A stretch of 64,000 nt of DNA from Prolixibacteraceae bacterium (lineage in GTDB: Bacteria > Bacteroidota > Bacteroidia > Bacteroidales > Prolixibacteraceae), in contig JAQUIJ010000002.1 in assembly GCA_028683385.1 (NCBI GenBank), positions 124,001-188,000 on the forward strand, written 5' to 3'. Positions 1 to 64,000 of this stretch are shown here, in pieces; the stretch's first letter is position 1; every line of letters starts with the position of its first letter. Made by a program: the position numbers and the translations under genes. The notes under the pieces are model-generated. The model was not told where the DNA came from. It made no database searches and saw only the letters and a program-made list of their open reading frames with translations.

Positions 1-239
1 TGACGATTTCTGAAATCGGACAGTTGGCGCTCGTTCATAATTGAAATGTTTTGCCCGTTGATAATTACATTCCCAGCAGCAGGTTGGCTTAAAGTTCCAA
101 TAATCTGCAAAAGAGTGGTTTTACCAGCTCCGCTTGGTCCTACAATCGAATAGAGTTTTCCCGCCGGAACCACCAGATCAATTCCCTTCAGAACCTGAAG
201 ATCACCAAACGACTTTGTTATTTTTTCGACTTTGATCAA
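1..239 (-). CDS. ABC transporter ATP-binding protein, LolD/MacB type (3' end outside window)
   Basis: This is the N-terminal 80 or so residues of an ABC ATPase; the rest lies left of the window. Reading leftward from a TTG at 239, the protein opens [12 protein letters not shown] and has a Walker A box GPSGAGKTT near residues 38-46, followed by [11 protein letters not shown] and a Q-loop region not yet reached. An in-frame TAA lies five codons upstream and no ATG or GTG falls between, so TTG is the most likely start. The spacing and the wording of the N-terminus fit the LolD/MacB/FtsE group, which drives lipoprotein release or efflux with a separate permease. The substrate cannot be told from this piece. 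It follows tatA on the same strand with about 60 bases between. Confidence 0.85.
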
Positions 240-301
240 TCGCTGAATGATTTAGAATGATTGGGTTGAGGTAAAATAATGTTCTGAAGTTGGATTGTAA
301 A

Positions 302-703
302 CTATATCTGAGCTCCGTTATCAATTGAATTTGCCATGGTTTCGGCTCCTTTGTTGACATCGTTTTTTACTTCCGACACTTCTTTTTCGATCACACTGGT
401 GTGTTCTTTAACGCCTTCCTTAATGGTACTTGTGGTCTCTTTTATTCCATCCTGAATGTCACTGGTGTGTTTCTTTATTCCATCCTGAATGTCGCTTTTG
501 ATGTTTCTAACAGTCGATCGAATATCACTGATTTCATCGCCAAGTCCACCGCCGCTTTCGTTGAGTTCACGTTTAATCTCATTGGTCGCTTTCTGGAATT
601 CTCTCATGGCCTTGCCCAGCGTTCTGGCAATGTCAGGAATGGCTTTAGCTCCAAAAAGCATCAGAAAAACAAAAATGATTAGTACTATCTCGCCTCCACC
701 CAT
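302..703 (-). CDS. tatA: Sec-independent translocase protein TatA/E with long amphipathic repeat tail
   Basis: TatA forms the pore of the twin-arginine pathway that exports folded proteins. From the ATG at 703 the protein starts MGGGEIVLIIFVFLMLFGAKAIP, one N-terminal transmembrane helix, then the FGxKxIPDIARTLGKAMREF hinge and amphipathic helix that define the family. An upstream TTG in the same frame (745) is rejected because it overlaps a good promoter -7 box. At about 133 residues it is longer than the usual 60-90. The extra C-terminal half is built of degenerate 11-residue units (SDIQDGIKKHT, SDIQDGIKETT, STIKEGVKEHT, SVIEKEVSEVK), predicted to be one long charged helix. No tatC is nearby. 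Family assignment is firm; the role of the tail is unknown. Confidence 0.88.
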   Translation of the reverse strand: MGGGEIVLIIFVFLMLFGAKAIPDIARTLGKAMREFQKATNEIKRELNESGGGLGDEISDIRSTVRNIKSDIQDGIKKHTSDIQDGIKETTSTIKEGVKEHTSVIEKEVSEVKNDVNKGAETMANSIDNGAQI

Positions 704-742
704 AAATGATGTATTAATTAGTTGGTCAAAAAATAATCTGAG

Positions 743-774
743 CAAATATACAAACTAGTTAAGGATAACGCCAA
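743..774 (-). promoter_or_regulatory. Bacteroidota-type promoter for tatA
   Basis: On the minus strand TATATTTG (743-750) matches the TAnnTTTG -7 box. A TTGG (771-774), one base off the TTTG -33 box, lies 20 bases upstream. It sits about 40 bases before the chosen tatA ATG. Confidence 0.55.
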
Positions 775-803
775 TGGATGAATGAATAAGTTTGACCTAT
801 CTG

Positions 804-855
804 TAAAAAGAAGCAGGAATTCCATTGATCAATCGACCAATGAAATCCCTGCTTC
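804..855 (-). terminator. Rho-independent terminator after secDF
   Basis: On the minus strand, shortly after the secDF stop, GAAGCAGG pairs with CCTGCTTC, the stem continues with one mismatch (ATTTCATTG against CAATGGAAT), and a TTTTT run follows. Confidence 0.75.
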
Positions 856-878
856 AGGATTATTTTATTTGTATGGAA

Positions 879-3851
879 TTAAGCTTTGTTCTTCCCTCTT
901 GTTTTCATGATTGTATCATAAACAATTGGGGCAGCATTAAATACCGAAGAATAGGTACCAACACCAATACCGATCAAAAGAGCAAAAGTAAATCCTTTGA
1001 TTGAGGTTCCTCCGAAGAAGAAGATGGCGAATAATACGATTAAAACGGTTAACGATGTACTGAATGTACGACGAAGAGTTGAATTCATCGCATGATCCAT
1101 CGTTTCGGCTAAGCCGCGTTTTGGATACAGGTGACGGTACTCACGAATACGGTCATAAATAATTACGGTATCGTTAATCGAATATCCGATCACGGTTAGT
1201 ACTGCTGCGATAAACGATTGGTCGATTTCCAGTGAGAATGGCAGGAATCCGTATAGCACAGAGAACGCTCCCATTGTAATAATGGCATCATGAGCAAGAG
1301 AAGCGATACCGCCCAATCCATATTGCCAGTCTCTAAACCGAACAACAATGTATATGAAGATCAATACCAGAGAGAACAAAACTGCAAGGATAGCATCTTT
1401 GGTCAGTTTGTCCGAAATGGTTGGTCCAACCTTCTGAGTACTTTGCAAGTTTACTTTGCTAAAAGTGTCGGCAGATACATCCCCGATGTAATTAGCTTTT
1501 TTAAGTCCTTGGTAAAGCAGTTCTTCAACCTGGTTGTCAACGTCGGCAGTGTTTTCTTCGATCTTATACCCAGTAGTAATACGAACCTGATTGGCATTAC
1601 CGTATGTTTTTACATCCGGAGTTGAATTGAAGATAGGAGCCAGAGCGCCCTTAATATCATCAACTTTCACGTCTTTGTCGAAACGAACAACATAAGTACG
1701 TCCTCCCTTGAAGTCGATACCTTTATCGAATCCACGAACAACGAAAGAAATCAAAGAGATTACAATTAAAACTCCTGAAATTGAGTAGAAAATTTTTCTT
1801 TTTTCTATGAATGGGATTTGTACATGACGCAGCCAGTTTTTGGTATTTTTGGTTGTGAAGGTAATCTCTTTGTTTTTAGCTAACTGACGTTCGAAGATCA
1901 AACGAGTGATGAAGATGGATGTGAACAATGAAGTTACGATACCAATAATCAAAGTAGTTGCGAAACCTCTGATTGGGCCTGAACCAAATACATAAAGTAC
2001 GATACCGGTTAATAAGGTAGTTACCTGTCCATCGATGATAGCCGAATAAGCAGCGTTGTATCCGTCGAAAACAGCAAGCCGAACCGATTTACCTGCCAGC
2101 ATCTCGTCCTCAATACGTTCGTAAATCAACACGTTCGCATCAACCGCCATACCCATGGTTAATACGATACCGGCAATACCAGGTAAAGTTAAAACGGCTC
2201 CAATTGAAGCAAGAACACCAATCAGGAAGAAAACGTTTACGATCAGAGCGATGTTGGCGGTCATACCTGCCTTGCGGCTGTAGAAGAACAACATGTATCC
2301 GAGAACCAGCATAAATGCGATACCAAACGACCAGAAACCGCTGGTGATTGCTTCTTGTCCCAATGAAGGTCCAACAACATCTTCAGCAATGATGATTGCT
2401 GGTGCAGGCATTTTACCTGACTTCAGGATGTTCGCTAAATCCTTTGCTTCTTCAACGCTTTCCAAACCAGTTATCGAAGAACGACCTCCGGTAATTTCAC
2501 CGTTTACATTCGGATACGAACGTACATAACCATCCAAAACGATTGCAATTGATTTGCCAACATTGTCTTTGGTTAAACGAGCCCAAACTTTAGCGCCTTC
2601 GCTGTTCATGGTCATGCTAACTTCAGGGCGGCTACCCATATCGGCATAATCCTGACGGGCATCGGTAATAACATCTCCTTCAAGAGGAGCGCGGCCATCG
2701 CGGCCAGTTACTTTGATGGCAACCAAAGTGAAGAATTTTTCTTCTTTGTCAACGGCTTTAGCAGTCCATTTGAAAGCCAGATTACGAGGCATCAATGCTT
2801 TCACCTGATCCATTTTCAGGTAAGAGTTAATTGTAGCAGTATCTTTCCACTGAGCAGTTCCTACAGCAGCTCCTGGATACAATTGTCCCTGAGGGGTTGA
2901 ATGTGGTTGCAGAATTGAGAACAACGGAAATTGTTTTTTTGCATCAGCATTTTTGTCAACTCCGGCGGCATCAGTTTTTGCACTTTTATCCAGTTCGTTC
3001 AACAGGCTGTTGTTTGTTGTCTCAGCTTTTTTAGTTGTATCAACAGCCGCAACTGAAGGTTGAGTTTTAATCGAAAGGATTTCGGCTATCTTCTGGTTTG
3101 CCTGTGCAAGATATGGATATACTTCGCTGTTGTCGTAAGTTTCCCAGAATTCGAGGTTTGCTGTTCCTTGTAAAAGTTTGCGAACACGTTTTGGATCGTC
3201 AACTCCAGGAAGTTCAACCAAAATACGTCCGGCAGTTTGAAGTTGCTGAATATTTGGCTGAGCAACACCAAAACGGTCGATACGAGTACGGATGATGTTA
3301 AAAGAGTTGTCGATGGCAACTTTAGTTTCTTTCTTTAAAACATCCAATACTTCAGCATTGGTTGAATTGTATTTAACCTTGTCTTTTAAGTCAAGCGTGT
3401 TGAAAATCGAAGCCAGTTTACCATTCGGAGAGATTTGTTCAAATGATTTTCCGAACAGGGTTACGAAATCTTCCTGACTGGTTTTCTGCTTTTCTTTCGC
3501 CATCCGGATGGCTGCTGTAAACGTTGAATCTTTACTGAAGTTCGACAATGATTTAACCAAATCAACCACAGAAACTTCCAAAGTAACGTTCATACCACCT
3601 TGTAAGTCAAGACCGAGTCCAAGCTCTAGGGCTTTTACTTCTTTAAATGTGTATTTACGAACTCCAAGCAAATTGTAAACTACCTCGCTTGACATTGAAT
3701 CAAGGTAGATTTGTTCTTTTTGTTTGTCTCCTTTTGCAAATGATTTGGCTGCTTTTTCAACCTGGTTTGCCTTAAAGGTAAACATTAGCTGATACACACA
3801 AATCAAAGCAAGGAGGATTGCAAAAATTCTAATTGCACCTTTGTTTTGCAT
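879..3851 (-). CDS. secDF: Protein translocase subunit SecDF (fused)
   Basis: This RND-family membrane protein uses the proton gradient to help pull secreted proteins through SecYEG. SecD and SecF are joined in one 990-residue chain, as is usual in Bacteroidota. The SecD half has an N-terminal helix (about 8-27), the large periplasmic P1 region, and the helix motif MAVDANVLIYERI near residue 569. The SecF half begins near residue 680 after a loop and carries the matching DTVIIYDRIREY motif near residue 894. A low-complexity polar linker rich in K, A, D, T and N lies near residues 275-310, typical of the fused form. The ATG start is followed by a clear membrane segment. The gene stands alone and ends in its own terminator. 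Confidence 0.97.
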   Translation of the reverse strand: MQNKGAIRIFAILLALICVYQLMFTFKANQVEKAAKSFAKGDKQKEQIYLDSMSSEVVYNLLGVRKYTFKEVKALELGLGLDLQGGMNVTLEVSVVDLVKSLSNFSKDSTFTAAIRMAKEKQKTSQEDFVTLFGKSFEQISPNGKLASIFNTLDLKDKVKYNSTNAEVLDVLKKETKVAIDNSFNIIRTRIDRFGVAQPNIQQLQTAGRILVELPGVDDPKRVRKLLQGTANLEFWETYDNSEVYPYLAQANQKIAEILSIKTQPSVAAVDTTKKAETTNNSLLNELDKSAKTDAAGVDKNADAKKQFPLFSILQPHSTPQGQLYPGAAVGTAQWKDTATINSYLKMDQVKALMPRNLAFKWTAKAVDKEEKFFTLVAIKVTGRDGRAPLEGDVITDARQDYADMGSRPEVSMTMNSEGAKVWARLTKDNVGKSIAIVLDGYVRSYPNVNGEITGGRSSITGLESVEEAKDLANILKSGKMPAPAIIIAEDVVGPSLGQEAITSGFWSFGIAFMLVLGYMLFFYSRKAGMTANIALIVNVFFLIGVLASIGAVLTLPGIAGIVLTMGMAVDANVLIYERIEDEMLAGKSVRLAVFDGYNAAYSAIIDGQVTTLLTGIVLYVFGSGPIRGFATTLIIGIVTSLFTSIFITRLIFERQLAKNKEITFTTKNTKNWLRHVQIPFIEKRKIFYSISGVLIVISLISFVVRGFDKGIDFKGGRTYVVRFDKDVKVDDIKGALAPIFNSTPDVKTYGNANQVRITTGYKIEENTADVDNQVEELLYQGLKKANYIGDVSADTFSKVNLQSTQKVGPTISDKLTKDAILAVLFSLVLIFIYIVVRFRDWQYGLGGIASLAHDAIITMGAFSVLYGFLPFSLEIDQSFIAAVLTVIGYSINDTVIIYDRIREYRHLYPKRGLAETMDHAMNSTLRRTFSTSLTVLIVLFAIFFFGGTSIKGFTFALLIGIGVGTYSSVFNAAPIVYDTIMKTRGKNKA

Positions 3852-3981
3852 TTGTAAAAATTTAAATTGTTTATTATTAATTATTTAGATTTAATTATTC
3901 GTTTTTCAGACGTACTTGTTCTTTATATCGCGAGTTCTCGACTCATAGATATAACAACTCGCCTGACTGATTATTCAGGAA

Positions 3982-4389
3982 TTAAGAAAGAGGAGGTGTG
4001 TCGTCGGGACTGGCGTACAGAACCCGGTTAAATGGAAGGGAATGAAATGAACATACTGATGGGAAGAAACTATATACAGTTTCAGCTTTCATCATCTGGA
4101 ATGTTCGTAAATTATAATGTTTCAGTAAAAATTTATCCTGAGAATAAGAAAGGCGAAACCGAACGGTGAAATCGCTGCCGGCAGTCTTTAAATTGTAGGT
4201 TGGTAATTGATTACATAAAAACAGTTGGCTATTTTCAGTGTTGTTCGAGGCTGGGTTTTTTCGAACATTGTCGGCCAGTTTTTGGTTAGCCACGTGATAG
4301 ATATCGAATACGGCAGCTCCACTAACCAGCAAAAACAGCAGGCAGAGGCGCATGATAAAATGTTTCGATATGTATTTCTTTAGGTTCAT
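3982..4389 (-). CDS. Hypothetical membrane-anchored protein
   Basis: I do not recognise this 135-residue protein. It starts with a basic stretch (MNLKKYISKH) and one hydrophobic segment at about 13-30, so it is probably a single-pass inner-membrane or signal-anchored protein with its C-terminus outside. The remaining part is polar, with cysteines near residues 58 and 113, and no repeat or catalytic motif that I can see. It is on the same strand as secDF, upstream of it by 130 bases. Base use matches its neighbours. It could be a small periplasmic protein; the coding call rests on length and the sensible N-terminus only. Confidence 0.5.
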   Translation of the reverse strand: MNLKKYISKHFIMRLCLLFLLVSGAAVFDIYHVANQKLADNVRKNPASNNTENSQLFLCNQLPTYNLKTAGSDFTVRFRLSYSQDKFLLKHYNLRTFQMMKAETVYSFFPSVCSFHSLPFNRVLYASPDDTPPLS

Positions 4390-4623
4390 TAATTTATTTC
4401 AGCCGCCAAATATATTTATTTTTTCTGAATATAATAGCCTTGATTTTCTGCTGTCGGACAGACCAGTGTCGACATGCCTGGATAGTTTATCACTGACGAT
4501 TTGCTTCAGCATCTCAAAAAACTGGATTCTGAAACAAGTTTAACGTGACGATACCGGTAAATTGTATGAATAGTTGCAGTTTTCGTGGCACTTTCCTGTT
4601 AAACCCTGATGATGTTTGAGCGG

Positions 4624-4652
4624 GCAATAAAAGTTTACTTTTATTGCTTTTT
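4624..4652 (+). terminator. Terminator-like hairpin pointing rightward
   Basis: GCAATAAAAG (4624-4633) pairs perfectly with CTTTTATTGC (4638-4647) and is followed by TTTTT on the plus strand. No plus-strand gene precedes it. For the leftward serine hydrolase gene ending at 4651 the same hairpin lies just after the stop but lacks a U-run. The 234 bases at 4390-4623 hold no gene that I can see. Confidence 0.5.
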
Positions 4653-5763
4653 ATAAATTATTATCACTTTTTCCCCTCCTCACTATTTTCACAATTCGCT
4701 TATATACGAGTTCAGATAAATTCCAGGTGTATCCACCACTTGTATTTACAAACTGAATCACGACCGCGTCAATATCTTTGTGATACCTGGCAATACTGGA
4801 GTAACCTGGCAATAATCCTGTATGTTCGTATTCGTAAATAGATGAGTAAATAGCTTGTTCATTATCACTTAGCAAAGAGCCATCGTTCAATGCCCGCAGG
4901 AATATTCCCACATCCTCTGCAGTAGCAACCATTGAACCGGCTGGATTTATAAAATCATTATATTTCAAATCTCCATTGTAACCTACGTTATACCCACTCA
5001 TCACATCGTCTGTATTTACTTCACTAAGTAGGCTAAAAGTATGTGCTAACCCAAGAGGTTCCAAAATTTCACTTTTGATGTATTGGTGATGGCTGTATCC
5101 CAAAGTTTTATCAAGAATTTCGCCGATAAGCAAGTAATTTGTATTTGAATACCTGTATTTTTTATCCGGTGCAAAGTCAGCAGGCTTATCCAATATCAAC
5201 TCAAGATTTTCTCTGTTTTCTTTTGGTGGGTTTTCCCAATAGCCAGGGGTGTCGGTAAAATTCGGAATGCCACTTCTGTGCTGCACCAACATTCTCAATG
5301 TAATCTGATCAGCATTTTCAATTCTTCCCGCAAGTTCCGGCAAGTAATCGGCGAGTGTTTTATCCAACGACAAACGCTTGTCATTAACCAATTTAGCAAC
5401 AGCGACAGCAACATATAACTTGCTAATACTGGCAATCTTAAATAAGTTATGAGGATTGGCGGGTATCTTTTTCTCCCTGTTTTTCCAACCGGCAGCGTAA
5501 AATGCCGGTGGTTTGCCAGCTTCATTAACATAAACAATCATTCCATCCAATCCATAATCAATTGCTTCATTTACCTGTTCCTGAACCGTATCAGGTAGCG
5601 GTGTTATCCACGCCCTTACAATTACCCAAGGAACGAAGTACAAAGAGCTTATGCTTGCAATAATAAATGCTATTCTGAGTATTCGTTTTGTTTGCTTCTT
5701 CTTCATACTATTATAGGATAGTTTGTTTTTCTTAAAATACTCATAACTAGTTGATTTATTCAC
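4651..5763 (-). CDS. Serine hydrolase of the class C beta-lactamase/DD-peptidase family, membrane-anchored
   Basis: The protein belongs to the large AmpC/Pab87/esterase superfamily, whose members cut amide or ester bonds through an acyl-serine. All three active-site boxes are present: S112-I-S-K115, Y-S-N near residue 205, and H-T-G near residue 313. A hydrophobic segment at about 29-50 anchors it, so the domain faces the periplasm. The substrate is not determined by the motifs; cell-wall peptide or an ester are both possible. A second in-frame ATG at codon 20 (5706) is an equally good start and gives a cleaner signal anchor. The gene follows the aspartyl protease gene with only six bases between, so they are probably co-transcribed. 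Confidence 0.88.
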   Translation of the reverse strand: MNKSTSYEYFKKNKLSYNSMKKKQTKRILRIAFIIASISSLYFVPWVIVRAWITPLPDTVQEQVNEAIDYGLDGMIVYVNEAGKPPAFYAAGWKNREKKIPANPHNLFKIASISKLYVAVAVAKLVNDKRLSLDKTLADYLPELAGRIENADQITLRMLVQHRSGIPNFTDTPGYWENPPKENRENLELILDKPADFAPDKKYRYSNTNYLLIGEILDKTLGYSHHQYIKSEILEPLGLAHTFSLLSEVNTDDVMSGYNVGYNGDLKYNDFINPAGSMVATAEDVGIFLRALNDGSLLSDNEQAIYSSIYEYEHTGLLPGYSSIARYHKDIDAVVIQFVNTSGGYTWNLSELVYKRIVKIVRRGKSDNNL

Positions 5764-5769
5764 AAAGCG

Positions 5770-6198
5770 TCAGGATGTTTGAAACTGTATGATTTTAGCA
5801 GCGTAATCAATTTTACATTGGTATTGCATCAAAATATCGCCGCCCAACAGGCCCGAAATGCGGTATGAGGTGTATTTCTCGTAAATCTCGTTGACATGGT
5901 CAAGATCAATCAGTGCCACTTTTTGTCCGGTAATTTTCAGATCGCCAAAGCTCAGGTAGGTTAGTATCCCAACAGAGGTTTCCATCATGCCTTGATTAAT
6001 GCCTGCACTCTGATAATCTTCCAGATCGTCGGAGTCGACATCTTCGTAATACGAATTTAAATTTTTATCGAGTACTGATTTTGATGCTCCGGTATCAATA
6101 ATCCAGTGGGAAGGAGTCCCATTTTCAAAACTACCTTCTATCAGGATGTGATAATTTTCGCGCTCGAGTTCGATGATATGCAGTGGTATTTCAATCAT
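5770..6198 (-). CDS. Clan AA (retropepsin-like) aspartyl protease
   Basis: This 142-residue protein has the single-lobe architecture of retropepsin-like proteases. The catalytic motif is IDTGASKSVLD near residues 35-45, and the later hydrophobic-hydrophobic-G-G motif GLLGGDIL sits near residue 117, where flap and psi-loop residues are expected. Members work as dimers. No signal peptide is visible, so it is probably cytoplasmic or a bound partner of a membrane protein. It lies directly upstream of a membrane-anchored serine hydrolase, which suggests a shared job in envelope peptide turnover, but that is inference. Confidence 0.82.
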   Translation of the reverse strand: MIEIPLHIIELERENYHILIEGSFENGTPSHWIIDTGASKSVLDKNLNSYYEDVDSDDLEDYQSAGINQGMMETSVGILTYLSFGDLKITGQKVALIDLDHVNEIYEKYTSYRISGLLGGDILMQYQCKIDYAAKIIQFQTS

Positions 6199-6251
6199 AA
6201 GTCATTCCAGGGTTAGGCTTCTCTTTTGCTGTTTCGCTTGAGCGACTGGCA

Positions 6252-6282
6252 TAAAAAAAGCTCCGGTAATTTTACCGGAGCT
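6252..6282 (-). terminator. Rho-independent terminator after mdh
   Basis: AGCTCCGGTAA (6259-6269) pairs perfectly with TTACCGGAGCT (6272-6282). Read leftward the stem is followed by a run of seven T. It lies 40 bases after the mdh stop. Confidence 0.9.
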
Positions 6283-6321
6283 TCAAATATAGATTTTATT
6301 GTTTGTTTAGTCTGAAGAAAA

Positions 6322-7257
6322 CTAAAGAATATTCATTCCGTCAACAACGTCCATGATCTCTTTAACAGCAGCAGCAGAGGCAACCAACAATTCTTGTTCG
6401 TCAGCTGTTAATTTAACTTCAATAATTTTTTCAACACCGTTTTTGCCTAATTTAACTGGTACTCCAACGAAAATATCATTCAAGCCATATTCGCCTTCCA
6501 GCTTAACGCAGCATGGGAATACGCGTTTCTGATCCATTACGATAGCTTCAACCATCTGAGCAGCAGCAGAACCTGGAGCATACCAAGCTGAAGTTCCCAT
6601 CAGGTTAACCAATTCGCCACCACCTTTTTTAGTGCGGTCGATAATTTTAGCCAAAGTTGCTTCGTCTAACAATTCAGTTACAGGAATACCGGCAACAGTT
6701 GTATAACGAGGTAGTGGAACCATGGTATCGCCGTGTCCGCCCATTAATAAAGCCTGAATGTCGCGCGGAGAAACGTCCAGTGCTTCAGCAAGGAAAGCGC
6801 GGTAACGGGCAGTATCTAAAATACCAGCCATACCCAATACTTTGTTTTTGCTTGATTTCGAAACAGCATAAGCAACGTAAGTCATTACGTCAAGTGGGTT
6901 CGAAACAATAATGATAATTGCATTTGGCGAATATTTGATCACGTTTTCAGTAACGCTTTTTACGATACCAGCGTTAATTGAAATCAAATCGTCGCGACTC
7001 ATTCCTGGTTTACGTGGAACACCTGAAGTGATAACAACTACATCAGAATCTGCCGATTTTGAATAGTCGTTTGTTGCACCAACTGTACGGGTGTCATAAT
7101 AATTAATAGGAGCAGTTTGCCACAAGTCTAAAGCTTTTCCTTCTGACAATCCTTCTTTAATATCGAGTAATACTACTTCGCTTACAATGTTTTTTTCAGC
7201 TACGATCTGCGCACAGGTAGCTCCAACATTTCCGGCACCAACAACTGTTACTTTCAT
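6322..7257 (-). CDS. mdh: Malate dehydrogenase
   Basis: The enzyme interconverts malate and oxaloacetate with NAD(H), in the cytoplasm; in anaerobic Bacteroidota this feeds the reductive branch to fumarate and succinate. The 311-residue chain has the Rossmann motif GAGNVGA at residues 7-13, the mobile-loop [13 protein letters not shown] near residue 80 with the two substrate-binding arginines, the [12 protein letters not shown] segment, and the catalytic histidine in [13 protein letters not shown] near residue 174. The arginine-rich loop points to malate rather than lactate. It is a single-gene unit with its own promoter and terminator. Confidence 0.96.
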
Positions 7258-7599
7258 AAATTGTATTTTTTTTGATTACTGATTTTTGTTTAACGCATGC
7301 AAAGTTAAAAGGTATTTTGGATTGGGGACATAAATTTACATTGGCTTAACAATTTGGTAAAAAAGTCAATCAATCAGTCTGTTATATGGATATTTTGGTG
7401 TTATAGACTTTGATTTTTACTCTTAACTACGTGATGAACATGCTTTAGGTTATAAATGAAAACGTTTAGAGATAACCTGAAAAGTGTTCTGATTTTTATA
7501 TTTACCGGAAATTTGGACATGTCTTCTCATGTCCTGTTGAGTTGTGTAAACATTTTTCGGAAATAAAGGTTTATATCATCAAAAACTAAAAGATTAATT
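7258..7599. other. Intergenic region between divergent mdh and ppa
   Basis: This 342-base gap is AT-rich and contains no ORF I can support. It must hold the two divergent promoters. Only the mdh -7 box (7300-7307) is clear. The stretch before ppa has no good TAnnTTTG match. Confidence 0.6.
7300..7307 (-). promoter_or_regulatory. -7 promoter box for mdh
   Basis: TAACTTTG on the minus strand matches the Bacteroidota TAnnTTTG box about 43 bases before the mdh ATG. No convincing TTTG -33 box is at the expected distance. Confidence 0.45.
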
Positions 7600-8262
7600 A
7601 TGGCTGACAGATTATCAGACCCAATAGGCCGATTGATGGGCCTTCGTTATAAATCGCATCCCTGGCATGGTGTTTTCATTGGAAAAGATGCTCCTGAAAA
7701 TGTGGTTGCTTTTATTGAAGTGGTTCCGACCGATACCGTGAAATATGAAATTGATAAGGAAAGTGGGTTCCTGAAACTCGATAGACCTCAGAAATATTCG
7801 AATGTTGTTCCGGCACTTTATGGTTTTGTTCCACAAACGCTTTGTGGTGAGCAGGTTGGAAAGTTTTGTATGGAGAAGAGCGGCAAAACGGGCATTAAAG
7901 GTGATGGCGATCCGGTTGATATTTGCGTTTTGACCGAAAAAACCATTGCTCACGGCGATATTTTGGTTGATGCCCGGCCTATTGGTGGATTCCGGATGAT
8001 TGACGGAAACGAGGCCGATGATAAGATAATTGCAGTATTGTCAAATGATGTCGTTTACAGCGAATACAAAGATTTATCTGACCTTCCGGACATTGTTGTA
8101 GAGAGATTGAAACACTATTTTCTCACTTACAAAGACATGCCTGGAAAAGTTAGTAATACCGAAATTACACACATTTATGGAGTTGACGAGGCCTTGGAAG
8201 TTATCAGGTACTCGATGGACGACTATCACCAGCGTTTTGACAATATTGGTAAGTTGTTGTAG
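7600..8262 (+). CDS. ppa: Inorganic pyrophosphatase, soluble family I
   Basis: The enzyme hydrolyses pyrophosphate to two phosphates in the cytoplasm and so pulls biosynthetic reactions forward. The signature KYEID (near residue 49) and the metal-binding DGDPVDICVL motif (near residue 106) are intact, with the downstream DDKIIAVL and LKHYFLTYK segments also conserved. At 220 residues it is longer than the 175-residue E. coli type because of an N-terminal extension around RLMGLRYKSHPWHG, a form seen in several Bacteroidota. The same window also encodes a membrane pyrophosphatase (39063-41279), so pyrophosphate has two possible fates here. Confidence 0.94.
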   Translation: MADRLSDPIGRLMGLRYKSHPWHGVFIGKDAPENVVAFIEVVPTDTVKYEIDKESGFLKLDRPQKYSNVVPALYGFVPQTLCGEQVGKFCMEKSGKTGIKGDGDPVDICVLTEKTIAHGDILVDARPIGGFRMIDGNEADDKIIAVLSNDVVYSEYKDLSDLPDIVVERLKHYFLTYKDMPGKVSNTEITHIYGVDEALEVIRYSMDDYHQRFDNIGKLL

Positions 8263-8391
8263 CCTTTATAGTTTGTGGAAATAGAGTCTGCATCAGAATC
8301 AGACATCGCATTCATTCAACCTATCCGACAGAAATTCGTATATGTGATTACACCAAATTGTTTTGGCTACAACAAAATAATCAAGTGAATT

Positions 8392-8757
8392 ATGAAAAAG
8401 AAAGATCGCTTGGTTGAAGTCGCAGATTTGGATCCGGTTGCTTATTTCGAAGAAGCCCTTGTCCTTTTTATTGACAGTGAGGATGAAAATATCCCGTCAA
8501 CTTTTTGCGTGCAGGCTAATTTTGATACGTTAAAGTTTGATCCGGTACAACCTTTGGGTGCCTATCTCGAATCAAAATCTTACCTTCCCGTTAAAGACGT
8601 TGACGCACGGATATCTCAAAGGCAGAGGATAATGGATGAGATGAATCCGGATGTGATAACTGCCATGCTTAGGGATTTTAATCAAAAAAAAAGTTTAGCC
8701 CGAAAAAACATGGCGCATTTGATTGAACAATTCCCGGAGTGGCAACCTGGATTTTAG
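8392..8757 (+). CDS. Hypothetical protein
   Basis: I do not recognise this 121-residue protein. It is acidic in the N-terminal half and has a more basic C-terminal helix-rich part (NQKKSLARKNMAHLIEQFPEW). There is no signal peptide, membrane segment or cysteine cluster. It starts at an ATG 129 bases after ppa and ends 37 bases before the end of the converging folA gene. A real gene is likely because the frame is open over its whole length in a stretch not occupied by another gene, but no function can be offered. Confidence 0.6.
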   Translation: MKKKDRLVEVADLDPVAYFEEALVLFIDSEDENIPSTFCVQANFDTLKFDPVQPLGAYLESKSYLPVKDVDARISQRQRIMDEMNPDVITAMLRDFNQKKSLARKNMAHLIEQFPEWQPGF

Positions 8758-8794
8758 TCGATAGCAATCTAGGATAGACGTGTGGTAGGGAATA

Positions 8795-9289
8795 TTATTT
8801 TCTTTTAAGATTAAGATACGAATAGTCAAAACCATTTTTTTCATCAGAATGATCTTCTCTGATAACCTCTTCCCATTCAGAGTAATCAATTTCAGGGAAA
8901 TAAACATCAGCATCAAAGTCGCGGTGCACCAATGTAAGGTATAATTTCCCAGCAAGAGGGTAAAACTGACGGTAGATCATTCCTCCTCCTATAATAAATG
9001 CTTCCTGCTCATTCTTAACAGCAGCAGCTGCCGCTTCAATAGAAGCTACCATTTCGCATCGCTCAAATTTTTCTTCCGGAATGTCAGATATTACAATATT
9101 CCGGCGATTTGGAAGAACGCCTTTCGGTAAAGAAAGCAAGGTATTTCGTCCCATAATTACCGGATGCCCTGTTGTGATTTCTTTAAATCTTTTCAGATCA
9201 TTTGGAAGATGAAACAGCAAATCGTTGTTCTTGCCAATGGCAAAGTTCTGAGCGATAGCAACAATTATCGATATATTTTCGTGTATCAT
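8795..9289 (-). CDS. folA: Dihydrofolate reductase
   Basis: The enzyme reduces dihydrofolate to tetrahydrofolate with NADPH. The 164-residue protein has the N-terminal IIVAIAQNFAIGKNNDLLFHLPNDLKRFK, matching the substrate-binding loop with the acidic N-D residue of the active site, followed by PVIMGRNTLLSLPKGVLPNRRNIVIS and the IIGGGMIYRQFYP nucleotide motif near residue 100. It lies immediately downstream of thyA on the same strand, the classic pair in which DHFR regenerates the cofactor oxidised by thymidylate synthase. The 59-base gap contains an imperfect CCGTTCGC/GCGAGCGG hairpin (9304-9323) without a U-run. Confidence 0.95.
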   Translation of the reverse strand: MIHENISIIVAIAQNFAIGKNNDLLFHLPNDLKRFKEITTGHPVIMGRNTLLSLPKGVLPNRRNIVISDIPEEKFERCEMVASIEAAAAAVKNEQEAFIIGGGMIYRQFYPLAGKLYLTLVHRDFDADVYFPEIDYSEWEEVIREDHSDEKNGFDYSYLNLKRK

Positions 9290-9348
9290 GTTGTTTTAAT
9301 TTACCCGTTCGCAGAAGCGAGCGGCAAAGGATATTATTTTGATTTATT

Positions 9349-10143
9349 CTATACTGCAACAGCTCCCGGAATGTGCGGATGAGCCTGATATCCGATTAGT
9401 TGAAAATCTTCAAACCTGAAACCGAAAATGCTTTTTACTTCCGGATTGATTTTCATCTGCGGAAGCGGAAATGGTTCGCGACTTACTTGTAGTTTTACCT
9501 GCTCCATATGGTTTAAGTAAATGTGAGCGTCGCCAAGAGTGTGTACAAATTCGCCGGGCTTCAATCCGCAAACCTGGGCCATCATCAGTGTTAACAGGGC
9601 GTAAGATGCAATGTTGAAAGGCACACCAAGAAAAATATCGGCACTTCGCTGGTAAAGCTGGCACGATAACTTTCCATCGGCAACATAAAACTGAACCAGA
9701 AGGTGACAAGGCGGAAGTTTCATTTGGTCGATTTGACCGACATTCCATGCACTGATTAAATGGCGGCGTGAGTCGGGATTGTTTTTGATGCTGTTTACAA
9801 CCTGAGTAACCTGATCGATATGGCGACCATCGGGCGTTGGCCATGAGCGCCACTGGTACCCGTAAACCGGTCCCAGTTCGCCATTTTCGTCGGCCCATTC
9901 ATTCCAAATCCGAACACCATTTTCCTGAAGGTATTTTACATTGGTATTGCCTGTCAAAAACCAAAGCAATTCGTGAATGATCGACTTCAGATGTAATTTT
10001 TTAGTGGTCAAAACCGGAAATCCTTCAGCAAGGTCGTATCGCGATTGATAGCCAAAAACACTGATGGTGCCTGTGCCTGTACGATCGCTTTTCTGAGTTC
10101 CATTATTTATTACATGATTCAGTAAATCAATATATTGCTTCAT
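9349..10143 (-). CDS. thyA: Thymidylate synthase
   Basis: ThyA methylates dUMP to dTMP using methylene-tetrahydrofolate as carbon donor and reductant. The 264-residue chain has the usual length and layout: [11 protein letters not shown] near residue 21, the [11 protein letters not shown] block near residue 58, the catalytic cysteine in [12 protein letters not shown] near residue 146, the [19 protein letters not shown] block, and the conserved C-terminus ending IPGAVAV. It is the first gene of a thyA-folA unit. Confidence 0.97.
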
Positions 10144-10217
10144 CTTTGTAATTTTTGGGTCTGTTAATTTTATCCGTCGGCAAGGTAAAAAGTTTTCAGG
10201 TAAAATGCCAAGTCGAT

Positions 10218-10268
10218 TAAAAAAAGATCACGGATAGTTTCTGTTGCAATTGCAAAACTATCCGTGAT
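10218..10268 (-). terminator. Rho-independent terminator after the nucleoside permease gene
   Basis: ATCACGGATAGTTT and its exact complement AAACTATCCGTGAT form a 14-bp stem with a short inner loop region; read leftward it is followed by TTTTTTT. It closes the leftward permease gene and lies upstream of thyA. Confidence 0.9.
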
Positions 10269-10304
10269 TGTATGAGTTCGCGAAACGGCAAAGCCGCAGT
10301 GTCA

Positions 10305-11564
10305 TTAAGATACAGAAGGTGCAGTTTCTGGTTTGTGTTTGTATTTGAAAACTAATGGGAAAACGATGGCAAGAACTAAGGCATAACCCGCAAATACATA
10401 CCAAATTGTTGGCCATGAACGGCTGATGAGTTTTCCTCCTTCGCCATAAACCGAATAGAAATCAACAACAGCGCCACTTGCATATCCACCGAACATGGCT
10501 CCCACACCATTGGTAAGCATCATGAACAACCCTTGTGCACTGGCTCGTATTTCAGGTTTTGCTTCAGTTTCAACGAATAAGGAACCCGAAATGTTGAAAA
10601 AATCGAATGCCATTCCATAAACAATCATCGACATAACCAGCAATGGTAATCCACTTCCGGGGTTACCTATCCCGAACAACCCGAAGCGTAGTACCCAAGC
10701 CAGCATACTCATGAGCATAACTTGTTTGATGCCGAATTTGCGAAGGAAAAAAGGAATAGTCAGGATGAATAATGTTTCCGACATTTGCGAGATTGATAGC
10801 AGAATGACAGAATGCTTCACCCCGAAAGAGTTGGCAAATTCAGGAACATCTTTGAAACTACCAATGAACAGATCGCCGTATGAATTTGTGATTTGCAATG
10901 CTGCACCTAAAAGCATAGAAAACAAGAAAAATACAACCATTTTCTTTGATTTGAACAATACCAGTGCGTCAAGACCAAATGCAGAGAGCAATGATTTGCG
11001 TTCACTTTTCGCCGGAGGACATTGAGGTAAAGTGAAGGAATAGATTGCCATAACCAATGAGGCTATAGAGCCCACATAAAGCTGAGCATTCGAATTTTTA
11101 AACCCTGAAAGGTCGACCACCCACATTGCTACAATAAATCCAATGGTTCCAAAAGTGCGTATTGGCGGAAATACTTTAACGATGTCGTACTTGTGTTCTT
11201 CGAGCGCATTGTAAGCTACAGTGTAGTTTAGCGAGATGGTTGGCATGTAGAAGAATAAGTTTACCAGCATTGCCCAGTAAACGTGGTCGTAATCGGTAAC
11301 TGTTGAAGCATAAAAAAGAGCTGCAGAGCCCAAAAGATGACAAATGCCTAACAGTCGTTCAGCATTGATCCACTTGTCTGCAATAATACCAATGATTCCA
11401 GGCATGATGAGAGAAGCAATGCCCAGAGTGGCGAAGATTGAGCCAATTTGCCCACCTTCAAAATTCAGGCCTCTACCCAGATATCCTCCAAGAGAAATCA
11501 ACCATGATCCCCAGATAAAAAATTGGAGAAAACTCATCACGATAAGCCGATTTTTGATTCCCAT
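10305..11564 (-). CDS. Nucleoside permease of the NupG/XapB MFS family
   Basis: This is a 12-helix major facilitator that imports nucleosides with protons. The 419-residue chain is hydrophobic throughout and begins with the NupG-family wording MSFLQFFIWGSWLISLGGYL, followed by the GIIADKWINAERLLG loop after helix 2 and the central PQCPPAKSE loop between the two six-helix halves. The FFNISGSLFVETEA segment in the second half is also typical. Substrate range (purine or pyrimidine nucleosides) cannot be read from the sequence. It is a single gene bounded by its own terminator; a perfect palindrome lies upstream at 11641-11657. Confidence 0.85.
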   Translation of the reverse strand: MGIKNRLIVMSFLQFFIWGSWLISLGGYLGRGLNFEGGQIGSIFATLGIASLIMPGIIGIIADKWINAERLLGICHLLGSAALFYASTVTDYDHVYWAMLVNLFFYMPTISLNYTVAYNALEEHKYDIVKVFPPIRTFGTIGFIVAMWVVDLSGFKNSNAQLYVGSIASLVMAIYSFTLPQCPPAKSERKSLLSAFGLDALVLFKSKKMVVFFLFSMLLGAALQITNSYGDLFIGSFKDVPEFANSFGVKHSVILLSISQMSETLFILTIPFFLRKFGIKQVMLMSMLAWVLRFGLFGIGNPGSGLPLLVMSMIVYGMAFDFFNISGSLFVETEAKPEIRASAQGLFMMLTNGVGAMFGGYASGAVVDFYSVYGEGGKLISRSWPTIWYVFAGYALVLAIVFPLVFKYKHKPETAPSVS

Positions 11565-11640
11565 AATTTAGTTCTTTGAGTTGAATAGTTTTTTAGCGGG
11601 TTTAAAACTACTAAAAACTACTTATCAAAAAGGGGACATG

Positions 11641-11657
11641 TAATCTAAATTAGATTA
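11641..11657. promoter_or_regulatory. Perfect inverted repeat, possible operator
   Basis: TAATCTAA-A-TTAGATTA is a perfect 8+1+8 palindrome about 77 bases upstream of the permease start. Its symmetry fits a dimeric regulator, but it might equally be part of the 3' end signal of the upstream gene. Confidence 0.35.
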
Positions 11658-11709
11658 ATCTGAAAAAAATAGTAACGAGGTATGAATCGCTGAAAAATCA
11701 GGAGTAGGT

Positions 11710-12306
11710 TTATTCTTTTATCCGGCGGTTTATTTCATCCCGGATAGCTGATGCTTTTTCGTAGTCTTCGTTCTGTATGGCTTGATCGAGCATTTGATTC
11801 AGTTCGGTCGAAGTATATTTCTCGTATTCGTGTTTTCCCCTGATTGGTTCGTCAGCTATGGGTTGGCTCCATTCTTCCTGACTATGTTCGTTTTCAAATT
11901 CGATCACAATGCCTGCCCGTTCAAGAATATCTTCGGTAGTATAAATCGGACAGTCGAACCGCAACGCCAGGGCTACAGCGTCGGAAGTTCGCGAATCAAT
12001 TGTAATTTGTTTTTCTTCTCTGATACAAACCAATTCTGAATAGAAAATCCCCTCTTCAAGTTTATAAATTATGACCTCTAAAATCAGAATGTCGAAAGAT
12101 GAGGCCATGTATTTAAAAAGATCATGAGTCAGCGGGCGTGGTGGTTTTAATCCTTCAAGTTGGATGGCGATTGATTGTGCTTCGATTGGGCCTATAATAA
12201 TAGGTATCCTACGGTCTCCATTTTCTTCTGCCAATACTAATGCGTAAGCACCTGATTGAGATTGACTAACAGAAAGTCCTAATATATTAAGTTTAATTTT
12301 CTTCAT
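11710..12306 (-). CDS. Bifunctional nuclease-family protein with C-terminal UVR motif
   Basis: The N-terminal part (residues 1-about 135) is the bifunctional nuclease domain (DUF151): KKIKLNILGLSVSQ, RRIPIIIGPIEAQSIAIQLEG, and IDSRTSDAVALALRFDCPIYTTEDIL are all recognisable. The last 40 residues form a UvrB/UvrC-type UVR helix pair, TELNQMLDQAIQNEDYEKASAIRDEINRR. BFN proteins are reported to have nuclease activity on DNA and RNA in plants; the bacterial role is uncertain. The start at 12306 (MKKIKL) is chosen over an upstream ATG at 12348 because family similarity begins there. Confidence 0.85.
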   Translation of the reverse strand: MKKIKLNILGLSVSQSQSGAYALVLAEENGDRRIPIIIGPIEAQSIAIQLEGLKPPRPLTHDLFKYMASSFDILILEVIIYKLEEGIFYSELVCIREEKQITIDSRTSDAVALALRFDCPIYTTEDILERAGIVIEFENEHSQEEWSQPIADEPIRGKHEYEKYTSTELNQMLDQAIQNEDYEKASAIRDEINRRIKE

Positions 12307-12696
12307 CGAAATTGAAAATAGCACAACTACAGGTAACAAATATAGCAATAGTTTGCGTTCTGCTGAAATTTGGTGGACTTATGATTCTGCTTTTATTAAC
12401 TATTTTTGAGTTCAGAAAATCAGCATTTCGACATCTGTAGTTTAAGGTAAGTTTTTCGTTCCTGATCCTGAAACAGATAGGATATTAATGCGTCAGCGTA
12501 TTTTTTCTTACTTTGTGGCAAATAAGATTTTAGTGTACAGATTTATCGCCGGAAAATAATTCAGAAAAAAGATTGTAAACCTTTGGTGATCACTGAAATT
12601 TATCTACTTTTGCAGTCCGAAAGTTTTCGTTCAGGCCCGATAAGAGGTAATCAGATTGGTTCCCGCCTGCCGGAACAAATATTAAAACACATTGAA
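12307..12696. other. Divergent intergenic region between bfn and rplU
   Basis: This gap of about 390 bases holds the rplU promoter (12582-12612) and an rplU leader of roughly 75-80 nucleotides. The leader contains a short GTTCC/GGAAC hairpin around 12659-12678. The remainder is AT-rich with no ORF I can support. Confidence 0.6.
12582..12612 (+). promoter_or_regulatory. Strong Bacteroidota housekeeping promoter for rplU-rpmA
   Basis: TTTG at 12582-12585 and TACTTTTG at 12605-12612 are separated by exactly 19 bases, an ideal match to the TTTG-N19-TAnnTTTG consensus of the primary sigma factor in Bacteroides. Transcription should start a few bases after 12612. Confidence 0.85.
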
Positions 12697-13008
12697 ATGT
12701 ACGCAATTGTAGAGATTGCCGGTCAGCAAATGAAAGCTGAAAAAGGCCGCAAAATTTATGTTCACCGTTTGGAAAATGCCGAAGGCGAAACTGTTGTTTT
12801 CAACAAAGTTCTTTTGGTAGATAACGAAGGTGCTGTGAAAGTTGGAACTCCTGTTGTTGAAGGCGCTAGCGTAAAAGTTACCGTTCTTGAGCACGTAAAA
12901 GGAGACAAGGTATTGGTTTTCAAGAAAAAGAGAAGAAAAAGCTACCAGAAAATGAATGGTCACCGTCAATACCTGACCAAAGTTCAAATTGAAGAAGTAA
13001 TCGGATAA
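12697..13008 (+). CDS. rplU: 50S ribosomal protein L21
   Basis: L21 binds 23S rRNA with L20 in the large subunit. From the ATG at 12697 the protein is 103 residues, the normal length, and begins [17 protein letters not shown], followed by the basic C-terminal segment [17 protein letters not shown] and the final [10 protein letters not shown]. The open frame extends 38 codons further upstream, but that part overlaps the promoter, so it is not coding. It is followed by rpmA after 18 bases. Confidence 0.97.
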
Positions 13009-13026
13009 CATTAAAATTAATTTACC

Positions 13027-13299
13027 ATGGCTCATAAGAAAGGTGCGGGTAGTTCTAGAAACGGTCGCGAATCAGAAAGCAAAAGACTCGGCGTTAAAAT
13101 TTTCGGCGGTCAGGCTGCAACAGCTGGTAACATTATTGTTCGCCAGAGAGGTACTGTTCACCATCCAGGTTTAAATGTAGGTATTGGCAGAGATCATACC
13201 TTATTTGCTTTGATTGATGGAACTGTTGTCTTCAAAAAAAGAAGAGATCACAAATCGTTTGTTACCGTTGAACCGGTAGTTGCTGTTGAAGCTAACTAA
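13027..13299 (+). CDS. rpmA: 50S ribosomal protein L27
   Basis: L27 sits near the peptidyl-transferase centre. The 90-residue protein has the classic N-terminus [16 protein letters not shown], the [12 protein letters not shown] block and [23 protein letters not shown]. The short N-terminus without a cleavable extension matches Gram-negative forms. It is the second gene of the rplU-rpmA unit and is followed by a strong terminator. Confidence 0.98.
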
Positions 13300-13324
13300 G
13301 ACGATTAAAGATATTTGTTGAATA

Positions 13325-13359
13325 ATCTCCTGCTTTTCCGAAGGCAGGAGATTTTTTTG
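13325..13359 (+). terminator. Rho-independent terminator after rpmA
   Basis: ATCTCCTGC (13325-13333) pairs with GCAGGAGAT (13344-13352), followed by TTTTTTT on the plus strand. Confidence 0.92.
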
Positions 13360-13362
13360 TTT

Positions 13363-13370
13363 TAAATTTG
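13363..13370 (+). promoter_or_regulatory. Possible -7 box for serS
   Basis: TAAATTTG matches TAnnTTTG 30 bases before the serS ATG. It lies right after the rpmA terminator and has no -33 box at the correct distance. Confidence 0.35.
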
Positions 13371-13399
13371 CTGATCGATAAAAAATAAAATGTATCCAA

Positions 13400-14674
13400 A
13401 TGCTCAATCTAAAGTTTATACAGGAAAATCCGGAATTGGTAATTGAAAAGTTGAAAAAGAAACATTTTGATGCTTCTTCCATTGTTCAGCAAATCACAGC
13501 TTTGTCAGCAAAGAAAAACGAGATACAGGCAACTGCCGATCAGTGCAAAGCCGAAATGAATAAAATATCCAAAGAAGTTGGACTTTTGATGCGCGAAGGA
13601 AAAACGGAAGAGGCCAACGCTGCCAAAAACCGCACTGCTGAACTCAAAGATTCAATCAAACAGTTGGATGAAGATTTTGCACAAATAGATAAAGAAGTTT
13701 TTAATTTTCAGGTTTTGCTACCTAATTTGCCTTCCGATTTGGTTCCTGAAGGTCGCACACCAGAAGATAACCTGATCGTAAAAAGTCACGGTACAATTCC
13801 GGTATTGCCTGAAAACAGTGTTCCTCATTGGGAATTGGCAAAAAAATACGACATCATCGATTTTGAACTGGGCGTTAAAATTACAGGAGCAGGGTTTCCA
13901 GTTTATAAAGGAAAAGGCGCCCGCATTCAACGTGCCCTCATCAGTTTCTTTCTTGATGAGGCCCGCGCTTCAGGATTTCTTGAAATTCAGCCACCTTTGA
14001 TGGTGAACGAAGATTCCGGTTTCGGGACCGGACAGTTGCCCGACAAAGAAGGCCAGATGTATCATGCCACTGAGGATAATTTGTATTTGATTCCAACAGC
14101 GGAAGTCCCGGTGACCAACCTTTATCGTGATGTGATTTTGGAAGCCAAAGATATGCCGATTAAAAATACAGCCTACAGCGCCTGTTTCCGACGCGAAGCT
14201 GGTTCGTATGGCAAGGATGTTCGTGGATTGAACCGTTTGCATCAGTTTGATAAAGTGGAAATTGTGCAAATAGCACATCCTGATAATTCATATGAATTAC
14301 TTGACGAAATGGTCGCTCATGTAGCTGGCCTGGTTGAAAAACTGGAATTGCCTTACCGCATCCTGCGTTTGTGTGGTGGCGATATGAGTTTCACCTCAGC
14401 ATTGACCTACGATTTCGAAGTATTTTCGGCTGCCCAGGAAAAATGGCTCGAAGTGAGTTCAGTTTCAAACTTCGAATCGTTTCAGGCCAACCGGTTAAAA
14501 TTGCGTTACCGCGACGAAGCAACTAAAAAACCTGCGATTGCACATACATTAAACGGAAGTGCATTGGCATTGCCACGTATTCTGGCTGCATTGCTCGAAA
14601 ATAATCAAACTCCTGAAGGGATTCGGATTCCTAAAGTTCTGATTCCATATTGTGGATTTGATTTGATTGATTAA
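13400..14674 (+). CDS. serS: Serine--tRNA ligase
   Basis: This class II synthetase charges tRNA-Ser. The 424-residue protein has the N-terminal antiparallel coiled-coil arm (about 28-100) that contacts the long variable arm of tRNA-Ser. The class II motifs follow: motif 2 near residues 262-275 (ACFRREAGSYGKDVRGLNRLHQFDKVE) and motif 3 near 385 (NGSALALPRILAALLENNQ). Length and order match the bacterial enzyme. The ATG start at 13400 gives the normal MLNLKFIQENPE beginning. Confidence 0.97.
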   Translation: MLNLKFIQENPELVIEKLKKKHFDASSIVQQITALSAKKNEIQATADQCKAEMNKISKEVGLLMREGKTEEANAAKNRTAELKDSIKQLDEDFAQIDKEVFNFQVLLPNLPSDLVPEGRTPEDNLIVKSHGTIPVLPENSVPHWELAKKYDIIDFELGVKITGAGFPVYKGKGARIQRALISFFLDEARASGFLEIQPPLMVNEDSGFGTGQLPDKEGQMYHATEDNLYLIPTAEVPVTNLYRDVILEAKDMPIKNTAYSACFRREAGSYGKDVRGLNRLHQFDKVEIVQIAHPDNSYELLDEMVAHVAGLVEKLELPYRILRLCGGDMSFTSALTYDFEVFSAAQEKWLEVSSVSNFESFQANRLKLRYRDEATKKPAIAHTLNGSALALPRILAALLENNQTPEGIRIPKVLIPYCGFDLID

Positions 14675-14694
14675 TTCTGAATTTTCAATATATG

Positions 14695-14740
14695 AAGAGA
14701 CTGTTTCGGTAAAAGTTCCGAAGTAGTCTCTTTTATTTTG
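14695..14740 (+). terminator. Rho-independent terminator after serS
   Basis: AAGAGACT pairs with AGTCTCTT and TTCGG with CCGAA in the inner stem; a TTTTATTTT run follows. Confidence 0.88.
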
Positions 14741-14816
14741 TTCATAAGTGTCTTCTGAAGTTTAAATGATCACGCTTTACTTTATTGTTTAGAAGTAGAA
14801 TAATTGATTTAAAACC

Positions 14817-14824
14817 TATATTTG
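14817..14824 (+). promoter_or_regulatory. -7 box for the ECF sigma/FecR genes
   Basis: TATATTTG matches TAnnTTTG 25 bases before the TTG start of the sigma factor. No TTTG lies at the usual -33 distance. Confidence 0.45.
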
Positions 14825-14849
14825 CAAGGATCGAACCGAAAAAATAAGA

Positions 14850-15434
14850 TTGAAGGAACTTGATATTGATAGCAAACTAATTGAAAAGCTGAGGATTGGT
14901 GATGTAGAAGCTTTTGACCACGTGTATCATCGTTATGCAGGAAAATTATATGCTTTCTCATTGAAATACTTAAGATCTAAGGAAGAGGCGGAGGAATTGG
15001 TCCAATCAGTTTTTCTTAAAGTATGGGAGAACCAAAAAAACATTAAAAAGGATACTTCATTTAAATCATACCTTTTCACCATTGCTTATAACGAAATTTG
15101 TAATCTGTTCCGACGAAGAAAATACCATCAGAATTTTTTTGACAAAAGTATGATCGGGAATCCGGAAGCTTCAGTAGAAACCGAAGATCAAATCGAATTC
15201 AAATTTGTTTCGGAACAAGTTGAACAAATTATTTCCAGATTACCTGAAAAGCAAAAAACGATTTTCCGGAAAAGCAGGCAGGAGGGCATGTCCTCGAAGG
15301 AAATTGCCGACGAACTTGGACTTTCACCCGGGACTGTTGATAATTATATCTCCGAATCATTAAAGTTTATCCGCACCAATTTAAAGGATAACCGGTTTTC
15401 AATACTTCTATTTATTTCCTTGTTTTTTGCATAG
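14850..15434 (+). CDS. ECF-type RNA polymerase sigma factor
   Basis: This 194-residue protein is a sigma-70 of the extracytoplasmic-function class. Region 2 covers about 15-85 (AFDHVYHRYAGKLYAFSLKYL, EEAEELVQSVFLKVWENQ, SYLFTIAYNEICNLFRRRK) and region 4 covers about 125-180 (LPEKQKTIFRKSRQEGMSSKEIADELGLSPGTVDNYI). A hydrophobic C-terminal tail (FSILLFISLFFA) is common in the Bacteroidota sub-group paired with FecR. The start is a TTG, because no ATG or GTG occurs between the -7 box and region 2. It precedes a fecR gene and susC/susD genes, so it most likely turns on this xylan locus when SusC binds its glycan. Confidence 0.92.
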   Translation: MKELDIDSKLIEKLRIGDVEAFDHVYHRYAGKLYAFSLKYLRSKEEAEELVQSVFLKVWENQKNIKKDTSFKSYLFTIAYNEICNLFRRRKYHQNFFDKSMIGNPEASVETEDQIEFKFVSEQVEQIISRLPEKQKTIFRKSRQEGMSSKEIADELGLSPGTVDNYISESLKFIRTNLKDNRFSILLFISLFFA

Positions 15435-15632
15435 TCGACTGATCGTTGTGAAACACAATTTCGAATATGCAAATGTCTCATCATTAAATGATTAGTGTCT
15501 GAGTTGAAATTATTTCAACTTTTTTTCATCAAAAGGCGAAAAAAAACACGATTTTCAGATGAGATTACTTTGCCTCGTGTGTATAACAATACAGGAGAAG
15601 GAAAATAATCATCAACTCTTCTTACCAAATCA

Positions 15633-16691
15633 ATGAACATGTTAGAACAAAATGAAATAGAACGGATTAGTCGGTACATCAACGGAATGGCCGATTCATC
15701 TGATATAGTTTGGGTTGAGAACCTCTTCTCTTACGGACGCAAGAATCAAGAATTAAGAAGTCATCTCGAAAATGATTGGGAAAATGAACTTCAGGATGAA
15801 AGTACAAGTGATGTTGATTTAAACATGATGCTCGATCGGGTTCATCACCTAATTCGTAAAAAGGAATCTCAGAAAAGAAAGACACTCGTTCACCGCCTGG
15901 CAGTTGTTTACATGAAGGTTGCTGCCGTTTTACTGTTGCCTTTAGTTGTTGCAGGAAGCTTCTCCTTTTATTTAAACAACACTCGCCAGGTACTGGTTGC
16001 TGACCAGGTTGTAAATTCCGAAATATATGCCCCGATGGGTTCGAGAGTAGCGTTCAATTTACCCGATGGAACAACTGGCTGGCTCAACAGTGGTTCTAAA
16101 CTCAATTATTCGCTGCCGTTTAGTGAAAACAGAAAAGTGGCTCTTGAAGGAGAAGCCTGGTTCGATGTATTTCACAATGAGAAACGACCTTTTGAAATTA
16201 GTGCAGGGAGTTCCAAAATTAAAGTTTTAGGTACAAGTTTCAATGTTAGCGCCTACAGCGAAGAGAAATATGTAGAAGTTGTTTTGCAGAATGGTAAAGT
16301 GGCATTTTCAGGCAATATAAAATCGGATGAAGTTATTTTGAAGCCTTCAGAGAGACTTGTTCTTCAGGATAATAAGCTTGAAGTTAATTCGGTTGATCCA
16401 TCGAAGTATAAAGGATGGACTGATGGTAAACTTATTTTTAGAGGAGATGATATGGCTGAAGTTGCCAGAAGGATTGAGCGTTGGTATGATGTTAAAGTAG
16501 AAATTGCGGATCGTGATTTAGTGCATTTCTCTTTTCGTGCCACTTTCAAGGATGACTCATTGGAAGAAGTGCTCAAGTTACTTAGCATGACATCTCCAAT
16601 AGATTATAAGATATTTCCGCGCCAACAACTTCAGGATGGAACTTATGAAAAAGAAAAAGTTATTTTGAGTAAACGAATTAAACAAATATAA
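15633..16691 (+). CDS. FecR-family anti-sigma factor
   Basis: FecR proteins span the inner membrane, hold an ECF sigma factor inactive and release it when the outer-membrane receptor signals. The 352-residue chain has a cytoplasmic N-terminal part (1-about 90), one transmembrane segment near 92-115 (VYMKVAAVLLLPLVVAGSF), the FecR domain (about 135-240, with DGTTGWLNSGSKLNY and EGEAWFDV) and a C-terminal DUF4974 domain (about 265-345, LIFRGDDMAEVARRIERWYDV). A 199-base gap separates it from the sigma gene. Either the first ATG or the one two codons on is possible as start. Confidence 0.92.
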   Translation: MNMLEQNEIERISRYINGMADSSDIVWVENLFSYGRKNQELRSHLENDWENELQDESTSDVDLNMMLDRVHHLIRKKESQKRKTLVHRLAVVYMKVAAVLLLPLVVAGSFSFYLNNTRQVLVADQVVNSEIYAPMGSRVAFNLPDGTTGWLNSGSKLNYSLPFSENRKVALEGEAWFDVFHNEKRPFEISAGSSKIKVLGTSFNVSAYSEEKYVEVVLQNGKVAFSGNIKSDEVILKPSERLVLQDNKLEVNSVDPSKYKGWTDGKLIFRGDDMAEVARRIERWYDVKVEIADRDLVHFSFRATFKDDSLEEVLKLLSMTSPIDYKIFPRQQLQDGTYEKEKVILSKRIKQI

Positions 16692-16823
16692 CTTACAAAA
16701 AACAAACTAAGATGAAGAAAAACGGTACTTAAATGAAGTGTAAAAAAAAGGAAACCGCGCCAACGATCTCCTTTTAAAAAAACATCTTTTCAGACTTTTT
16801 TATTAATAAAAACATTCAAATTT

Positions 16824-19800
16824 ATGAAAAAAAATGAACCATTCAGGGAATTGCTATATCATTCTCTGAAGAAAACTTTACTTATTATGCGAATTGCAAT
16901 TATTCTTTTGCTAGTCGGATTTCTGCAAACTCATGCGAATAACGCCTATTCGCAGAAAACGAAACTTTCGATGGATATTTCGAATACCGAACTTGTTAAT
17001 GTACTCGATCGGATTGAAAATCAGACGGAATTCTTCTTCCTTTACAATGAGAAACTGATTGATGCCAATCGGATAGTTTCCATTAGTGTGAAGGATAAAG
17101 GAATTGAAGATGTACTAAAATCACTTTTTTTAGGTACTGATGTAAGTTATTCGATTATAGATCGGAAGATTATACTTTCACCTGCCGAATCCGCAAATAA
17201 TACCCAACAACAAAGGACTGTGACGGGTAAAGTGGATGACACTACAGGTGCTCCGTTGCCTGGTGTCTCGGTAGTGGTAAAAGGCACAACCAACGGAACA
17301 ATCACTGATTCAAATGGGAAGTACACCCTGGCAAACATCCCGACCAATGCAGTTTTGCAGTTTACTTTTGTGGGAATGAAGGCTCAGGAAATTGCTTTGG
17401 GCAGCCGAACCGTTATTAATGTAACATTGGTTGAAGAATCTATTGGTATCGAAGAGGTTGTAGCCGTTGGATATGGTGTTCAACGAAAAGAATCAGTAAC
17501 CGGGTCGGTAGCCTCAATGGGTGGAGATAAGTTACGCGATGTACCATCCTCAAACATCTCGCAGGCTTTACAAGGACGTGTATCGGGGGTAGAAATGTCT
17601 CAAACTTCATCCAAACCGGGTTCCTCCATGCAAATTCGTATTCGTGGTACACGTTCGTTGAATGCAAGTAACGATCCGTTGGTAGTTCTTGATGGTATCC
17701 CATTTGCCGGATCTATCAGTGACATCAGTACCGACGATATTAAAAGTATTGATATTTTGAAGGATGCTTCAGCAACTGCTATTTACGGCTCACGTGGTGC
17801 CAATGGTGTTATTTTGGTTACCAGCAACAAAGGGCAAAAAGGACAAGAGGCACATCTTACATACAGTGGATATGAAGGCGTGAAAACTGTTTTTGCCAAA
17901 TATCCAATGATGAACGGACCCGAATTTGTTGCTCTTCGTGCTGCATCCAATCAATTTAAAAACACACTGGATGAAGCCGACGATGTAAATACCGACTGGC
18001 AAGATTTATTATACAAGAATGGAACAATTACAAATCACGATTTAGGTGTTACCGGCGGTAATGCAAAAGGTAGTTATAATTTTGGCTTAGGCTATTTTAA
18101 GGATCAGGCTGTTATTCCATTACAGAATTTTAGCCGATATTCTTTCCGTGCTTCTCTTGATCAGGAAATTGGCAAATATTTACATTTTGGATTTTCGACA
18201 AACAGCAATTATTCAGTAAATAATGGCAATAACCTGGGCGCTGTTGGAAACGCTCTGGCCAGATCGCCAATTGCCAATATTTATAATGCTGACGGGACAT
18301 TAAAAACCCGGATTCAGGAGTCAACTTCTGGCGCTCAATGGGTTTCTACGAGATCAACTATCGAAGCTTTAGGTGATCAATATGTTGATCAAACCAGGGC
18401 TTATGGATCATACAATAGTGCTTTCGGCGAAGTAAAGATTCCTGGTGTTGAAGGATTAAAAGCTCGCGTAAATCTGGGCTTGAACTACCGTCAAAGCAAC
18501 TATGGTAACTATACCGGAATTGGCGTATTTAGTGGTACACCTACCAATCCATCTACTGCAAATATTAGTAATGATCATACCACAAACTGGGCAGTTGAAA
18601 ACTTATTGACCTACGATCACACATTTGCTGAAAAACACAAAATCAATGCAGTTGCCATGTACTCTGCCGAACAGACTACTTACTTTAAGTCTCAGGTTTC
18701 TGCAAAAAATCTTCCTGCTGATTTCTTCCAATTTTATAATTTAGGAAGAGCTGCCTCAACTGATATTACGGTTGATCCAAATAATCAGCTATATACACAG
18801 AGTGGGTTGATCTCTTATATGGGACGTGTAATGTATTCTTACGACGATCGTTACATGTTGAGCGCAACATTCCGTTCTGATGCTTCTTCAAGACTTGCCG
18901 AGGGACATAAATGGCATTCTTATCCAGCTCTTTCTTTAGGCTGGAACATCCGAAGGGAATCGTTTATGCAAAATGTAGCATGGTTGGATAATTTGAAACT
19001 TCGTGCTGGGTACGGACAAACTTCCAATCAAGCTGTTGATCCATATAAAACACTGGGTTTGATGTCGGCTAATCCATATAACTTTGGAAGCTCAACATAT
19101 TCAACAGGTTTCTCTGTAACAAATTTACCTAATCCAAAATTAGGTTGGGAATTCTCAACCACGTATAACTTTGGTGTTGACTTTACTATCTTGAAAAATC
19201 GCTTGTCAGGTACCGCTGAGTATTATTCAATGAACACTAAAAATGTTCTTCTAAGTGTAGGGATGCCTTCTTCATCGGGAGTGAGTTCTTATATGGCCAA
19301 TGTAGGCGAAACCGGGAATAAGGGTTTCGAACTATCGCTTAATGGAACGATATTGAATAATTTAAACGGCTGGACATGGGAAGTTGGCGTGAACGTTTAT
19401 ACAAACCACAATAAGCTGTTAGCCCTTGCTTCCGGAGCTGACAGGGATGAGGGTAACTCATGGTTCGTAGGTCACCCAATTGATGCAATCTATGACTATA
19501 AGAAAATTGGACTCTGGCAAGAAAGTGATCTTTACCGTGACAAACTTGAACCAGGAGGAAATGCAGGTATGATTAAGGTAGAATACACTGGCACTTTCGA
19601 TGCTGATGGAAAACCAACAAGATCAATTGGACCTGCTGATCGTCAAATTATGGATATAACTCCTGATTTTCAGGGTGGATTCAATACACGCGTAGCTTAT
19701 AAAGGATTCGACCTTAGTGTTATCGGTTCTTTTAAAAGTGGAGGTATTGTTATGAGTACTTTATATAGTGGTGCAAGTTACCTTAATAATCTGAATACAA

Positions 19801-20207
19801 GATCGGGGAACAACGTGAAGGTGGATTATTGGACAACAACCAATACAGGAGCCAAATATCCAAAACCCAACGGAGTTGGTGGTGATAATCCAAAATATGC
19901 CAGTACTCTGGGTTACTTTGATGCATCGTATCTGAAGGTAAGAACCATAACACTTGGGTACAACGTTAATCCTAAGTGGTTAAAAATTGCGGGCATTGAA
20001 AAAGTTAGACTATACGGTACCGTGGAAAACCCATTTGTATTGTTCTCGCCTTATACCAAAGAATCCGGTATGGATCCTGAAACCAACTCATATGGTAACG
20101 AAAATGCTGCAGTACCATTGTCGTACAGTCAGAGACGTCTGCTAACTATAGCTGTCAACACGCCTACGACACGCAACTACTTGGTTGGTATTAATGTAAC
20201 ATTCTAA
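16824..20207 (+). CDS. SusC/RagA-family TonB-dependent outer-membrane receptor with STN signalling domain
   Basis: SusC proteins form the barrel of a glycan importer and work with SusD as lid. In order the 1127-residue chain has a signal sequence (about 18-42), an STN domain (about 47-115), a carboxypeptidase-like regulatory domain (about 128-215, TGKVDDTTGAPLPGVSVVVKGT), the SusC TonB/plug region (EEVVAVGYGVQRKESVTGS, IRGTRSLNASNDPLVVLDGIP, ASATAIYGSRGANGVILVTS) and a long C-terminal barrel. The STN domain is the part that contacts FecR in trans-envelope signalling and fits the sigma/FecR pair just upstream. The neighbours point to glucuronoxylan fragments as cargo. Confidence 0.96.
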   Translation: MKKNEPFRELLYHSLKKTLLIMRIAIILLLVGFLQTHANNAYSQKTKLSMDISNTELVNVLDRIENQTEFFFLYNEKLIDANRIVSISVKDKGIEDVLKSLFLGTDVSYSIIDRKIILSPAESANNTQQQRTVTGKVDDTTGAPLPGVSVVVKGTTNGTITDSNGKYTLANIPTNAVLQFTFVGMKAQEIALGSRTVINVTLVEESIGIEEVVAVGYGVQRKESVTGSVASMGGDKLRDVPSSNISQALQGRVSGVEMSQTSSKPGSSMQIRIRGTRSLNASNDPLVVLDGIPFAGSISDISTDDIKSIDILKDASATAIYGSRGANGVILVTSNKGQKGQEAHLTYSGYEGVKTVFAKYPMMNGPEFVALRAASNQFKNTLDEADDVNTDWQDLLYKNGTITNHDLGVTGGNAKGSYNFGLGYFKDQAVIPLQNFSRYSFRASLDQEIGKYLHFGFSTNSNYSVNNGNNLGAVGNALARSPIANIYNADGTLKTRIQESTSGAQWVSTRSTIEALGDQYVDQTRAYGSYNSAFGEVKIPGVEGLKARVNLGLNYRQSNYGNYTGIGVFSGTPTNPSTANISNDHTTNWAVENLLTYDHTFAEKHKINAVAMYSAEQTTYFKSQVSAKNLPADFFQFYNLGRAASTDITVDPNNQLYTQSGLISYMGRVMYSYDDRYMLSATFRSDASSRLAEGHKWHSYPALSLGWNIRRESFMQNVAWLDNLKLRAGYGQTSNQAVDPYKTLGLMSANPYNFGSSTYSTGFSVTNLPNPKLGWEFSTTYNFGVDFTILKNRLSGTAEYYSMNTKNVLLSVGMPSSSGVSSYMANVGETGNKGFELSLNGTILNNLNGWTWEVGVNVYTNHNKLLALASGADRDEGNSWFVGHPIDAIYDYKKIGLWQESDLYRDKLEPGGNAGMIKVEYTGTFDADGKPTRSIGPADRQIMDITPDFQGGFNTRVAYKGFDLSVIGSFKSGGIVMSTLYSGASYLNNLNTRSGNNVKVDYWTTTNTGAKYPKPNGVGGDNPKYASTLGYFDASYLKVRTITLGYNVNPKWLKIAGIEKVRLYGTVENPFVLFSPYTKESGMDPETNSYGNENAAVPLSYSQRRLLTIAVNTPTTRNYLVGINVTF

Positions 20208-20218
20208 AAACTAAAATA

Positions 20219-22198
20219 ATGAAACGAATACATATAAGAACTATAGGTTCAGCATTGCTGATAATGTTCATGGTTGGATGTTCTAATATTCTGGATGAAC
20301 AGCCACGCGCTATTTATACTCCTGATTATTTCAAAACCCAGGCAGGTATTATGGGGGGAATAACCGGAATGTACCAACATCTTCGCCAACTGTACGGCAA
20401 TGGATATTACTTAGATCATTGTTTAACCGGTACCGATGAAGCAACCTGGGGTGCGAGTGGTGATGGTAGCATCTTTGCTTATCATGACTTGTCCGGCAAG
20501 GGATTGCTTACTCCTTCACAAAACGATGCTGGAGTGGTTTGGGGTACATTTTCGAATATCAATACCGCTAGCGGTGTTATCGAAAATGCAACGGCGTTAG
20601 GAACTGTTTCTGCTGCAATAATAGCCGAAGCCAGATTTTTCCGTGCTTTCGACTACTTTTTACTGGTACAAACTTATGGTGGCGTGCCTTTGGATTTGGG
20701 CTCAGGTGAACTTAAATTTAATACGTCAACAGTCAGAACTTCAGTTCGAAATACAGTGCCAGAAGTCTATACCAAAGGGATATTCCCTGACTTATTGACC
20801 GCGGTATCCGATCTGCCAGATGCTCCACGTGTGACCGGTGGTGCAACCAAAACCGCAGCACGCTTATTATTGGCAAAAGCTTACCTCACTTACGCATGGT
20901 GGCTTCAAAATCCAAACAATATTCCTACTTATCCGGTTTGTGAACGAAAGGACCCTAACGGAAAAACTGCTGCGCAGTATTTTCAAATGGCTTATGATAT
21001 GGCAGCCGATGGTATTAACCTCGCTGGGGCAAATTATACCTTGCAGGCTACTTATTACGATGTTAACGTCGCAACAAACGACTACAATAAAGAAAATATA
21101 CTGTACGCTGACCACACACAATCAAGCGAACTTTATAATGGCGCCAGTCTTAGTTATGAATCTGGGGGCAATGGAGCTAATTATGCAGGTTGGTTTATGA
21201 CCTGGAATTACACAGGTATAACAAGTTCCAAAACAAATTGGAGCGCAAAAACTACAGTTAACTCGGTTCAACGTGAAGCAGTACAGGCATTAGGCCGTCC
21301 ATGGGTACGTATGGCTCCGCCAATTGAGGTATTTACTGGTACTTTTGCCGACAAGACAAATGATTCACGTTACGACGGAACCTTTACAACTGTTTACCGT
21401 GGTAACTGGAATAAAGCTGGTGTAACCAATGCAACTTTATTTAATGCGAACAATATGTTGGTTGCCCCAGGTGATGCAATCTTAACTTTCCTTGACAGTG
21501 AGTCAGCCGGAACTATTGATTATTCGAATACGACTTTCAATAGTAGTATAGGTGCAGGTGTTTTACCAGATCGGGCTGATTATGTTATTGCACCAAGTGG
21601 AATTAGCAGACTTGTATATCCAGGTCTTTGGAAACTTGGCCCATACCGTACCGATAATGGAGTAGGACTGGGATCTCCGAATGCCGGAAGTACACGCCCT
21701 TACGTCATTGCTAAATTCTCTGAACTCTACTTTATTGCTGCCGAAGCTGCTGTAAAGGGTGCAACTATAAAAGCTGTTTCCGGAACAGATGGAAGCGCCA
21801 AAGCATTGATTAATGTGATTCGTGCTCGTGCAGGAAAATGGCGCTGGAGTAATGGTGGAAATGTAGCTAAAGTACAGGATAATAGCGCTGCTATGATTGC
21901 TGCTACACCTGCAACTATTGACGTTAACTATATTTTGGCTGAACGTTCACGCGAATATTACGGAGAAGGCTATCGCTGGTATGATTTGGTCCGCACACAA
22001 AAATGGGAGGAACTTGCAGGTACCTATACGATTTGCGGGAAAGCCCTTAATGACCATAAACCGGTTAAAATAACCCGGACAGATCTATTGAACGATGCAA
22101 CACATCATCTTTATCTGCGCCCAATTCCGCAAGGACAAATTGATAATTTGGATGCATCAACCGATGAAAAGGCTGCTTATCAAAATCCGGGATATTAA
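20219..22198 (+). CDS. SusD/RagB-family glycan-binding lipoprotein
   Basis: SusD is the surface lipoprotein that captures oligosaccharide and closes over SusC. The 659-residue protein starts with a lipoprotein signal ending MVGC at Cys21, followed by the typical NILDEQP. The helical SusD N-terminal half has EARFFRAFDYFLLVQTYGGVPL near residue 140, and the C-terminal block has FSELYFIAAEAAVKG, ALINVIRARAG, and ILAERSREYYGEGYRWYDLVR near residues 565-595. It begins 11 bases after susC, so the two are co-transcribed. Confidence 0.95.
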   Translation: MKRIHIRTIGSALLIMFMVGCSNILDEQPRAIYTPDYFKTQAGIMGGITGMYQHLRQLYGNGYYLDHCLTGTDEATWGASGDGSIFAYHDLSGKGLLTPSQNDAGVVWGTFSNINTASGVIENATALGTVSAAIIAEARFFRAFDYFLLVQTYGGVPLDLGSGELKFNTSTVRTSVRNTVPEVYTKGIFPDLLTAVSDLPDAPRVTGGATKTAARLLLAKAYLTYAWWLQNPNNIPTYPVCERKDPNGKTAAQYFQMAYDMAADGINLAGANYTLQATYYDVNVATNDYNKENILYADHTQSSELYNGASLSYESGGNGANYAGWFMTWNYTGITSSKTNWSAKTTVNSVQREAVQALGRPWVRMAPPIEVFTGTFADKTNDSRYDGTFTTVYRGNWNKAGVTNATLFNANNMLVAPGDAILTFLDSESAGTIDYSNTTFNSSIGAGVLPDRADYVIAPSGISRLVYPGLWKLGPYRTDNGVGLGSPNAGSTRPYVIAKFSELYFIAAEAAVKGATIKAVSGTDGSAKALINVIRARAGKWRWSNGGNVAKVQDNSAAMIAATPATIDVNYILAERSREYYGEGYRWYDLVRTQKWEELAGTYTICGKALNDHKPVKITRTDLLNDATHHLYLRPIPQGQIDNLDASTDEKAAYQNPGY

Positions 22199-22235
22199 TT
22201 GTCTGGATAATTAATAAGCTTTATACGAATATACT

Positions 22236-22278
22236 GACTTCTCAGCATCCATGTGTTTTGCTGGGAAGTTAGTTTTTT
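22236..22278 (+). terminator. Terminator or attenuator after susD
   Basis: ACTTCTCAGC pairs with GCTGGGAAGT (one G-U pair) and a TTTTTT run follows after three bases. It separates the importer genes from the enzyme genes and may let susCD be made in excess. Confidence 0.75.
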
Positions 22279-22359
22279 GTAACTATACAGTCCGGGATAA
22301 CACGAGCTTGATGAATGTTTTGATGAACAATTGATACGAATCAGAAACCATAAAACAAT

Positions 22360-24330
22360 ATGAGACGAAGATTTTTCTACATTCTTATTCTTACAATTTC
22401 GTTAATAAGTACTCAGACATTATTGGGTCAGGTACGTCTGCCCAGACTGGTTGGCGATGGTATGGTACTTCAGCGCGAAACCCCGGTAAATATTTGGGGT
22501 TGGGCAAGTCCTGGTGAAAAAGTCAAACTAAGCTTTAATAGCCAGACATTCGAAACCATTACCGCAGTCGATGGCAAATGGAAAATTGTCTTTCCAAAAC
22601 AGAAAGCTGGCGGACCCTTCGAAATAGAAATCACAGCCAGCAATTCTATAAAATTAAAAAACATTCTCTTTGGCGATGTTTGGCTCTGCTCGGGCCAGTC
22701 GAACATGGAACTGCCCATGAGTAGGGTTGCAGTTCTCTACGGAAAGGAGATTGAAAACTGTACAAATCCAAACATCCGGCTTTTTCAGGTGCCTGTTCGA
22801 TGGAATTACAACAATCCACAAGATGATATTTCGGGTGGAAAATGGGAAGAAGCGAACCCTCAAAACATATTGAAATACACGGCTGTTGGCTATTTCTTTG
22901 CCCGCGATCTGTACGAAAAGTATCAGGTTCCGGTGGGGATTATCCAATGTGCGGCAGGCGGATCGAGCGCCGAAAGCTGGATTAGCGAAGAATCGTTAAA
23001 AGCTTTTTCTGATCAATACCAAATTGCGAAACAGCTTTCGGATACCACTTACCTGCGCAACTTGCTTGCTTCGGAAAGAGAGTCTCAGTCCAATTGGTTT
23101 CGTGAACTCGGTAAAAACGATCTTGGAAGAAAAAGCACTCCCTGGTTCAACCCGTCGCTCGATGATTCGTCTTGGCCCGATTTTCAACTTCCATCGTCGT
23201 TTGCCGAGGCAGGAATGGATTTCAATAGCGGCGCTGTTTGGTTCCGTAAACAGATCGATCTGCCCGATAATTGCTCAGGAAAATCAGCGCTTTTAGAACT
23301 TGGTCGCATTGTCGATAGTGATTCAGTATTTGTGAATGGGACTTTTGTTGGGAACGTTACCTATCAATACCCACCACGCCGGTACAATGTTGCTCCAGGT
23401 ATTCTGAAAGCCGGCAAAAATAATATAACCGTCAAGGTGATCAGCCAATCAGGCATTGGTGCTTTTATTAAAGATAAACCCTATCAATTGGACATTGATG
23501 GACAAACGTTTGACCTCAAGGGAACCTGGAAATACAACATCGGGGCAAAATGTGATCCCTGTCCAGCGTCGACCTTTTTCCCCGGAAAGCCTCTTGGATT
23601 GTACAATGCCATGCTTTTTCCAACAGTAAACTATACATTGAAAGGAATGGTTTGGTATCAGGGCGAATCGAATATTGGTCGGGCAAATGAGTATAAATCG
23701 GTCATGTCAACACTCATTGGCGAATGGCGTAAGCTTTGGGGACAAGGTGAACTTCCATTTTTGTTTGTACAGCTTCCCGATTTTTTGGAACCCAAAAATG
23801 AACCCTCAGAGGGCGATTGGGCAACCATGCGCGACCAACAACTGAAATTACTTTCGGTACCTAATACTGCCATGGCCGTAGCCATTGGCTTGGGCGAATG
23901 GAACGACATTCATCCGCTACGGAAAAAGGAGGTTGGGCAACGGCTTGCTCTGGCTGCTGAAAAGTTAGCTTACGGAGACCAAGAAGTTGTAGCATCGGGT
24001 CCAATCTACCAATCGATGAAAATCGTTGGGAACAAAATTGAACTCACATTTACCAATTGCGGAAGCGGGCTGGCTACAAACGATGGCAAGCAGCTGAAAC
24101 ATTTCGCCATTGCTGGTGCTGATAAAAAACTGGTGTGGGGCAAAGCTGAAATAAAAGGGAATAAAATAATCGTGTGGAGCGATGCCATAGTTAAACCTAA
24201 AATAGTCCGCTATGCCTGGGCCGATAATCCGGCTGGAGCTAACCTGTGTAACAAGGAAGGATTACCAGCATCGCCTTTTACTACTGAAGAAGATACGTTC
24301 CGGATCTGGGGAAAACAGGCTAATCCATAA
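22360..24330 (+). CDS. Secreted sialate O-acetylesterase-like carbohydrate esterase
   Basis: The enzyme belongs to the SASA/SGNH acetylesterases; in xylan loci such proteins are expected to remove acetyl groups from decorated xylan. A signal peptide covers about 1-23. The nucleophile motif CSGQSNMELP lies near residue 110, WYQGESN near 432, and the catalytic D-x-x-H is in EWNDIHP near 515. Between the two halves of the esterase fold, at about 265-400, there is an inserted jelly-roll, GH2-like binding module (VWFRKQIDLP, DSVFVNGTFVGN, NNITVKV). It heads the enzyme part of the locus. Confidence 0.88.
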   Translation: MRRRFFYILILTISLISTQTLLGQVRLPRLVGDGMVLQRETPVNIWGWASPGEKVKLSFNSQTFETITAVDGKWKIVFPKQKAGGPFEIEITASNSIKLKNILFGDVWLCSGQSNMELPMSRVAVLYGKEIENCTNPNIRLFQVPVRWNYNNPQDDISGGKWEEANPQNILKYTAVGYFFARDLYEKYQVPVGIIQCAAGGSSAESWISEESLKAFSDQYQIAKQLSDTTYLRNLLASERESQSNWFRELGKNDLGRKSTPWFNPSLDDSSWPDFQLPSSFAEAGMDFNSGAVWFRKQIDLPDNCSGKSALLELGRIVDSDSVFVNGTFVGNVTYQYPPRRYNVAPGILKAGKNNITVKVISQSGIGAFIKDKPYQLDIDGQTFDLKGTWKYNIGAKCDPCPASTFFPGKPLGLYNAMLFPTVNYTLKGMVWYQGESNIGRANEYKSVMSTLIGEWRKLWGQGELPFLFVQLPDFLEPKNEPSEGDWATMRDQQLKLLSVPNTAMAVAIGLGEWNDIHPLRKKEVGQRLALAAEKLAYGDQEVVASGPIYQSMKIVGNKIELTFTNCGSGLATNDGKQLKHFAIAGADKKLVWGKAEIKGNKIIVWSDAIVKPKIVRYAWADNPAGANLCNKEGLPASPFTTEEDTFRIWGKQANP

Positions 24331-24533
24331 CTACTTTTCCTCAAAACGTATGTTTTACAGAAACAGATTCAGTTTATTTGGAATATACTATTAATTTTGA
24401 ATCGACTGGCGAATTTACGATGTCGGTTCTGGTATCACCAAGTCTGAATTTCAATGCCAACAAAGGATTGCGTTATACCATTTCTTTTGATCGGATTTCT
24501 GAAAACCAGCTATTTGTGGGCTCAGCAAAGTAG
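24324..24533 (+). pseudogene. Remnant of a GH115-like alpha-glucuronidase C-terminal domain
   Basis: Directly after the esterase stop there is an open frame of about 69 codons with no start codon, ending in TAG at 24531-24533. From codon 24369 it reads DSVYLEYTINFESTGEFTM, then SPSLNFNANKGLRYTISFD. That wording (LEY..., SPsLNF, GLRYaISfD) is what I know from the C-terminal beta domain of GH115 alpha-glucuronidases. The rest of such a protein, about 800 residues, is missing on both sides. I infer a gene that was deleted, leaving its tail between the esterase and GH67. Family recognition is from memory of the motif and needs a profile search. Confidence 0.65.
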
Positions 24534-24609
24534 GCTTTCAAAACATTAAAAAGGTAATTTATAATTATAAAAGGGTTCGTTTGAAGTAACCTATAGACCA
24601 GAACAGAAC

Positions 24610-26751
24610 ATGAAACCTATTTTAGTTTTAGTACTAAGCATTTTGATACCCATTTTCATCTTTGCTGAAGATGGTTCAGAGCTATGGCTTCGCTATAAAG
24701 CTTTGCCAGTTGCTTTGTCAAAAGAATATTCCCAACAGCTTCAATTTATCACTTTTGAAACCAATAGCCTGACCAGAAAAATTGCGGGTGCAGAGCTTGA
24801 AAAAGCGCTCAAAGGTATGTTGGGCAGAGTTTTATCCAAGAGCAGAAAGATTCAGGAAAAAACGATAATCATCGGAACTTTAGAAGATAAATCAGTCCGT
24901 CAGTTTATTTCTGAAGATACGCTCTGCATGTGTGGCGACGAAGGTTTTATCTTGAAAAGCGTTGATTTTAAAGGAGACAAAATACTGCTTCTGGCAGCAA
25001 ATCAGGACGTCGGATTGTTGTATGGAGTCTTTGAGTTGATCAGACAAATTCAGCAAGGACATCAGTTATCCAATTTAAATCTGAAAGAGAAACCTTCCTA
25101 CAATCGACGGATTTTAAATCATTGGGATAATCTCGATGGAACTGTCGAACGTGGATATGCCGGTCATTCCATCTGGAAATGGGAAGAATTGCCTGAGAAA
25201 ATCAGTCCCAAATATGAATTCTACGCGCGGGCCAATGCTTCAATCGGAATTAATGGAACGGTTTTGAACAATGTGAATGCAAGTCCCCAAATCTTAAGCG
25301 ACGAATACTTGCGCAAGGTCAAAGTTTTGGCCGATATTTTCCGACCCTATGGAATTCGGGTTTATCTGGCGGTCAACTTTTCATCGCCAGCCAAGTTGGG
25401 CGGCTTGCCAACTTCCGATCCATTGGACGAAAAAGTTCAGGATTGGTGGAAAAAGAAAGCTGATGAAATATATAATTTGATTCCTGACTTTGGCGGTTTC
25501 CTGGTGAAAGCCAATTCGGAAGGTTTGCCAGGACCTCAGGATTATGGGCGCACCCATGCCGATGGCGCAAATATGTTAGCCGATGCACTCGCTCCACACA
25601 ACGGAATTGTGATGTGGCGTGCTTTTGTATATCATCCTGATGGTGACGACCGGGCGAAACAAGCATACAAAGAATTTACGCCTTTGGATGGGCAATTCCG
25701 GTCGAACGTGATTATTCAGGTGAAAAACGGACCAATTGATTTTCAACCGCGTGAGCCCTTTAGTCCTTTGTTTGGTGCCATGAAAAATACGAATTTGATG
25801 CCCGAATTCCAGATAACCAAAGAATACCTCGGGATGAATAATCATTTGGCTTATCTCGGTCCTTTGTTTGAAGAATGCCTGGATGCCGATACCTATGTTT
25901 TGGGCAAAAACTCAACAGTTGCACGTGTTACCGATGGGTCGCTTTTCAGGAATAAAGTAACTGCAATCGCGGGTGTGGCGAATATTGGCGAAGATGTAAA
26001 CTGGTGCGGTCATCAGTTTAATCAGGCAAACTGGTATGTTTTCGGGCGTTTAGCCTGGAACAACAAATTGTCGTCGGGCGAAATTGCTACCGAGTGGATT
26101 GAACAAACGTTTTCTCGCGATCCGCAATTTGTTTCAGAAGTTGGCTCGATGATGATGCAATCGCGTGAAGCGGTGGTTAATTACATGACTCCAATGGGTT
26201 TGCACCACCTGATGGGCTGGGATCATCATTACGGACCGGAGCCCTGGTGTGCCATTCCGAATGCTCGTCCCGACTGGATGCCATCCTATTATCACAAAGC
26301 TGATTCCGCCGGAATTGGGTTCGACCGAACTTCGACCGGTAGTAATGCGGTTGGACAATATGCCGAGCCTTTGCGTTCGCTGTACGAAAATGTGGCAACC
26401 TGCCCGGAAATTTACCTGCTGTGGTTTCATCATTTATCCTGGAATTATATCCTTCCAAATGGGAACAACCTTTGGGACGAATTGTGCTACAAATACAGTT
26501 CAGGAGTGAACTCTGTCAAATCATTTCAGAAAACATGGGATAACCAGGAAGGAAAAATCGACGAAGAACGATTCCGAGAAGTTCAGCAAAAATTGGCCAT
26601 TCAGGAAAAAGAAGCGGTTTGGTGGCGCGATGCCTGTCTGTTGTACTTCCAGACTTTTTCGAATAAACCGATACCTGAAAAACTGGATCGGCCCATTCAT
26701 CGGTTGGACGAACTTAAGAAGCAGAAATTCAATTTAAAGAATCATAACTAA
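24610..26751 (+). CDS. Alpha-glucuronidase, GH67
   Basis: GH67 enzymes remove (4-O-methyl)glucuronic acid from the non-reducing end of short xylo-oligosaccharides, by inversion. The 713-residue protein has a signal peptide (about 1-19), the N-terminal alpha/beta domain, and the catalytic barrel, with the general acid in ANSEGLPGPQDYGRTHADGAN near residue 302, the aspartate of NGPIDFQPREPFSPLFG near 377 and the glutamate of LMPEFQITKEYLG near 402. The C-terminal helical domain has WDHHYGPEPWC and LWFHHLSWNY. Placement with GH10 and a symporter fits stepwise breakdown of glucuronoxylan in the periplasm. Confidence 0.94.
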   Translation: MKPILVLVLSILIPIFIFAEDGSELWLRYKALPVALSKEYSQQLQFITFETNSLTRKIAGAELEKALKGMLGRVLSKSRKIQEKTIIIGTLEDKSVRQFISEDTLCMCGDEGFILKSVDFKGDKILLLAANQDVGLLYGVFELIRQIQQGHQLSNLNLKEKPSYNRRILNHWDNLDGTVERGYAGHSIWKWEELPEKISPKYEFYARANASIGINGTVLNNVNASPQILSDEYLRKVKVLADIFRPYGIRVYLAVNFSSPAKLGGLPTSDPLDEKVQDWWKKKADEIYNLIPDFGGFLVKANSEGLPGPQDYGRTHADGANMLADALAPHNGIVMWRAFVYHPDGDDRAKQAYKEFTPLDGQFRSNVIIQVKNGPIDFQPREPFSPLFGAMKNTNLMPEFQITKEYLGMNNHLAYLGPLFEECLDADTYVLGKNSTVARVTDGSLFRNKVTAIAGVANIGEDVNWCGHQFNQANWYVFGRLAWNNKLSSGEIATEWIEQTFSRDPQFVSEVGSMMMQSREAVVNYMTPMGLHHLMGWDHHYGPEPWCAIPNARPDWMPSYYHKADSAGIGFDRTSTGSNAVGQYAEPLRSLYENVATCPEIYLLWFHHLSWNYILPNGNNLWDELCYKYSSGVNSVKSFQKTWDNQEGKIDEERFREVQQKLAIQEKEAVWWRDACLLYFQTFSNKPIPEKLDRPIHRLDELKKQKFNLKNHN

Positions 26752-26792
26752 ACACGTTTGTACTAAAATTAAGAACCAATACCATTAAAGAA

Positions 26793-28256
26793 ATGAATTC
26801 AACATCACAAAAAATTTCAGTATTCGAGAAAATTGGGTACAGCTTGGGCGATTTGGCCGCTAACCTGGTTTTCCAGACCTTAATTACTTATCTGGCTTAT
26901 TTCTATACCGACATTTATGGGTTGAAAAGTACAGATGCTTCTATCATAATGCTTTCTGTTGGATTGACTGCCGCCTTTATTTTTAATCCAATCATTGGAG
27001 TATTGGCCGACCGGACCAATTCGAAGTGGGGCAAATTCAGACCCTGGATTCTTTACACTGCTATTCCGCTTGGGGTCGTTGCACTTCTTGCATTTTCGAC
27101 ACCAGATTTTTCGTACAAAGGAAAATTGATTTACGCTGCGGTGACTTATTCTTTATTGCTGATGTTGTATGCTTCAAGTAATTTACCATACTCGGCTCTA
27201 AGTGGTGTAATTACCGGCGACATGGGCGAACGGAACAGTATCTCGTCGTACCGTTTTGTGGCCGTGATGTTTGCCCAGTTCTTTGTGCAGGTGTTTATGT
27301 TGCCGATCATTATCTATGCCGGTCACGGGGATAAGGCTGCCGGTATTGAAACCGTAATGACCTGGATGGCTATTGTTGGCACGGTCATGTTACTCATCAC
27401 TTTCTTTACAACCAGGGAGCGAATTGTTCCTTCGATAGAGCAGAAATCGTCCATCAAAGATGACTTATCGGATTTGATGAAGAACCGGCCTTGGCTGATT
27501 ATGCTCGGTTTAACCATTCTGGTGTTCATTACCCTTGCCATGAAAGGCGGTTCGTATGTGTACTATTTTAATAATTATGTAGATAAAGCTGCCCTGGCTA
27601 ATTTTATTAGTCCTGTAATTGCTGGCTTGTCCGATTTGGGAATTAATTTCTTTGGTTCAGATCCTGCGGCTGCCGGTTTTGGTTTGTTTAACGCCGGAGG
27701 TATTATCTTCATGATTGTCGGAATCTCATTTTCAAAAAAACTTGCAGATAAATATGGGAAACGCGATGTTTACAAATATGGCTTGCTTGCGGCTACCTTT
27801 TTTGTCCTGATCTTCATTTTTTTCAAACCTGAAAGTGTGCTTTTGATGTTTGGTTCGCAAATTCTGCATGGCTTTTTCTATGGCATTACCATTCCGGTTC
27901 TTTGGGCTATGATTGCCGATGTTGCCGATTATTCAGAATGGAAAACCAATCGCAGGGCAACAGCAATTATCTTTTCAGCAATGATGGTAGGACTCAAAGC
28001 CGGACTCTCCATTGGAGGCGCTTTGCTTACATGGATTTTAGGATTATACGGATATATTGCCAAGGAAAGTGCGGTTGCAGGGCAGGAGATCATTCAACCC
28101 CATTCTGTTTCCGAAGGAGCGAGAATGCTTGTGAGCATCTATCCGTCAATTCCATTTCTTTTGGGTGTTGGTCTTCTTTTCTTCTATGTAATCGACAAGA
28201 AAATGGAAGTGAAAATCGAAGACGATCTGAAAACACGTAGGAAAGCAAAGGTCTAG
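26793..28256 (+). CDS. Sugar:cation symporter, GPH family (MFS)
   Basis: GPH symporters carry glycosides, pentosides and hexuronides with sodium or protons across the inner membrane. The 487-residue protein has 12 hydrophobic segments. The N-terminal EKIGYSLGDLAANLVFQ, the loop GVLADRTNSKWGKFRPWI near residue 70, and the loop KKLADKYGKRDVYKYG in the second half are family marks. The locus context suggests xylo-oligosaccharides or aldouronic acids as substrate. It starts 41 bases after GH67. Confidence 0.9.
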   Translation: MNSTSQKISVFEKIGYSLGDLAANLVFQTLITYLAYFYTDIYGLKSTDASIIMLSVGLTAAFIFNPIIGVLADRTNSKWGKFRPWILYTAIPLGVVALLAFSTPDFSYKGKLIYAAVTYSLLLMLYASSNLPYSALSGVITGDMGERNSISSYRFVAVMFAQFFVQVFMLPIIIYAGHGDKAAGIETVMTWMAIVGTVMLLITFFTTRERIVPSIEQKSSIKDDLSDLMKNRPWLIMLGLTILVFITLAMKGGSYVYYFNNYVDKAALANFISPVIAGLSDLGINFFGSDPAAAGFGLFNAGGIIFMIVGISFSKKLADKYGKRDVYKYGLLAATFFVLIFIFFKPESVLLMFGSQILHGFFYGITIPVLWAMIADVADYSEWKTNRRATAIIFSAMMVGLKAGLSIGGALLTWILGLYGYIAKESAVAGQEIIQPHSVSEGARMLVSIYPSIPFLLGVGLLFFYVIDKKMEVKIEDDLKTRRKAKV

Positions 28257-28284
28257 CAGAAAAGAAACAACAAATTATAAACAC

Positions 28285-29400
28285 ATGAAAATCAAATATA
28301 TTATTGCCGTTACGACTTTGGTTTTACTGTCATCAGTACAAATAAAGGCTCAAAAAACGTTGGCAGAGGCTACCAAAGGTAAATTTTTGTTTGGAGTAGC
28401 CGTCAATCCGCAGCAAGTCAATGGCGTTAACCCCGCAGAAACGGAACTCATCGCAAAAGAATTCAGTGCCATTGTTCCAGAAAACTGTATGAAACCACAG
28501 CCTATCCATCCGGAAGAAAACCGGTACAATTGGGATGATGCCGATAAATTTGTGGCCTTTGGTGAAAAAAATAAACAGGCTGTTACCGGTCACTGCCTGA
28601 TGTGGCATTCCCAAATTGGCAGATGGTTCTTTGTTGATGCAGAAGGGAAAGATGTATCCCCTGAAGTTCTGAAAGAACGTATGCGTCAGCACATTTCTAC
28701 AGTTGTTGGCCGCTACAAAGGCCGCATTAAAGGCTGGGACGTGGTAAACGAAGCATTTGAAGACAACGGCATGTACCGCAACAGCAAATTTTACCAGATT
28801 CTGGGCAAGGATTTCATCAAATATGCCTTCCAGTTTGCTCATGAGGCCGATCCGAATGCCGAATTGTACTACAACGATTACAATGTGGAAACACCAACCA
28901 AATGCGATGCAATCGTTGAGTTGGTCAAAGAACTCAAAGCTGCCGGATGTAGGATTGATGCCGTTGGTTCGCAGGCACACATGCACATGAATTCACCAAC
29001 TCTTGAAGCTACCGAAGCCAGCTTTAAAAAGCTCAAAGATGCAGGTGTGCATATCCTGATTACTGAATGGGATATCTCAATTCTGCCAAGTCCATATGAT
29101 GGGGCAAACATTGCTGCAAATTTCAAGTATTCGAAGGAAATGGATCCGTACCGAGAAGCGATACCTGACTCAATTCAGCAGAAATGGAATAAGCGCATGT
29201 TGGATATGTTCGGTCTCTTCCTGAAATATGACGATGTGGTTGATCGTGTAACGGTTTGGGGTTTGAGCGATAACACAACCTGGCTGAATAATTTTCCGAT
29301 CCGGGGCAGAAAAGATTATCCAGTGCTTTTCGATCGCAATAACCAACGCAAGCCGGTAGTTGATGAAATGATTAAAATGGCAAAAAAATACAAAAAATGA
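28285..29400 (+). CDS. Endo-1,4-beta-xylanase, GH10
   Basis: GH10 xylanases cut the xylan main chain with retention and leave short decorated oligosaccharides that GH67 can act on. The 371-residue protein has a signal peptide ending near residue 22 (IKAQ), then a single barrel: FLFGVAVNPQQV, GHCLMWHSQIGRWF, the acid/base glutamate in WDVVNEAFED near residue 156, and the nucleophile glutamate in ILITEWDIS near 260. There is no binding module. It overlaps the following GH43 gene by four bases (ATGA). Confidence 0.95.
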   Translation: MKIKYIIAVTTLVLLSSVQIKAQKTLAEATKGKFLFGVAVNPQQVNGVNPAETELIAKEFSAIVPENCMKPQPIHPEENRYNWDDADKFVAFGEKNKQAVTGHCLMWHSQIGRWFFVDAEGKDVSPEVLKERMRQHISTVVGRYKGRIKGWDVVNEAFEDNGMYRNSKFYQILGKDFIKYAFQFAHEADPNAELYYNDYNVETPTKCDAIVELVKELKAAGCRIDAVGSQAHMHMNSPTLEATEASFKKLKDAGVHILITEWDISILPSPYDGANIAANFKYSKEMDPYREAIPDSIQQKWNKRMLDMFGLFLKYDDVVDRVTVWGLSDNTTWLNNFPIRGRKDYPVLFDRNNQRKPVVDEMIKMAKKYKK

Positions 29401-30368
29401 AAAAGGCGAAATACTTAGTTGATAATGATTTTATGGCCGATCCGGCAGTTCATGTATTTGAAGGGAAACTCTACATTTATCCTTCCCACGATCGCGAATC
29501 AGGAATTCCTGAAAATGACAACGGCGATCATTTCGACATGAATGATTACCATGTGTTCTCCACTTCGGATATTGAAAACGAGCCGTTGACAGACCACGGC
29601 GTGGTGCTGAAAGTCAGTGATATTCCATGGGCTGGTCGCCAATTGTGGGATTGTGACGTGGCATTCAAAAATGGCAGATACTTCATGTATTATCCGTTGA
29701 AGGACAAAACCGATATCTTCCGGTTGGGCGTGGCTATTTCCGATAGCCCGGCAGGCCCGTTTATTCCACAACCTGATCCGATCCGGGGAAGTTATAGCAT
29801 CGATCCCGCTGTATTTGAAGATACTGATGGAACTCACTATATGTATTTCGGCGGTTTGTGGGGAGGCCAGCTTCAACGTTACAAGGACAATAAAGCGCTG
29901 GAAAGTGCTTATTTGCCTTCAGGAGAAGAATTGGCTTTGCCATCACGTGTAGTTCGTTTGTCAGATGATATGCTTGGATTTGCGGAAGAACCACGGCCCG
30001 TAACTATCCTGAATCAGGATGGAACTCCGATGAAAGCCGGACAAGAAAACCGTTTCTTCGAAGCCTCCTGGATGCATCTCTATAAAGGGAAATATTACTT
30101 CTCCTATTCAACGGGCGATACGCATTTGTTGTGCTATGCCATTGGTGACAATCCTTACGGGCCATTTACTTATCAGGGTGTGATTCTGACTCCGGTTATC
30201 GGTTGGACAACTCATCACGCCATTGCTGAATTCAAAGGCAAGTGGTACTTGTTTTATCACGACTCAGTTCCTTCAGGAGGAAGAACCTGGCTGCGAAGCC
30301 TGAAAGTGGTTGAGTTGGAATACAACGAAGACGGAACAATTAAAACCATTGAAGGCGGTGGCGAATAA
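29397..30368 (+). CDS. GH43 glycosidase (beta-xylosidase / alpha-arabinofuranosidase type), no signal peptide
   Basis: GH43 enzymes invert xyloside or arabinofuranoside bonds on a five-bladed propeller. The 323-residue protein has the catalytic base in DNDFMADPAVHVFEGKLYIYPSHD (Asp near residue 16), the pKa-tuning Asp in YSIDPAVFEDTDG near residue 140, and the acid Glu in RFFEASWMHLYKGKYYFSYS near 220. It begins directly with the domain and has no signal peptide, so unlike GH10 and GH67 it should act in the cytoplasm on imported oligosaccharides. The start codon overlaps the GH10 stop, which implies coupled translation. Confidence 0.9.
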   Translation: MKKAKYLVDNDFMADPAVHVFEGKLYIYPSHDRESGIPENDNGDHFDMNDYHVFSTSDIENEPLTDHGVVLKVSDIPWAGRQLWDCDVAFKNGRYFMYYPLKDKTDIFRLGVAISDSPAGPFIPQPDPIRGSYSIDPAVFEDTDGTHYMYFGGLWGGQLQRYKDNKALESAYLPSGEELALPSRVVRLSDDMLGFAEEPRPVTILNQDGTPMKAGQENRFFEASWMHLYKGKYYFSYSTGDTHLLCYAIGDNPYGPFTYQGVILTPVIGWTTHHAIAEFKGKWYLFYHDSVPSGGRTWLRSLKVVELEYNEDGTIKTIEGGGE

Positions 30369-30433
30369 GGAACACTTAAATATTAAAAAGTTTCTTTAAA
30401 ATTTTGATGCAAAAACCCTTAAGTATTTGAGGG

Positions 30434-30474
30434 AAAAGGCTGTTTCAGTTATCAACTGGGGTAGCCTTTTTTTT
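30434..30474 (+). terminator. Rho-independent terminator after the xylan locus
   Basis: AAAAGGCT (30434-30441) pairs with AGCCTTTT (30463-30470) and the T run continues to 30474. Confidence 0.8.
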
Positions 30475-30535
30475 ATCATTTCAGACATGCTTCAGCCTTT
30501 ATGTTTTTCTTATCTTTAAGCAAATTGAAAATACT

Positions 30536-32536
30536 ATGAAACTACCAAATATTATCAAAAACGATAGTTACCTCGAACCGTTCACTTCGATCATCATCGA
30601 TAGGTTGCAGACTGCGAAAGATAAGGAACAAGAGATTCTGCGAGGTCAAAGTTTGAGTGATTTTGCTCAGGGGCATAAGTGGTATGGACTACATCGCGAA
30701 AAGAACCAATGGGTTATACGCGACTGGGCTCCCAATGCTACTGAAATATACCTGATTGGTGAGTTTAACAACTGGCAGGAGCTGCCTGAATACGCATTTA
30801 ATTTCACCGGATCAGGAAACTGGGAACTTCGGCTTTCTCAAGAAAAGATGAGCCATGGTGATTTATTCGCCTTTTCGATTTATTGGGAAGGTGGTCAGGG
30901 CAAACGAATTCCGGCCTGGGCAAACCGGGTAGTTCAGGACGATTATACCAAGATTTTTAATGCTCAGGTTTGGGCTCCCGAAAAAGAGTTCAAATGGAAA
31001 CATTCCAAATTTCAGCGGTCGGCTGAGGCTCCTTTGATTTACGAAGCACACATTGGAATGGCTGGTGAAGATGCCAGGGTACATACCTACAACGAATTCC
31101 GGACGAATATTTTGCCTCGCATTCAGCAGGCAGGATACAATACCATTCAGCTCATGGCTATTCCGGAGCATCCATACTACGGAAGTTTTGGGTACCATGT
31201 GTCGAGCTTTTTTGCTCCCTCGTCGCGGTTTGGTACTCCGGAGGAATTGAAACAATTGGTTGATGAAGCGCACGGAATGGGCATATCCGTTATTATCGAT
31301 TTGGTGCATTCGCACGCTGTGAAAAATGAGGTGGAAGGATTGGGAAAATACGACGGAACACGCTGGCAGTTTTTCCATGACGGGTCAAAAGGCGAGCATC
31401 CTGCCTGGGATTCGTATTGTTTTAACTACGGAAAAACAGAAGTCATTCATTTTCTCCTTTCGAATATCCGTTACTGGCTCGAAGACTTCAGGTTTGATGG
31501 TTTTCGCTTCGATGGTGTAACCAGCATGCTGTATTTCGACCATGGTTTAGGAAAGGCTTTCACTTGTTACGACGATTATTTCAATGCCGGACTCGATCAG
31601 GAAGCATTTTCTTATTTTATCATGGCTAACCGGTTAATTCACGAGATAAACCCAAATGCACTTTCGATTGCTGAAGAAATGAGTGGATTGCCAGGGTTGG
31701 CAACTTCTTCTGATGATGGAGGATTGGGTTTTGACTACCGCATGGCAATGGGTGTTCCTGATTTCTGGATCAAGCTGATCAAAGAAGTTTCGGATGAGAA
31801 ATGGGATGTAGGGAACATTTTTTATGAACTGACATCGAAACGGTTGGACGAAAAAGTGGTCAGTTATGCTGAATCGCACGATCAGGCGTTGGTGGGCGAC
31901 AAAACTATTATTTTCCGACTGATTGATAAAGAAATGTACTTCAGCATGCGTAAAGATCAGCCTAATTTGGCTGTAGAGCGCGGCATTGCTTTGCATAAAA
32001 TGATTCGCCTGGCAACTTTATCGTGCGCTGGTGGTGCCTATCTCAATTTCATGGGCAATGAATTTGGGCATCCGGAGTGGATCGATTTTCCGAGGGAAGG
32101 AAATAACTGGTCGTATGCCCATGCCCGGAGATTGTGGAGCCTGGAAGACAATAAAGAGTTGAAATACTGTTGGTTGTCGGATTTTGATCGCGAAATGATT
32201 GCCATGGCCAAAAAGGATAAGCTAATCGAAACACCGGAAGTGAATTGGGTGCACGACCATAAAGAGAATGAGGTGCTTGCCTATACACGGGGAAAGTATC
32301 TTTTTGTATTCAATTTTCACCCGACACAATCACTGGTTGATTATGGAATTCCGTTGGAAGCTTCGAAATATAAAATTGTGCTGAATACCGACGAAGATCG
32401 TTTTGGCGGTCAAAACCGGATTGATAATCAATTGATTTACGGTACTCATCCATCCGGCGATGCAAATAGTCAGCATTATTTATTGCTTTATTTGCCAGCC
32501 CGAACGGCTTTGGTTTTGAAGAAACAGGGAAAGTAA
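30536..32536 (+). CDS. glgB: 1,4-alpha-glucan branching enzyme, GH13 (eukaryote-like subfamily)
   Basis: The enzyme moves alpha-1,4 chains to make alpha-1,6 branches in glycogen. The 666-residue chain has an N-terminal CBM48 (RDWAPNATEIYLIGEFNNW near residue 65) and the GH13 barrel, with the region II nucleophile in FRFDGFRFDGVTSMLYFDHG near 325, the acid in ALSIAEEMSGLPG near 380, and VSYAESHDQALVGDK near 440. The wording MLYFDHG and ESHDQALVGDK is that of the GH13 subfamily found in eukaryotes and many Bacteroidota. Downstream genes also concern glycogen. Confidence 0.93.
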   Translation: MKLPNIIKNDSYLEPFTSIIIDRLQTAKDKEQEILRGQSLSDFAQGHKWYGLHREKNQWVIRDWAPNATEIYLIGEFNNWQELPEYAFNFTGSGNWELRLSQEKMSHGDLFAFSIYWEGGQGKRIPAWANRVVQDDYTKIFNAQVWAPEKEFKWKHSKFQRSAEAPLIYEAHIGMAGEDARVHTYNEFRTNILPRIQQAGYNTIQLMAIPEHPYYGSFGYHVSSFFAPSSRFGTPEELKQLVDEAHGMGISVIIDLVHSHAVKNEVEGLGKYDGTRWQFFHDGSKGEHPAWDSYCFNYGKTEVIHFLLSNIRYWLEDFRFDGFRFDGVTSMLYFDHGLGKAFTCYDDYFNAGLDQEAFSYFIMANRLIHEINPNALSIAEEMSGLPGLATSSDDGGLGFDYRMAMGVPDFWIKLIKEVSDEKWDVGNIFYELTSKRLDEKVVSYAESHDQALVGDKTIIFRLIDKEMYFSMRKDQPNLAVERGIALHKMIRLATLSCAGGAYLNFMGNEFGHPEWIDFPREGNNWSYAHARRLWSLEDNKELKYCWLSDFDREMIAMAKKDKLIETPEVNWVHDHKENEVLAYTRGKYLFVFNFHPTQSLVDYGIPLEASKYKIVLNTDEDRFGGQNRIDNQLIYGTHPSGDANSQHYLLLYLPARTALVLKKQGK

Positions 32537-32538
32537 GT

Positions 32539-32570
32539 CGGGTTGCGTGATCCGGGTTGCGGGTTTTCCC
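32539..32570 (+). repeat. GGGTTGCG-type extragenic repeat
   Basis: CGGGTTGCGTGATCCGGGTTGCGGG holds two copies of CGGGTTGCG nine bases apart, just after the glgB stop. A related element in the other orientation lies at 53011-53070, 20 kb away. Confidence 0.55.
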
Positions 32571-32617
32571 GTCTTCGGTCTTCCAGTTTTATATGTAGAA
32601 TTTTCAAATAGCGGTTC

Positions 32618-33613
32618 ATGTCTTTTTTTACCGAAATACAAATTCCTGAATTTCCCGATCAAATGGATTATTCGAAGAGCATGATGTTTTTGGGATCGTG
32701 CTTTTCGGAGAACATCGGGCAGAAATTAATTGATCTGAAGTTCGATGTGGATATGAATCCATTTGGAATTTTATACAATCCGGAATCGATTGCCAACAGC
32801 CTTCGAATATTGCTCGAAAAGCGGGTTTTTACTGAAGACGATCTTTTTCAGGATCAAGGTTTGTGGAATAGTTTTTATCATCACAGCCGTTTTTCGGATG
32901 TAGATCGGGATTCGGCTCTCGAAAAAATAAACAAACGTATTTCAATCTCGAACGAATTTCTGAAAAAAGCTGATTTTTTGGTTATCACCTTTGGTACAGC
33001 CTGGGTTTACGAACTCAGGAAGACCGGACAAATTGTTTCCAATTGCCATAAAATTCCTGCCGCGGAGTTTAAGCGATTCCGGCTCGGTGTATTTGAGGTT
33101 ACCAATGTTTACCGCGAATTGCTGGAGCAAATCTGGAAGTTTAATCCGGATATCAAAGTAATTTTTACGGTAAGTCCGATCCGTCACTGGAAAGATGGTG
33201 CCGTCGAAAATCAGCTCAGCAAAGCAACACTTTTACTGGCCATCGATAATTTGATCAAAGGATTTGGCGACAAAAGTTGTTCGTACTTTCCATCCTATGA
33301 AATCGTGATGGACGAACTGCGCGATTATCGCTTTTATGCTGATGACATGTTGCATATCAGTCCGGTAGCTGTTGATTACATCTTTGAACGGTTTAGCAAA
33401 GCTGCCATTACAAGCGCGAGCCGCGATGTTTCAAAAAGTATGCTGAAGATTAATAAAGCAATGTCTCACCGTCCGGTTAACCCAAACACAACCGAATTTA
33501 AAAAGTTTCTGGAGCAAACCCTGGTTCTTATCAATCGAATGAGCGAACAGTTTCCAATCGTCAACCTAAACGCAGAGCGAAATTATTTTGAGCAGGAACT
33601 GGAAAAACTTTAG
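32618..33613 (+). CDS. GSCFA-domain protein (SGNH-like fold)
   Basis: GSCFA proteins are an SGNH-like group of unknown reaction. The family mark is the near-N-terminal MMFLGSCFSENIG with the Ser/Cys block at about residue 28, followed by NPFGILYNPESI near 48. Later FLVITFGTAWVYE near 120 and VIFTVSPIRHWKDG near 185 supply the Thr/His elements, and YADDMLHISPVAVDYI near 250 gives the expected D-x-x-H region. The 331-residue length is normal. It lies between a branching enzyme and a glycosyltransferase, so an acyl-ester or polysaccharide-modifying role is possible but unproven. Confidence 0.85.
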   Translation: MSFFTEIQIPEFPDQMDYSKSMMFLGSCFSENIGQKLIDLKFDVDMNPFGILYNPESIANSLRILLEKRVFTEDDLFQDQGLWNSFYHHSRFSDVDRDSALEKINKRISISNEFLKKADFLVITFGTAWVYELRKTGQIVSNCHKIPAAEFKRFRLGVFEVTNVYRELLEQIWKFNPDIKVIFTVSPIRHWKDGAVENQLSKATLLLAIDNLIKGFGDKSCSYFPSYEIVMDELRDYRFYADDMLHISPVAVDYIFERFSKAAITSASRDVSKSMLKINKAMSHRPVNPNTTEFKKFLEQTLVLINRMSEQFPIVNLNAERNYFEQELEKL

Positions 33614-33639
33614 ACCATATTGTTATACACCTTTTACGA

Positions 33640-33673
33640 TTTGATACTTCCGTGGCATTTTTTCCTACTTTTG
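33640..33673 (+). promoter_or_regulatory. Promoter for the glycosyltransferase gene
   Basis: TTTG (33640-33643) and TACTTTTG (33666-33673) are separated by 22 bases, slightly longer than the usual 19. The gene starts 28 bases further on. Confidence 0.6.
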
Positions 33674-33701
33674 ACAGTGCAATGCCTATTGACTTAATTT
33701 T

Positions 33702-35006
33702 ATGAAGGTTTTAATGTTCGGATGGGAATTTCCGCCTCACATATCGGGCGGGTTGGGAACAGCCTGTTATGGTTTGACCAAAGGCCTGGCTCAACTCAAA
33801 GATGTTGAGGTGACTTTTGTGGTTCCCAAAGCATGGGGCGACGAAGATCGTTCGAATATTAATTTGCTTGGTGCCGATCAAATTCCTGTTGTTCATCAGC
33901 AAATCCAGTTTGAAGATGCAAAGTCGAAGGTTGAATATTACGAGCTTCAATCTGGTTTAATTCCCTATTTGGGAACTTCCGAATTTGATGAGTTGAAATC
34001 GGAAATCTCTTCCGGAGAAAAGCAGTTGATCGAATTAACTCCGGAAGGAAAGTTCGTTTTTAGTGGCGATTATGGTCAAAACCTTTTTCAGGAGATTGCT
34101 AATTACACAGTTATTGCCGGGAAACTTGCCCGTGAAATTGATTTCGATGTGATTCATGTTCACGATTGGATGTGCTTTCAGGCCGGAATAGCCGCTAAAC
34201 GTGTTTCAGGCAAACCACTTGTTGTGCATGTTCATTCAACCGAATTCGATCGATCAGGAAGTTCGGTCAATCCAGCCATTTGTGCTATCGAAAAGGAAGG
34301 ATTGGATGCCGCCGACAAAATTATTACAGTCAGTCATTTAACCCGGTCTGTCGTCATTGAAAAATATAGTATCATTCCGGAGAAGGTAATCTCAGTTTAT
34401 AATGCGGTGGAGCCTGTTCGTTCTGGAGAAGCAAGAACTTCCAGAGAATATACGAACGATAAAGTTGTGAGTTTCCTGGGGCGGATAACCATGCAAAAAG
34501 GCCCTGAATATTTTGTCGAAGCTGCCAGTCTGGTACTTCAGAAAATGCAAAACGTTCGTTTTGTGATGGCTGGCAAAGGCGATTTATTAAACGAGATGAA
34601 GCAAAAAGTATTCGCATTGGATATTTCATCCTATTTTCAGTTCCCCGGGTTTGTAGGCGACAGCGAAATTGCTGAACTATTTTATTTGAGCGATGTTTTT
34701 GTTATGCCTTCGGTATCGGAACCATTCGGAATAGTCACACTTGAGGCGATGCAGGCTGGAGTTCCGGCGGTGATTTCGAAACAATCGGGCGTATCGGAGG
34801 TGGTTCAAAATGTGATTAAGGTTGATTATTGGGATATTCAGGCAATGGCTGACGCCATTTATGTTCTGCTGATTAATCAGGAATATGGCGTTCGGTTAGG
34901 CGAAAAGGGGAAAAAGGAAGCCGACAAACTAATTTGGAAAAATGTGGCGTCGGAAGTGAACAAAATATATCTCAAATTACTTGAGGTTAACGGAAAACAT
35001 AATTAA
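33702..35006 (+). CDS. Glycosyltransferase of the GT4/GT5 glycogen-synthase-like type
   Basis: The protein is a GT-B glycosyltransferase. It begins with MFGWEFPPHISGGLGTACYGL, the glycine-rich acceptor loop shared by glycogen/starch synthases. It then has VIHVHDWMCFQAGIAA near residue 150, KIITVSHLTRSV near 207, and the C-terminal sugar-nucleotide site with SFLGRITMQKGPEYF and the E-x7-E motif EPFGIVTLEAMQAG near 345. At 434 residues it is shorter than GlgA (about 475). It sits between glgB and alpha-glucan phosphorylase, so a glucan-elongating role is likely; a GT4 acting on another acceptor cannot be excluded. Confidence 0.82.
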   Translation: MKVLMFGWEFPPHISGGLGTACYGLTKGLAQLKDVEVTFVVPKAWGDEDRSNINLLGADQIPVVHQQIQFEDAKSKVEYYELQSGLIPYLGTSEFDELKSEISSGEKQLIELTPEGKFVFSGDYGQNLFQEIANYTVIAGKLAREIDFDVIHVHDWMCFQAGIAAKRVSGKPLVVHVHSTEFDRSGSSVNPAICAIEKEGLDAADKIITVSHLTRSVVIEKYSIIPEKVISVYNAVEPVRSGEARTSREYTNDKVVSFLGRITMQKGPEYFVEAASLVLQKMQNVRFVMAGKGDLLNEMKQKVFALDISSYFQFPGFVGDSEIAELFYLSDVFVMPSVSEPFGIVTLEAMQAGVPAVISKQSGVSEVVQNVIKVDYWDIQAMADAIYVLLINQEYGVRLGEKGKKEADKLIWKNVASEVNKIYLKLLEVNGKHN

Positions 35007-35166
35007 CAATCAAGACCTCAATTGGATACCAAATAATTAACGTCCATTTCACATTAAGGTCATTTAAATAAGTGTTTTTTTGTCTTCTTTTGTTGTTTAA
35101 TTTGCTTGCCTTGAAAGTGAAATTGATAAGTTGAAAATATTAGTATTATACACATAAATAAAAACC

Positions 35167-37707
35167 ATGGAACAACCGATCTGGAAAAAATTGTTTGTAG
35201 AGTCAAATATTCCTGAAAAGCTGACTCCACTCAAAGAAATAAGCCGCAATCTGTGGTGGGTATGGAATACCGAGGCCCGAGAATTGTTTCAGTACATTGA
35301 TGCTGAAATATGGGAAGAGTGTGAGCACAATCCAATTGTGTTGCTTGATGAGGTGAATTATCAGCGTTTTTTGGAGCTTGAAAAAGATGAAGCGTTTTTG
35401 TTTAAAATGAATCATGTCTCTGCTCTGCTGCATAAATATCTTGATGATCGTAAAGTTTTGAAGGGACCTTCAGTGGCCTATTTCAGTATGGAATACGGTT
35501 TGCACGACAGTCTGAAAATCTTTTCCGGAGGCCTTGGAATACTTGCAGGTGACTACCTGAAAGAAGCAAGCGATTCGAAAGTTGATTTGGTTGGTGTTGG
35601 TCTGCTATACCGTTACGGTTATTTCCGCCAGAATATTTCGATTACCGGGGAGCAGCTTTCGAATTACGATGCTCAGCAGTTCTCTAAAATACCGGTACAG
35701 CCAGCTTATGATACTGATGGAAACTGGATACATGTTCAGGTTCAATATCCCGGTCGCGAAATTTCTGCTCAGGTTTGGCAAGTATCTGTCGGATCGATTA
35801 AACTGTTTTTATTGGATGCTGATTTTGAAGCTAATTCAGACGAAGACCGTTTTGTAACGCACCATTTGTATGGCGGCGACAATGAAAACCGCTTGAAACA
35901 GGAAATGCTTCTTGGACTTGGAGGTATTCGCGCTCTGAAGAAACTGGGCTATTCAATGGATATTTACCATTGTAACGAGGGTCATGCCGCAATGATCGGT
36001 CTGGAACGAATGGCTGATTTTGTTTCTGAAAAGGGGCTTACCTATCCGGAAGCCAAAGAAGTTGTAAGAGTTTCAACTTTATTCACAACACATACACCGG
36101 TTCCTGCCGGGCACGATTCGTTTTATCAGGACATGTTTCAGCATTATATGCATGAATATCCTGGAAGGGTTGGTATTAGTTGGGACGAATTCTGCAACTT
36201 GGGTAAGGCAGATCCTTTTGAGGATCATTTTAATATGAGTTACCTGGCCTGCAACTTATCTCAGGGAATAAACGGAGTAAGTATGCTTCATGGCGAAGTT
36301 TCGAAAGAAGTGCTTAGTCCGTTATACGAAGGATTTTTGCCCGAGGAACTTGAAGTTGGCTATGTAACCAACGGTGTTCATTATGCCACCTGGGCGGCCA
36401 AGGAATGGAAAGAAATGCACCAGAAATATTTCGGCAAGGCATTTCCTGAGGATCAACTTGATTTTGATTTGTGGGAACGGATATATAAAATTCCGGATGA
36501 AGAAATCTGGAATCTGAAACAAAATATGCGCCTGAAAACCATTGGGTACATTAAACAAAGGTTTACTAACACCTGGATTAAAAGGCATGAAAACCCAAAA
36601 ATGATTTCCGAAGTTTTAGGAAAGCTTAATCCGTATGCCTTAACAATAGGTTTCGCTCGCCGTTTTGCAACCTACAAAAGAGCTCATTTGCTATTCCGTA
36701 ATCTCGATCGTTTATCAAAACTGGTCAATGACCCAGCACGTCCGGTTCAGTTTATTTTTGCCGGAAAAGCTCATCCTGCTGATAAGGCTGGTCAGGATCT
36801 GATCAAATATATTGTTGAGATTTCGAAACGACCTGAATTTATTGGGAAAATCTTGTTTGTTCAGAATTACGACATGAACCTGGCTAAGATGATGTTACAG
36901 GGAGTTGATATCTGGATGAATACGCCAACACGACCTTTGGAAGCCTCGGGCACCAGCGGCGAAAAAGGCGTGATGAACGGAACCATTCACTTTTCAGTTC
37001 TCGATGGCTGGTGGGTTGAAGGGTATAAAAAAGATGCAGGTTGGGCACTTCCGCAGGAAAATGCTTACGAAATTAACGACCTTCAGGATGAATTGGATGC
37101 TGAAACCATCTATAACATTTTTGAAGAGGAAATATTGCCGGCTTTCTACGATCGAAATATCAATGGTATTCCTGAAAAATGGGTTTCGTACATCAAAAAT
37201 ACCTTTGCCCAGGTTTCACCTAATTTTACGACTGCACGTATGATCCGCGATTATCAGGATCGATTCTATAAACCTCAGGCCGAACGCTCAACAAGGTTAA
37301 TTGCCAATGATTATAAACTGGCTAAAGAAATTGCCAAGTGGAAATCAGGTGTCTCTGCGGTTTGGGATCAGATTGAAGTGAAAAATGTACAGATTACCGA
37401 TGGAATTACCAATGTTCTGAAAATTGGTGAGGTTTATCCTGCACGGGTTGTCGTTGACATTAAAAGCTTAAAACCTGAAGATTTAAGTGTTGAAATGGTA
37501 ATTACTGAAAATGGTAAAGATACCAGGCCTACTTTGATTGAATGCTTGCCGTTTACGGTTGAGAAGGCCGAAGGTCAGTTGATTACCTATAAGTTGGATT
37601 TAAATCTGATGAATGCTGGTGCATTTGGCTATGCAATTCGTATTGTGCCGAATCATTCTGAATTACCCCATCGTCAGGACTTCCATCATTTGAAATGGGT
37701 TCAGTAA
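35167..37707 (+). CDS. glgP: Alpha-glucan phosphorylase, GT35
   Basis: The enzyme releases glucose-1-phosphate from alpha-1,4-glucans using pyridoxal phosphate. The 846-residue chain belongs to the shorter bacterial/archaeal 'alpha-glucan family phosphorylase' type: N-terminal DUF3417-like helices (about 10-100, RNLWWVWNTEARELF), AYFSMEYGLHDSLKIFSGGLGILAGD near residue 102, HCNEGHAAM near 270, VTNGVHYATW near 402, and the PLP lysine in EASGTSGEKGVMNGT near 600. A beta domain of about 100 residues closes the C-terminus. It has its own terminator. Confidence 0.93.
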   Translation: MEQPIWKKLFVESNIPEKLTPLKEISRNLWWVWNTEARELFQYIDAEIWEECEHNPIVLLDEVNYQRFLELEKDEAFLFKMNHVSALLHKYLDDRKVLKGPSVAYFSMEYGLHDSLKIFSGGLGILAGDYLKEASDSKVDLVGVGLLYRYGYFRQNISITGEQLSNYDAQQFSKIPVQPAYDTDGNWIHVQVQYPGREISAQVWQVSVGSIKLFLLDADFEANSDEDRFVTHHLYGGDNENRLKQEMLLGLGGIRALKKLGYSMDIYHCNEGHAAMIGLERMADFVSEKGLTYPEAKEVVRVSTLFTTHTPVPAGHDSFYQDMFQHYMHEYPGRVGISWDEFCNLGKADPFEDHFNMSYLACNLSQGINGVSMLHGEVSKEVLSPLYEGFLPEELEVGYVTNGVHYATWAAKEWKEMHQKYFGKAFPEDQLDFDLWERIYKIPDEEIWNLKQNMRLKTIGYIKQRFTNTWIKRHENPKMISEVLGKLNPYALTIGFARRFATYKRAHLLFRNLDRLSKLVNDPARPVQFIFAGKAHPADKAGQDLIKYIVEISKRPEFIGKILFVQNYDMNLAKMMLQGVDIWMNTPTRPLEASGTSGEKGVMNGTIHFSVLDGWWVEGYKKDAGWALPQENAYEINDLQDELDAETIYNIFEEEILPAFYDRNINGIPEKWVSYIKNTFAQVSPNFTTARMIRDYQDRFYKPQAERSTRLIANDYKLAKEIAKWKSGVSAVWDQIEVKNVQITDGITNVLKIGEVYPARVVVDIKSLKPEDLSVEMVITENGKDTRPTLIECLPFTVEKAEGQLITYKLDLNLMNAGAFGYAIRIVPNHSELPHRQDFHHLKWVQ

Positions 37708-37725
37708 CATACGATAATGATAACA

Positions 37726-37753
37726 GAAAAGGTAGCCAAAAGCTGCCTTTTTT
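37726..37753 (+). terminator. Rho-independent terminator after glgP
   Basis: AAAAGGTAGC pairs with GCTGCCTTTT (one G-U pair) around a short A-rich loop, with the T run continuing. Confidence 0.8.
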
Positions 37754-37846
37754 GTTGTTGCAGTTGGGGATTCCATCTTTCAAAAAAGAGATGGAATCCT
37801 TTAATCCAACTTTTATCAGCACATTTGCATCTTGATTATATTGGTG

Positions 37847-38749
37847 ATGAAAAAATACCTGTTGCAAACAACCGTTCTGGCTATTGTCGCAAGTTTGCTG
37901 TGGTCTTCAGCTTTCGTGGGCATAAAAATTGGGCTTCGGTATCAAACTCCACTTCAGTTTGCCGGTATCCGATTTATGATTTCCGGCCTGATCCTTCTTC
38001 CAGTAATTGGAAATTTTCAAAAATTCAGTAACGAAGTAAAAGAAAATCTCGCGTATGTTTTTCTGATTGCGTTTTTGCAAGTTGTACTTCAATATACATT
38101 TTTTTATTTGGGCATTAGCCTGGTTCCTGCTTCAATCTCCGCCATGATTGTAGGCTCAGGGCCATTGTTTGTGGCTTTGGTAGCTCACTTTTCTATTGCT
38201 GACGACCGCATGAGTTGGGTTAAATCAATCAGTATTTTACTTGGAATTGCTGGAGTCGCGGTAATTACACTGGGACGGAAAAGTCTTCCTTCCGGAGCCG
38301 AAATTGCTTTTCTCGGAGTGGTTTATCTGTTGCTGAATAATCTGGTTTCAGGAATCACCAATGTGGTTATTGCCCGCAAACGGCAAACAATTTCCCCGCT
38401 AATTTTAACCTCTTCGTCTCTTTTTATTGGCGGACTCGCTATGTTTTTAATTTCGATCCCCATTGAGGGATTTTCTGAAAAGTCTTTTCCTCCTGAATAT
38501 TTTGTATCACTGGCTTGGCTTAGTTTTTTATCAGCAGCAGCTATTTCCATTTGGAATACCCTTTTGCGCCGACCAGAAGTCAAGGTCTCTGAACTCAATA
38601 TCTGGAAATTTCTGATTCCAGTTTCAGGAGCAATTTTGAGCTGGATTATTCTTCCAAACGAATCAGCCGACGTGGTCTCCGTTTTGGGTATGATACTGAT
38701 TGCCCTTTCTTTGTTAATTCTGAATTTACCTATCAGGAGAAGGAATTAA
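37847..38749 (+). CDS. EamA/DMT-family transporter
   Basis: This is a ten-helix drug/metabolite exporter of about 300 residues built of two EamA repeats. The first repeat opens AIVASLLWSSAFVGIKIGLRYQTPLQFAGIRFMISGL, and the second begins near residue 150 (FLGVVYLLLNNLVSGITNVVIARK). The substrate cannot be predicted; relatives export amino acids, nucleotides or metabolites. The ATG at 37847 is preferred over an upstream in-frame TTG (37832). It is a single gene following the glgP terminator. Confidence 0.85.
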   Translation: MKKYLLQTTVLAIVASLLWSSAFVGIKIGLRYQTPLQFAGIRFMISGLILLPVIGNFQKFSNEVKENLAYVFLIAFLQVVLQYTFFYLGISLVPASISAMIVGSGPLFVALVAHFSIADDRMSWVKSISILLGIAGVAVITLGRKSLPSGAEIAFLGVVYLLLNNLVSGITNVVIARKRQTISPLILTSSSLFIGGLAMFLISIPIEGFSEKSFPPEYFVSLAWLSFLSAAAISIWNTLLRRPEVKVSELNIWKFLIPVSGAILSWIILPNESADVVSVLGMILIALSLLILNLPIRRRN

Positions 38750-39062
38750 TTTTTTTGATATCTGAACCAACTCCAGATCAAAATTCCTGCAAAATTCTAT
38801 TGTCAATTGTTTAGCCTGAAAATGCCAAATCGACACGAATATTAATTATTTGTTTACAAATTGTAATCCAGTTTGTGGTGAATGTTAAAAATTCGTGATG
38901 TTTCCTAACTTCGACTTTCAGTAATGAGTAGGTTGGCTGCTGTCATATAACATTAGTACTTACTAATTATTCAAATCTTAAATTGCTAATTTCGGAACTT
39001 TTAGTTTACAAAAAAACCAAATAACTAACGGCAACTTTAAGTTGCATAAAATCCAAAAAACT
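38750..39062. other. Intergenic region before the membrane pyrophosphatase
   Basis: A 313-base AT-rich gap. I see no ORF, no clear terminator for the DMT gene, and no perfect promoter. The hppA transcript probably starts inside it and would have a leader. Confidence 0.5.
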
Positions 39063-41279
39063 ATGAATCCTATTTTCTGGCTTGTTCCCGTCAGTTCCAT
39101 TCTTGCCCTTTCTTTTGCCTGGTTTTTCTTTAAGCAAATGATGAAGGAAAGCGAAGGCACTGATCTTATGAAAAAAATTGCCAAGCATGTACGCGATGGT
39201 GCAATGGCTTATTTAAAACAACAATACAAAGTTGTTGGTATTGTTTTCGTGATATTGGCTGTTATCTTTTCAGTAATGGCATATTTCAACCTTCAGAATG
39301 TATGGGTTCCTTTCGCATTTCTGACAGGTGGTTTTTTCTCAGGTTTAGCAGGATTTTTCGGAATGAAAACTGCTACTTATGCTTCAGCACGTACTGCTCA
39401 GGCTGCTTCCGAGTCATTAAACAAAGGTCTTCAGGTTGCATTCCGCTCAGGTGCAGTTATGGGCTTAACAGTTGTTGGTCTTGCATTGCTTGACATTTCA
39501 GCATGGTATCTCATCCTTGATAATCTGGCCAATGTTGGAGAATCTAACAAATTGATTTATATTACTACTACGATGCTTACTTTCGGTATGGGTGCTTCAA
39601 CACAGGCATTGTTTGCACGTGTTGGTGGTGGTATCTTTACCAAGGCTGCTGATGTTGGCGCTGACCTTGTAGGTAAAGTAGAAGCCGGAATTCCGGAAGA
39701 TGATCCACGTAACCCTGCAACTATTGCTGATAACGTAGGTGATAACGTAGGTGATGTTGCTGGTATGGGTGCTGACCTTTACGAGTCGTATGCCGGTTCT
39801 ATTTTGGCTACGGCAGCATTAGGCGCATCTGCATTCCTTATTAACCCTGAAATGCAATTAAAAGCTGTTTTTGCTCCTATGATTATTGCATCTGTTGGTG
39901 TAGCTCTTTCTATCATTGGTATTTTCTTGGTAAAAACAAAAGAAGGTGCTAAAATGAAAGAATTACTTGGTGCTTTAGGTTTAGGGGTAAATGTAAGTTC
40001 TGCTTTAATCGCAGTATCAACATTTGCAATTCTTTGGGGATTGGGCATTCAAAACTGGATGGGAATTTCTTTCTCAGTAGTTGTTGGTCTTCTTGCTGGT
40101 ATCATTATTGGTCAGGCAACAGAATATTATACTTCTCAAAGTTATCGTCCGACTCAAAGAGTAGCTGAGAGTTCTAAAACAGGCGCTGCAACTGTAATTA
40201 TTTCAGGTCTTGGCTTGGGTATGCTTTCTACTGCAATTCCAGTCGTCACTATTTCTTTTGCTATTGTTTTGGCATTTATGTCATCTCAGTTTGATATGCT
40301 TACAATGACTTATACTCCAAATCTGACTCTTGGTTTATATGGTATTGGTATTGCTGCTGTTGGTATGCTTTCTACACTTGGCATTACTTTGGCGACTGAT
40401 GCTTATGGCCCAATCGCTGATAATGCTGGTGGAAATGCTGAAATGAGCGGATTGGATCCTGAAGTTCGCAAACGTACAGATGCTTTGGATGCTCTGGGTA
40501 ATACAACTGCTGCTACAGGTAAAGGTTTTGCTATTGGTTCTGCTGCATTGACTGCTTTAGCACTTTTAGCTTCTTATATCGAAGAAATTAAAATTGCATT
40601 GGAACGTATAGCAACTGCTTCAGTAGATGGTCTTGCACAAGTTGGGTCTAAAATGTTATCATTAGAAGCTATTAAGGCCTCTACGTTTGAAGATTTTATG
40701 CAATACTATAATGTGACCCTAATGAATCCTATTGTATTGGTTGGTATCTTTATCGGTGCAATGATGGCGTTTGTATTCTGTGGTTTGACAATGAATGCCG
40801 TTGGTCGTGCAGCTCAAAGCATGGTGGAGGAAGTTCGTCGCCAATTCCGCGAAATTAAAGGTATAATGGAAGGTAAAGCTGAGCCAGATTATGCTCGTTG
40901 TGTCGAAATCTCAACTAAAGGTGCACAAAGAGAAATGTTGCTTCCTTCAATTTTGGCCATTGCAACCCCAGTTGTAGTTGGTGTTCTTTTAGGAGTAGGT
41001 GGCGTTTTAGGACTTCTTATCGGAGGTTTAAGTACTGGTTTTGTTTTAGCTGTATTTATGGCTAATGCTGGTGGTGCCTGGGATAATGCTAAAAAATATG
41101 TTGAAGAAGGCAATTTTGGCGGAAAAGGTTCTGATAATCACAAAGCAACTGTAGTTGGTGATACCGTTGGTGATCCATTTAAAGATACTTCAGGTCCATC
41201 GTTGAACATTCTTATTAAGTTGATGAGTATGGTATCAATCGTTATGGCAGGTTTAACTGTTGCCTGGAGTTTGTTCTAA
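39063..41279 (+). CDS. hppA: Membrane-bound ion-pumping pyrophosphatase
   Basis: The enzyme couples pyrophosphate hydrolysis to pumping of protons or sodium. About 738 residues and roughly 16 hydrophobic segments match the family. The active-site blocks [21 protein letters not shown] and [21 protein letters not shown] near residues 200-240 are intact, as is [28 protein letters not shown] near 460-490 and [23 protein letters not shown] near the end. After ALGNTT the chain reads AATGKG; alanine where potassium-independent enzymes have lysine indicates the potassium-dependent type, many of which pump sodium. The ATG at 39063 is chosen over an upstream TTG. Confidence 0.96.
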
Positions 41280-41323
41280 TTGATAGTCTTAGCTCCCTGA
41301 GAGGAGGTGAAATTTCATATACC

Positions 41324-41360
41324 ATCCCGTGTTTGTATATACAAATGCGGGATTTTTTTT
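41324..41360 (+). terminator. Rho-independent terminator after hppA
   Basis: ATCCCG...CGGGAT with inner pairs through GTTTGTAT/ATACAAAT makes a stem of about 14 bp (two G-U pairs), followed by eight T. Confidence 0.9.
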
Positions 41361-41482
41361 GAAAGATGGTGCATGTGAGAGTTGAACTCAGGACTAAAAA
41401 AAAATACATTGAAGAAGTCAATTGTGATCTTATGTTTGATGTAATCCGTTATCAGCTTTTAAGCGTTTTTTATTATTACGAT

Positions 41483-41518
41483 AAACCCTAGGGAAAATCT
41501 TCGGGGTTTCTTTTTTTT
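41483..41518 (+). terminator. Second terminator-like hairpin before the dihydroorotate dehydrogenase-like gene
   Basis: AAACCC (41483-41488) pairs with GGGTTT (41504-41509), then C and a run of eight T. No gene lies between the hppA terminator and this hairpin, so it may be an attenuator of the next gene or the end of a small unseen transcript. Confidence 0.55.
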
Positions 41519-41588
41519 GCTAAATTGCTGAACAAAAGAAGTGCGTAATGAGTTTAAATTGAAAACGAAAACACTAAAACCACATATT

Positions 41589-42602
41589 ATGGCAGACTTA
41601 TCAACAACCTACATGGGCGTTAAATTGAAAAACCCAATTATCCTGGGCGCCAGCAATCTTGTCACCAAACCCGAAGTTGTTAAAGAACTTGAAGAAGCCG
41701 GTATAGCTGCAATCGTTTACAAATCACTTTTTGAAGAACAAATTCAGTTGGAAAGTCTTCAATTAGATGAAGATATAAATGAATATGCCAACCGAAACTC
41801 TGAAATGGGACGTATTTTCCCGGACATTGTACATGCCGGTCCCAAAGAACATTTATTCCATTTGAAAAAACTAAAGGAGACCTCTTCTGTTCCGGTCTTT
41901 GCCAGCTTGAATGCACTGTATGAACCCAGTTGGGTTGAATATGCCAGACTACTTGAAGAAACCGGTGTTGATGGTTTGGAATTGAACTTATATGCCACTC
42001 CAGGTTATTTCGAAGTTGGAGGCACATCAATCGAAGAAAAACAATACCAGATTGTCAAGAGCGTTAAAAAGGCTGTTCGAATTCCGGTAAGCGTAAAGTT
42101 GAGTCCGTTTTATACCAACACCTTGAATTTTATTAAAAGGCTTGATGAGGCGGGTATTGATAGTTTTGTCATGTTTAACAGGTTTTTTCAGCCAGAAATT
42201 GATATTGAAAATGAAGCTTTTAACTTTCCATGGGAACTGACTCAAGCTCGCGATCATCAGTTAGCTTTGCGTTATGCCGGTTTGCTTCACGGGAATGTTG
42301 CCGGCAACATATGCGCAAGCCGCGGTATTTATACTTCTGAAGATGTTATTCGTTTGCTGCTTTCAGGAGCCGATGTTGTTCAGGTTGTTTCAACGGTTTA
42401 TAAAAATCAGCCTTCGTATATTGCAACCATGTTGGCCGAACTAAACGACTGGATGGATAAAAAGAGCTACAAAACCCTTGATGATTTCTGCGGAAAACTA
42501 TCCAGAAAGTCATTGAAAGATCCTTATACTTATCAACGTGCTCAGTATGTTGATATTCTCATGAAATCAGAAGAAATTTTCAAGAAATATCCGATGGTGT
42601 AA
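41589..42602 (+). CDS. Dihydroorotate dehydrogenase-like flavoprotein
   Basis: The protein has the FMN-binding barrel of dihydroorotate dehydrogenases: STTYMGVKLKNPIILGASNL at the N-terminus, VPVFASLNALYEPSWVEYARLLEETGVDGLELNLYATP near residue 105, IPVSVKLSPFYTN near 165, and GADVVQVVSTVYKNQPSYIATML near 265. Conserved catalytic Cys/Ser loop residues of true PyrD are not obvious, and similar proteins are annotated only as PyrD-like in Bacteroidota. It may act in pyrimidine degradation or another flavin reaction rather than UMP synthesis. The start at 41589 is chosen because similarity begins there. Confidence 0.82.
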   Translation: MADLSTTYMGVKLKNPIILGASNLVTKPEVVKELEEAGIAAIVYKSLFEEQIQLESLQLDEDINEYANRNSEMGRIFPDIVHAGPKEHLFHLKKLKETSSVPVFASLNALYEPSWVEYARLLEETGVDGLELNLYATPGYFEVGGTSIEEKQYQIVKSVKKAVRIPVSVKLSPFYTNTLNFIKRLDEAGIDSFVMFNRFFQPEIDIENEAFNFPWELTQARDHQLALRYAGLLHGNVAGNICASRGIYTSEDVIRLLLSGADVVQVVSTVYKNQPSYIATMLAELNDWMDKKSYKTLDDFCGKLSRKSLKDPYTYQRAQYVDILMKSEEIFKKYPMV

Positions 42603-42623
42603 TCCTGTGGAAACAATAAATAC

Positions 42624-42658
42624 GAAAGCCGGAATTTCAATAGAATTTCGGCTTTCTT
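42624..42658. terminator. Bidirectional terminator between converging genes
   Basis: GAAAGCCG and CGGCTTTC pair around AATTTC/GAATTT. The stem lies between the converging PyrD-like and DUF362 genes. T-rich sequence on the right supports rightward termination. Confidence 0.65.
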
Positions 42659-42731
42659 GTTGTGATGTTAAGTGTATTCGTATTCAGGCAAATAAGAAAG
42701 TTGGAAATTGTAAACTTCCGCACATCAAATT

Positions 42732-44315
42732 TTAATTTACCTTTTGATAAATCAGTTCAATGCCATTTCCTGTTTTCAGGTTACGGCTGTATTTCTTATC
42801 AATTGGATTGTTCCAGTGTTCAGTAACTCCAAGGCTGGTCAGTCTGGTTCCGTCGCGTTCGGGGTCGTAAGCTATTCCTGAAGGCGGATTTCCGGCCAAA
42901 GCCATTTCTTCGAGGTAATGATCGCTGTACATCATATCCGGAGCATCGGGCCATTCGGTTATGGCAAAGTCGAGACCCACAGCATCGATAGCCACACCAT
43001 CCTGAGAAGCAAAAAGGCTTCCCGGCCAGTTGTTGCCAAATGGAGCCAAAGCCCATTTTGATTCAGGAACACCATTCACGAATTTATTGCTGTAAATACC
43101 GTCAATCAGGAAAAGCATCGTTTTTCCGCCCAGATCCTTGTGCCCCATAAAATCAGGATAAACCGAATATTGGCGTTTGCCTTCGCGGTTTTGACTAAAA
43201 CCACTGCAGTGCGCATTCTTGTGCCAGTCGTCTTCGATGCTTGTGCAACCAAAAAAGTTCTTCGCGCATAAAGTTACTCCCTGGCTAACATGTCCTTTTA
43301 AAAGTGCCATGTCGATGATGTAATCCGCTTCAACCATACTCGATGCGAGGTCTCTGGTTTGTCGGTCGAAATCGAATGAATATTGGAATCCGTCTTTTAC
43401 AAAAGCTGATTTTTCCCGGCCATTACCTCCATTGTGATCGACATAGTGAACATTGGGATAAGCCGAATGACATTTGTCGAAAATATTGTTGGTAAAAAAA
43501 CGGCTTGGATCGGTTATCGTAATATCTTCCTGAGCTATTCCGGCTTCGTTGACCAGGCTTTTGATCAGCGATAAAACCAAAAATGGATTGGCATTGATCT
43601 CATTGTTGCTCTCCTGTGAATAGGTGTTGTTCAGGTTAATTTTTACGGCGATTTTCTGACCCTTCCGGTATCCGGCATCGACCTGATGTTTCGTTTTGTT
43701 GAAAAAGCGGAATAGTTCATTCCATGATGCTTTTTCATCCTGAAGGTCTGTTAAGGTAAAAAGTGTCTGTGCCAGAAGTTTGTCGGTTTCTGCCTGGTTG
43801 TTGAAACGATCTTCCCACCAGAATCCGGTTTTCCCGTCCCACGAAGCTATTTGGTCGTTGTGACCCCAGGCAACACGACCCGGATGCATTCCTTTTGCAT
43901 CTCCAAGTGGGATATTTGGCTTGTACCAGATATCGAGACTGGCGGCTTTGGTTTCTTTGGCCGATTGTGCTGTAAATACTGAAGTTGCAGCAATCCCAAT
44001 GATCAGGAATAGTCCTGCCGCCAGATATTTGGCTTCGATTAATTTGTGTTTAGCTTTTTTGAATGCAAATGTCGCTCCGGATAAAGCCAGAATCCAGATC
44101 ACAAAACCCGACATAATTGGTGCTGCTACCTGCATACAGGGATACGTTGCACGCGATGGTTTGGGGATCACCCGGATCAGGAACCAAATGGTAGCCAAAA
44201 TGGAAATGAGAAGATACACTACTTTTGCGGGCAATCTCATTTTCTGAAAGAAAATCACGATGCTTTTCAAGCGGTTCGGGAGTTTCTGAAATTTCTCTTG
44301 CGATTTCATAGTCAA
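42732..44315 (-). CDS. DUF362 protein with N-terminal membrane helices
   Basis: The 527-residue protein has three hydrophobic segments in its first 125 residues (about 33-52, 63-83, 97-117) and then a soluble domain of the DUF362 type. Family blocks are GQKIAVKINLNNT near residue 222, EDITITDPSRFF near 265, and IIDMALLKGHVSQGVTLCAKNFFGC near 335-360. DUF362 proteins often carry iron-sulfur ferredoxin domains, but no cysteine cluster is seen here. The function is unknown. It follows a CBM6-like lipoprotein gene by 13 bases, suggesting an exported carbohydrate-linked role. Confidence 0.8.
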   Translation of the reverse strand: MTMKSQEKFQKLPNRLKSIVIFFQKMRLPAKVVYLLISILATIWFLIRVIPKPSRATYPCMQVAAPIMSGFVIWILALSGATFAFKKAKHKLIEAKYLAAGLFLIIGIAATSVFTAQSAKETKAASLDIWYKPNIPLGDAKGMHPGRVAWGHNDQIASWDGKTGFWWEDRFNNQAETDKLLAQTLFTLTDLQDEKASWNELFRFFNKTKHQVDAGYRKGQKIAVKINLNNTYSQESNNEINANPFLVLSLIKSLVNEAGIAQEDITITDPSRFFTNNIFDKCHSAYPNVHYVDHNGGNGREKSAFVKDGFQYSFDFDRQTRDLASSMVEADYIIDMALLKGHVSQGVTLCAKNFFGCTSIEDDWHKNAHCSGFSQNREGKRQYSVYPDFMGHKDLGGKTMLFLIDGIYSNKFVNGVPESKWALAPFGNNWPGSLFASQDGVAIDAVGLDFAITEWPDAPDMMYSDHYLEEMALAGNPPSGIAYDPERDGTRLTSLGVTEHWNNPIDKKYSRNLKTGNGIELIYQKVN

Positions 44316-44328
44316 GGTATTTAGCTGG

Positions 44329-45036
44329 TTATTTTATCCATTTAAAATTCAGGTAATCGTAATTCATCTGTCCAATGTCAACAGTGTGAATGGTGATCGT
44401 TTGTAAGCCTTCTTTCAATTCCAGTTGTGCGAGTTCACCGATGTAATTCCAGTGATGCCATTGTCTCCATGCAACACTGTCTTCAGCCACAAACGTATTC
44501 GGAATGTTTAAAGGGCCGGTTGCATCCTGGTCGTTTACCGAGATGGAGATCTTCCCGTTTTGGTTTGAAGTATACATGATTCCAAGTTGATAGGTTCCCG
44601 TTTTGGTGACGTTTACCGAATATTTGATCCATTCTCCCGGTTCGGTCCAGCCAACGTAAAGCTGATCTTTTTCGGGTTCAACCAGGTTGTACGGATTGTT
44701 GTCAACGGCCGGTTCCTGAAATTTGGTATATGAAATATCAACAGCTTCACCGATCCGGAACTCGTGCAGATAAGTGCCATCAGCCGGATTAAGTCTGCCA
44801 CTTCCCGAATTAATCGAATCTGAATCGTGGAAGGCTATTTCTTCGCCACCAAAATCGTAATATTCGCACTGAAGTTTTCCCGGGATTGTTTGTGGTCCTC
44901 CCTGATATAAAGAGTCGCTAAATGCTTTTCCTTCATAGGAATTTGCATTTTTAACCGACTGGCATGATTCGGTTAGCATGAAGCTTAAAACGATAATTCC
45001 AAAGTGCAGGATAGTAAAACGATTTTTGGAAGACAT
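44329..45036 (-). CDS. Lipoprotein with a CBM6-like carbohydrate-binding module
   Basis: The 235-residue protein has an N-terminal signal ending LTESC, which makes Cys25 a likely lipid-anchored residue. Residues about 55-235 look like a CBM6 jelly roll: QCEYYDFGGEEIAFHDSD, then VGWTEPGEWIKYSVNVTKTGTYQLGIMYTS near residue 125, and the closing HTVDIGQMNYDYLNFKWIK. CBM6 modules bind xylan or beta-glucan chains. No catalytic domain is attached. It is the first gene of a leftward pair with DUF362. Confidence 0.82.
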   Translation of the reverse strand: MSSKNRFTILHFGIIVLSFMLTESCQSVKNANSYEGKAFSDSLYQGGPQTIPGKLQCEYYDFGGEEIAFHDSDSINSGSGRLNPADGTYLHEFRIGEAVDISYTKFQEPAVDNNPYNLVEPEKDQLYVGWTEPGEWIKYSVNVTKTGTYQLGIMYTSNQNGKISISVNDQDATGPLNIPNTFVAEDSVAWRQWHHWNYIGELAQLELKEGLQTITIHTVDIGQMNYDYLNFKWIK

Positions 45037-45074
45037 AGATTAAGTTTGATTGGATACTTTATTTCACGACTTTT

Positions 45075-45082
45075 CAAAAGTA
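45075..45082 (-). promoter_or_regulatory. -7 box for the CBM6-DUF362 pair
   Basis: TACTTTTG on the minus strand, 38 bases before the lipoprotein ATG, matches TAnnTTTG. It lies in the short divergent gap to the ROK regulator, which may control it. Confidence 0.5.
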
Positions 45083-45256
45083 ATTATTTTATTATTATTG
45101 ATGAACTTTAGGCTCAATATTTTTTTTGCCGGTAATTTGATGAAGTATTGTTTTATGTGTAGTTTAGCATCGTATTCAGGAATAAAAGAACTGTGATCTA
45201 CAGAAATGTTGTTTCTGAACTACCTCAGTAATGTTTTGCAAAGACAAGAAAATAAG

Positions 45257-46474
45257 ATGGCAAAAGAGAAGTATTCTGTTGATAAATCCGATATTCAGGT
45301 AAATCAGAATAAAATAAAAGTACTTCAGTTGATCCGGAATGAAAAGAAAATTACCCGGGCCGAAATAATTCGTTTGTCCGGGCTTAGTGCTCCAACGGTA
45401 ACACGGATTGTCGAAAATCTGGTTCAACTCAAACTCATTCAAACCGATGGAATTGGATCGTCGGTTGGAGGCCGCCCTCCACAATTGATTCGTTTTCAGT
45501 CCAAAGAAAATTATGTAATTGGAATAGATCTGGGAGCCACTTATATCCGGTCAGCACTTTCGAATCTGGACGGAGAATTTATTTTTGAAATCCATGTTTC
45601 CACGAATTTGAAAAAGGGATTCGACGGAGTTATGGAGCAGGTTGGTGAACTGATTGAAAAACTAAGTGAACGTGCACGTCAGAAATCGTTGACACTTTGG
45701 GGAATTGGAATTGCTGTTTGCGGAATGGTGAATAAGAAATCCGGCATCGTTGAGTATTCTCCGATATTTGGCTGGAAAAATGTCAATCTTCAGGAAGCCC
45801 TTGCAAAATACACAAACCTGAAAATTGCTTTGGGAAATGTGACCCATTTAATCGCGCTGGGTGAGTTGCTTTATGGAGTAGGTAAGGATTATAAGAATTT
45901 CATCAGCATTAATTTAGGTTATGGAATCGGTTCAGGAATAATTATCGATGGAAAACTTTTCGGTGGTGTCGATGGAATTGCCGGTGAGATTGGACATATT
46001 GTAGTTGACAAACACAGCAAGCGGCAAGGACTCGAAGGCATTACCGGAACGCTGGAAGCGGTAGCATCGGGATACGGATTGGCCGACATTGCAAGGGAGC
46101 GTGCAGGTTCTGATCCGGAGAGTATTTTGTACCCGATTATCCGGGAAGATATTGATGCAAAAAAAGTGTTTGATGCGGCAAAAAATGGCGATCGATTAGC
46201 AAATGAAATCATTGATGAAGTAGCCGGGTTTCTGAGTATTGGGATCGACACACTCATCAAACTTTTTAATACGGAATGTATTGTTTTGTCAGGAGGATTG
46301 GTCCAGAATGGAGATGTACTTACCGAAAAGATCCGAACCGAAGTGAAGAATTATTCCATGAGTGCAATTTCACGCTCGGTTCCAATTCTGACTTCAGGTT
46401 TTGGTGAGAATGCAGCTTTGATGGGGTCTTTTTCGTTGATTCTGGAGCGGATACTTTTAATGGAAAGTCTGTAA
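45257..46474 (+). CDS. ROK-family transcriptional regulator
   Basis: ROK repressors join a winged helix-turn-helix to a sugar-kinase-like sensor. Here the HTH covers about residues 20-75 (NKIKVLQLIRNEKKITRAEIIRLSGLSAPTVTRIVENL) and the ROK domain follows (YVIGIDLGATYIRSALSN near 93, INLGYGIGSGIIIDGKLFGG near 220). Normal ROK proteins have a zinc site of the GxxCxCGxxGCxE type; here the matching stretch reads HSKRQGLEGITGTLEAVASG, with every cysteine lost. The start at 45257 is preferred to a TTG/ATG 17 codons upstream. It is divergent from the CBM6/DUF362 genes and faces the GH9 group, both plausible targets. Confidence 0.9.
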   Translation: MAKEKYSVDKSDIQVNQNKIKVLQLIRNEKKITRAEIIRLSGLSAPTVTRIVENLVQLKLIQTDGIGSSVGGRPPQLIRFQSKENYVIGIDLGATYIRSALSNLDGEFIFEIHVSTNLKKGFDGVMEQVGELIEKLSERARQKSLTLWGIGIAVCGMVNKKSGIVEYSPIFGWKNVNLQEALAKYTNLKIALGNVTHLIALGELLYGVGKDYKNFISINLGYGIGSGIIIDGKLFGGVDGIAGEIGHIVVDKHSKRQGLEGITGTLEAVASGYGLADIARERAGSDPESILYPIIREDIDAKKVFDAAKNGDRLANEIIDEVAGFLSIGIDTLIKLFNTECIVLSGGLVQNGDVLTEKIRTEVKNYSMSAISRSVPILTSGFGENAALMGSFSLILERILLMESL

Positions 46475-46486
46475 TGAGGCAAAAGA

Positions 46487-46528
46487 AAAACGGATTACTT
46501 CTTTCGTAAAAAGCGTGTAATCCGTTTT
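46487..46528. terminator. Bidirectional terminator
   Basis: AAAACGGATTAC (46487-46498) pairs perfectly with GTAATCCGTTTT (46517-46528), a 12-bp stem with A and T flanks suitable for both converging genes. Confidence 0.85.
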
Positions 46529-46548
46529 GATTAAAGAGAAATCCAAAA

Positions 46549-48435
46549 TTATTTTTCAAGTTGCAATACAACGTATGAATGTGGCTTTACTTCTAGGTTT
46601 ATTACGGTTCTAACCAGCGAAGGCTTTCTCCATCCCTGAAAATATTCCTTTTTTTCGCCCGAAATTTCCTTGCCCGAAATCAGGTCCCTGGCTTTGGTAA
46701 ATCCTTCCGCTAGCCTAAGTTTCACTTGACGGGAATCACTGGTAAACGACTCAATGATGACAGTATTGTTGTCGTACACAAACAGACTGGTGTATCCGGG
46801 AGCTTCAAGCAGGGCAGGCATCGCAGGGGTCAGTATCTCTTTTATTTTAGAAAGAATATCTACAGGCATGTGGTAAAGGTCTATCACATTATCTGGAATG
46901 GTAAGGACATAGAATTCCCCATTGCTGTAATCGCCCCGGTGAACAATTGGCCAGCCATTGGTAGCATTAAATGCCGAAACAATTTCCCATGAGTCGTTGG
47001 TAATGTATTTAATTTGCGGAATAATCATTTCACGATCTGAAAAAGAATGTGGCCCCCATCCTGCAGCAAATTCTTTGACAGAAGCTTTCGTGTCGGTCAT
47101 TCTTAGTTCAACAATATCACTCAGACCCTTGTCCTGCATGGCTTTTAGGAATCCAGAAGTAACCATGATGTCTTTTCCTGAAATCAATTGTTTCTTGATT
47201 TTCGAAACAATATCTGCATCGAATTTGGCCTGTTCGGTCAGGAATACAATCGGTTCATTTTCGGGAAATTCCGGAACGATATCCATTGGAACACCAATCA
47301 TTCCCATGTAATTCGGCAAAAAATCTTCTCCAACCGAATGGAACGGCTTGTAGGTTTTCACACCAACCGGATTTCCAAGTTGCCCCAGAAATTTGTCAAT
47401 GGTTTCGAACGTATAACCTGCGGCTCTGGCAATGGTTGTTGGTAAAACCATTTTCCCGTTTTTATCGGCAACTGGCTTCATCATTTCATCGTAATTGAAA
47501 CTGGTAGTTTCGTGGTTCTGCCAATCTGCGCGGTCGGTTTTTTGAATGGGGCGCTGCAATTGCCTGTAATCGAAAAGTGTAATTTCCGGAGCTTTGGCAA
47601 ATAGGGTCAGCCACAATTGTTCAGCATAACGGTCCATGAAATACATTCCGCCGGGATCGACCCAGCCACCGCCGTTTTTCCCCGGCTTGAGGTTGTTGAA
47701 GTACCTGAAAACTTCGTACCCCAAATATGGCTGTAGGTGCTGGTTGCTCGACGGATCGCGGGTTTCGGTACCCGTGTAAATTCCATCAAACATCTTCGGT
47801 TCTGTTTCCAGATTGAATCCACATCCCTGGAAATGATCGTACCAGTTCGGGTATTTAACGACCACTTTAATGTTGGGATTCACTGCTTTTGCCGGATCGA
47901 TAATGAGTTCTTTGGCCGCTTTGGTCATTAGATCAAGCCGAAAGTCAGTCCAGCTTTTTGTTCCTTTCGCCTTCACACATAGATCGCATTTACAGTTGGT
48001 GAAAAAGAAATCGTCCAGAATCAGTTCGTTAAAATGGCGGGCAGTGAACTCGACAATTTCTTTGATCTTTTTACGATGTTCCGGATTACTGTAGCAGAAG
48101 GTTTGGAAGTTATTGCTTTCGTCAACGGTTAGCGTTATTCCACCGGCAGTTTCGATTCCGCGGCTCTCGAAAAAAGCTTTGGCTTTCATCAGGGTTGCTT
48201 CATCAACAACAAGTAAATCACGGTGTGTTTCCAGATAAATCTTGTCGACTTTTAATTGTCGCGATATTTCGTTCCAGGTGAGTTCCAGTGAGTTGATATC
48301 GCCCATCTTGGCCGTTTCGTAAGCACGTGAATAGACTGCAACTTTAAAATTTTTATAGTGGTCACCAGCCAATAATGGACTTAAAGATGACAAAAACACG
48401 ACGATAATAAGATACAGGTTTTTTGTTGGTTTCAT
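46549..48435 (-). CDS. Secreted protein of unknown family, probable TIM-barrel glycosidase
   Basis: I do not recognise a named family for this 628-residue protein. It has a signal peptide (about 1-23). Residues about 30-330 alternate like a beta/alpha barrel: FKVAVYSRAYET, VDKIYLETHRDLLVV, the acidic strand end FNELILDDFFFTNCKCDLC near residue 145 and IKVVVKYPNWYDHF near 195. After it comes a Rossmann-like part (VDIVPEFPENEPIVFLTEQ and KKQLISGKDIMVTSGF) that resembles the middle domain of GH42-type enzymes, and a terminal beta domain. The C-x-C-x2-C cluster after DDFFF may bind metal. It follows the GH9 gene, so glucan breakdown is a reasonable guess. Confidence 0.65.
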   Translation of the reverse strand: MKPTKNLYLIIVVFLSSLSPLLAGDHYKNFKVAVYSRAYETAKMGDINSLELTWNEISRQLKVDKIYLETHRDLLVVDEATLMKAKAFFESRGIETAGGITLTVDESNNFQTFCYSNPEHRKKIKEIVEFTARHFNELILDDFFFTNCKCDLCVKAKGTKSWTDFRLDLMTKAAKELIIDPAKAVNPNIKVVVKYPNWYDHFQGCGFNLETEPKMFDGIYTGTETRDPSSNQHLQPYLGYEVFRYFNNLKPGKNGGGWVDPGGMYFMDRYAEQLWLTLFAKAPEITLFDYRQLQRPIQKTDRADWQNHETTSFNYDEMMKPVADKNGKMVLPTTIARAAGYTFETIDKFLGQLGNPVGVKTYKPFHSVGEDFLPNYMGMIGVPMDIVPEFPENEPIVFLTEQAKFDADIVSKIKKQLISGKDIMVTSGFLKAMQDKGLSDIVELRMTDTKASVKEFAAGWGPHSFSDREMIIPQIKYITNDSWEIVSAFNATNGWPIVHRGDYSNGEFYVLTIPDNVIDLYHMPVDILSKIKEILTPAMPALLEAPGYTSLFVYDNNTVIIESFTSDSRQVKLRLAEGFTKARDLISGKEISGEKKEYFQGWRKPSLVRTVINLEVKPHSYVVLQLEK

Positions 48436-48589
48436 AGGTTTTAGGTTTTTTGTAACTCCTCATTTCTCGGTTGAAGGAGTTGAAAAAGTAATGTTTATTG
48501 GTTAATCCATAAATTTAAATTGTCGTAATTGGTTTTATTCTATATGATTATAGCCTCATTTATTTGAGTCAGGATTGTGAAATTAACTG

Positions 48590-50227
48590 TTATTTTCCGA
48601 TAAAACCGGCCAGTGCATAGACCAGTGCACCTTGCCAGTTGATCGCAATTTCATTGGTCGAATAGTCTTCCTGAACATCCTTCCAGCCTTTAGCCGAATG
48701 ACCACCTCCAACAATATAACCGGGCCAGGGCTGGATTTCATTATCCGAACCAGAGCGCCTGTCGTGTGGATTCATCGGCGGATTAATCCCGAGTCCGGTT
48801 ACAAACGAACGATTGTAATAATTACGCCCGAAGATGTGTGAAATAGCGTCCTGAGAAGTTTGAGTGTAAATTTTCTTAGGCGAGATTTTATGCGCCACCT
48901 GAAGGTTTAAAACCTGACGGGCAATGGTTCCGTTGCATCCCCAGTAATAACGGCTTAATGGCCTTCCGTACACGTCAGATGAAGCATTAAATGCAATTTG
49001 ATTAGCCACATCAATAATATTTTTCTGGATGATTTTCAGAATCTCCGGATTTTTCCCGGCTTTTGCTGAAAGTGCGTATTCGAACATTCCCAGATTTGAC
49101 ACATCGCCCCAATCCCAATCTTCATCAATTTTGAAGTTTTCGGATGACGCTCGTCTCTCAAAGTCCTTTAAATATTCGGCATTTCCTGTTGTTTCCCACA
49201 TTTCGGCAGCAGCCCAAAGCCGGTCGTCTTTATCCTCAGTTTGATAACCACCAGTTTGAAATTCGCCCTGGATAAATCCTTTGTCCTCCGGATTTTCCTT
49301 CAGGAACTTATAGCTTAATGTAGCGGCATCCAGACATTTTTGAGAATAAGCTTTGTCGTAGGGTTCGAAATACCGTGAAGCCTGAGCCATCATGGCCACA
49401 AAATCGGCTGTTGCTGCCGAACTCCAATCGGTAAAATATCTTTTTCCGTTGTCTTCTTCAGGTTTACAGAATGGGGCAAAATTTTTCCGTGTTAGTTTGT
49501 GCGAGACCTTTCCTGAACCATCGGTGTATTGCATGGTCAGCAACCAATCGGTTTCCCATTTCAGCTCTTTCAGAAAGTCTGGAAGTCCGGGAGCAGTTTC
49601 GGGTAGATCAAGTGAAAATTTCTTCAGGTTATTTTGAAACTGATCCCAGGCCATAAACATCATGCCTACGGTTACACCTGCATTTACAACATATTTGCCA
49701 TAATCACCGGCATCGTGCCAGCCACCAGTTCCATTGCGGCGTTGGTCGGGTTTCCCCTGAAAATCTTCATATCCATCATCCAAATGACAGGGCAAGTGAG
49801 AAAATAGATGCCCATCATGGATTCCTTCAACTGCCGTACCACATCGCCACAGATAAAAACCTCGCATACTAGTAAAAAAAGCCTGATTGTAAACGTTGGG
49901 AGAGATCTCGAAAACTACTGATTTAGTGCCTTCCGGAGTTTCGATGTAATACTTTCCATTTTTCGAGAATGAAGAAAAGTCAGCAAGTCCAACATTCTGG
50001 TTTACATCTTTCTGAAAAACCGGTGTTGAAACTTTTCCTTGAAAGACCACCGTCTGGCTATCGGCTTGCTTAATTACAAACGATTTAGTTTCTCCAACGA
50101 TGGACGCTTTTTTTGATGCTTGTGGCAAAAATCCAAGCGAATTCAAGCAAATATTCTGGCTTTGAGATAAAACAGAAGTGCTGGAAAGAACCAGAAGTAC
50201 AAAAATGAACGATGCAATTGTTCTCAT
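48590..50227 (-). CDS. Endoglucanase/glucanase, GH9 with N-terminal CelD-type Ig domain
   Basis: GH9 enzymes cleave beta-1,4 (and mixed-linkage) glucans with inversion. The 545-residue protein has a signal peptide (about 1-21), a CelD-N Ig-like domain (about 22-105) and an (alpha/alpha)6 barrel. The catalytic aspartates lie in GGWHDAGDYGKYVVNAG near residue 168, and the acid glutamate in DYSTNEIAINWQGALVYAL near 527, with the substrate motif HDRRSGSDNEIQPWPG near 490. The enzyme is full-length. It is followed by the unassigned putative glycosidase on the same strand. Confidence 0.93.
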   Translation of the reverse strand: MRTIASFIFVLLVLSSTSVLSQSQNICLNSLGFLPQASKKASIVGETKSFVIKQADSQTVVFQGKVSTPVFQKDVNQNVGLADFSSFSKNGKYYIETPEGTKSVVFEISPNVYNQAFFTSMRGFYLWRCGTAVEGIHDGHLFSHLPCHLDDGYEDFQGKPDQRRNGTGGWHDAGDYGKYVVNAGVTVGMMFMAWDQFQNNLKKFSLDLPETAPGLPDFLKELKWETDWLLTMQYTDGSGKVSHKLTRKNFAPFCKPEEDNGKRYFTDWSSAATADFVAMMAQASRYFEPYDKAYSQKCLDAATLSYKFLKENPEDKGFIQGEFQTGGYQTEDKDDRLWAAAEMWETTGNAEYLKDFERRASSENFKIDEDWDWGDVSNLGMFEYALSAKAGKNPEILKIIQKNIIDVANQIAFNASSDVYGRPLSRYYWGCNGTIARQVLNLQVAHKISPKKIYTQTSQDAISHIFGRNYYNRSFVTGLGINPPMNPHDRRSGSDNEIQPWPGYIVGGGHSAKGWKDVQEDYSTNEIAINWQGALVYALAGFIGK

Positions 50228-50350
50228 TTTTTAGGGTTTTAGTTAGCATTATTGTAGTTAGTACAATATAAGGTAAATCTAATACAAATGATTCAAAGTG
50301 AAGTGATCGTAACCGTAAAATATTGAGAATTTTGTTGAAAATATTGATGA

Positions 50351-51535
50351 TTACACCAACTCAATGGTTACTTTCTTGAAAAATCGGGTCTCAAGCAATC
50401 TCACAATTCGTTTTACAACGAATTTACGAATTTCAAGTTCAATAGGTTGGTCTGGATCCTGATGTGCCCAGTTGATGCGGGTTCCTACAATGATGTGAAT
50501 GATGTCGTGCTGGGTAAGTAGTTTCACCACTTCTTCCGGAGGACTGTCACCCAGACGCATGTCGCTGTGGTAATTTTCCAGAATTTCTTCAACTCTCCCC
50601 AAAGTCAGAATTCCTTCAGTCACGATTTCAAAGCCTTCCATTTTAGCTGCTGGGGGTAATGATTTTTCGGAGAAACGATGTTGGATGTTGATGTCAATAT
50701 TCAGCTCACGCGCAATGATTTCGGCTGTTGTACCCCCACATATGATTTTCTTTCCCGGGAAATCTTTGATCCGTTTAACAAAGTCGGCATCTTTTATTTT
50801 ATAGAATGGCGGACCTGTGATGAGCATAAACTCTCGTGGTTTCCTGAAATAAATAACTCCACAACTCGCATCGTCGCGAATTTCAAACGAATCGTTCATG
50901 GAGGCTTGGTTTAAAATTTTTCGGGAAAGTTTGGTTGCCGAAATTTCGTAATCGCGGGCAATTTGATTTTCTGCAAATCTGACAATGTCGTTAAGTCCCC
51001 ATCCTGTTGGAAATCTGGAGCTTCCCAGTCCTGACTGGGTGACGCCATCCGTCATGAAAATTATCCGGTCTTCAAGCATGGGCGTAAATTCCCTGATTCT
51101 CAAAATTTTTCCTGCGTTTTCGTCACCTCTGATCGGAATTTCAATTTCTTTTGGGTTAAACATTTGTCCTTTTCTGAAAAGGATTGAGCGGGGATTGTCG
51201 TAATTGATAATGCGAAGCAGCCCGGTGTCTTCAATTTCAATAATTGTAAAAGTGGCATAGCTTTCTTTGCCGTCGATACTTTTGGGCAAAGCACGCATGA
51301 AAATATTTGCAGCAACTTCAGGCTTGGTGTGGAATGATGCGTAATTTAGAGCCATTGATGCTGTTAGCGTTGCCAGTACATTTGCTTTTACCCCGTGACC
51401 AATTCCATCAGAAAGTACCAGGATGGAACGACCTTCAGCCCTGATTTGTTTCGAATGAAAAACATCCCCGCAAACAACCTGCCCGTGCCTGTTTAGCTGA
51501 TGCAAGTCCACTTCTATGTGATAATCATCACTCAT
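50351..51535 (-). CDS. SpoIIE-family PP2C-type serine phosphatase
   Basis: These phosphatases dephosphorylate anti-anti-sigma or similar partner proteins. The N-terminal part carries the fold: VCGDVFHSKQI near residue 21, the metal-binding LVLSDGIGHGVKAN near residue 40, RIIFMTDGVTQSGL near 157 and EIRDDASCGVIYF near 219. After residue about 235 a second part of about 160 residues (ITGPPFYKIKDADFVKRIKDFPGKKIICGGTTAEIIARELN) follows that I cannot assign; it often accompanies this phosphatase type beside hydrogenase genes. It overlaps the upstream PAS gene by eight bases, so the two are made together, and is divergent from the DRTGG/HydS gene run. Confidence 0.86.
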   Translation of the reverse strand: MSDDYHIEVDLHQLNRHGQVVCGDVFHSKQIRAEGRSILVLSDGIGHGVKANVLATLTASMALNYASFHTKPEVAANIFMRALPKSIDGKESYATFTIIEIEDTGLLRIINYDNPRSILFRKGQMFNPKEIEIPIRGDENAGKILRIREFTPMLEDRIIFMTDGVTQSGLGSSRFPTGWGLNDIVRFAENQIARDYEISATKLSRKILNQASMNDSFEIRDDASCGVIYFRKPREFMLITGPPFYKIKDADFVKRIKDFPGKKIICGGTTAEIIARELNIDINIQHRFSEKSLPPAAKMEGFEIVTEGILTLGRVEEILENYHSDMRLGDSPPEEVVKLLTQHDIIHIIVGTRINWAHQDPDQPIELEIRKFVVKRIVRLLETRFFKKVTIELV

Positions 51536-52454
51536 CCTCGCCGTATTTGTACGATTCGATAATCGAATTCAGAAGTTCCTCTGTCATTGAGGCATTGTCG
51601 CCAAGGAGAAAGGCTATTTTTTGCACGGTTTCGAGGTTGTGCCGGTTTACCCGTTGTGCACGACTGATAATTTCTTCACGAACCAGTGACGGAGCCGACA
51701 TGTCGCGCAAGAGCGCACCAACCACGCGGTGTTTGTAAATGGTAATTACCGAAACATGCAACAATTTATTCTGAATCTTCATGTCACGTTCGATTGCATT
51801 TTCTCCCGAAATCATGGTCGCTGCGAACATTTTATAAATCACATCCGGAACTAGTTCTTTCAGGTCGGCGCCGTGAAGGCCGGGAATCGTTTCATACAAT
51901 TCTTCAATTTCAGTCCCGAAAAGTTTCGCAAATGCCTCGTTCGAATCAATCACTTTAAATTCACTGTCAACAATAATGAGTCCTGCCCTGATTTTGTGCA
52001 TCATGGCCGAGGCAATTACAGTTGCTTCGCGTGCTTTTTCGAGTTTTCGTTCTGCCTTCTTTCGTTCGGTGATGTCGAAAACTGAACCTACAATACCGAT
52101 TACTTCACCCTGATTATCGCGGATTACCGCTTTATTGAAAACCACATCGCGCAACAAGCCGGTTGCATCCCTAAATTTAGCCTCATAACTTTGATCGCCC
52201 GGACTGTCGAGTAATTCCTGATCTCGTTTGGCGTATATTTCCGCAATGTCGAAAGGTTGAATGTCGAAAACAGTTTTCCCAATAATCTGCGACTTAGGTA
52301 GCCCAAGTAGTTTTTCCTGAGCCACATTACACGCTTTATAAATGCCTTTCAGATCACGGTAAAAAATGGGAATGGGCAACGCATCAATAATTTTCTGATG
52401 TAATTCAGGGTCATCAATGAAATCCTGATTGAAAGAATTTTGTTCGTAAATCAT
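51528..52454 (-). CDS. Two-PAS-domain sensor protein without an output domain
   Basis: The 308-residue protein has two PAS domains. The first, about 20-135, shows IPIFYRDLKGIYKACNVAQEKLLGLPKSQIIGKTVFDI and the PAC motif IGIVGSVFDITERKKAERKLE. The second, about 145-245, shows RAGLIIVDSEFKVIDSNEAFAKLFG. The chain ends with a helical part of about 60 residues (IISRAQRVNRHNLETVQKIAFLLGDN) but no kinase, cyclase or HTH domain. The PAS ligand is unknown; no cysteine cluster is seen. Tight overlap with the SpoIIE phosphatase gene argues that it controls that phosphatase directly. Confidence 0.85.
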   Translation of the reverse strand: MIYEQNSFNQDFIDDPELHQKIIDALPIPIFYRDLKGIYKACNVAQEKLLGLPKSQIIGKTVFDIQPFDIAEIYAKRDQELLDSPGDQSYEAKFRDATGLLRDVVFNKAVIRDNQGEVIGIVGSVFDITERKKAERKLEKAREATVIASAMMHKIRAGLIIVDSEFKVIDSNEAFAKLFGTEIEELYETIPGLHGADLKELVPDVIYKMFAATMISGENAIERDMKIQNKLLHVSVITIYKHRVVGALLRDMSAPSLVREEIISRAQRVNRHNLETVQKIAFLLGDNASMTEELLNSIIESYKYGEDE

Positions 52455-52649
52455 GGTGTGTAAATTTCGAACTTAATTTACGAAACATTTGGGAATATTT
52501 AGGAGAAGATTCAATCTCTTTTTTGAATGCTGATACCTCAAAGGAAATACTTAACTGTAACCAATCTAAATAAGGACCGAAGAGCACTGCAATCATCAGA
52601 CTTTAGTTATTTTTTCTGAAATTTGCCGCAAATCATAATACAATTTTAG

Positions 52650-52994
52650 ATGAAGCTAAGAGATATCGCTACAGTTTTAAATGCAAAGGTAACCTGTGGA
52701 GTTGACAAGCTGGATGAAGAGATAGGGATGGGTTATAGTTCTGACCTGATGAGCGATGTATTGACCTTGGATACTGATAATTTGATACTGATAACCGGGC
52801 TGGTGAACCTTCAGTGTATCCGTACTGCCGAAATGGCCGACATTCGTGCCATTGTTTTTGTACGCAATAAAAAAGCCTCTGATCCGATGCTGGAACTGGC
52901 TTGCGAGAATGGGATGTGCATACTCGAATCGCCTTTTTCTCTATTCAAATCGAGTGGGCTTTTGTTCCAGGCCGGATTAAAACCGATTTATTGA
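52650..52994 (+). CDS. DRTGG-domain protein (first copy)
   Basis: The DRTGG domain is a small alpha/beta fold, also found in HPr kinases and CBS proteins, of unknown binding role. The 114-residue protein starts MKLRDIATVLNAKVTCGVDKLDEEIGMGYSSDLMSDVLTL. It then has NLILITGLVNLQCIRTAEMADIRAIVFVRNKKA. The same layout recurs in the second copy (54847-55182). It is the first gene of the rightward run, divergent from the PAS/phosphatase genes. Confidence 0.83.
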   Translation: MKLRDIATVLNAKVTCGVDKLDEEIGMGYSSDLMSDVLTLDTDNLILITGLVNLQCIRTAEMADIRAIVFVRNKKASDPMLELACENGMCILESPFSLFKSSGLLFQAGLKPIY

Positions 52995-53010
52995 TTTAAA
53001 AAATGTTATG

Positions 53011-53070
53011 AGTTGCGGGATGCGGGTTCCGAGTGAATAACACGCAACCCGAAACACGCAACCCGAAACA
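53011..53070. repeat. GGGTTGCG-type extragenic repeat, inverted form
   Basis: GTTGCGGGATGCGGGTTCC on the left and two copies of ACGCAACCCGAAAC on the right are partly complementary and fill the gap between the DRTGG and RsbW-like genes. The CGGGTTGCGTG core is shared with 32539-32570. Confidence 0.6.
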
Positions 53071-53079
53071 ACTTAAGAT

Positions 53080-53493
53080 TTGAAACTTACTTTTAACATA
53101 CAGGGTGGAGACTTTACTCATGCAGGGAAACCTTCGAGTGAGGTAAAAAAAGTGCTTAAACAACTGAATGTTGACGGCAAGACTGTGAAAAACATTGTAA
53201 TTGCGTTGTATGAAGCTGAAGTAAATGTGGTAGCTCATGCCTGGAAAGGAACTGTTTCGGCTGAAATTGATGAGAATAAGATTACCATATTTGTTGAAGA
53301 CGATGGTCCTGGTATTCCTGATATTGAATTGGCCATGCAGGCCGGATACTCCACTGCGAGCAAACAGGTTCGGGATATGGGGTTTGGGGCCGGAATGGGT
53401 TTGCCGAATATGAAAAAGAATACAGATGAATTGTTGATCGAATCGATAGTCGGCAAGGGTACAAAAGTTAAAATGGTTAACTATTTTAAATGA
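53080..53493 (+). CDS. RsbW-like anti-sigma / GHKL ATPase
   Basis: This 137-residue protein is the small single-domain form of the GHKL ATPase fold used by anti-sigma kinases. N-box ALYEAEVNVVAHA is near residue 48, the G1 box EDDGPGIPD near 75, and the G2 region GFGAGMGLPNMKKNTD near 107. RsbW-type proteins bind a sigma factor or phosphorylate an antagonist that a SpoIIE phosphatase resets; both kinds are present here. The start is TTG, as no other start codon is available after the repeat. Its last codon overlaps the HydS-like start (ATGA). Confidence 0.86.
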   Translation: MKLTFNIQGGDFTHAGKPSSEVKKVLKQLNVDGKTVKNIVIALYEAEVNVVAHAWKGTVSAEIDENKITIFVEDDGPGIPDIELAMQAGYSTASKQVRDMGFGAGMGLPNMKKNTDELLIESIVGKGTKVKMVNYFK

Positions 53494-54860
53494 TCGGAGA
53501 TGCTAAATATCATTCATTAGATCCCTCCAAATGCATTGGATGCACCCATTGCATGAAATCGTGTCCGACAGAGGCCATACGGGTTGTAAACGGTTTGGCT
53601 GTTATCGACCATGAGCGCTGTGTGTACTGCGGCCAATGCCATCGGGCTTGCCCTACTCATGCTTTTTACGTTGAGCAGGACGATTTGGCCATGATCCGTT
53701 CATTCAAATACCGTGTCATTTTGTTTCCATCCATCATGATTGGCCAGTTCCCTGGTAAATACAGCGAAGATCAGATATATGATGGCCTGAAAAAAGTTGG
53801 TTTCACCCACATTTATGAAGTGGAACAACCCATGCAAGTGATGATTGATTCGATTAATGAAGTTCTTGCCGATAAAGAAACTCCTAAGCCTGCCATCTCT
53901 ATCTATTGCCCGGCGATTGTTCGGCTAATTCAAGGCCGGTATCCTTCGCTTACTGAAAATTTGATTCTCCGGAAAGCCCCGCATAATCTTGCCGCTCATT
54001 TTGCCGTTGAACAATTGATGCTTGAAGGCGCCCTGCGGGAAGAGATTGGCCTTTTTTATGCGACGCCTTGCATTGCGAAAATAGCCGCTGTAAAAAGTCC
54101 TGTTGGTGAAAGCGAATCGATTGTGGATGGTATTGTCAACATGAATCAGTTGTATAATGAAGTGATGAAAGTTATTTCTGATGATGTGGTTGACGACAAT
54201 ACTGTTCAACGTAAAAACCTTTCTACTGAAGGAATCAACTGGAGCCTCACACGTGGTGAATCCTGCCATTTTGGATCACGAAGCATAGCCATCGACGGTA
54301 TTCACAATGCCGTTCGTTTTCTGGAAAGACTCGAAAATGATCAGGTTAAGGGCATCGATTTCATTGAAATGAGGGCTTGCGATCAAAGTTGTGCCGGCGG
54401 AATTTTATTAACCGGCAATCGGTTTATGACTGTTGAAAGGTTGGAACGACGCGCTAAACGTTATCCCTCGGCCAAAGAAATACATCTGGAAAACAACCAG
54501 GAAAACTCTCAGGAGTTGAAACGAAAATTGATATTGGATCCAATTGTGCCGAAACCACATTTCGCTTTTGGGAAGGATAGGGTAAAGGCCATGGAAAAGA
54601 TGGATAAGGCGCAGCGTATTGTTTGTTTTTTGCCGGGAATCGATTGCGGCGCATGCGGAGCGCCCAATTGTCACGCGCTGGCCGAAGATATGGTAAACAA
54701 CAAGGCAAAAATGTCGGATTGCATCTTTCTGCAACAAAAGTGGGTGGATGAAGGTCGGATTAATGCCCGAAAAGCGTTCCTCAACATACAGAAGAAATGG
54801 GGAACAGATAGATTTAAAGCTGATTGTAACAAAAGAGGACGACGAAATGAAGGTTTCTGA
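53490..54860 (+). CDS. HydS-like [FeFe]-hydrogenase, putative sensory type, lacking PAS domain
   Basis: The N-terminus has two 4Fe-4S clusters (CIGCTHCMKSCP from Cys15; CVYCGQCHRACP from Cys44). The hydrogenase domain keeps four cysteines for the H-cluster but with unusual loops: YCPAI instead of CCPxW near residue 137, TPCIAK near 190 without the usual trailing Glu, and ACDQSCAGG near 293 instead of the MxCxGGCxxGGGQ motif. A FeS domain (CGACGAPNC, then Cys) follows near 386. In characterised HydS proteins a PAS domain follows; here the chain ends after about 456 residues, and a PAS protein is encoded divergently at 51528-52454. I infer a sensor rather than a working catalyst. Confidence 0.82.
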   Translation: MIGDAKYHSLDPSKCIGCTHCMKSCPTEAIRVVNGLAVIDHERCVYCGQCHRACPTHAFYVEQDDLAMIRSFKYRVILFPSIMIGQFPGKYSEDQIYDGLKKVGFTHIYEVEQPMQVMIDSINEVLADKETPKPAISIYCPAIVRLIQGRYPSLTENLILRKAPHNLAAHFAVEQLMLEGALREEIGLFYATPCIAKIAAVKSPVGESESIVDGIVNMNQLYNEVMKVISDDVVDDNTVQRKNLSTEGINWSLTRGESCHFGSRSIAIDGIHNAVRFLERLENDQVKGIDFIEMRACDQSCAGGILLTGNRFMTVERLERRAKRYPSAKEIHLENNQENSQELKRKLILDPIVPKPHFAFGKDRVKAMEKMDKAQRIVCFLPGIDCGACGAPNCHALAEDMVNNKAKMSDCIFLQQKWVDEGRINARKAFLNIQKKWGTDRFKADCNKRGRRNEGF

Positions 54861-55182
54861 ACTGGTTGAAAAATTAGGTCTGAATGTTTTTTCAGGCCAC
54901 AAAGGATTGGATCGTGAAATGGCCGGAGGCTATGTTTCTGATTTACTTAGTGATGTTATGGGGAATGCTCGTGAAGGTGAAGTCTGGATTACGCTTCAGG
55001 TTCATCAGAATGTAATGGCCATCGCTTCGTTAAAAGATTTGGCAGCGGTTATTCTGGTTAGTAATCTCCAACCACACGAGAACACAATTCGCCATTCGAA
55101 CGACGAAAACATCCCGGTTCTGGGAACCAGTTTGCCAACCTTTGAAATTGCCGGGAGGCTGTATCAACTTTATAACCAGTAA
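54847..55182 (+). CDS. DRTGG-domain protein (second copy)
   Basis: This 111-residue protein is a paralogue of the copy at 52650. It opens MKVSELVEKLGLNVFSGHKGLDREMAGGYVSDLLSDVMG and continues with VWITLQVHQNVMAIASLKDLAAVILVSN. The shared pattern D-x-E-x-x-x-G-Y-x-S-D-L-x-S-D-V fits a conserved binding surface. The chosen ATG overlaps the HydS stop by 14 bases. No catalytic residues are recognisable. An open frame upstream of the ATG overlaps hydS and is not coding. Confidence 0.83.
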   Translation: MKVSELVEKLGLNVFSGHKGLDREMAGGYVSDLLSDVMGNAREGEVWITLQVHQNVMAIASLKDLAAVILVSNLQPHENTIRHSNDENIPVLGTSLPTFEIAGRLYQLYNQ

Positions 55183-55185
55183 TCA

Positions 55186-55926
55186 ATGAAAACATTCAGG
55201 ACCGATCTTCATATCCACACATTGTTATCTCCATGTGGCGATCTGGAAATGAGTCCTGCAAATATTGTCTCGCTGGCTTGTCAACGAGGGCTTGATATTA
55301 TCGGGATAACCGACCACAACACCACTAAACAAAGCGAGCTGGTTTGGAAACTGGCGCAGAAAACGAATCTGACGGTATTCCCGGGATGTGAAATGACTTC
55401 GCGTGAAGAGGTTCATTGCCTGGGACTGTTTGAAGATTTTGATTCATTGCGCATTTTTCAGGATTTTCTTGATCAGCATCTGACAATTATTCCACACAAT
55501 GCCGAGCTTTTTGGTTATCAGGTTCTGGTTGATGAGAATGAAGATATTCTCGAAAAGCTGGATTATTATTTAGGTGCTTCGCTCGATGTGAGTATTGAAG
55601 AAGTGGAGCGTAAAGTGCACGAACTCTCCGGAATCTTTATTCCGGCACACGTCGACCGGCCACGGAACAGTTTGTTCAGTCAACTGGGATTTTTCCCTCC
55701 GGAATTAAAGGTTGATGCTCTGCAGATTTCAAAACTTGCTGAAGAAGATGCCATCCGGGAGAAATACAAAATCACTCAGGATACGACCATTGTGAAATTC
55801 TCGGATACGCACTTTCCGGCAGATCTCGGAAAAATTTACACGAACTTTGAAATGGAGAATGCCACATTTTCTGAAATAAGAATGGCGTTGCATCGTGAAG
55901 ACGGACGAAAATGCCTAATCCCTTAA
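55186..55926 (+). CDS. PHP-domain phosphoesterase
   Basis: PHP proteins are metal-dependent phosphoesterases. Metal ligands are visible in order: TDLHIHTLLSPCGDLEM (His-x-His near residue 8), GITDHNTTKQSE near residue 42, VHCLGLF near 75, IPAHVDRP near 155, and FSDTHFPADLG near 207. The 246-residue length is that of the stand-alone PHP enzymes. The substrate is not known; similar genes accompany HydS/DRTGG genes next to bifurcating hydrogenases. It begins three bases after the DRTGG stop. Confidence 0.85.
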   Translation: MKTFRTDLHIHTLLSPCGDLEMSPANIVSLACQRGLDIIGITDHNTTKQSELVWKLAQKTNLTVFPGCEMTSREEVHCLGLFEDFDSLRIFQDFLDQHLTIIPHNAELFGYQVLVDENEDILEKLDYYLGASLDVSIEEVERKVHELSGIFIPAHVDRPRNSLFSQLGFFPPELKVDALQISKLAEEDAIREKYKITQDTTIVKFSDTHFPADLGKIYTNFEMENATFSEIRMALHREDGRKCLIP

Positions 55927-55960
55927 GCCTCCCCCAAACCCCCTCCGAAAGAGGGGGCTT
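55927..55960 (+). repeat. GC-rich REP-like palindrome, left copy
   Basis: GCCTCCCCCAAACCCCC then TCCGAAAGAGGGGGC forms a stem (CCCCCTC with GAGGGGG). It begins right at the PHP stop codon. An inverted diverged copy ends at 56119. Confidence 0.7.
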
Positions 55961-56084
55961 AAAAAGCGGCTTCCAGATATTTTCTCATTTCTGATTTGAG
56001 ATTGTTCTTCTGTTCGATAAAAATTAGATCTGTACTAAAATGATTTTTAATTCGGATGTACATATAATCGAGTGTTGGGTTCAT
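55959..56084 (-). other. 41-codon ORF between two inverted REP-like repeats, probable remnant
   Basis: Between the two palindromes the minus strand encodes a 41-residue peptide, beginning MNPTLDYMYIRIKNHFS and ending KSEMRKYLEAAF, with natural-looking composition. I cannot name a family. It may be the C-terminal piece of a lost gene or a peptide belonging to the repeat element. Confidence 0.35.
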
Positions 56085-56086
56085 TT

Positions 56087-56119
56087 CCCCTCCTTTGGAG
56101 GGGTTAGGGGAGGCCGCCC
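56087..56119 (-). repeat. GC-rich REP-like palindrome, right (inverted) copy
   Basis: CCCCTCCTTTGGAGGGG is a perfect hairpin and is followed by TTAGGGGAGGCCGCCC. In reverse complement it matches the left copy (GCCTCCCC-AACCCC-TCC-AAAG-AGGGG). It ends directly before the ATG of the next gene. Confidence 0.7.
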
Positions 56120-56668
56120 ATGAAAGACCTTTCTCTACATATCCTCGACATTGTCCAGAATTCGATTCGGGCAAAAGCTAAGTTGATCGGGATTGAAATT
56201 ACCGAACTTCCGAAAGAAAATCATTTGATTATTACCATTACCGACGATGGTACCGGAATGGATCCGGAACAGCTTCGGCTGGCGATCGACCCGTTTTATA
56301 CTTCACGCACTACCCGAAAAGTAGGACTCGGCCTGTCGCTTTTTAAGCAAAATGCGGAGATGACAGGCGGGTCATTCAATATCGAATCTGAGTTGGGAAA
56401 AGGTACAAAGGTCACTGCCGTGTTTGGTCTGAACCATGTTGATCGTCCTGTTATGGGCGATTTGGTCGGAACGCTGATCCTTTTGATTTGCTCTTCCGAT
56501 GAAATAGATTATGTCTTTAAACATCAAACACCTTCAGGAAAATTTGGGTTTGATACTCGTGAATTCAAGCAAACGCTTGAAAATGTGCCGCTTAATCATC
56601 CTGAAGTTCGCTCATTCCTGAAGGAAATGCTTCAGGAGAATTTAGAACAAATTCAAATTACTGAATGA
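56120..56668 (+). CDS. GHKL-type ATP-binding protein (kinase-like, no dimerisation domain)
   Basis: The 182-residue protein carries a histidine-kinase-type ATP domain: the N box HILDIVQNSIRAKAKLI from residue 7, DDGTGMDPEQ near residue 42, FYTSRTTRKVGLGLSLFKQNAEMTGG near 60-85 and GKGTKVTAVF near 97. There is no HisKA region, receiver or sensor, so it probably acts like an anti-sigma or accessory kinase. The C-terminal 75 residues are unassigned. It starts next to a REP-like repeat and precedes the hydrogenase structural genes. Confidence 0.82.
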   Translation: MKDLSLHILDIVQNSIRAKAKLIGIEITELPKENHLIITITDDGTGMDPEQLRLAIDPFYTSRTTRKVGLGLSLFKQNAEMTGGSFNIESELGKGTKVTAVFGLNHVDRPVMGDLVGTLILLICSSDEIDYVFKHQTPSGKFGFDTREFKQTLENVPLNHPEVRSFLKEMLQENLEQIQITE

Positions 56669-56757
56669 TGATAAATCTTAGATATTTATTAGTTTAATGT
56701 GCTGATATTTAAAGAATAGTGATTTGAAGTTTTGTTGAACTCATTAATCCCCCAAGT

Positions 56758-57156
56758 ATGAATAAAATAAAATCTCTTGCCGACTTAAAAAAGCTACAAT
56801 CCGAAGTTCAATCGAAAATTAAATTAAGAGAAAACGGCGATAATCCTGAAAATCTGATACAAATTAAAGTATCAATGGCTACCTGCGGCATCGCTTCGGG
56901 AGCAAAAGATACTATGAATTACCTGATTGAGGAGCTCGATCAACAGGGAATTGATGCCATCGTTACTCAAACCGGGTGCATGGGTTACTGTTATGCAGAG
57001 CCGACTATTGAACTTACGGTTCCAGGGCAGCCGCCTGTGGTTTACGGTTTTGTAAATAAAACCAAAGCACTGGAAATCATCGAAAAACATATCAAACTCA
57101 ACGAAATGGTTGACGGAATTATTCCAGTGGCTTATTCAACAATCGATAACCATTAA
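56758..57156 (+). CDS. 2Fe-2S thioredoxin-like ferredoxin subunit of the hydrogenase gene set
   Basis: The 132-residue protein belongs to the NuoE-like thioredoxin-fold 2Fe-2S group found as an extra gene before hydB. Cysteines are seen in MATCGIASGAKD near residue 42 and in TGCMGYCYAEP near 77-81. Only three are in the usual places; the second Cys of the normal C-x4-C pair is replaced, as is common in this sub-group. The N-terminal 25 residues are a charged helix. It probably binds HydABC or acts as a soluble electron carrier. It is ten bases before hydB. Confidence 0.82.
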   Translation: MNKIKSLADLKKLQSEVQSKIKLRENGDNPENLIQIKVSMATCGIASGAKDTMNYLIEELDQQGIDAIVTQTGCMGYCYAEPTIELTVPGQPPVVYGFVNKTKALEIIEKHIKLNEMVDGIIPVAYSTIDNH

Positions 57157-57166
57157 ACGGACAAAT

Positions 57167-58960
57167 ATGGCCGAATACAACATGCATATCCTTGTTTGCG
57201 GTGGTACCGGATGCAAGGCCTCGCAAAGCGAACTCATCAAAACGAATTTCACCGACAAGCTCAATGAGTACGGATTGACCGATGAAATTCAGGTCATTTT
57301 GACCGGATGTTTCGGTTTTTGCGAAAAGGGACCTATTGTTAAGATATTGCCCGACAATACATTCTATACCCAGGTTACTCCTGAAGATGTAGCCGAAATT
57401 GTGGATGAACACCTCATCAAAGGACGAAAGGTAGAACGGTTGCTTTTCATAGATCCGGAAACTAAAGAAACAGTTGGCGATTCGAAAGGAATGGATTTTT
57501 ATAAAAAGCAGATTCGTATTGCACTTCGCAACTGCGGTTTTATCAATCCTGAAAACATTGAAGAATACATCGGTCGCGACGGTTATGCTGCACTTGGAAC
57601 CTGCCTTTCAGAGAAATCTCCGGAGGAAGTAATAAAAATGATCAAAGATTCCGGACTTCGCGGACGTGGCGGCGGCGGTTTCCCAACAGGACTGAAATGG
57701 GAATTGACCCGCAAATCGGTTAGTAACCAAAAATATGTAGTTTGCAATGCTGACGAAGGCGATCCGGGCGCATTTATGGATCGTTCCATTCTGGAAGGCG
57801 ATCCGCATTCGGTGCTTGAGGCGATGGCCATTTGCGGATATTGCATTGGCGCCGACAACGGGCTGGTTTACATCCGGGCTGAATATCCTTTGGCCATCGA
57901 ACGTTTGAAAATTGCTATTAACCAGGCGCGCGAGTATGGTTTGCTGGGTGACGACATTTTGGGAACCGGGTTTAATTTCGATGTCGAAATCCGTTACGGC
58001 GCCGGAGCTTTCGTTTGCGGCGAAGAAACCGCGCTGATCCATTCGATGGAAGGGAAGCGTGGCGAACCAACTGTTAAACCTCCATTCCCGGCTGAAAAAG
58101 GATACAATGGCAAACCTACCAATGTGAATAATGTGGAGACTTTTGCCAACATTCCGGTTATCATCAATAAAGGAGCTGAATGGTTTGCTTCAATCGGAAC
58201 TGAAAAATCGAAAGGTACCAAAGTGTTTGCTTTGGCCGGAAAAATCAATAATGTGGGTTTGATTGAAGTTCCGATGGGAATTACCCTTCGCGAAATTATT
58301 TACGATATCGGTGGCGGGATTAAAGATGGTCGCGAATTCAAGGCTGTTCAAACTGGTGGCCCTTCCGGAGGTTGTTTGACCAAATCGTTTCTGGACACGC
58401 CAATCGACTACGATAATTTGGTGGCAGCCGGCTCTATGATGGGTTCAGGCGGAATGATTGTGCTCGACGATTCGGATTGCATGGTAGCCATTGCCAAATT
58501 TTACCTCGAATTTACGCTTGACGAATCGTGTGGAAAATGTACTCCGTGTAGGATTGGGAATAAACGCTTACACGAAATTCTCGAAAAAATAACCGGTGGA
58601 AACGGTGAACTTGAAGATTTGAACCGATTGAGAATGTTGAGTAATGTTATTAAAGATACTTCGCTTTGTGGTCTAGGGCAAACATCTCCAAACCCTGTAC
58701 TTTCAACACTCGATAATTTCTACGACGAATATCTGGCGCATGTAACCACGCATAAATGTCTGGCTGGTCAGTGCAAGGCTTTGATGCACTATTCCATCGA
58801 TGCGGAGCGGTGTACCGGATGTACGCTTTGTTTCAGAAACTGCCCGGTTGGTGCTATTTCCGGCGAAAAACGTTCACCACATTACATTGATCAGTCGTTG
58901 TGTATCAAATGTGGTGTATGTGCTGCGAAATGTAAGTTTGATGCTGTATTAATTGCATAA
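57167..58960 (+). CDS. hydB: HydB, NuoF-like subunit of electron-bifurcating [FeFe]-hydrogenase
   Basis: HydB carries the FMN/NADH site of the bifurcating complex. The 597-residue chain has an N-terminal 2Fe-2S thioredoxin-like domain (VCGGTGCKAS and TGCFGFCEKG), the NADH/FMN domain (LRGRGGGGFPTGLKW near residue 177, CNADEGDPGAFMDR near 200, GAGAFVCGEETALIHSMEG near 280), the SLBB part, the 4Fe-4S motif CGKCTPCRIG near 460 and a C-terminal double 4Fe-4S ferredoxin (CTGCTLCFRNCPVGAISG, CIKCGVCAAKCKF). Start 57167 is chosen where the family begins. It is followed by hydA after 11 bases. Confidence 0.95.
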   Translation: MAEYNMHILVCGGTGCKASQSELIKTNFTDKLNEYGLTDEIQVILTGCFGFCEKGPIVKILPDNTFYTQVTPEDVAEIVDEHLIKGRKVERLLFIDPETKETVGDSKGMDFYKKQIRIALRNCGFINPENIEEYIGRDGYAALGTCLSEKSPEEVIKMIKDSGLRGRGGGGFPTGLKWELTRKSVSNQKYVVCNADEGDPGAFMDRSILEGDPHSVLEAMAICGYCIGADNGLVYIRAEYPLAIERLKIAINQAREYGLLGDDILGTGFNFDVEIRYGAGAFVCGEETALIHSMEGKRGEPTVKPPFPAEKGYNGKPTNVNNVETFANIPVIINKGAEWFASIGTEKSKGTKVFALAGKINNVGLIEVPMGITLREIIYDIGGGIKDGREFKAVQTGGPSGGCLTKSFLDTPIDYDNLVAAGSMMGSGGMIVLDDSDCMVAIAKFYLEFTLDESCGKCTPCRIGNKRLHEILEKITGGNGELEDLNRLRMLSNVIKDTSLCGLGQTSPNPVLSTLDNFYDEYLAHVTTHKCLAGQCKALMHYSIDAERCTGCTLCFRNCPVGAISGEKRSPHYIDQSLCIKCGVCAAKCKFDAVLIA

Positions 58961-58971
58961 TAGGGAAAGAT

Positions 58972-60723
58972 ATGGAAATGATAAACCTCACAATAGATCA
59001 TAAACCGGTGGTTGTCCGTCAGGGAACTACCATACTCAAAGCTGCTTCTAGTATTGGAATTGATATTCCGACGCTTTGCTACATGAAGCTCGACGACATG
59101 AACATCGAAAATAAACCGGGTGGTTGCCGTGTTTGTGTGGTAGAAGTTAAAGGTCGCCGGAACCTGGCGCCTGCCTGTTGCACAGAAGCCACCGAAGGCA
59201 TGGAAATAAATACACATTCCATTCGTGCTATAAATGCCCGCCGTACTGTTGTTGAATTGATTTTGTCAGACCATCCGGCTGATTGTTTGATTTGTGCCAA
59301 ATCGGGCAACTGCGATTTGCAAAATATGGCCAACCATCTTGGTATCCGGAAGATTCATTATCAGGGTGAGCAATCGTCGTATCGCGAGGATACTTCGCCG
59401 GCAATTATCCGTGAAATTAACAAGTGTATCATGTGCCGCCGATGCGAAACCATGTGCAACGACGTTCAGACAGTCGGCGTTCTTTCGGCTGTCAATCGTG
59501 GATTTCAGGCCGTTGTGGCTCCTGCGTTCGAGATGAATCTCGACCATTCGGTTTGTACTTATTGCGGACAGTGTGTTGCTGTTTGTCCGACCGGCGCTCT
59601 TACTGAAGCCGACGAAACCGGCGCCGTGATTCGTGCACTGTCTGATCCGACTAAAACGGTGATTGTACAAACCGCGCCAGCTGTTCGTGCTGCTTTGGGT
59701 GAAGAATTTGGAATGCCCGCCGGAACATTGGTGACTGGCAAAATGGTTGCTGCCCTGCGTCGTTTGGGATTCGATTATGTTTTTGATACCGATTTTGCTG
59801 CCGACCTCACCATTCTGGAAGAAGGAACCGAATTGTTGAGCCGTTTGTCTGCATTTATGGAAGGTGACCCGAATGTGAAACTGCCAATCCTTACTTCCTG
59901 TTGCCCGGCCTGGGTCAAATTCTTTGAACATCATTTCCCGGAATTGAAAGATATTCCATCAACAGCACGTTCGCCTCAGCAAATGTTTGGTTCGATTGCC
60001 AAAACCTATTTTGCTGATAAAATTGGTGTGAAACGTGAAAATTTGGTGGTAGTTTCCATCATGCCATGTTTGGCCAAAAAATACGAAAGTAGTCGCCCCG
60101 AGTTCTCTGTAAATGGTAATCCGGATGTCGATTTTGCGTTGAGTACCCGCGAACTGGCTCATCTGATCAATCTGGGAAACGTCGATTTTAACTCTTTACC
60201 CAATGACGAATTTGATCAGCCGTTAGGTGAATCAACCGGGGCCGCCGTAATCTTCGGAACAACTGGTGGAGTGATAGAAGCTGCGGTACGCACAGCCTAC
60301 GAAGTATTTACAGGCAAGCCTTTGCCGCGTGTCGACTTCGAAGAGTTGCGCGGAATGGATGGTTTACGAAAAGCAACTATCGATTTCAACGGAACACCGA
60401 TCAACATCGGGATCGCTCACGGGTTGGGCAATGCACGCAAGTTGCTCGAAGATATTCAGGCAGGAAACAGTGAATTCCATGCCATCGAAATCATGTCGTG
60501 CCCGGGTGGTTGTATTGGTGGTGGTGGTCAGCCGTACCATCATGGCGATGCCGAAATTTTGAAAAAACGGCAGCGTGCCATTTATTCGGAAGATAAAAAT
60601 AAGACCATCAGGAAATCGCACGAGAATCCGTATATCACCAAGCTTTACGAAGAATTTTTGGGTGCCCCGATGAGCGAAAAGGCGCATCATCTGTTGCATA
60701 CCAAATATTTTGACAGGAGCTAA
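58972..60723 (+). CDS. hydA: HydA, catalytic subunit of electron-bifurcating [FeFe]-hydrogenase (group A)
   Basis: HydA produces or consumes H2 at the H-cluster while electrons are split between NADH and ferredoxin. In order the 583-residue chain has a plant-type 2Fe-2S domain (CYM, GGCRVC, ACC), a His-ligated 4Fe-4S (DHPADCLICAKSGNC near residue 102), a double 4Fe-4S (CIMCRRCETMCN, CTYCGQCVAVCP), then the H domain with intact motifs: TSCCPAWVKFFEHHFPEL near 308, MPCLAKKYESSRPEF near 364 and MSCPGGCIGGGGQP near 505. All catalytic loops are normal, in contrast to the HydS-like protein upstream. A small-subunit-like tail closes the chain. Confidence 0.96.
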   Translation: MEMINLTIDHKPVVVRQGTTILKAASSIGIDIPTLCYMKLDDMNIENKPGGCRVCVVEVKGRRNLAPACCTEATEGMEINTHSIRAINARRTVVELILSDHPADCLICAKSGNCDLQNMANHLGIRKIHYQGEQSSYREDTSPAIIREINKCIMCRRCETMCNDVQTVGVLSAVNRGFQAVVAPAFEMNLDHSVCTYCGQCVAVCPTGALTEADETGAVIRALSDPTKTVIVQTAPAVRAALGEEFGMPAGTLVTGKMVAALRRLGFDYVFDTDFAADLTILEEGTELLSRLSAFMEGDPNVKLPILTSCCPAWVKFFEHHFPELKDIPSTARSPQQMFGSIAKTYFADKIGVKRENLVVVSIMPCLAKKYESSRPEFSVNGNPDVDFALSTRELAHLINLGNVDFNSLPNDEFDQPLGESTGAAVIFGTTGGVIEAAVRTAYEVFTGKPLPRVDFEELRGMDGLRKATIDFNGTPINIGIAHGLGNARKLLEDIQAGNSEFHAIEIMSCPGGCIGGGGQPYHHGDAEILKKRQRAIYSEDKNKTIRKSHENPYITKLYEEFLGAPMSEKAHHLLHTKYFDRS

Positions 60724-60769
60724 AATTGGTCATTGATTGTCATTAAGTCATTAATTTGTCATTCATTGT
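60724..60769 (+). repeat. TCATT-rich left arm flanking the four-helix-bundle gene
   Basis: TTGGTCATTGATTGTCATT then AAGTCATTAATTTGTCATTC contains four TCATT units in 40 bases. It is matched in inverted orientation by 61141-61190. Confidence 0.65.
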
Positions 60770-60782
60770 TATACCGCTGGAA

Positions 60783-61157
60783 ATGAAGTTAGAGGATTTA
60801 CAGGTTTATCAAATATCTATGAAACTTGCTGATGAGGTTCATGATTTGGTAATGGAATGGGATAATTTTCATAAGTTTTCTACAGGAACGCAGTTGGTAA
60901 ACGCTGCAGATTCAGTTTCTGCCAATATTAGTGAAGGTTATGGTCGTTTCCATTTTAAAGATCACAAGAATTTTCAGTACTTTTCAAGAGGATCACTTTC
61001 TGAAACCAAAACATGGCTGACAAAAGCTGTGAACAGAAAACTCATATCTGAAGAAAAATTCTCTGATCTGATAAATCGTTACAATTCCCTAGGAATTAAA
61101 TTAAACAATTACATTAATTCTATCGGAAACACTGGCGCCTCCAATGACCATGAATGA
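60783..61157 (+). CDS. Four-helix-bundle protein (23S rRNA intervening-sequence / Avd-like family)
   Basis: The 124-residue protein shows the whole family pattern: LEDLQVYQISMKLADEVHDLV at the start, FSTGTQLVNAADSVSANISEGYGRFHFKDHKNFQYFSRGSLSETKTWL in the middle and a final helix LINRYNSLGIKLNNYINSI. Relatives are encoded in 23S rRNA intervening sequences and serve as accessory proteins in diversity-generating retroelements; many other copies lie scattered in Bacteroidota genomes. It interrupts the hydA-hydC pair and its last residues (SNDHE) are coded by the right repeat arm, so gene and repeat came together. The function is not known. Confidence 0.88.
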   Translation: MKLEDLQVYQISMKLADEVHDLVMEWDNFHKFSTGTQLVNAADSVSANISEGYGRFHFKDHKNFQYFSRGSLSETKTWLTKAVNRKLISEEKFSDLINRYNSLGIKLNNYINSIGNTGASNDHE

Positions 61158-61190
61158 CTGTAGAATGACAACTAAATGACTATTAATGAT
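61141..61190 (-). repeat. TCATT-rich right arm flanking the four-helix-bundle gene
   Basis: CCAATGACCATGAATGACTG then TAGAATGACAACTAAATGAC, read on the minus strand, gives TCATT units and ends GGTCATTGG, matching the start of the left arm. It covers the stop codon and the gap to hydC. Confidence 0.65.
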
Positions 61191-61221
61191 ATGAGATATT
61201 AACATCGAAAAATATAACAAT

Positions 61222-61728
61222 ATGCCAGGAATAAAACTTTCAGAAAAAACCATCGGACTGATCAGGGAAGTCTGTTCTGATTTCGGGAACCAGGGAAGTG
61301 AACTGATTAATGTATTGCATCAGGTGCAGAGTAAGTTAGGCTATTTGCCAGCCGAAGTGCAGGAAGTAATTGCCAAAGAATTGAATATTTCTATAGCCAA
61401 AGTTTACGGAGTGGTTACCTTCTACTCGTTCTTTACAATGATCCCAATGGGCGAACACCCGATTTCCATTTGTATGGGAACGGCTTGTTATGTGCGCGGT
61501 TCGGAACAGGTTCTTGCCGAATTTAAGCGACAACTAAGTATCGAAGTGGGGCAAAGTACTGCCGACAATAAATTTTCGCTCAATTGCCTTCGCTGTGTCG
61601 GCGCCTGCGGTTTGGCTCCTGTGGTGATGGTAGGCGATAAAGTATATGGCCGTGTCTCGCCACAAATGGTAAAAGGCATTATTTCCGAATATAAGGAAGG
61701 TTGCGCTTCTGAAGCAAAATCAGCGTAA
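61222..61728 (+). CDS. hydC: HydC, NuoE-like 2Fe-2S subunit of the bifurcating hydrogenase
   Basis: HydC passes electrons between HydB and HydA. The 168-residue protein has the NuoE layout: a helical N-terminal part (EVCSDFGNQGSELINVLHQVQSKLGYLP) and the thioredoxin-like 2Fe-2S domain with Cys ligands in CMGTACYVRGSEQV near residue 85 and CLRCVGACGLAPVVMV near 125. It is separated from hydA by the four-helix-bundle insert; usually hydC is adjacent to hydB or hydA. A strong terminator follows. Confidence 0.93.
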   Translation: MPGIKLSEKTIGLIREVCSDFGNQGSELINVLHQVQSKLGYLPAEVQEVIAKELNISIAKVYGVVTFYSFFTMIPMGEHPISICMGTACYVRGSEQVLAEFKRQLSIEVGQSTADNKFSLNCLRCVGACGLAPVVMVGDKVYGRVSPQMVKGIISEYKEGCASEAKSA

Positions 61729-61745
61729 TTTCCTTATTTATGTGT

Positions 61746-61789
61746 TTAGTGAGCGGGTGACTCAAAGTCATCCGCTCACTAATTTTTTT
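61746..61789 (+). terminator. Strong rho-independent terminator after hydC
   Basis: A stem of about 17 bp (TTAGTGAGCGGGTGACT with AGTCATCCGCTCACTAA, one mismatch or wobble) around a three-base loop is followed by seven T. Confidence 0.93.
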
Positions 61790-61845
61790 GCCGATGCTTC
61801 TTCACAAAAATCTTTATCTTTCACCGAACTTTTTAACACCAACCT

Positions 61846-62658
61846 ATGAACAGAATTATTCTTGTGCTTTTATTTGTTGTTACTGTTATTATCGCACCAG
61901 CCCAACCACAAACTGCTTCAGTAACCTACAAAACTGAAAACAATATCGCATACCATCTCGGCCAGAACCTTGATGAATACCAGAAAGAGAGATGCAAACT
62001 GGATATCTATTATCCTGAAAATGTGGATAGTTTTACAACGGTGGTTTGGTTTCATGGTGGTGGTTTAACTGGCGGTGAAAAATCAATTCCGGAAAGATTA
62101 AAAAACCGAAAATTGGCTGTTGTGGCAGTGAATTACCGGTTGAGTCCAAAAGTGAAAAGTCCGGCATACATCGATGATGCTGCTGCTGCGGTGGCCTGGG
62201 TTTTCAAAAATATCAGTAAATATGGCGGTGATCCAAAGAAAATAGTGGTTTCAGGCCATTCTGCCGGCGGTTACCTTACCTGTATGATCGGACTTGATAA
62301 GCATTACCTGGCGGCCTACGGAATTGATGCCAACGCTATTCAAAAACTGGTGCCTTTCAGTGGACAGATGATCACTCATTTTGAAATCCGTAAAGAGCGC
62401 GGAATAAAGGATACTCAACCCATTGTCGATGAATTTGCTCCGCTCTTTCATGTTCGGGCTGATGCGCCGCCACTGTATTTAATCACCGGCGACCGTGAAC
62501 TGGAAATGCTGGGCCGCTATGAAGAGAATGCTTATATGTGCCGCATGATGCGCCTTTCAGGACACAAACAAACAACTTTGTACGAATTGGATGGCTTCGA
62601 CCATGGTGGAATGGCTCAGCCAGCATTTGATTTGCTATTGCGAATTCTGATGAAATAG
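61846..62658 (+). CDS. Secreted alpha/beta hydrolase (esterase/lipase type)
   Basis: The 270-residue protein has a signal peptide (about 1-20, IILVLLFVVTVIIAPAQP) and an alpha/beta-hydrolase fold of the hormone-sensitive-lipase/BD-FAE kind. The oxyanion motif VVWFHGGGLTGGEK is near residue 68 and the nucleophile elbow VVSGHSAGGYL near 135. The acid is near LYLITGDRELE (about 215) and the catalytic His in LDGFDHGGM near 250. The substrate may be an acetyl or feruloyl ester. It has its own terminator and is not obviously linked to the hydrogenase genes on either side. Confidence 0.87.
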   Translation: MNRIILVLLFVVTVIIAPAQPQTASVTYKTENNIAYHLGQNLDEYQKERCKLDIYYPENVDSFTTVVWFHGGGLTGGEKSIPERLKNRKLAVVAVNYRLSPKVKSPAYIDDAAAAVAWVFKNISKYGGDPKKIVVSGHSAGGYLTCMIGLDKHYLAAYGIDANAIQKLVPFSGQMITHFEIRKERGIKDTQPIVDEFAPLFHVRADAPPLYLITGDRELEMLGRYEENAYMCRMMRLSGHKQTTLYELDGFDHGGMAQPAFDLLLRILMK

Positions 62659-62678
62659 AAGATTGTTATTTTACAAGG

Positions 62679-62718
62679 AAACTCATTCGTTGGACTACAA
62701 TCCAGAGAATGAGTTTTT
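62679..62718 (+). terminator. Rho-independent terminator after the esterase gene
   Basis: AAACTCATTC (62679-62688) pairs with GAATGAGTTT (62707-62716), with TGGA/TCCA in the inner stem, followed by a short T run. Confidence 0.82.
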
Positions 62719-63054
62719 CTATTTTCACGAAACCCAATTGATTCTATCTCCGATAAGAGCAGGAGGTAAAGGTTCTCCACATTTTCAAATTAGTTTTATT
62801 ACATTTCCTTGTCATTCAATGTGCTGAATATGTCGAATAACACCTAAATGCGATGATATTCTGGTTCATAACCATAGTTTATCTCTTTCTACTTCCTTAA
62901 ATTTAGACGAGTTGATCTTCTTCCTGAATCTTCTTTCCGTTTCGGAAAATATACTGAAGAACGAAATGATCCGGCTGTTTTATCAGCACTTCTGAACATC
63001 GCCAATCGTTTGTTTTCTTACATCCAGAATCTATTTCTCATGATTGCATCGATA

Positions 63055-63062
63055 TAATTTTG
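63055..63062 (+). promoter_or_regulatory. -7 box for the second NuoE/NuoF unit
   Basis: TAATTTTG matches TAnnTTTG 51 bases before the chosen ATG. A TTTC at 63034-63037, 17 bases upstream, is a weak -33 candidate. Confidence 0.5.
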
Positions 63063-63113
63063 TATGGTTTCAGGAGAATCTCAGATATTCATCAACGAAT
63101 AAATCTTTTACAT

Positions 63114-63599
63114 ATGCACCCTGTTTCCGAATTGATCAAAAATCTGGCCGATCAGCATGGTCGTGAACGGCGCAATCTGCTACCGATTCTTCAGGGAGTT
63201 GTTGAGCAGGAAAAATACCTTTCAGAATTTTCAATGATTGAAATTGCCCGTGAATTGGATCTGCCAGCTGCCGAAGTATATGGTACTGCTACTTTCTATT
63301 CTTTTCTGGAATACAAAAAAATGGGCAAATATATCATTCGTGTCTGCAAAACCATTACCTGTTCCATGAAAGGGAAAAACCAAATCATGTTGGCCATTGA
63401 GGATATGTTGAAAATCAGTGCCGGTGAAACTACTCCTGATGGAAATTTCTCATTGCTTCAGACCAATTGCCTGGGGTTTTGCCACAAGGCACCTGCAATG
63501 CTTATTAACAACGAAATTTATACAGAGCTGACACCTGAAAAAGTACGTGAGATTTTAAGCTCATACCTGGAAAAGAAAGGAGGCTTGTATGACAACTAA
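63114..63599 (+). CDS. Second NuoE-like 2Fe-2S subunit
   Basis: The 161-residue protein has the NuoE layout: RRNLLPILQGVVEQEKYLSE in the helical N-terminal part, the ATFYSFLEYKKMGKY link near residue 75, and 2Fe-2S ligands in VCKTITCSMKGKN (Cys-x4-Cys near 97-102) and NCLGFCHKAP (Cys-x3-Cys near 139-143). It differs clearly from the HydC at 61222, so it is a separate paralogue. The ATG at 63114 is chosen; an upstream TTG at 63060 lies inside the promoter. It overlaps the next gene by ten bases. Confidence 0.88.
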   Translation: MHPVSELIKNLADQHGRERRNLLPILQGVVEQEKYLSEFSMIEIARELDLPAAEVYGTATFYSFLEYKKMGKYIIRVCKTITCSMKGKNQIMLAIEDMLKISAGETTPDGNFSLLQTNCLGFCHKAPAMLINNEIYTELTPEKVREILSSYLEKKGGLYDN

Positions 63600-64000
63600 T
63601 TACCAACTTAGAAGGGTTGATTTCATTTTTAAAAATGAAAACGATTGGGAAGAAGTGCTGAGTAAAAGCATCAGCCGAACTCCCCAGGAATTGATAAACG
63701 AACTGATCAGTTCAGAATTGAAGGGAAGGGGAGGCGCCGGATTTCCCACCGGATTAAAATGGAAACTTTCGTCGGAAGCGGTTGATGATATTAAATACGT
63801 GATTTGCAATGCCGATGAGGGAGAGCCAGGAACTTTTAAGGATCGGGAGATTTTGTCGAGGGTGCCATTTAAAGTTTTGACTGCCATGGCAGTATGCGGT
63901 CATGTGATTGGTGCAAAAGAAGGATACATTTACCTGCGCGGCGAATACTTTTTTCTTCAGCCTGAACTAAAAAAGGCGATTAGCGAGTTTGAGTACTTTT
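63590..64000 (+). CDS. Second NuoF-like NADH-binding subunit (3' end outside window)
   Basis: This is the N-terminal 137 residues of a NuoF/HydB-type flavoprotein. It lacks the N-terminal 2Fe-2S thioredoxin domain of HydB and starts almost directly with the flavin domain: LKGRGGAGFPTGLKWK near residue 46, VICNADEGEPGTFKDREIL near 70 and GAKEGYIYLRGEYFF near 110. In this it resembles NuoF of complex I and of NAD-dependent formate dehydrogenases. What follows beyond the window decides between a second bifurcating enzyme, a formate dehydrogenase or another NADH-linked complex. The start codon overlaps the preceding NuoE stop. Confidence 0.87.

Follow-up and report, generated by a model that had tools for sequence, protein, structure and literature searches.

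A conserved gene module with a HydS-type hydrogenase and an RsbW-like ATPase as a candidate control system for electron-bifurcating hydrogenases

Described systems and the layout of the locus

Partner switching is exemplified by the SpoIIAB/SpoIIAA/SpoIIE and RsbW/RsbV/RsbU systems. The locus described here, part of a window of 64,000 nucleotides from a Prolixibacteraceae bacterium (contig JAQUIJ010000002.1), resembles them in having an ATPase with the fold and residues of SpoIIAB, a SpoIIE phosphatase and PAS input. It departs from them in that its module holds neither a STAS protein nor a cognate sigma factor, places DRTGG proteins in the partner's position and has an [FeFe] hydrogenase as its predicted input. 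The CBS/DRTGG regions of inorganic pyrophosphatases (3l31, 3l2b) combine the DRTGG fold with CBS domains, as is also seen here; unlike those regions, the DRTGG domains of the module stand alone or are fused to the RsbW-like ATPase.

Two arrangements have been described before: group D HydS next to HydABC, and group C HydS accompanied by a phosphatase. TamHydS of Thermoanaerobacter mathranii (group D/M2e), as presented in the accessible parts of two papers (PMC8163306, PMC13104023), shares with the HydS of the window two N-terminal clusters, an H-domain, the lack of a proton-relay cysteine, a C-terminal Cx2Cx4Cx16C motif, the absence of PAS, a position upstream of a bifurcating HydABC and a histidine-kinase-like ATPase nearby. 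The partners named in those parts are only the ATPase and an AraC regulator, whereas the HydS of the window is accompanied by DRTGG1, an RsbW-like ATPase, DRTGG2, PHP and GHKL proteins and a phosphatase unit. The question of how the H2 signal reaches the controls of the cell is posed in the TamHydS paper itself (PMC8163306, accessible part). The module names the likeliest receiver of an H2 signal, its partner and one residue to test.

The HydS of R. albus and HfsB/HfsC of Thermoanaerobacterium, according to the portions available of PMC6776011, PMC5707799 and PMC11837493, have a serine phosphatase beside a PAS protein, as does the window. The PAS protein of the window shares its C-terminal PAS domain and helix with the loci L028, L030 and L051, HfsB/HfsC being likened to it by description; unlike group C HydS, it has no hydrogenase half. 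The remaining findings were not found in searches of the open-licence PMC literature, which gave nothing on RsbW together with a bifurcating hydrogenase and, for DRTGG with hydrogenase, one paper on Desulfovibrio mutant libraries, in which each word occurs once.

All genes named below are open frames in an ORF check of the window. The genes and families listed in the earlier note hold up, with two qualifications: DRTGG1 scores below the Pfam cut-off, and hydC lies downstream of hydA, one further ORF separating them. The rightward unit consists of DRTGG1, the RsbW-like ATPase, HydS, DRTGG2, PHP, GHKL and HydABC.

50351..51535, minus strand: SpoIIE-type PP2C phosphatase, 394 aa (SpoIIE E 1.7e-13)
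51528..52454, minus strand: PAS-PAS protein; 8-nt overlap with the SpoIIE gene
52455..52649, no strand: divergent gap, 195 nt
52650..52994, plus strand: DRTGG1, 114 aa; invariant Ser35 within DLMSDVL
53080..53493, plus strand: RsbW/SpoIIAB-like ATPase, 137 aa, TTG start (HATPase_c_2 E 4.3e-11)
53490..54860, plus strand: HydS, group D-like [FeFe] hydrogenase
54847..55182, plus strand: DRTGG2; invariant Ser35 numbered from 54847
55186..55926, plus strand: PHP-domain protein, 246 aa (Pfam PHP 4.1e-7)
56120..56668, plus strand: GHKL ATPase (Pfam HATPase_c 1.1e-18)
56758..57156, plus strand: NuoE2, thioredoxin-like [2Fe-2S]; library matches below cut-offs, place before HydB conserved
57167..58960, plus strand: HydB, flavin subunit
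58972..60723, plus strand: HydA, group A [FeFe] catalytic subunit, bifurcating type
61222..61728, plus strand: HydC
61746..61782, plus strand: terminator-like hairpin, 17 pairs and a T run, 3' of hydC

The longest ORF for DRTGG2 begins at 54748; 54847, where most homologues start, is the probable start. HydA matches NCBIfam FeFe_hydrog_A6 with 897.9 bits (cut-off 765) and the structure 8a6t_A at E 1.1e-188. The PHP protein keeps the conserved motifs DLHxHT, LSPC, DHN and SDxH. The GHKL ATPase matches no histidine phospho-acceptor domain, with no HisKA among its Pfam matches.

Spread of the rightward module

The rightward genes are read here as a conserved module that controls electron-bifurcating hydrogenases, and the whole scheme, phosphatase branch included, is given about an even chance. 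The module was collected from 80 loci under at least 10 phylum-level labels (Thermotogota not being queried by name), and because it recurs in so many phyla its gene order is far beyond chance. DRTGG1 adjoins the ATPase in 80 of 83 loci and is fused to it in two more of the 83, which makes it the closest partner of the ATPase; HydS is present in 74 of 78, and DRTGG1, HydS, DRTGG2 and PHP occur together in 63 of 80 further loci. Of the 299 genomes sampled from a single Bacillota-type phylum, 127 carry the module, counted as matches to a DRTGG1-ATPase query and not to the ATPase alone. The earlier note had staked its proposal on co-occurrence of these genes outside their own genome, which is indeed seen across many phyla. 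Judging from record titles, the hosts are fermenters living in sediments, digesters, rumen and gut.

The phosphatase unit

While the rightward module is old and widespread, the leftward pair is a second unit of different origin. The protein predicted from its sequence to be a SpoIIE/RsbU-type phosphatase has an extra C-terminal domain of ~160 aa, for which the only Pfam match beyond SpoIIE/PP2C was a weak one, to NBD_C, in 1 of 43 members. Its SpoIIE domain, this shared C-terminal domain and a tree place it inside a phosphatase family paired with group C HydS. In 44 of 53 loci of this family the partner, mostly encoded ahead of the phosphatase, is recognised by HydS profiles; the PAS-PAS clade is nested among the HydS-partnered loci (97/96 in the tree). 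The second PAS domain and signalling helix of the PAS-PAS protein are homologues of the C-terminal part of group C HydS, and another PAS stands where the hydrogenase half would be. Containing PAS domains only and no hydrogenase domain, the protein is thus not a group C HydS.

A search of the organism's own genome with a group C-type query found no group C HydS: it returned the PAS-PAS gene and five hydrogenase-like frames, HydS among them, none of which aligns over the PAS. PF02906 has five matches in this genome and four in each of three relatives. Taken at the level of homology, a group C HydS partner appears to have lost its hydrogenase half, PAS having taken over. The earlier description of the module as split is right in so far as the PAS protein lacks a hydrogenase half; the arrangement looks like a replacement, with the C-terminus of a group C HydS. 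A derivation of the PAS protein from the HydS of the window was rejected, the protein being related to group C HydS C-termini.

Only 7 of 83 copies of the module have the SpoIIE/PAS pair next to them (six of these are named, all with a Bacteroidota label), and the pair has a phylogenetic history of its own. For these two reasons the notion of one undivided module including the phosphatase, as the earlier note had it, is ruled out; the pair is separable, and elsewhere the phosphatase usually occurs with group C HydS. Across the 299 genomes, 66 hold both the module and the phosphatase family, 61 the module only, 26 the phosphatase only and 146 neither, an odds ratio of 6.1 with common descent ignored. 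This co-occurrence above chance, the group C HydS/SpoIIE pair directly before DRTGG1 in L028 and L030, and the genetic tie of hfsB to the hyd operon in Thermoanaerobacterium (PMC11837493, available portion) argue against a phosphatase unit independent of the HydS module. On that alternative, PAS-PAS/SpoIIE would act on a STAS/RsbW pair far from the module, and a late rearrangement would account for the shared divergent promoter region. It has a substantial chance of being correct, if less than an even one, and draws on the low adjacency, on the close relative L010, in which module and SpoIIE/PAS lie on different contigs, and on the genomes with SpoIIE only.

Candidates for such a distant pair exist in the genome itself: a 117-aa STAS protein that has a DSSG motif and is encoded next to an rpsA-like gene, and an RsbW-type ATPase whose gene precedes a ybeY-like one (both gene names assigned by eye). 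The window has no STAS match, and the three of the genome (E <= 0.001) lie elsewhere, in line with the earlier statement that the module has no STAS antagonist. Also counted against the main reading, no such SpoIIE is seen in 21 of 50 genomes that have the module, many being incomplete bins. Of 198 sampled Bacteroidota genomes, 3 gave a HydS match (E <= 1e-40, single query) and 9 the SpoIIE, the organism's own genome being the only one with both.

HydS, its partners and a possible circuit

The target of the module is less evident. No transcription factor stands constantly beside it in the 16 loci with flanks listed. Of the 52 Sigma70_r2 matches in the genome none is by the module, as the earlier note had said of sigma factors; the sole one in the window is at ~14925, ~35 kb off, and the target may be distant. 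These absences, and that of STAS, count against a control module. Together with GHKL and NuoE2 travelling with HydABC, and the module also adjoining HydABC of the NiFe kind, the missing transcription and sigma factors speak for small proteins acting in HydABC assembly or direct post-translational control, HydS testing H2 and ATPase/DRTGG gating the enzyme, with no gene-regulatory output. Loci such as L013 and L027, where DRTGG1-RsbW-HydS occurs with no HydABC in reach, oppose this explanation, which is considered unlikely.

HydS comprises two 4Fe-4S clusters, an H-domain and the C-terminal Cx2Cx4Cx16C, and has no PAS. The four H-cluster cysteines are retained (Cys140 and Cys194 in 75/75, Cys297 and Cys301 in 73/73), as is the C-terminal cluster, while only one of 75 HydS has Cys at the proton-relay position 139, where the HydS of the window has Tyr. 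By domain order and cysteines, rather than by a reference tree, it fits the putative sensory hydrogenases of group D. Some of the 163 loci read encode an ATPase fused to a CBS pair. HydS is missing from five of six loci with such CBS-CBS-ATPase fusions versus 4 of 145 others (Fisher p 1.2e-6, common descent ignored). Two observations count against the main reading: the CBS-fused L225 keeps HydS, and L045, L074, L252 and L260 have neither HydS nor a CBS pair. Gene order and the CBS domains taking the place of HydS suggest that HydS feeds its signal to the ATPase. In both branches the output appears to stay fixed while its sensor is swapped; if so, the logic of H2 control could be read from genome sequences. 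Strict adjacency across phyla, the overlap of the ATPase and HydS genes and the replacement by CBS domains make it very unlikely that HydS serves metabolism, as a hydrogenase of low activity or an electron carrier, among unrelated regulators held by operon inertia, an idea favoured by the H2 turnover of TamHydS (PMC8163306) and by its C-terminal cluster, whose redox state is unresponsive to H2 (PMC13104023), both as given in the accessible text.

The ATPase matches the SpoIIAB structure 1til (E 7.4e-12), and its best NCBIfam match is anti-sigma F factor (69.3 bits, below the model cut-off of 135). Residues E45, E47, N49, D74, G76, G78, G103, G105 and G107, kept in 156/156, are intact kinase-type residues, in agreement with the earlier description of the ATPase as kinase-like, and predict a catalytic RsbW/SpoIIAB-type ATPase. 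Natural DRTGG1-ATPase fusions, in a Tepidanaerobacter-type clade and in the distant L205 (38% identical to the clade), support DRTGG1 as its dedicated partner. Against a Pfam DRTGG (PF07085) cut-off of 25.2 bits, DRTGG1 scores 16.2 and DRTGG2 25.9; the model of a fused relative matches the DRTGG structure 2ioj with a TM of 0.78 by target length. This model leaves the mutual placement of the two domains unfixed (pTM 0.55, linker pLDDT <50), which is counted against the main reading. Ser35 is invariant in DRTGG1 (147/147) and DRTGG2 (141/141), within an SDLxSD-type stretch where ordinary DRTGG domains have GAM; one of 23 ordinary domains (L280) has the matching serine and the other 22 do not. 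The invariance is only suggestive of phosphorylation of DRTGG1 by the ATPase, as Ser35 could be a ligand-binding or structural residue.

Covariation was underpowered throughout (five shuffles each); for DRTGG1-ATPase it did not rise above the shuffled pairings, which is counted against the main reading. Top z was 6.1 for DRTGG1-ATPase (shuffled 5.3-7.2, Neff 116), 6.1 for DRTGG1-DRTGG2 (5.3-6.5), 5.6 for ATPase-DRTGG2 (5.2-6.3) and 9.2 for DRTGG1-PHP (6.1-7.7), the excess in the last perhaps coming from shared descent.

If the rightward genes are a control module, as preferred here, HydS would read H2 or redox state via its H-cluster, as published group D work suggests, and pass the signal to the ATPase encoded in overlap with it, which would work with DRTGG1 as dedicated partner. 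The likeliest chemistry, and the weakest step, would be phosphorylation of DRTGG1 on Ser35, whereupon the free or modified partner would control some target. DRTGG2, PHP and GHKL would form a second half tending to travel with HydABC. PAS-PAS and SpoIIE, divergent in this lineage, would descend by homology and tree from a group C HydS/phosphatase pair; with the H2-sensing half replaced by PAS, they would answer another signal, and SpoIIE may dephosphorylate DRTGG1, DRTGG2 or a STAS protein elsewhere in the genome. The full circuit, with a DRTGG-fold antagonist serine-phosphorylated by an RsbW-like kinase, an [FeFe] input swapped for CBS energy-sensing domains and a PAS-swapped phosphatase branch, is doubtful but possible. 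If true, an H2/energy switch of this kind would be in wide use with electron-bifurcating hydrogenases.

Promoter-like sites in a scan showed no excess (19 against 22.9 +/- 4.6 in shuffles). Within the divergent gap, a stretch near DRTGG1 (~52605-52635) is alike in the window, L008, L009 and L010, and more weakly so in L015.

Gene order and spread of the module

The best-supported core of the system beside the hydrogenase genes is taken to consist of HydS, a putative sensory [FeFe] hydrogenase, as the input, the RsbW-like ATPase as the receiver and DRTGG1, the DRTGG protein encoded 5' of the ATPase, as its partner. All genes named in the earlier note were recovered by reading frames and family searches, in the following layout.

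50351-51535, leftward: SpoIIE-type phosphatase, overlapping the PAS-PAS gene
51528-52454, leftward: PAS-PAS protein, overlapping the SpoIIE gene
195 nt: divergent gap between PAS-PAS and DRTGG1
Rightward, in order: DRTGG1, RsbW/SpoIIAB-like ATPase, HydS, DRTGG2, PHP, GHKL, NuoE2, HydB, HydA, 133-aa ORF, HydC

DRTGG1 scores below the Pfam cut-off, the ATPase and HydS genes share 4 nt, and hydC is followed by a strong terminator-like hairpin. HydA is of the bifurcating type (above the NCBIfam FeFe_hydrog_A6 cut-off; closest solved chains 8a6t_A and 7q4v_A). Fe_hyd_lg_C proteins number five in the genome. A second HydC-HydB-HydA set lies 1.3 kb past the first, at 63060-64000 and beyond (561-4085 of locus L186). 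The 133-aa ORF between hydA and hydC (60756-61157) appears to resemble the family of four-helix-bundle proteins known from rRNA intervening sequences. A G+C-rich repeat, CGCAACCCG..., is found between DRTGG1 and the ATPase (53043-53065) and again 20 kb off (32539-32561), with none expected by chance; it is possibly a REP-like intergenic repeat.

That the rightward genes belong together, as the earlier note supposed, holds well beyond this genome. Scanning species genomes with the ATPase profile (tblastn, E <= 1e-3) gave at least 249 relatives, and the gene order recurs among the best 80 under at least 10 phylum-level labels (from record titles, mostly of metagenome bins), including Bacteroidota, Bacillota, Chlorobi, Ignavibacteria, Sumerlaeota, Armatimonadota, Chloroflexi (Anaerolineae), Atribacteria, Zixibacteria and Coatesbacteria. 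When the window and two relatives from the Bacteroidota sample are added (83 loci), DRTGG1 adjoins the ATPase in 80, is fused to it in two and was not found in one. Where the locus is long enough, HydS follows the ATPase in 74 of 78, and DRTGG2 (the second DRTGG protein, 3' of HydS), PHP and GHKL are present in 61/71, 57/66 and 43/62, respectively. In a Bacillota-type sample (299 genomes of the same phylum as the Tepidanaerobacter genome), a fused DRTGG1-ATPase query matched 127 genomes at E <= 1e-30, nearly all via the ATPase part, and 80 further loci from this sample hold DRTGG1 (71), HydS (75), DRTGG2 (77), PHP (73) or all four (63). In the Bacteroidota sample, HydS at E <= 1e-40 occurs in only 3 of 198 genomes, this one counted.

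DRTGG1-ATPase-HydS can stand alone without the other module genes (e.g., L013, L027, L029), and in L072, L075 and L078 a HydC-GHKL-NuoE2-HydB-HydA block and the part starting with DRTGG1 point away from each other, which suggests a module made of a sensing part and a part travelling with the enzyme. Further, the [FeFe] domain was absent from the neighbouring HydA-like protein in the five loci examined (L005, L006, L055, L063, L073), and the next gene downstream in the two loci inspected, L005 and L006, belongs to the Oxidored_q6 family, the L005 product being nearest to [NiFe] small subunits such as MvhG. The module thus accompanies HydABC-type enzymes of the [NiFe] as well as the [FeFe] kind.

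Proposed inputs and partners of the ATPase

The ATPase profile matches SpoIIAB (1til, E 7.4e-12), and 156/156 non-redundant sequences keep the glycine motifs together with E45, E47, N49 and D74. Its GFGAG (residues 101-105) is invariant among 30 aligned sequences; a 5-residue insertion relative to SpoIIAB lies at residues 99-104 (about 53374-53391), directly before the GMG glycines, at the nucleotide lid. DRTGG1 and the ATPase form a single protein in the Tepidanaerobacter clade (L061, L062, L142-L149) and also in L205, which is 38% identical and has another linker. When modelled, the fusion shows both folds, SpoIIAB-like and DRTGG-like (2ioj), and at pTM 0.55 their mutual placement is left unfixed. 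In the Coatesbacteria-labelled L074, no module gene beyond DRTGG1 and the ATPase was found, and next comes an 875-aa protein that by eye is PEP synthase/PPDK-like, perhaps another use of the pair.

Seven of the eight N-terminal cluster cysteines of HydS are present in 75/75 sequences, the second varying in 7/75. All four H-cluster cysteines occur in every sequence covering the region, the residue preceding the first being Cys in only 1/75, and a C-terminal Cx2Cx4Cx16C is found in 73/73. This is the pattern described for the group D TamHydS in the available text of PMC8163306, where sensing is proposed; as no PAS domain is identified in that operon, its authors ask how the signal exits the enzyme.

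Seven loci encode an ATPase with a CBS pair at its N-terminus (Pfam CBS E 7e-28 to 1.3e-32); three of them are labelled Anaerolineae, and the other four belong to the Bacillota-type sample. HydS is missing from five of the six loci in which its place is visible, against 4 of 145 non-redundant loci without the CBS pair (Fisher p 1.2e-6, kinship ignored, at least two lineages). The simplest interpretation is that one ATPase can take its input from either HydS or CBS domains. A Bacteroidales bin (L045) has neither, DRTGG2 directly following the ATPase, through either real loss of HydS or an assembly fault.

DRTGG1 and DRTGG2 share a D32-x-x-S35 motif, and Ser35 is invariant in both (147/147 and 141/141 non-redundant sequences), whereas in 23 ordinary DRTGG domains of the same phylum the aligned stretch is mostly GAM and the Ser35 position is variable, with Ser in one (L280). 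This difference makes Ser35 a candidate phosphate acceptor, although a ligand-binding or structural role would fit these alignments equally. Covariation analysis did not show contact. The earlier note saw a partner-switching arrangement here; the module may work like one, but it is not such a system proper, because a test of membership found the STAS antagonist missing from it.

Origin and possible role of the phosphatase unit

The earlier note also counted the divergent phosphatase as part of this one module, whereas the SpoIIE unit has a separate history. Across 53 readable SpoIIE-family loci (30 of 33 places in module genomes, 8 from the Bacteroidota sample excluding this genome, and 15 of the best from a further search), the upstream gene product in 44 is a group C HydS, matching HydS profiles and having a C-terminal PAS plus helix of the same type; one of these, in L118, is cut down to its C-terminal part by a contig end. 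In the other nine, the upstream protein is PAS-PAS in three relatives of the window (L099, L100, L103) and has a single PAS in L133-L135 (168 aa in L133); a further two lie at contig ends, and in the last a different gene precedes the phosphatase. L133-L135, from Bacteroidota genomes, look like a second lineage that lost the hydrogenase sensor beside the phosphatase; just upstream in L133 is a 102-aa frame that by eye is [2Fe-2S] thioredoxin-like.

The second PAS and helix of the window protein align with the group C HydS of L028 (48% identity over L028 residues 441-614), and a PAS_4 domain stands where the Fer4, hydrogenase and Fe-S parts, all absent, would be. The C-terminal domain of the window SpoIIE has no Pfam match. 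In the midpoint-rooted SpoIIE tree, the PAS-PAS clade (100/100) lies within a set of 17, 11 of them hydrogenase-paired (97/96). Because of this nesting an ancestral split is disfavoured, and the better reading of the sequences is that the PAS-PAS protein arose by loss and replacement of the hydrogenase half. A search of this genome with a group C HydS query found none.

Among the 299 Bacillota-type genomes, 66 have both module and phosphatase family, 61 the module only, 26 the phosphatase only and 146 neither; co-occurrence exceeds chance (odds ratio 6.1, p 8e-12, kinship ignored), and each also occurs alone. The family is present in 29/50 module genomes and in 9/198 of the Bacteroidota sample, where phosphatase and HydS coincide in this genome only.

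The combination of group C HydS and serine phosphatase has precedents: it occurs in Thermoanaerobacterium as HfsB/HfsC and, according to PMC6776011, in Ruminococcus albus. As far as the available part of PMC5707799 reports, deletion of hfsA or hfsB raised adhE expression and ethanol yield, and deletion of hfsC or hfsD did not. PMC11837493 describes hyd operon mutations in 8/10 lines of reverted hfsB mutants. It also reports that in a strain lacking the operon the phenotype returned with hfsD alone, which suggests that the phosphatase is not strictly required. As a testable guess, DRTGG1 would be phosphorylated and SpoIIE would take the phosphate off. This genome also encodes a single-domain STAS protein with DSSG, between rpsA-like and RNase Z-like genes, and, ahead of a ybeY-like gene, an RsbW-type ATPase of the canonical kind (L129, L130; neighbours judged by eye). 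Together they form an orphan pair, perhaps the true target of the phosphatase.
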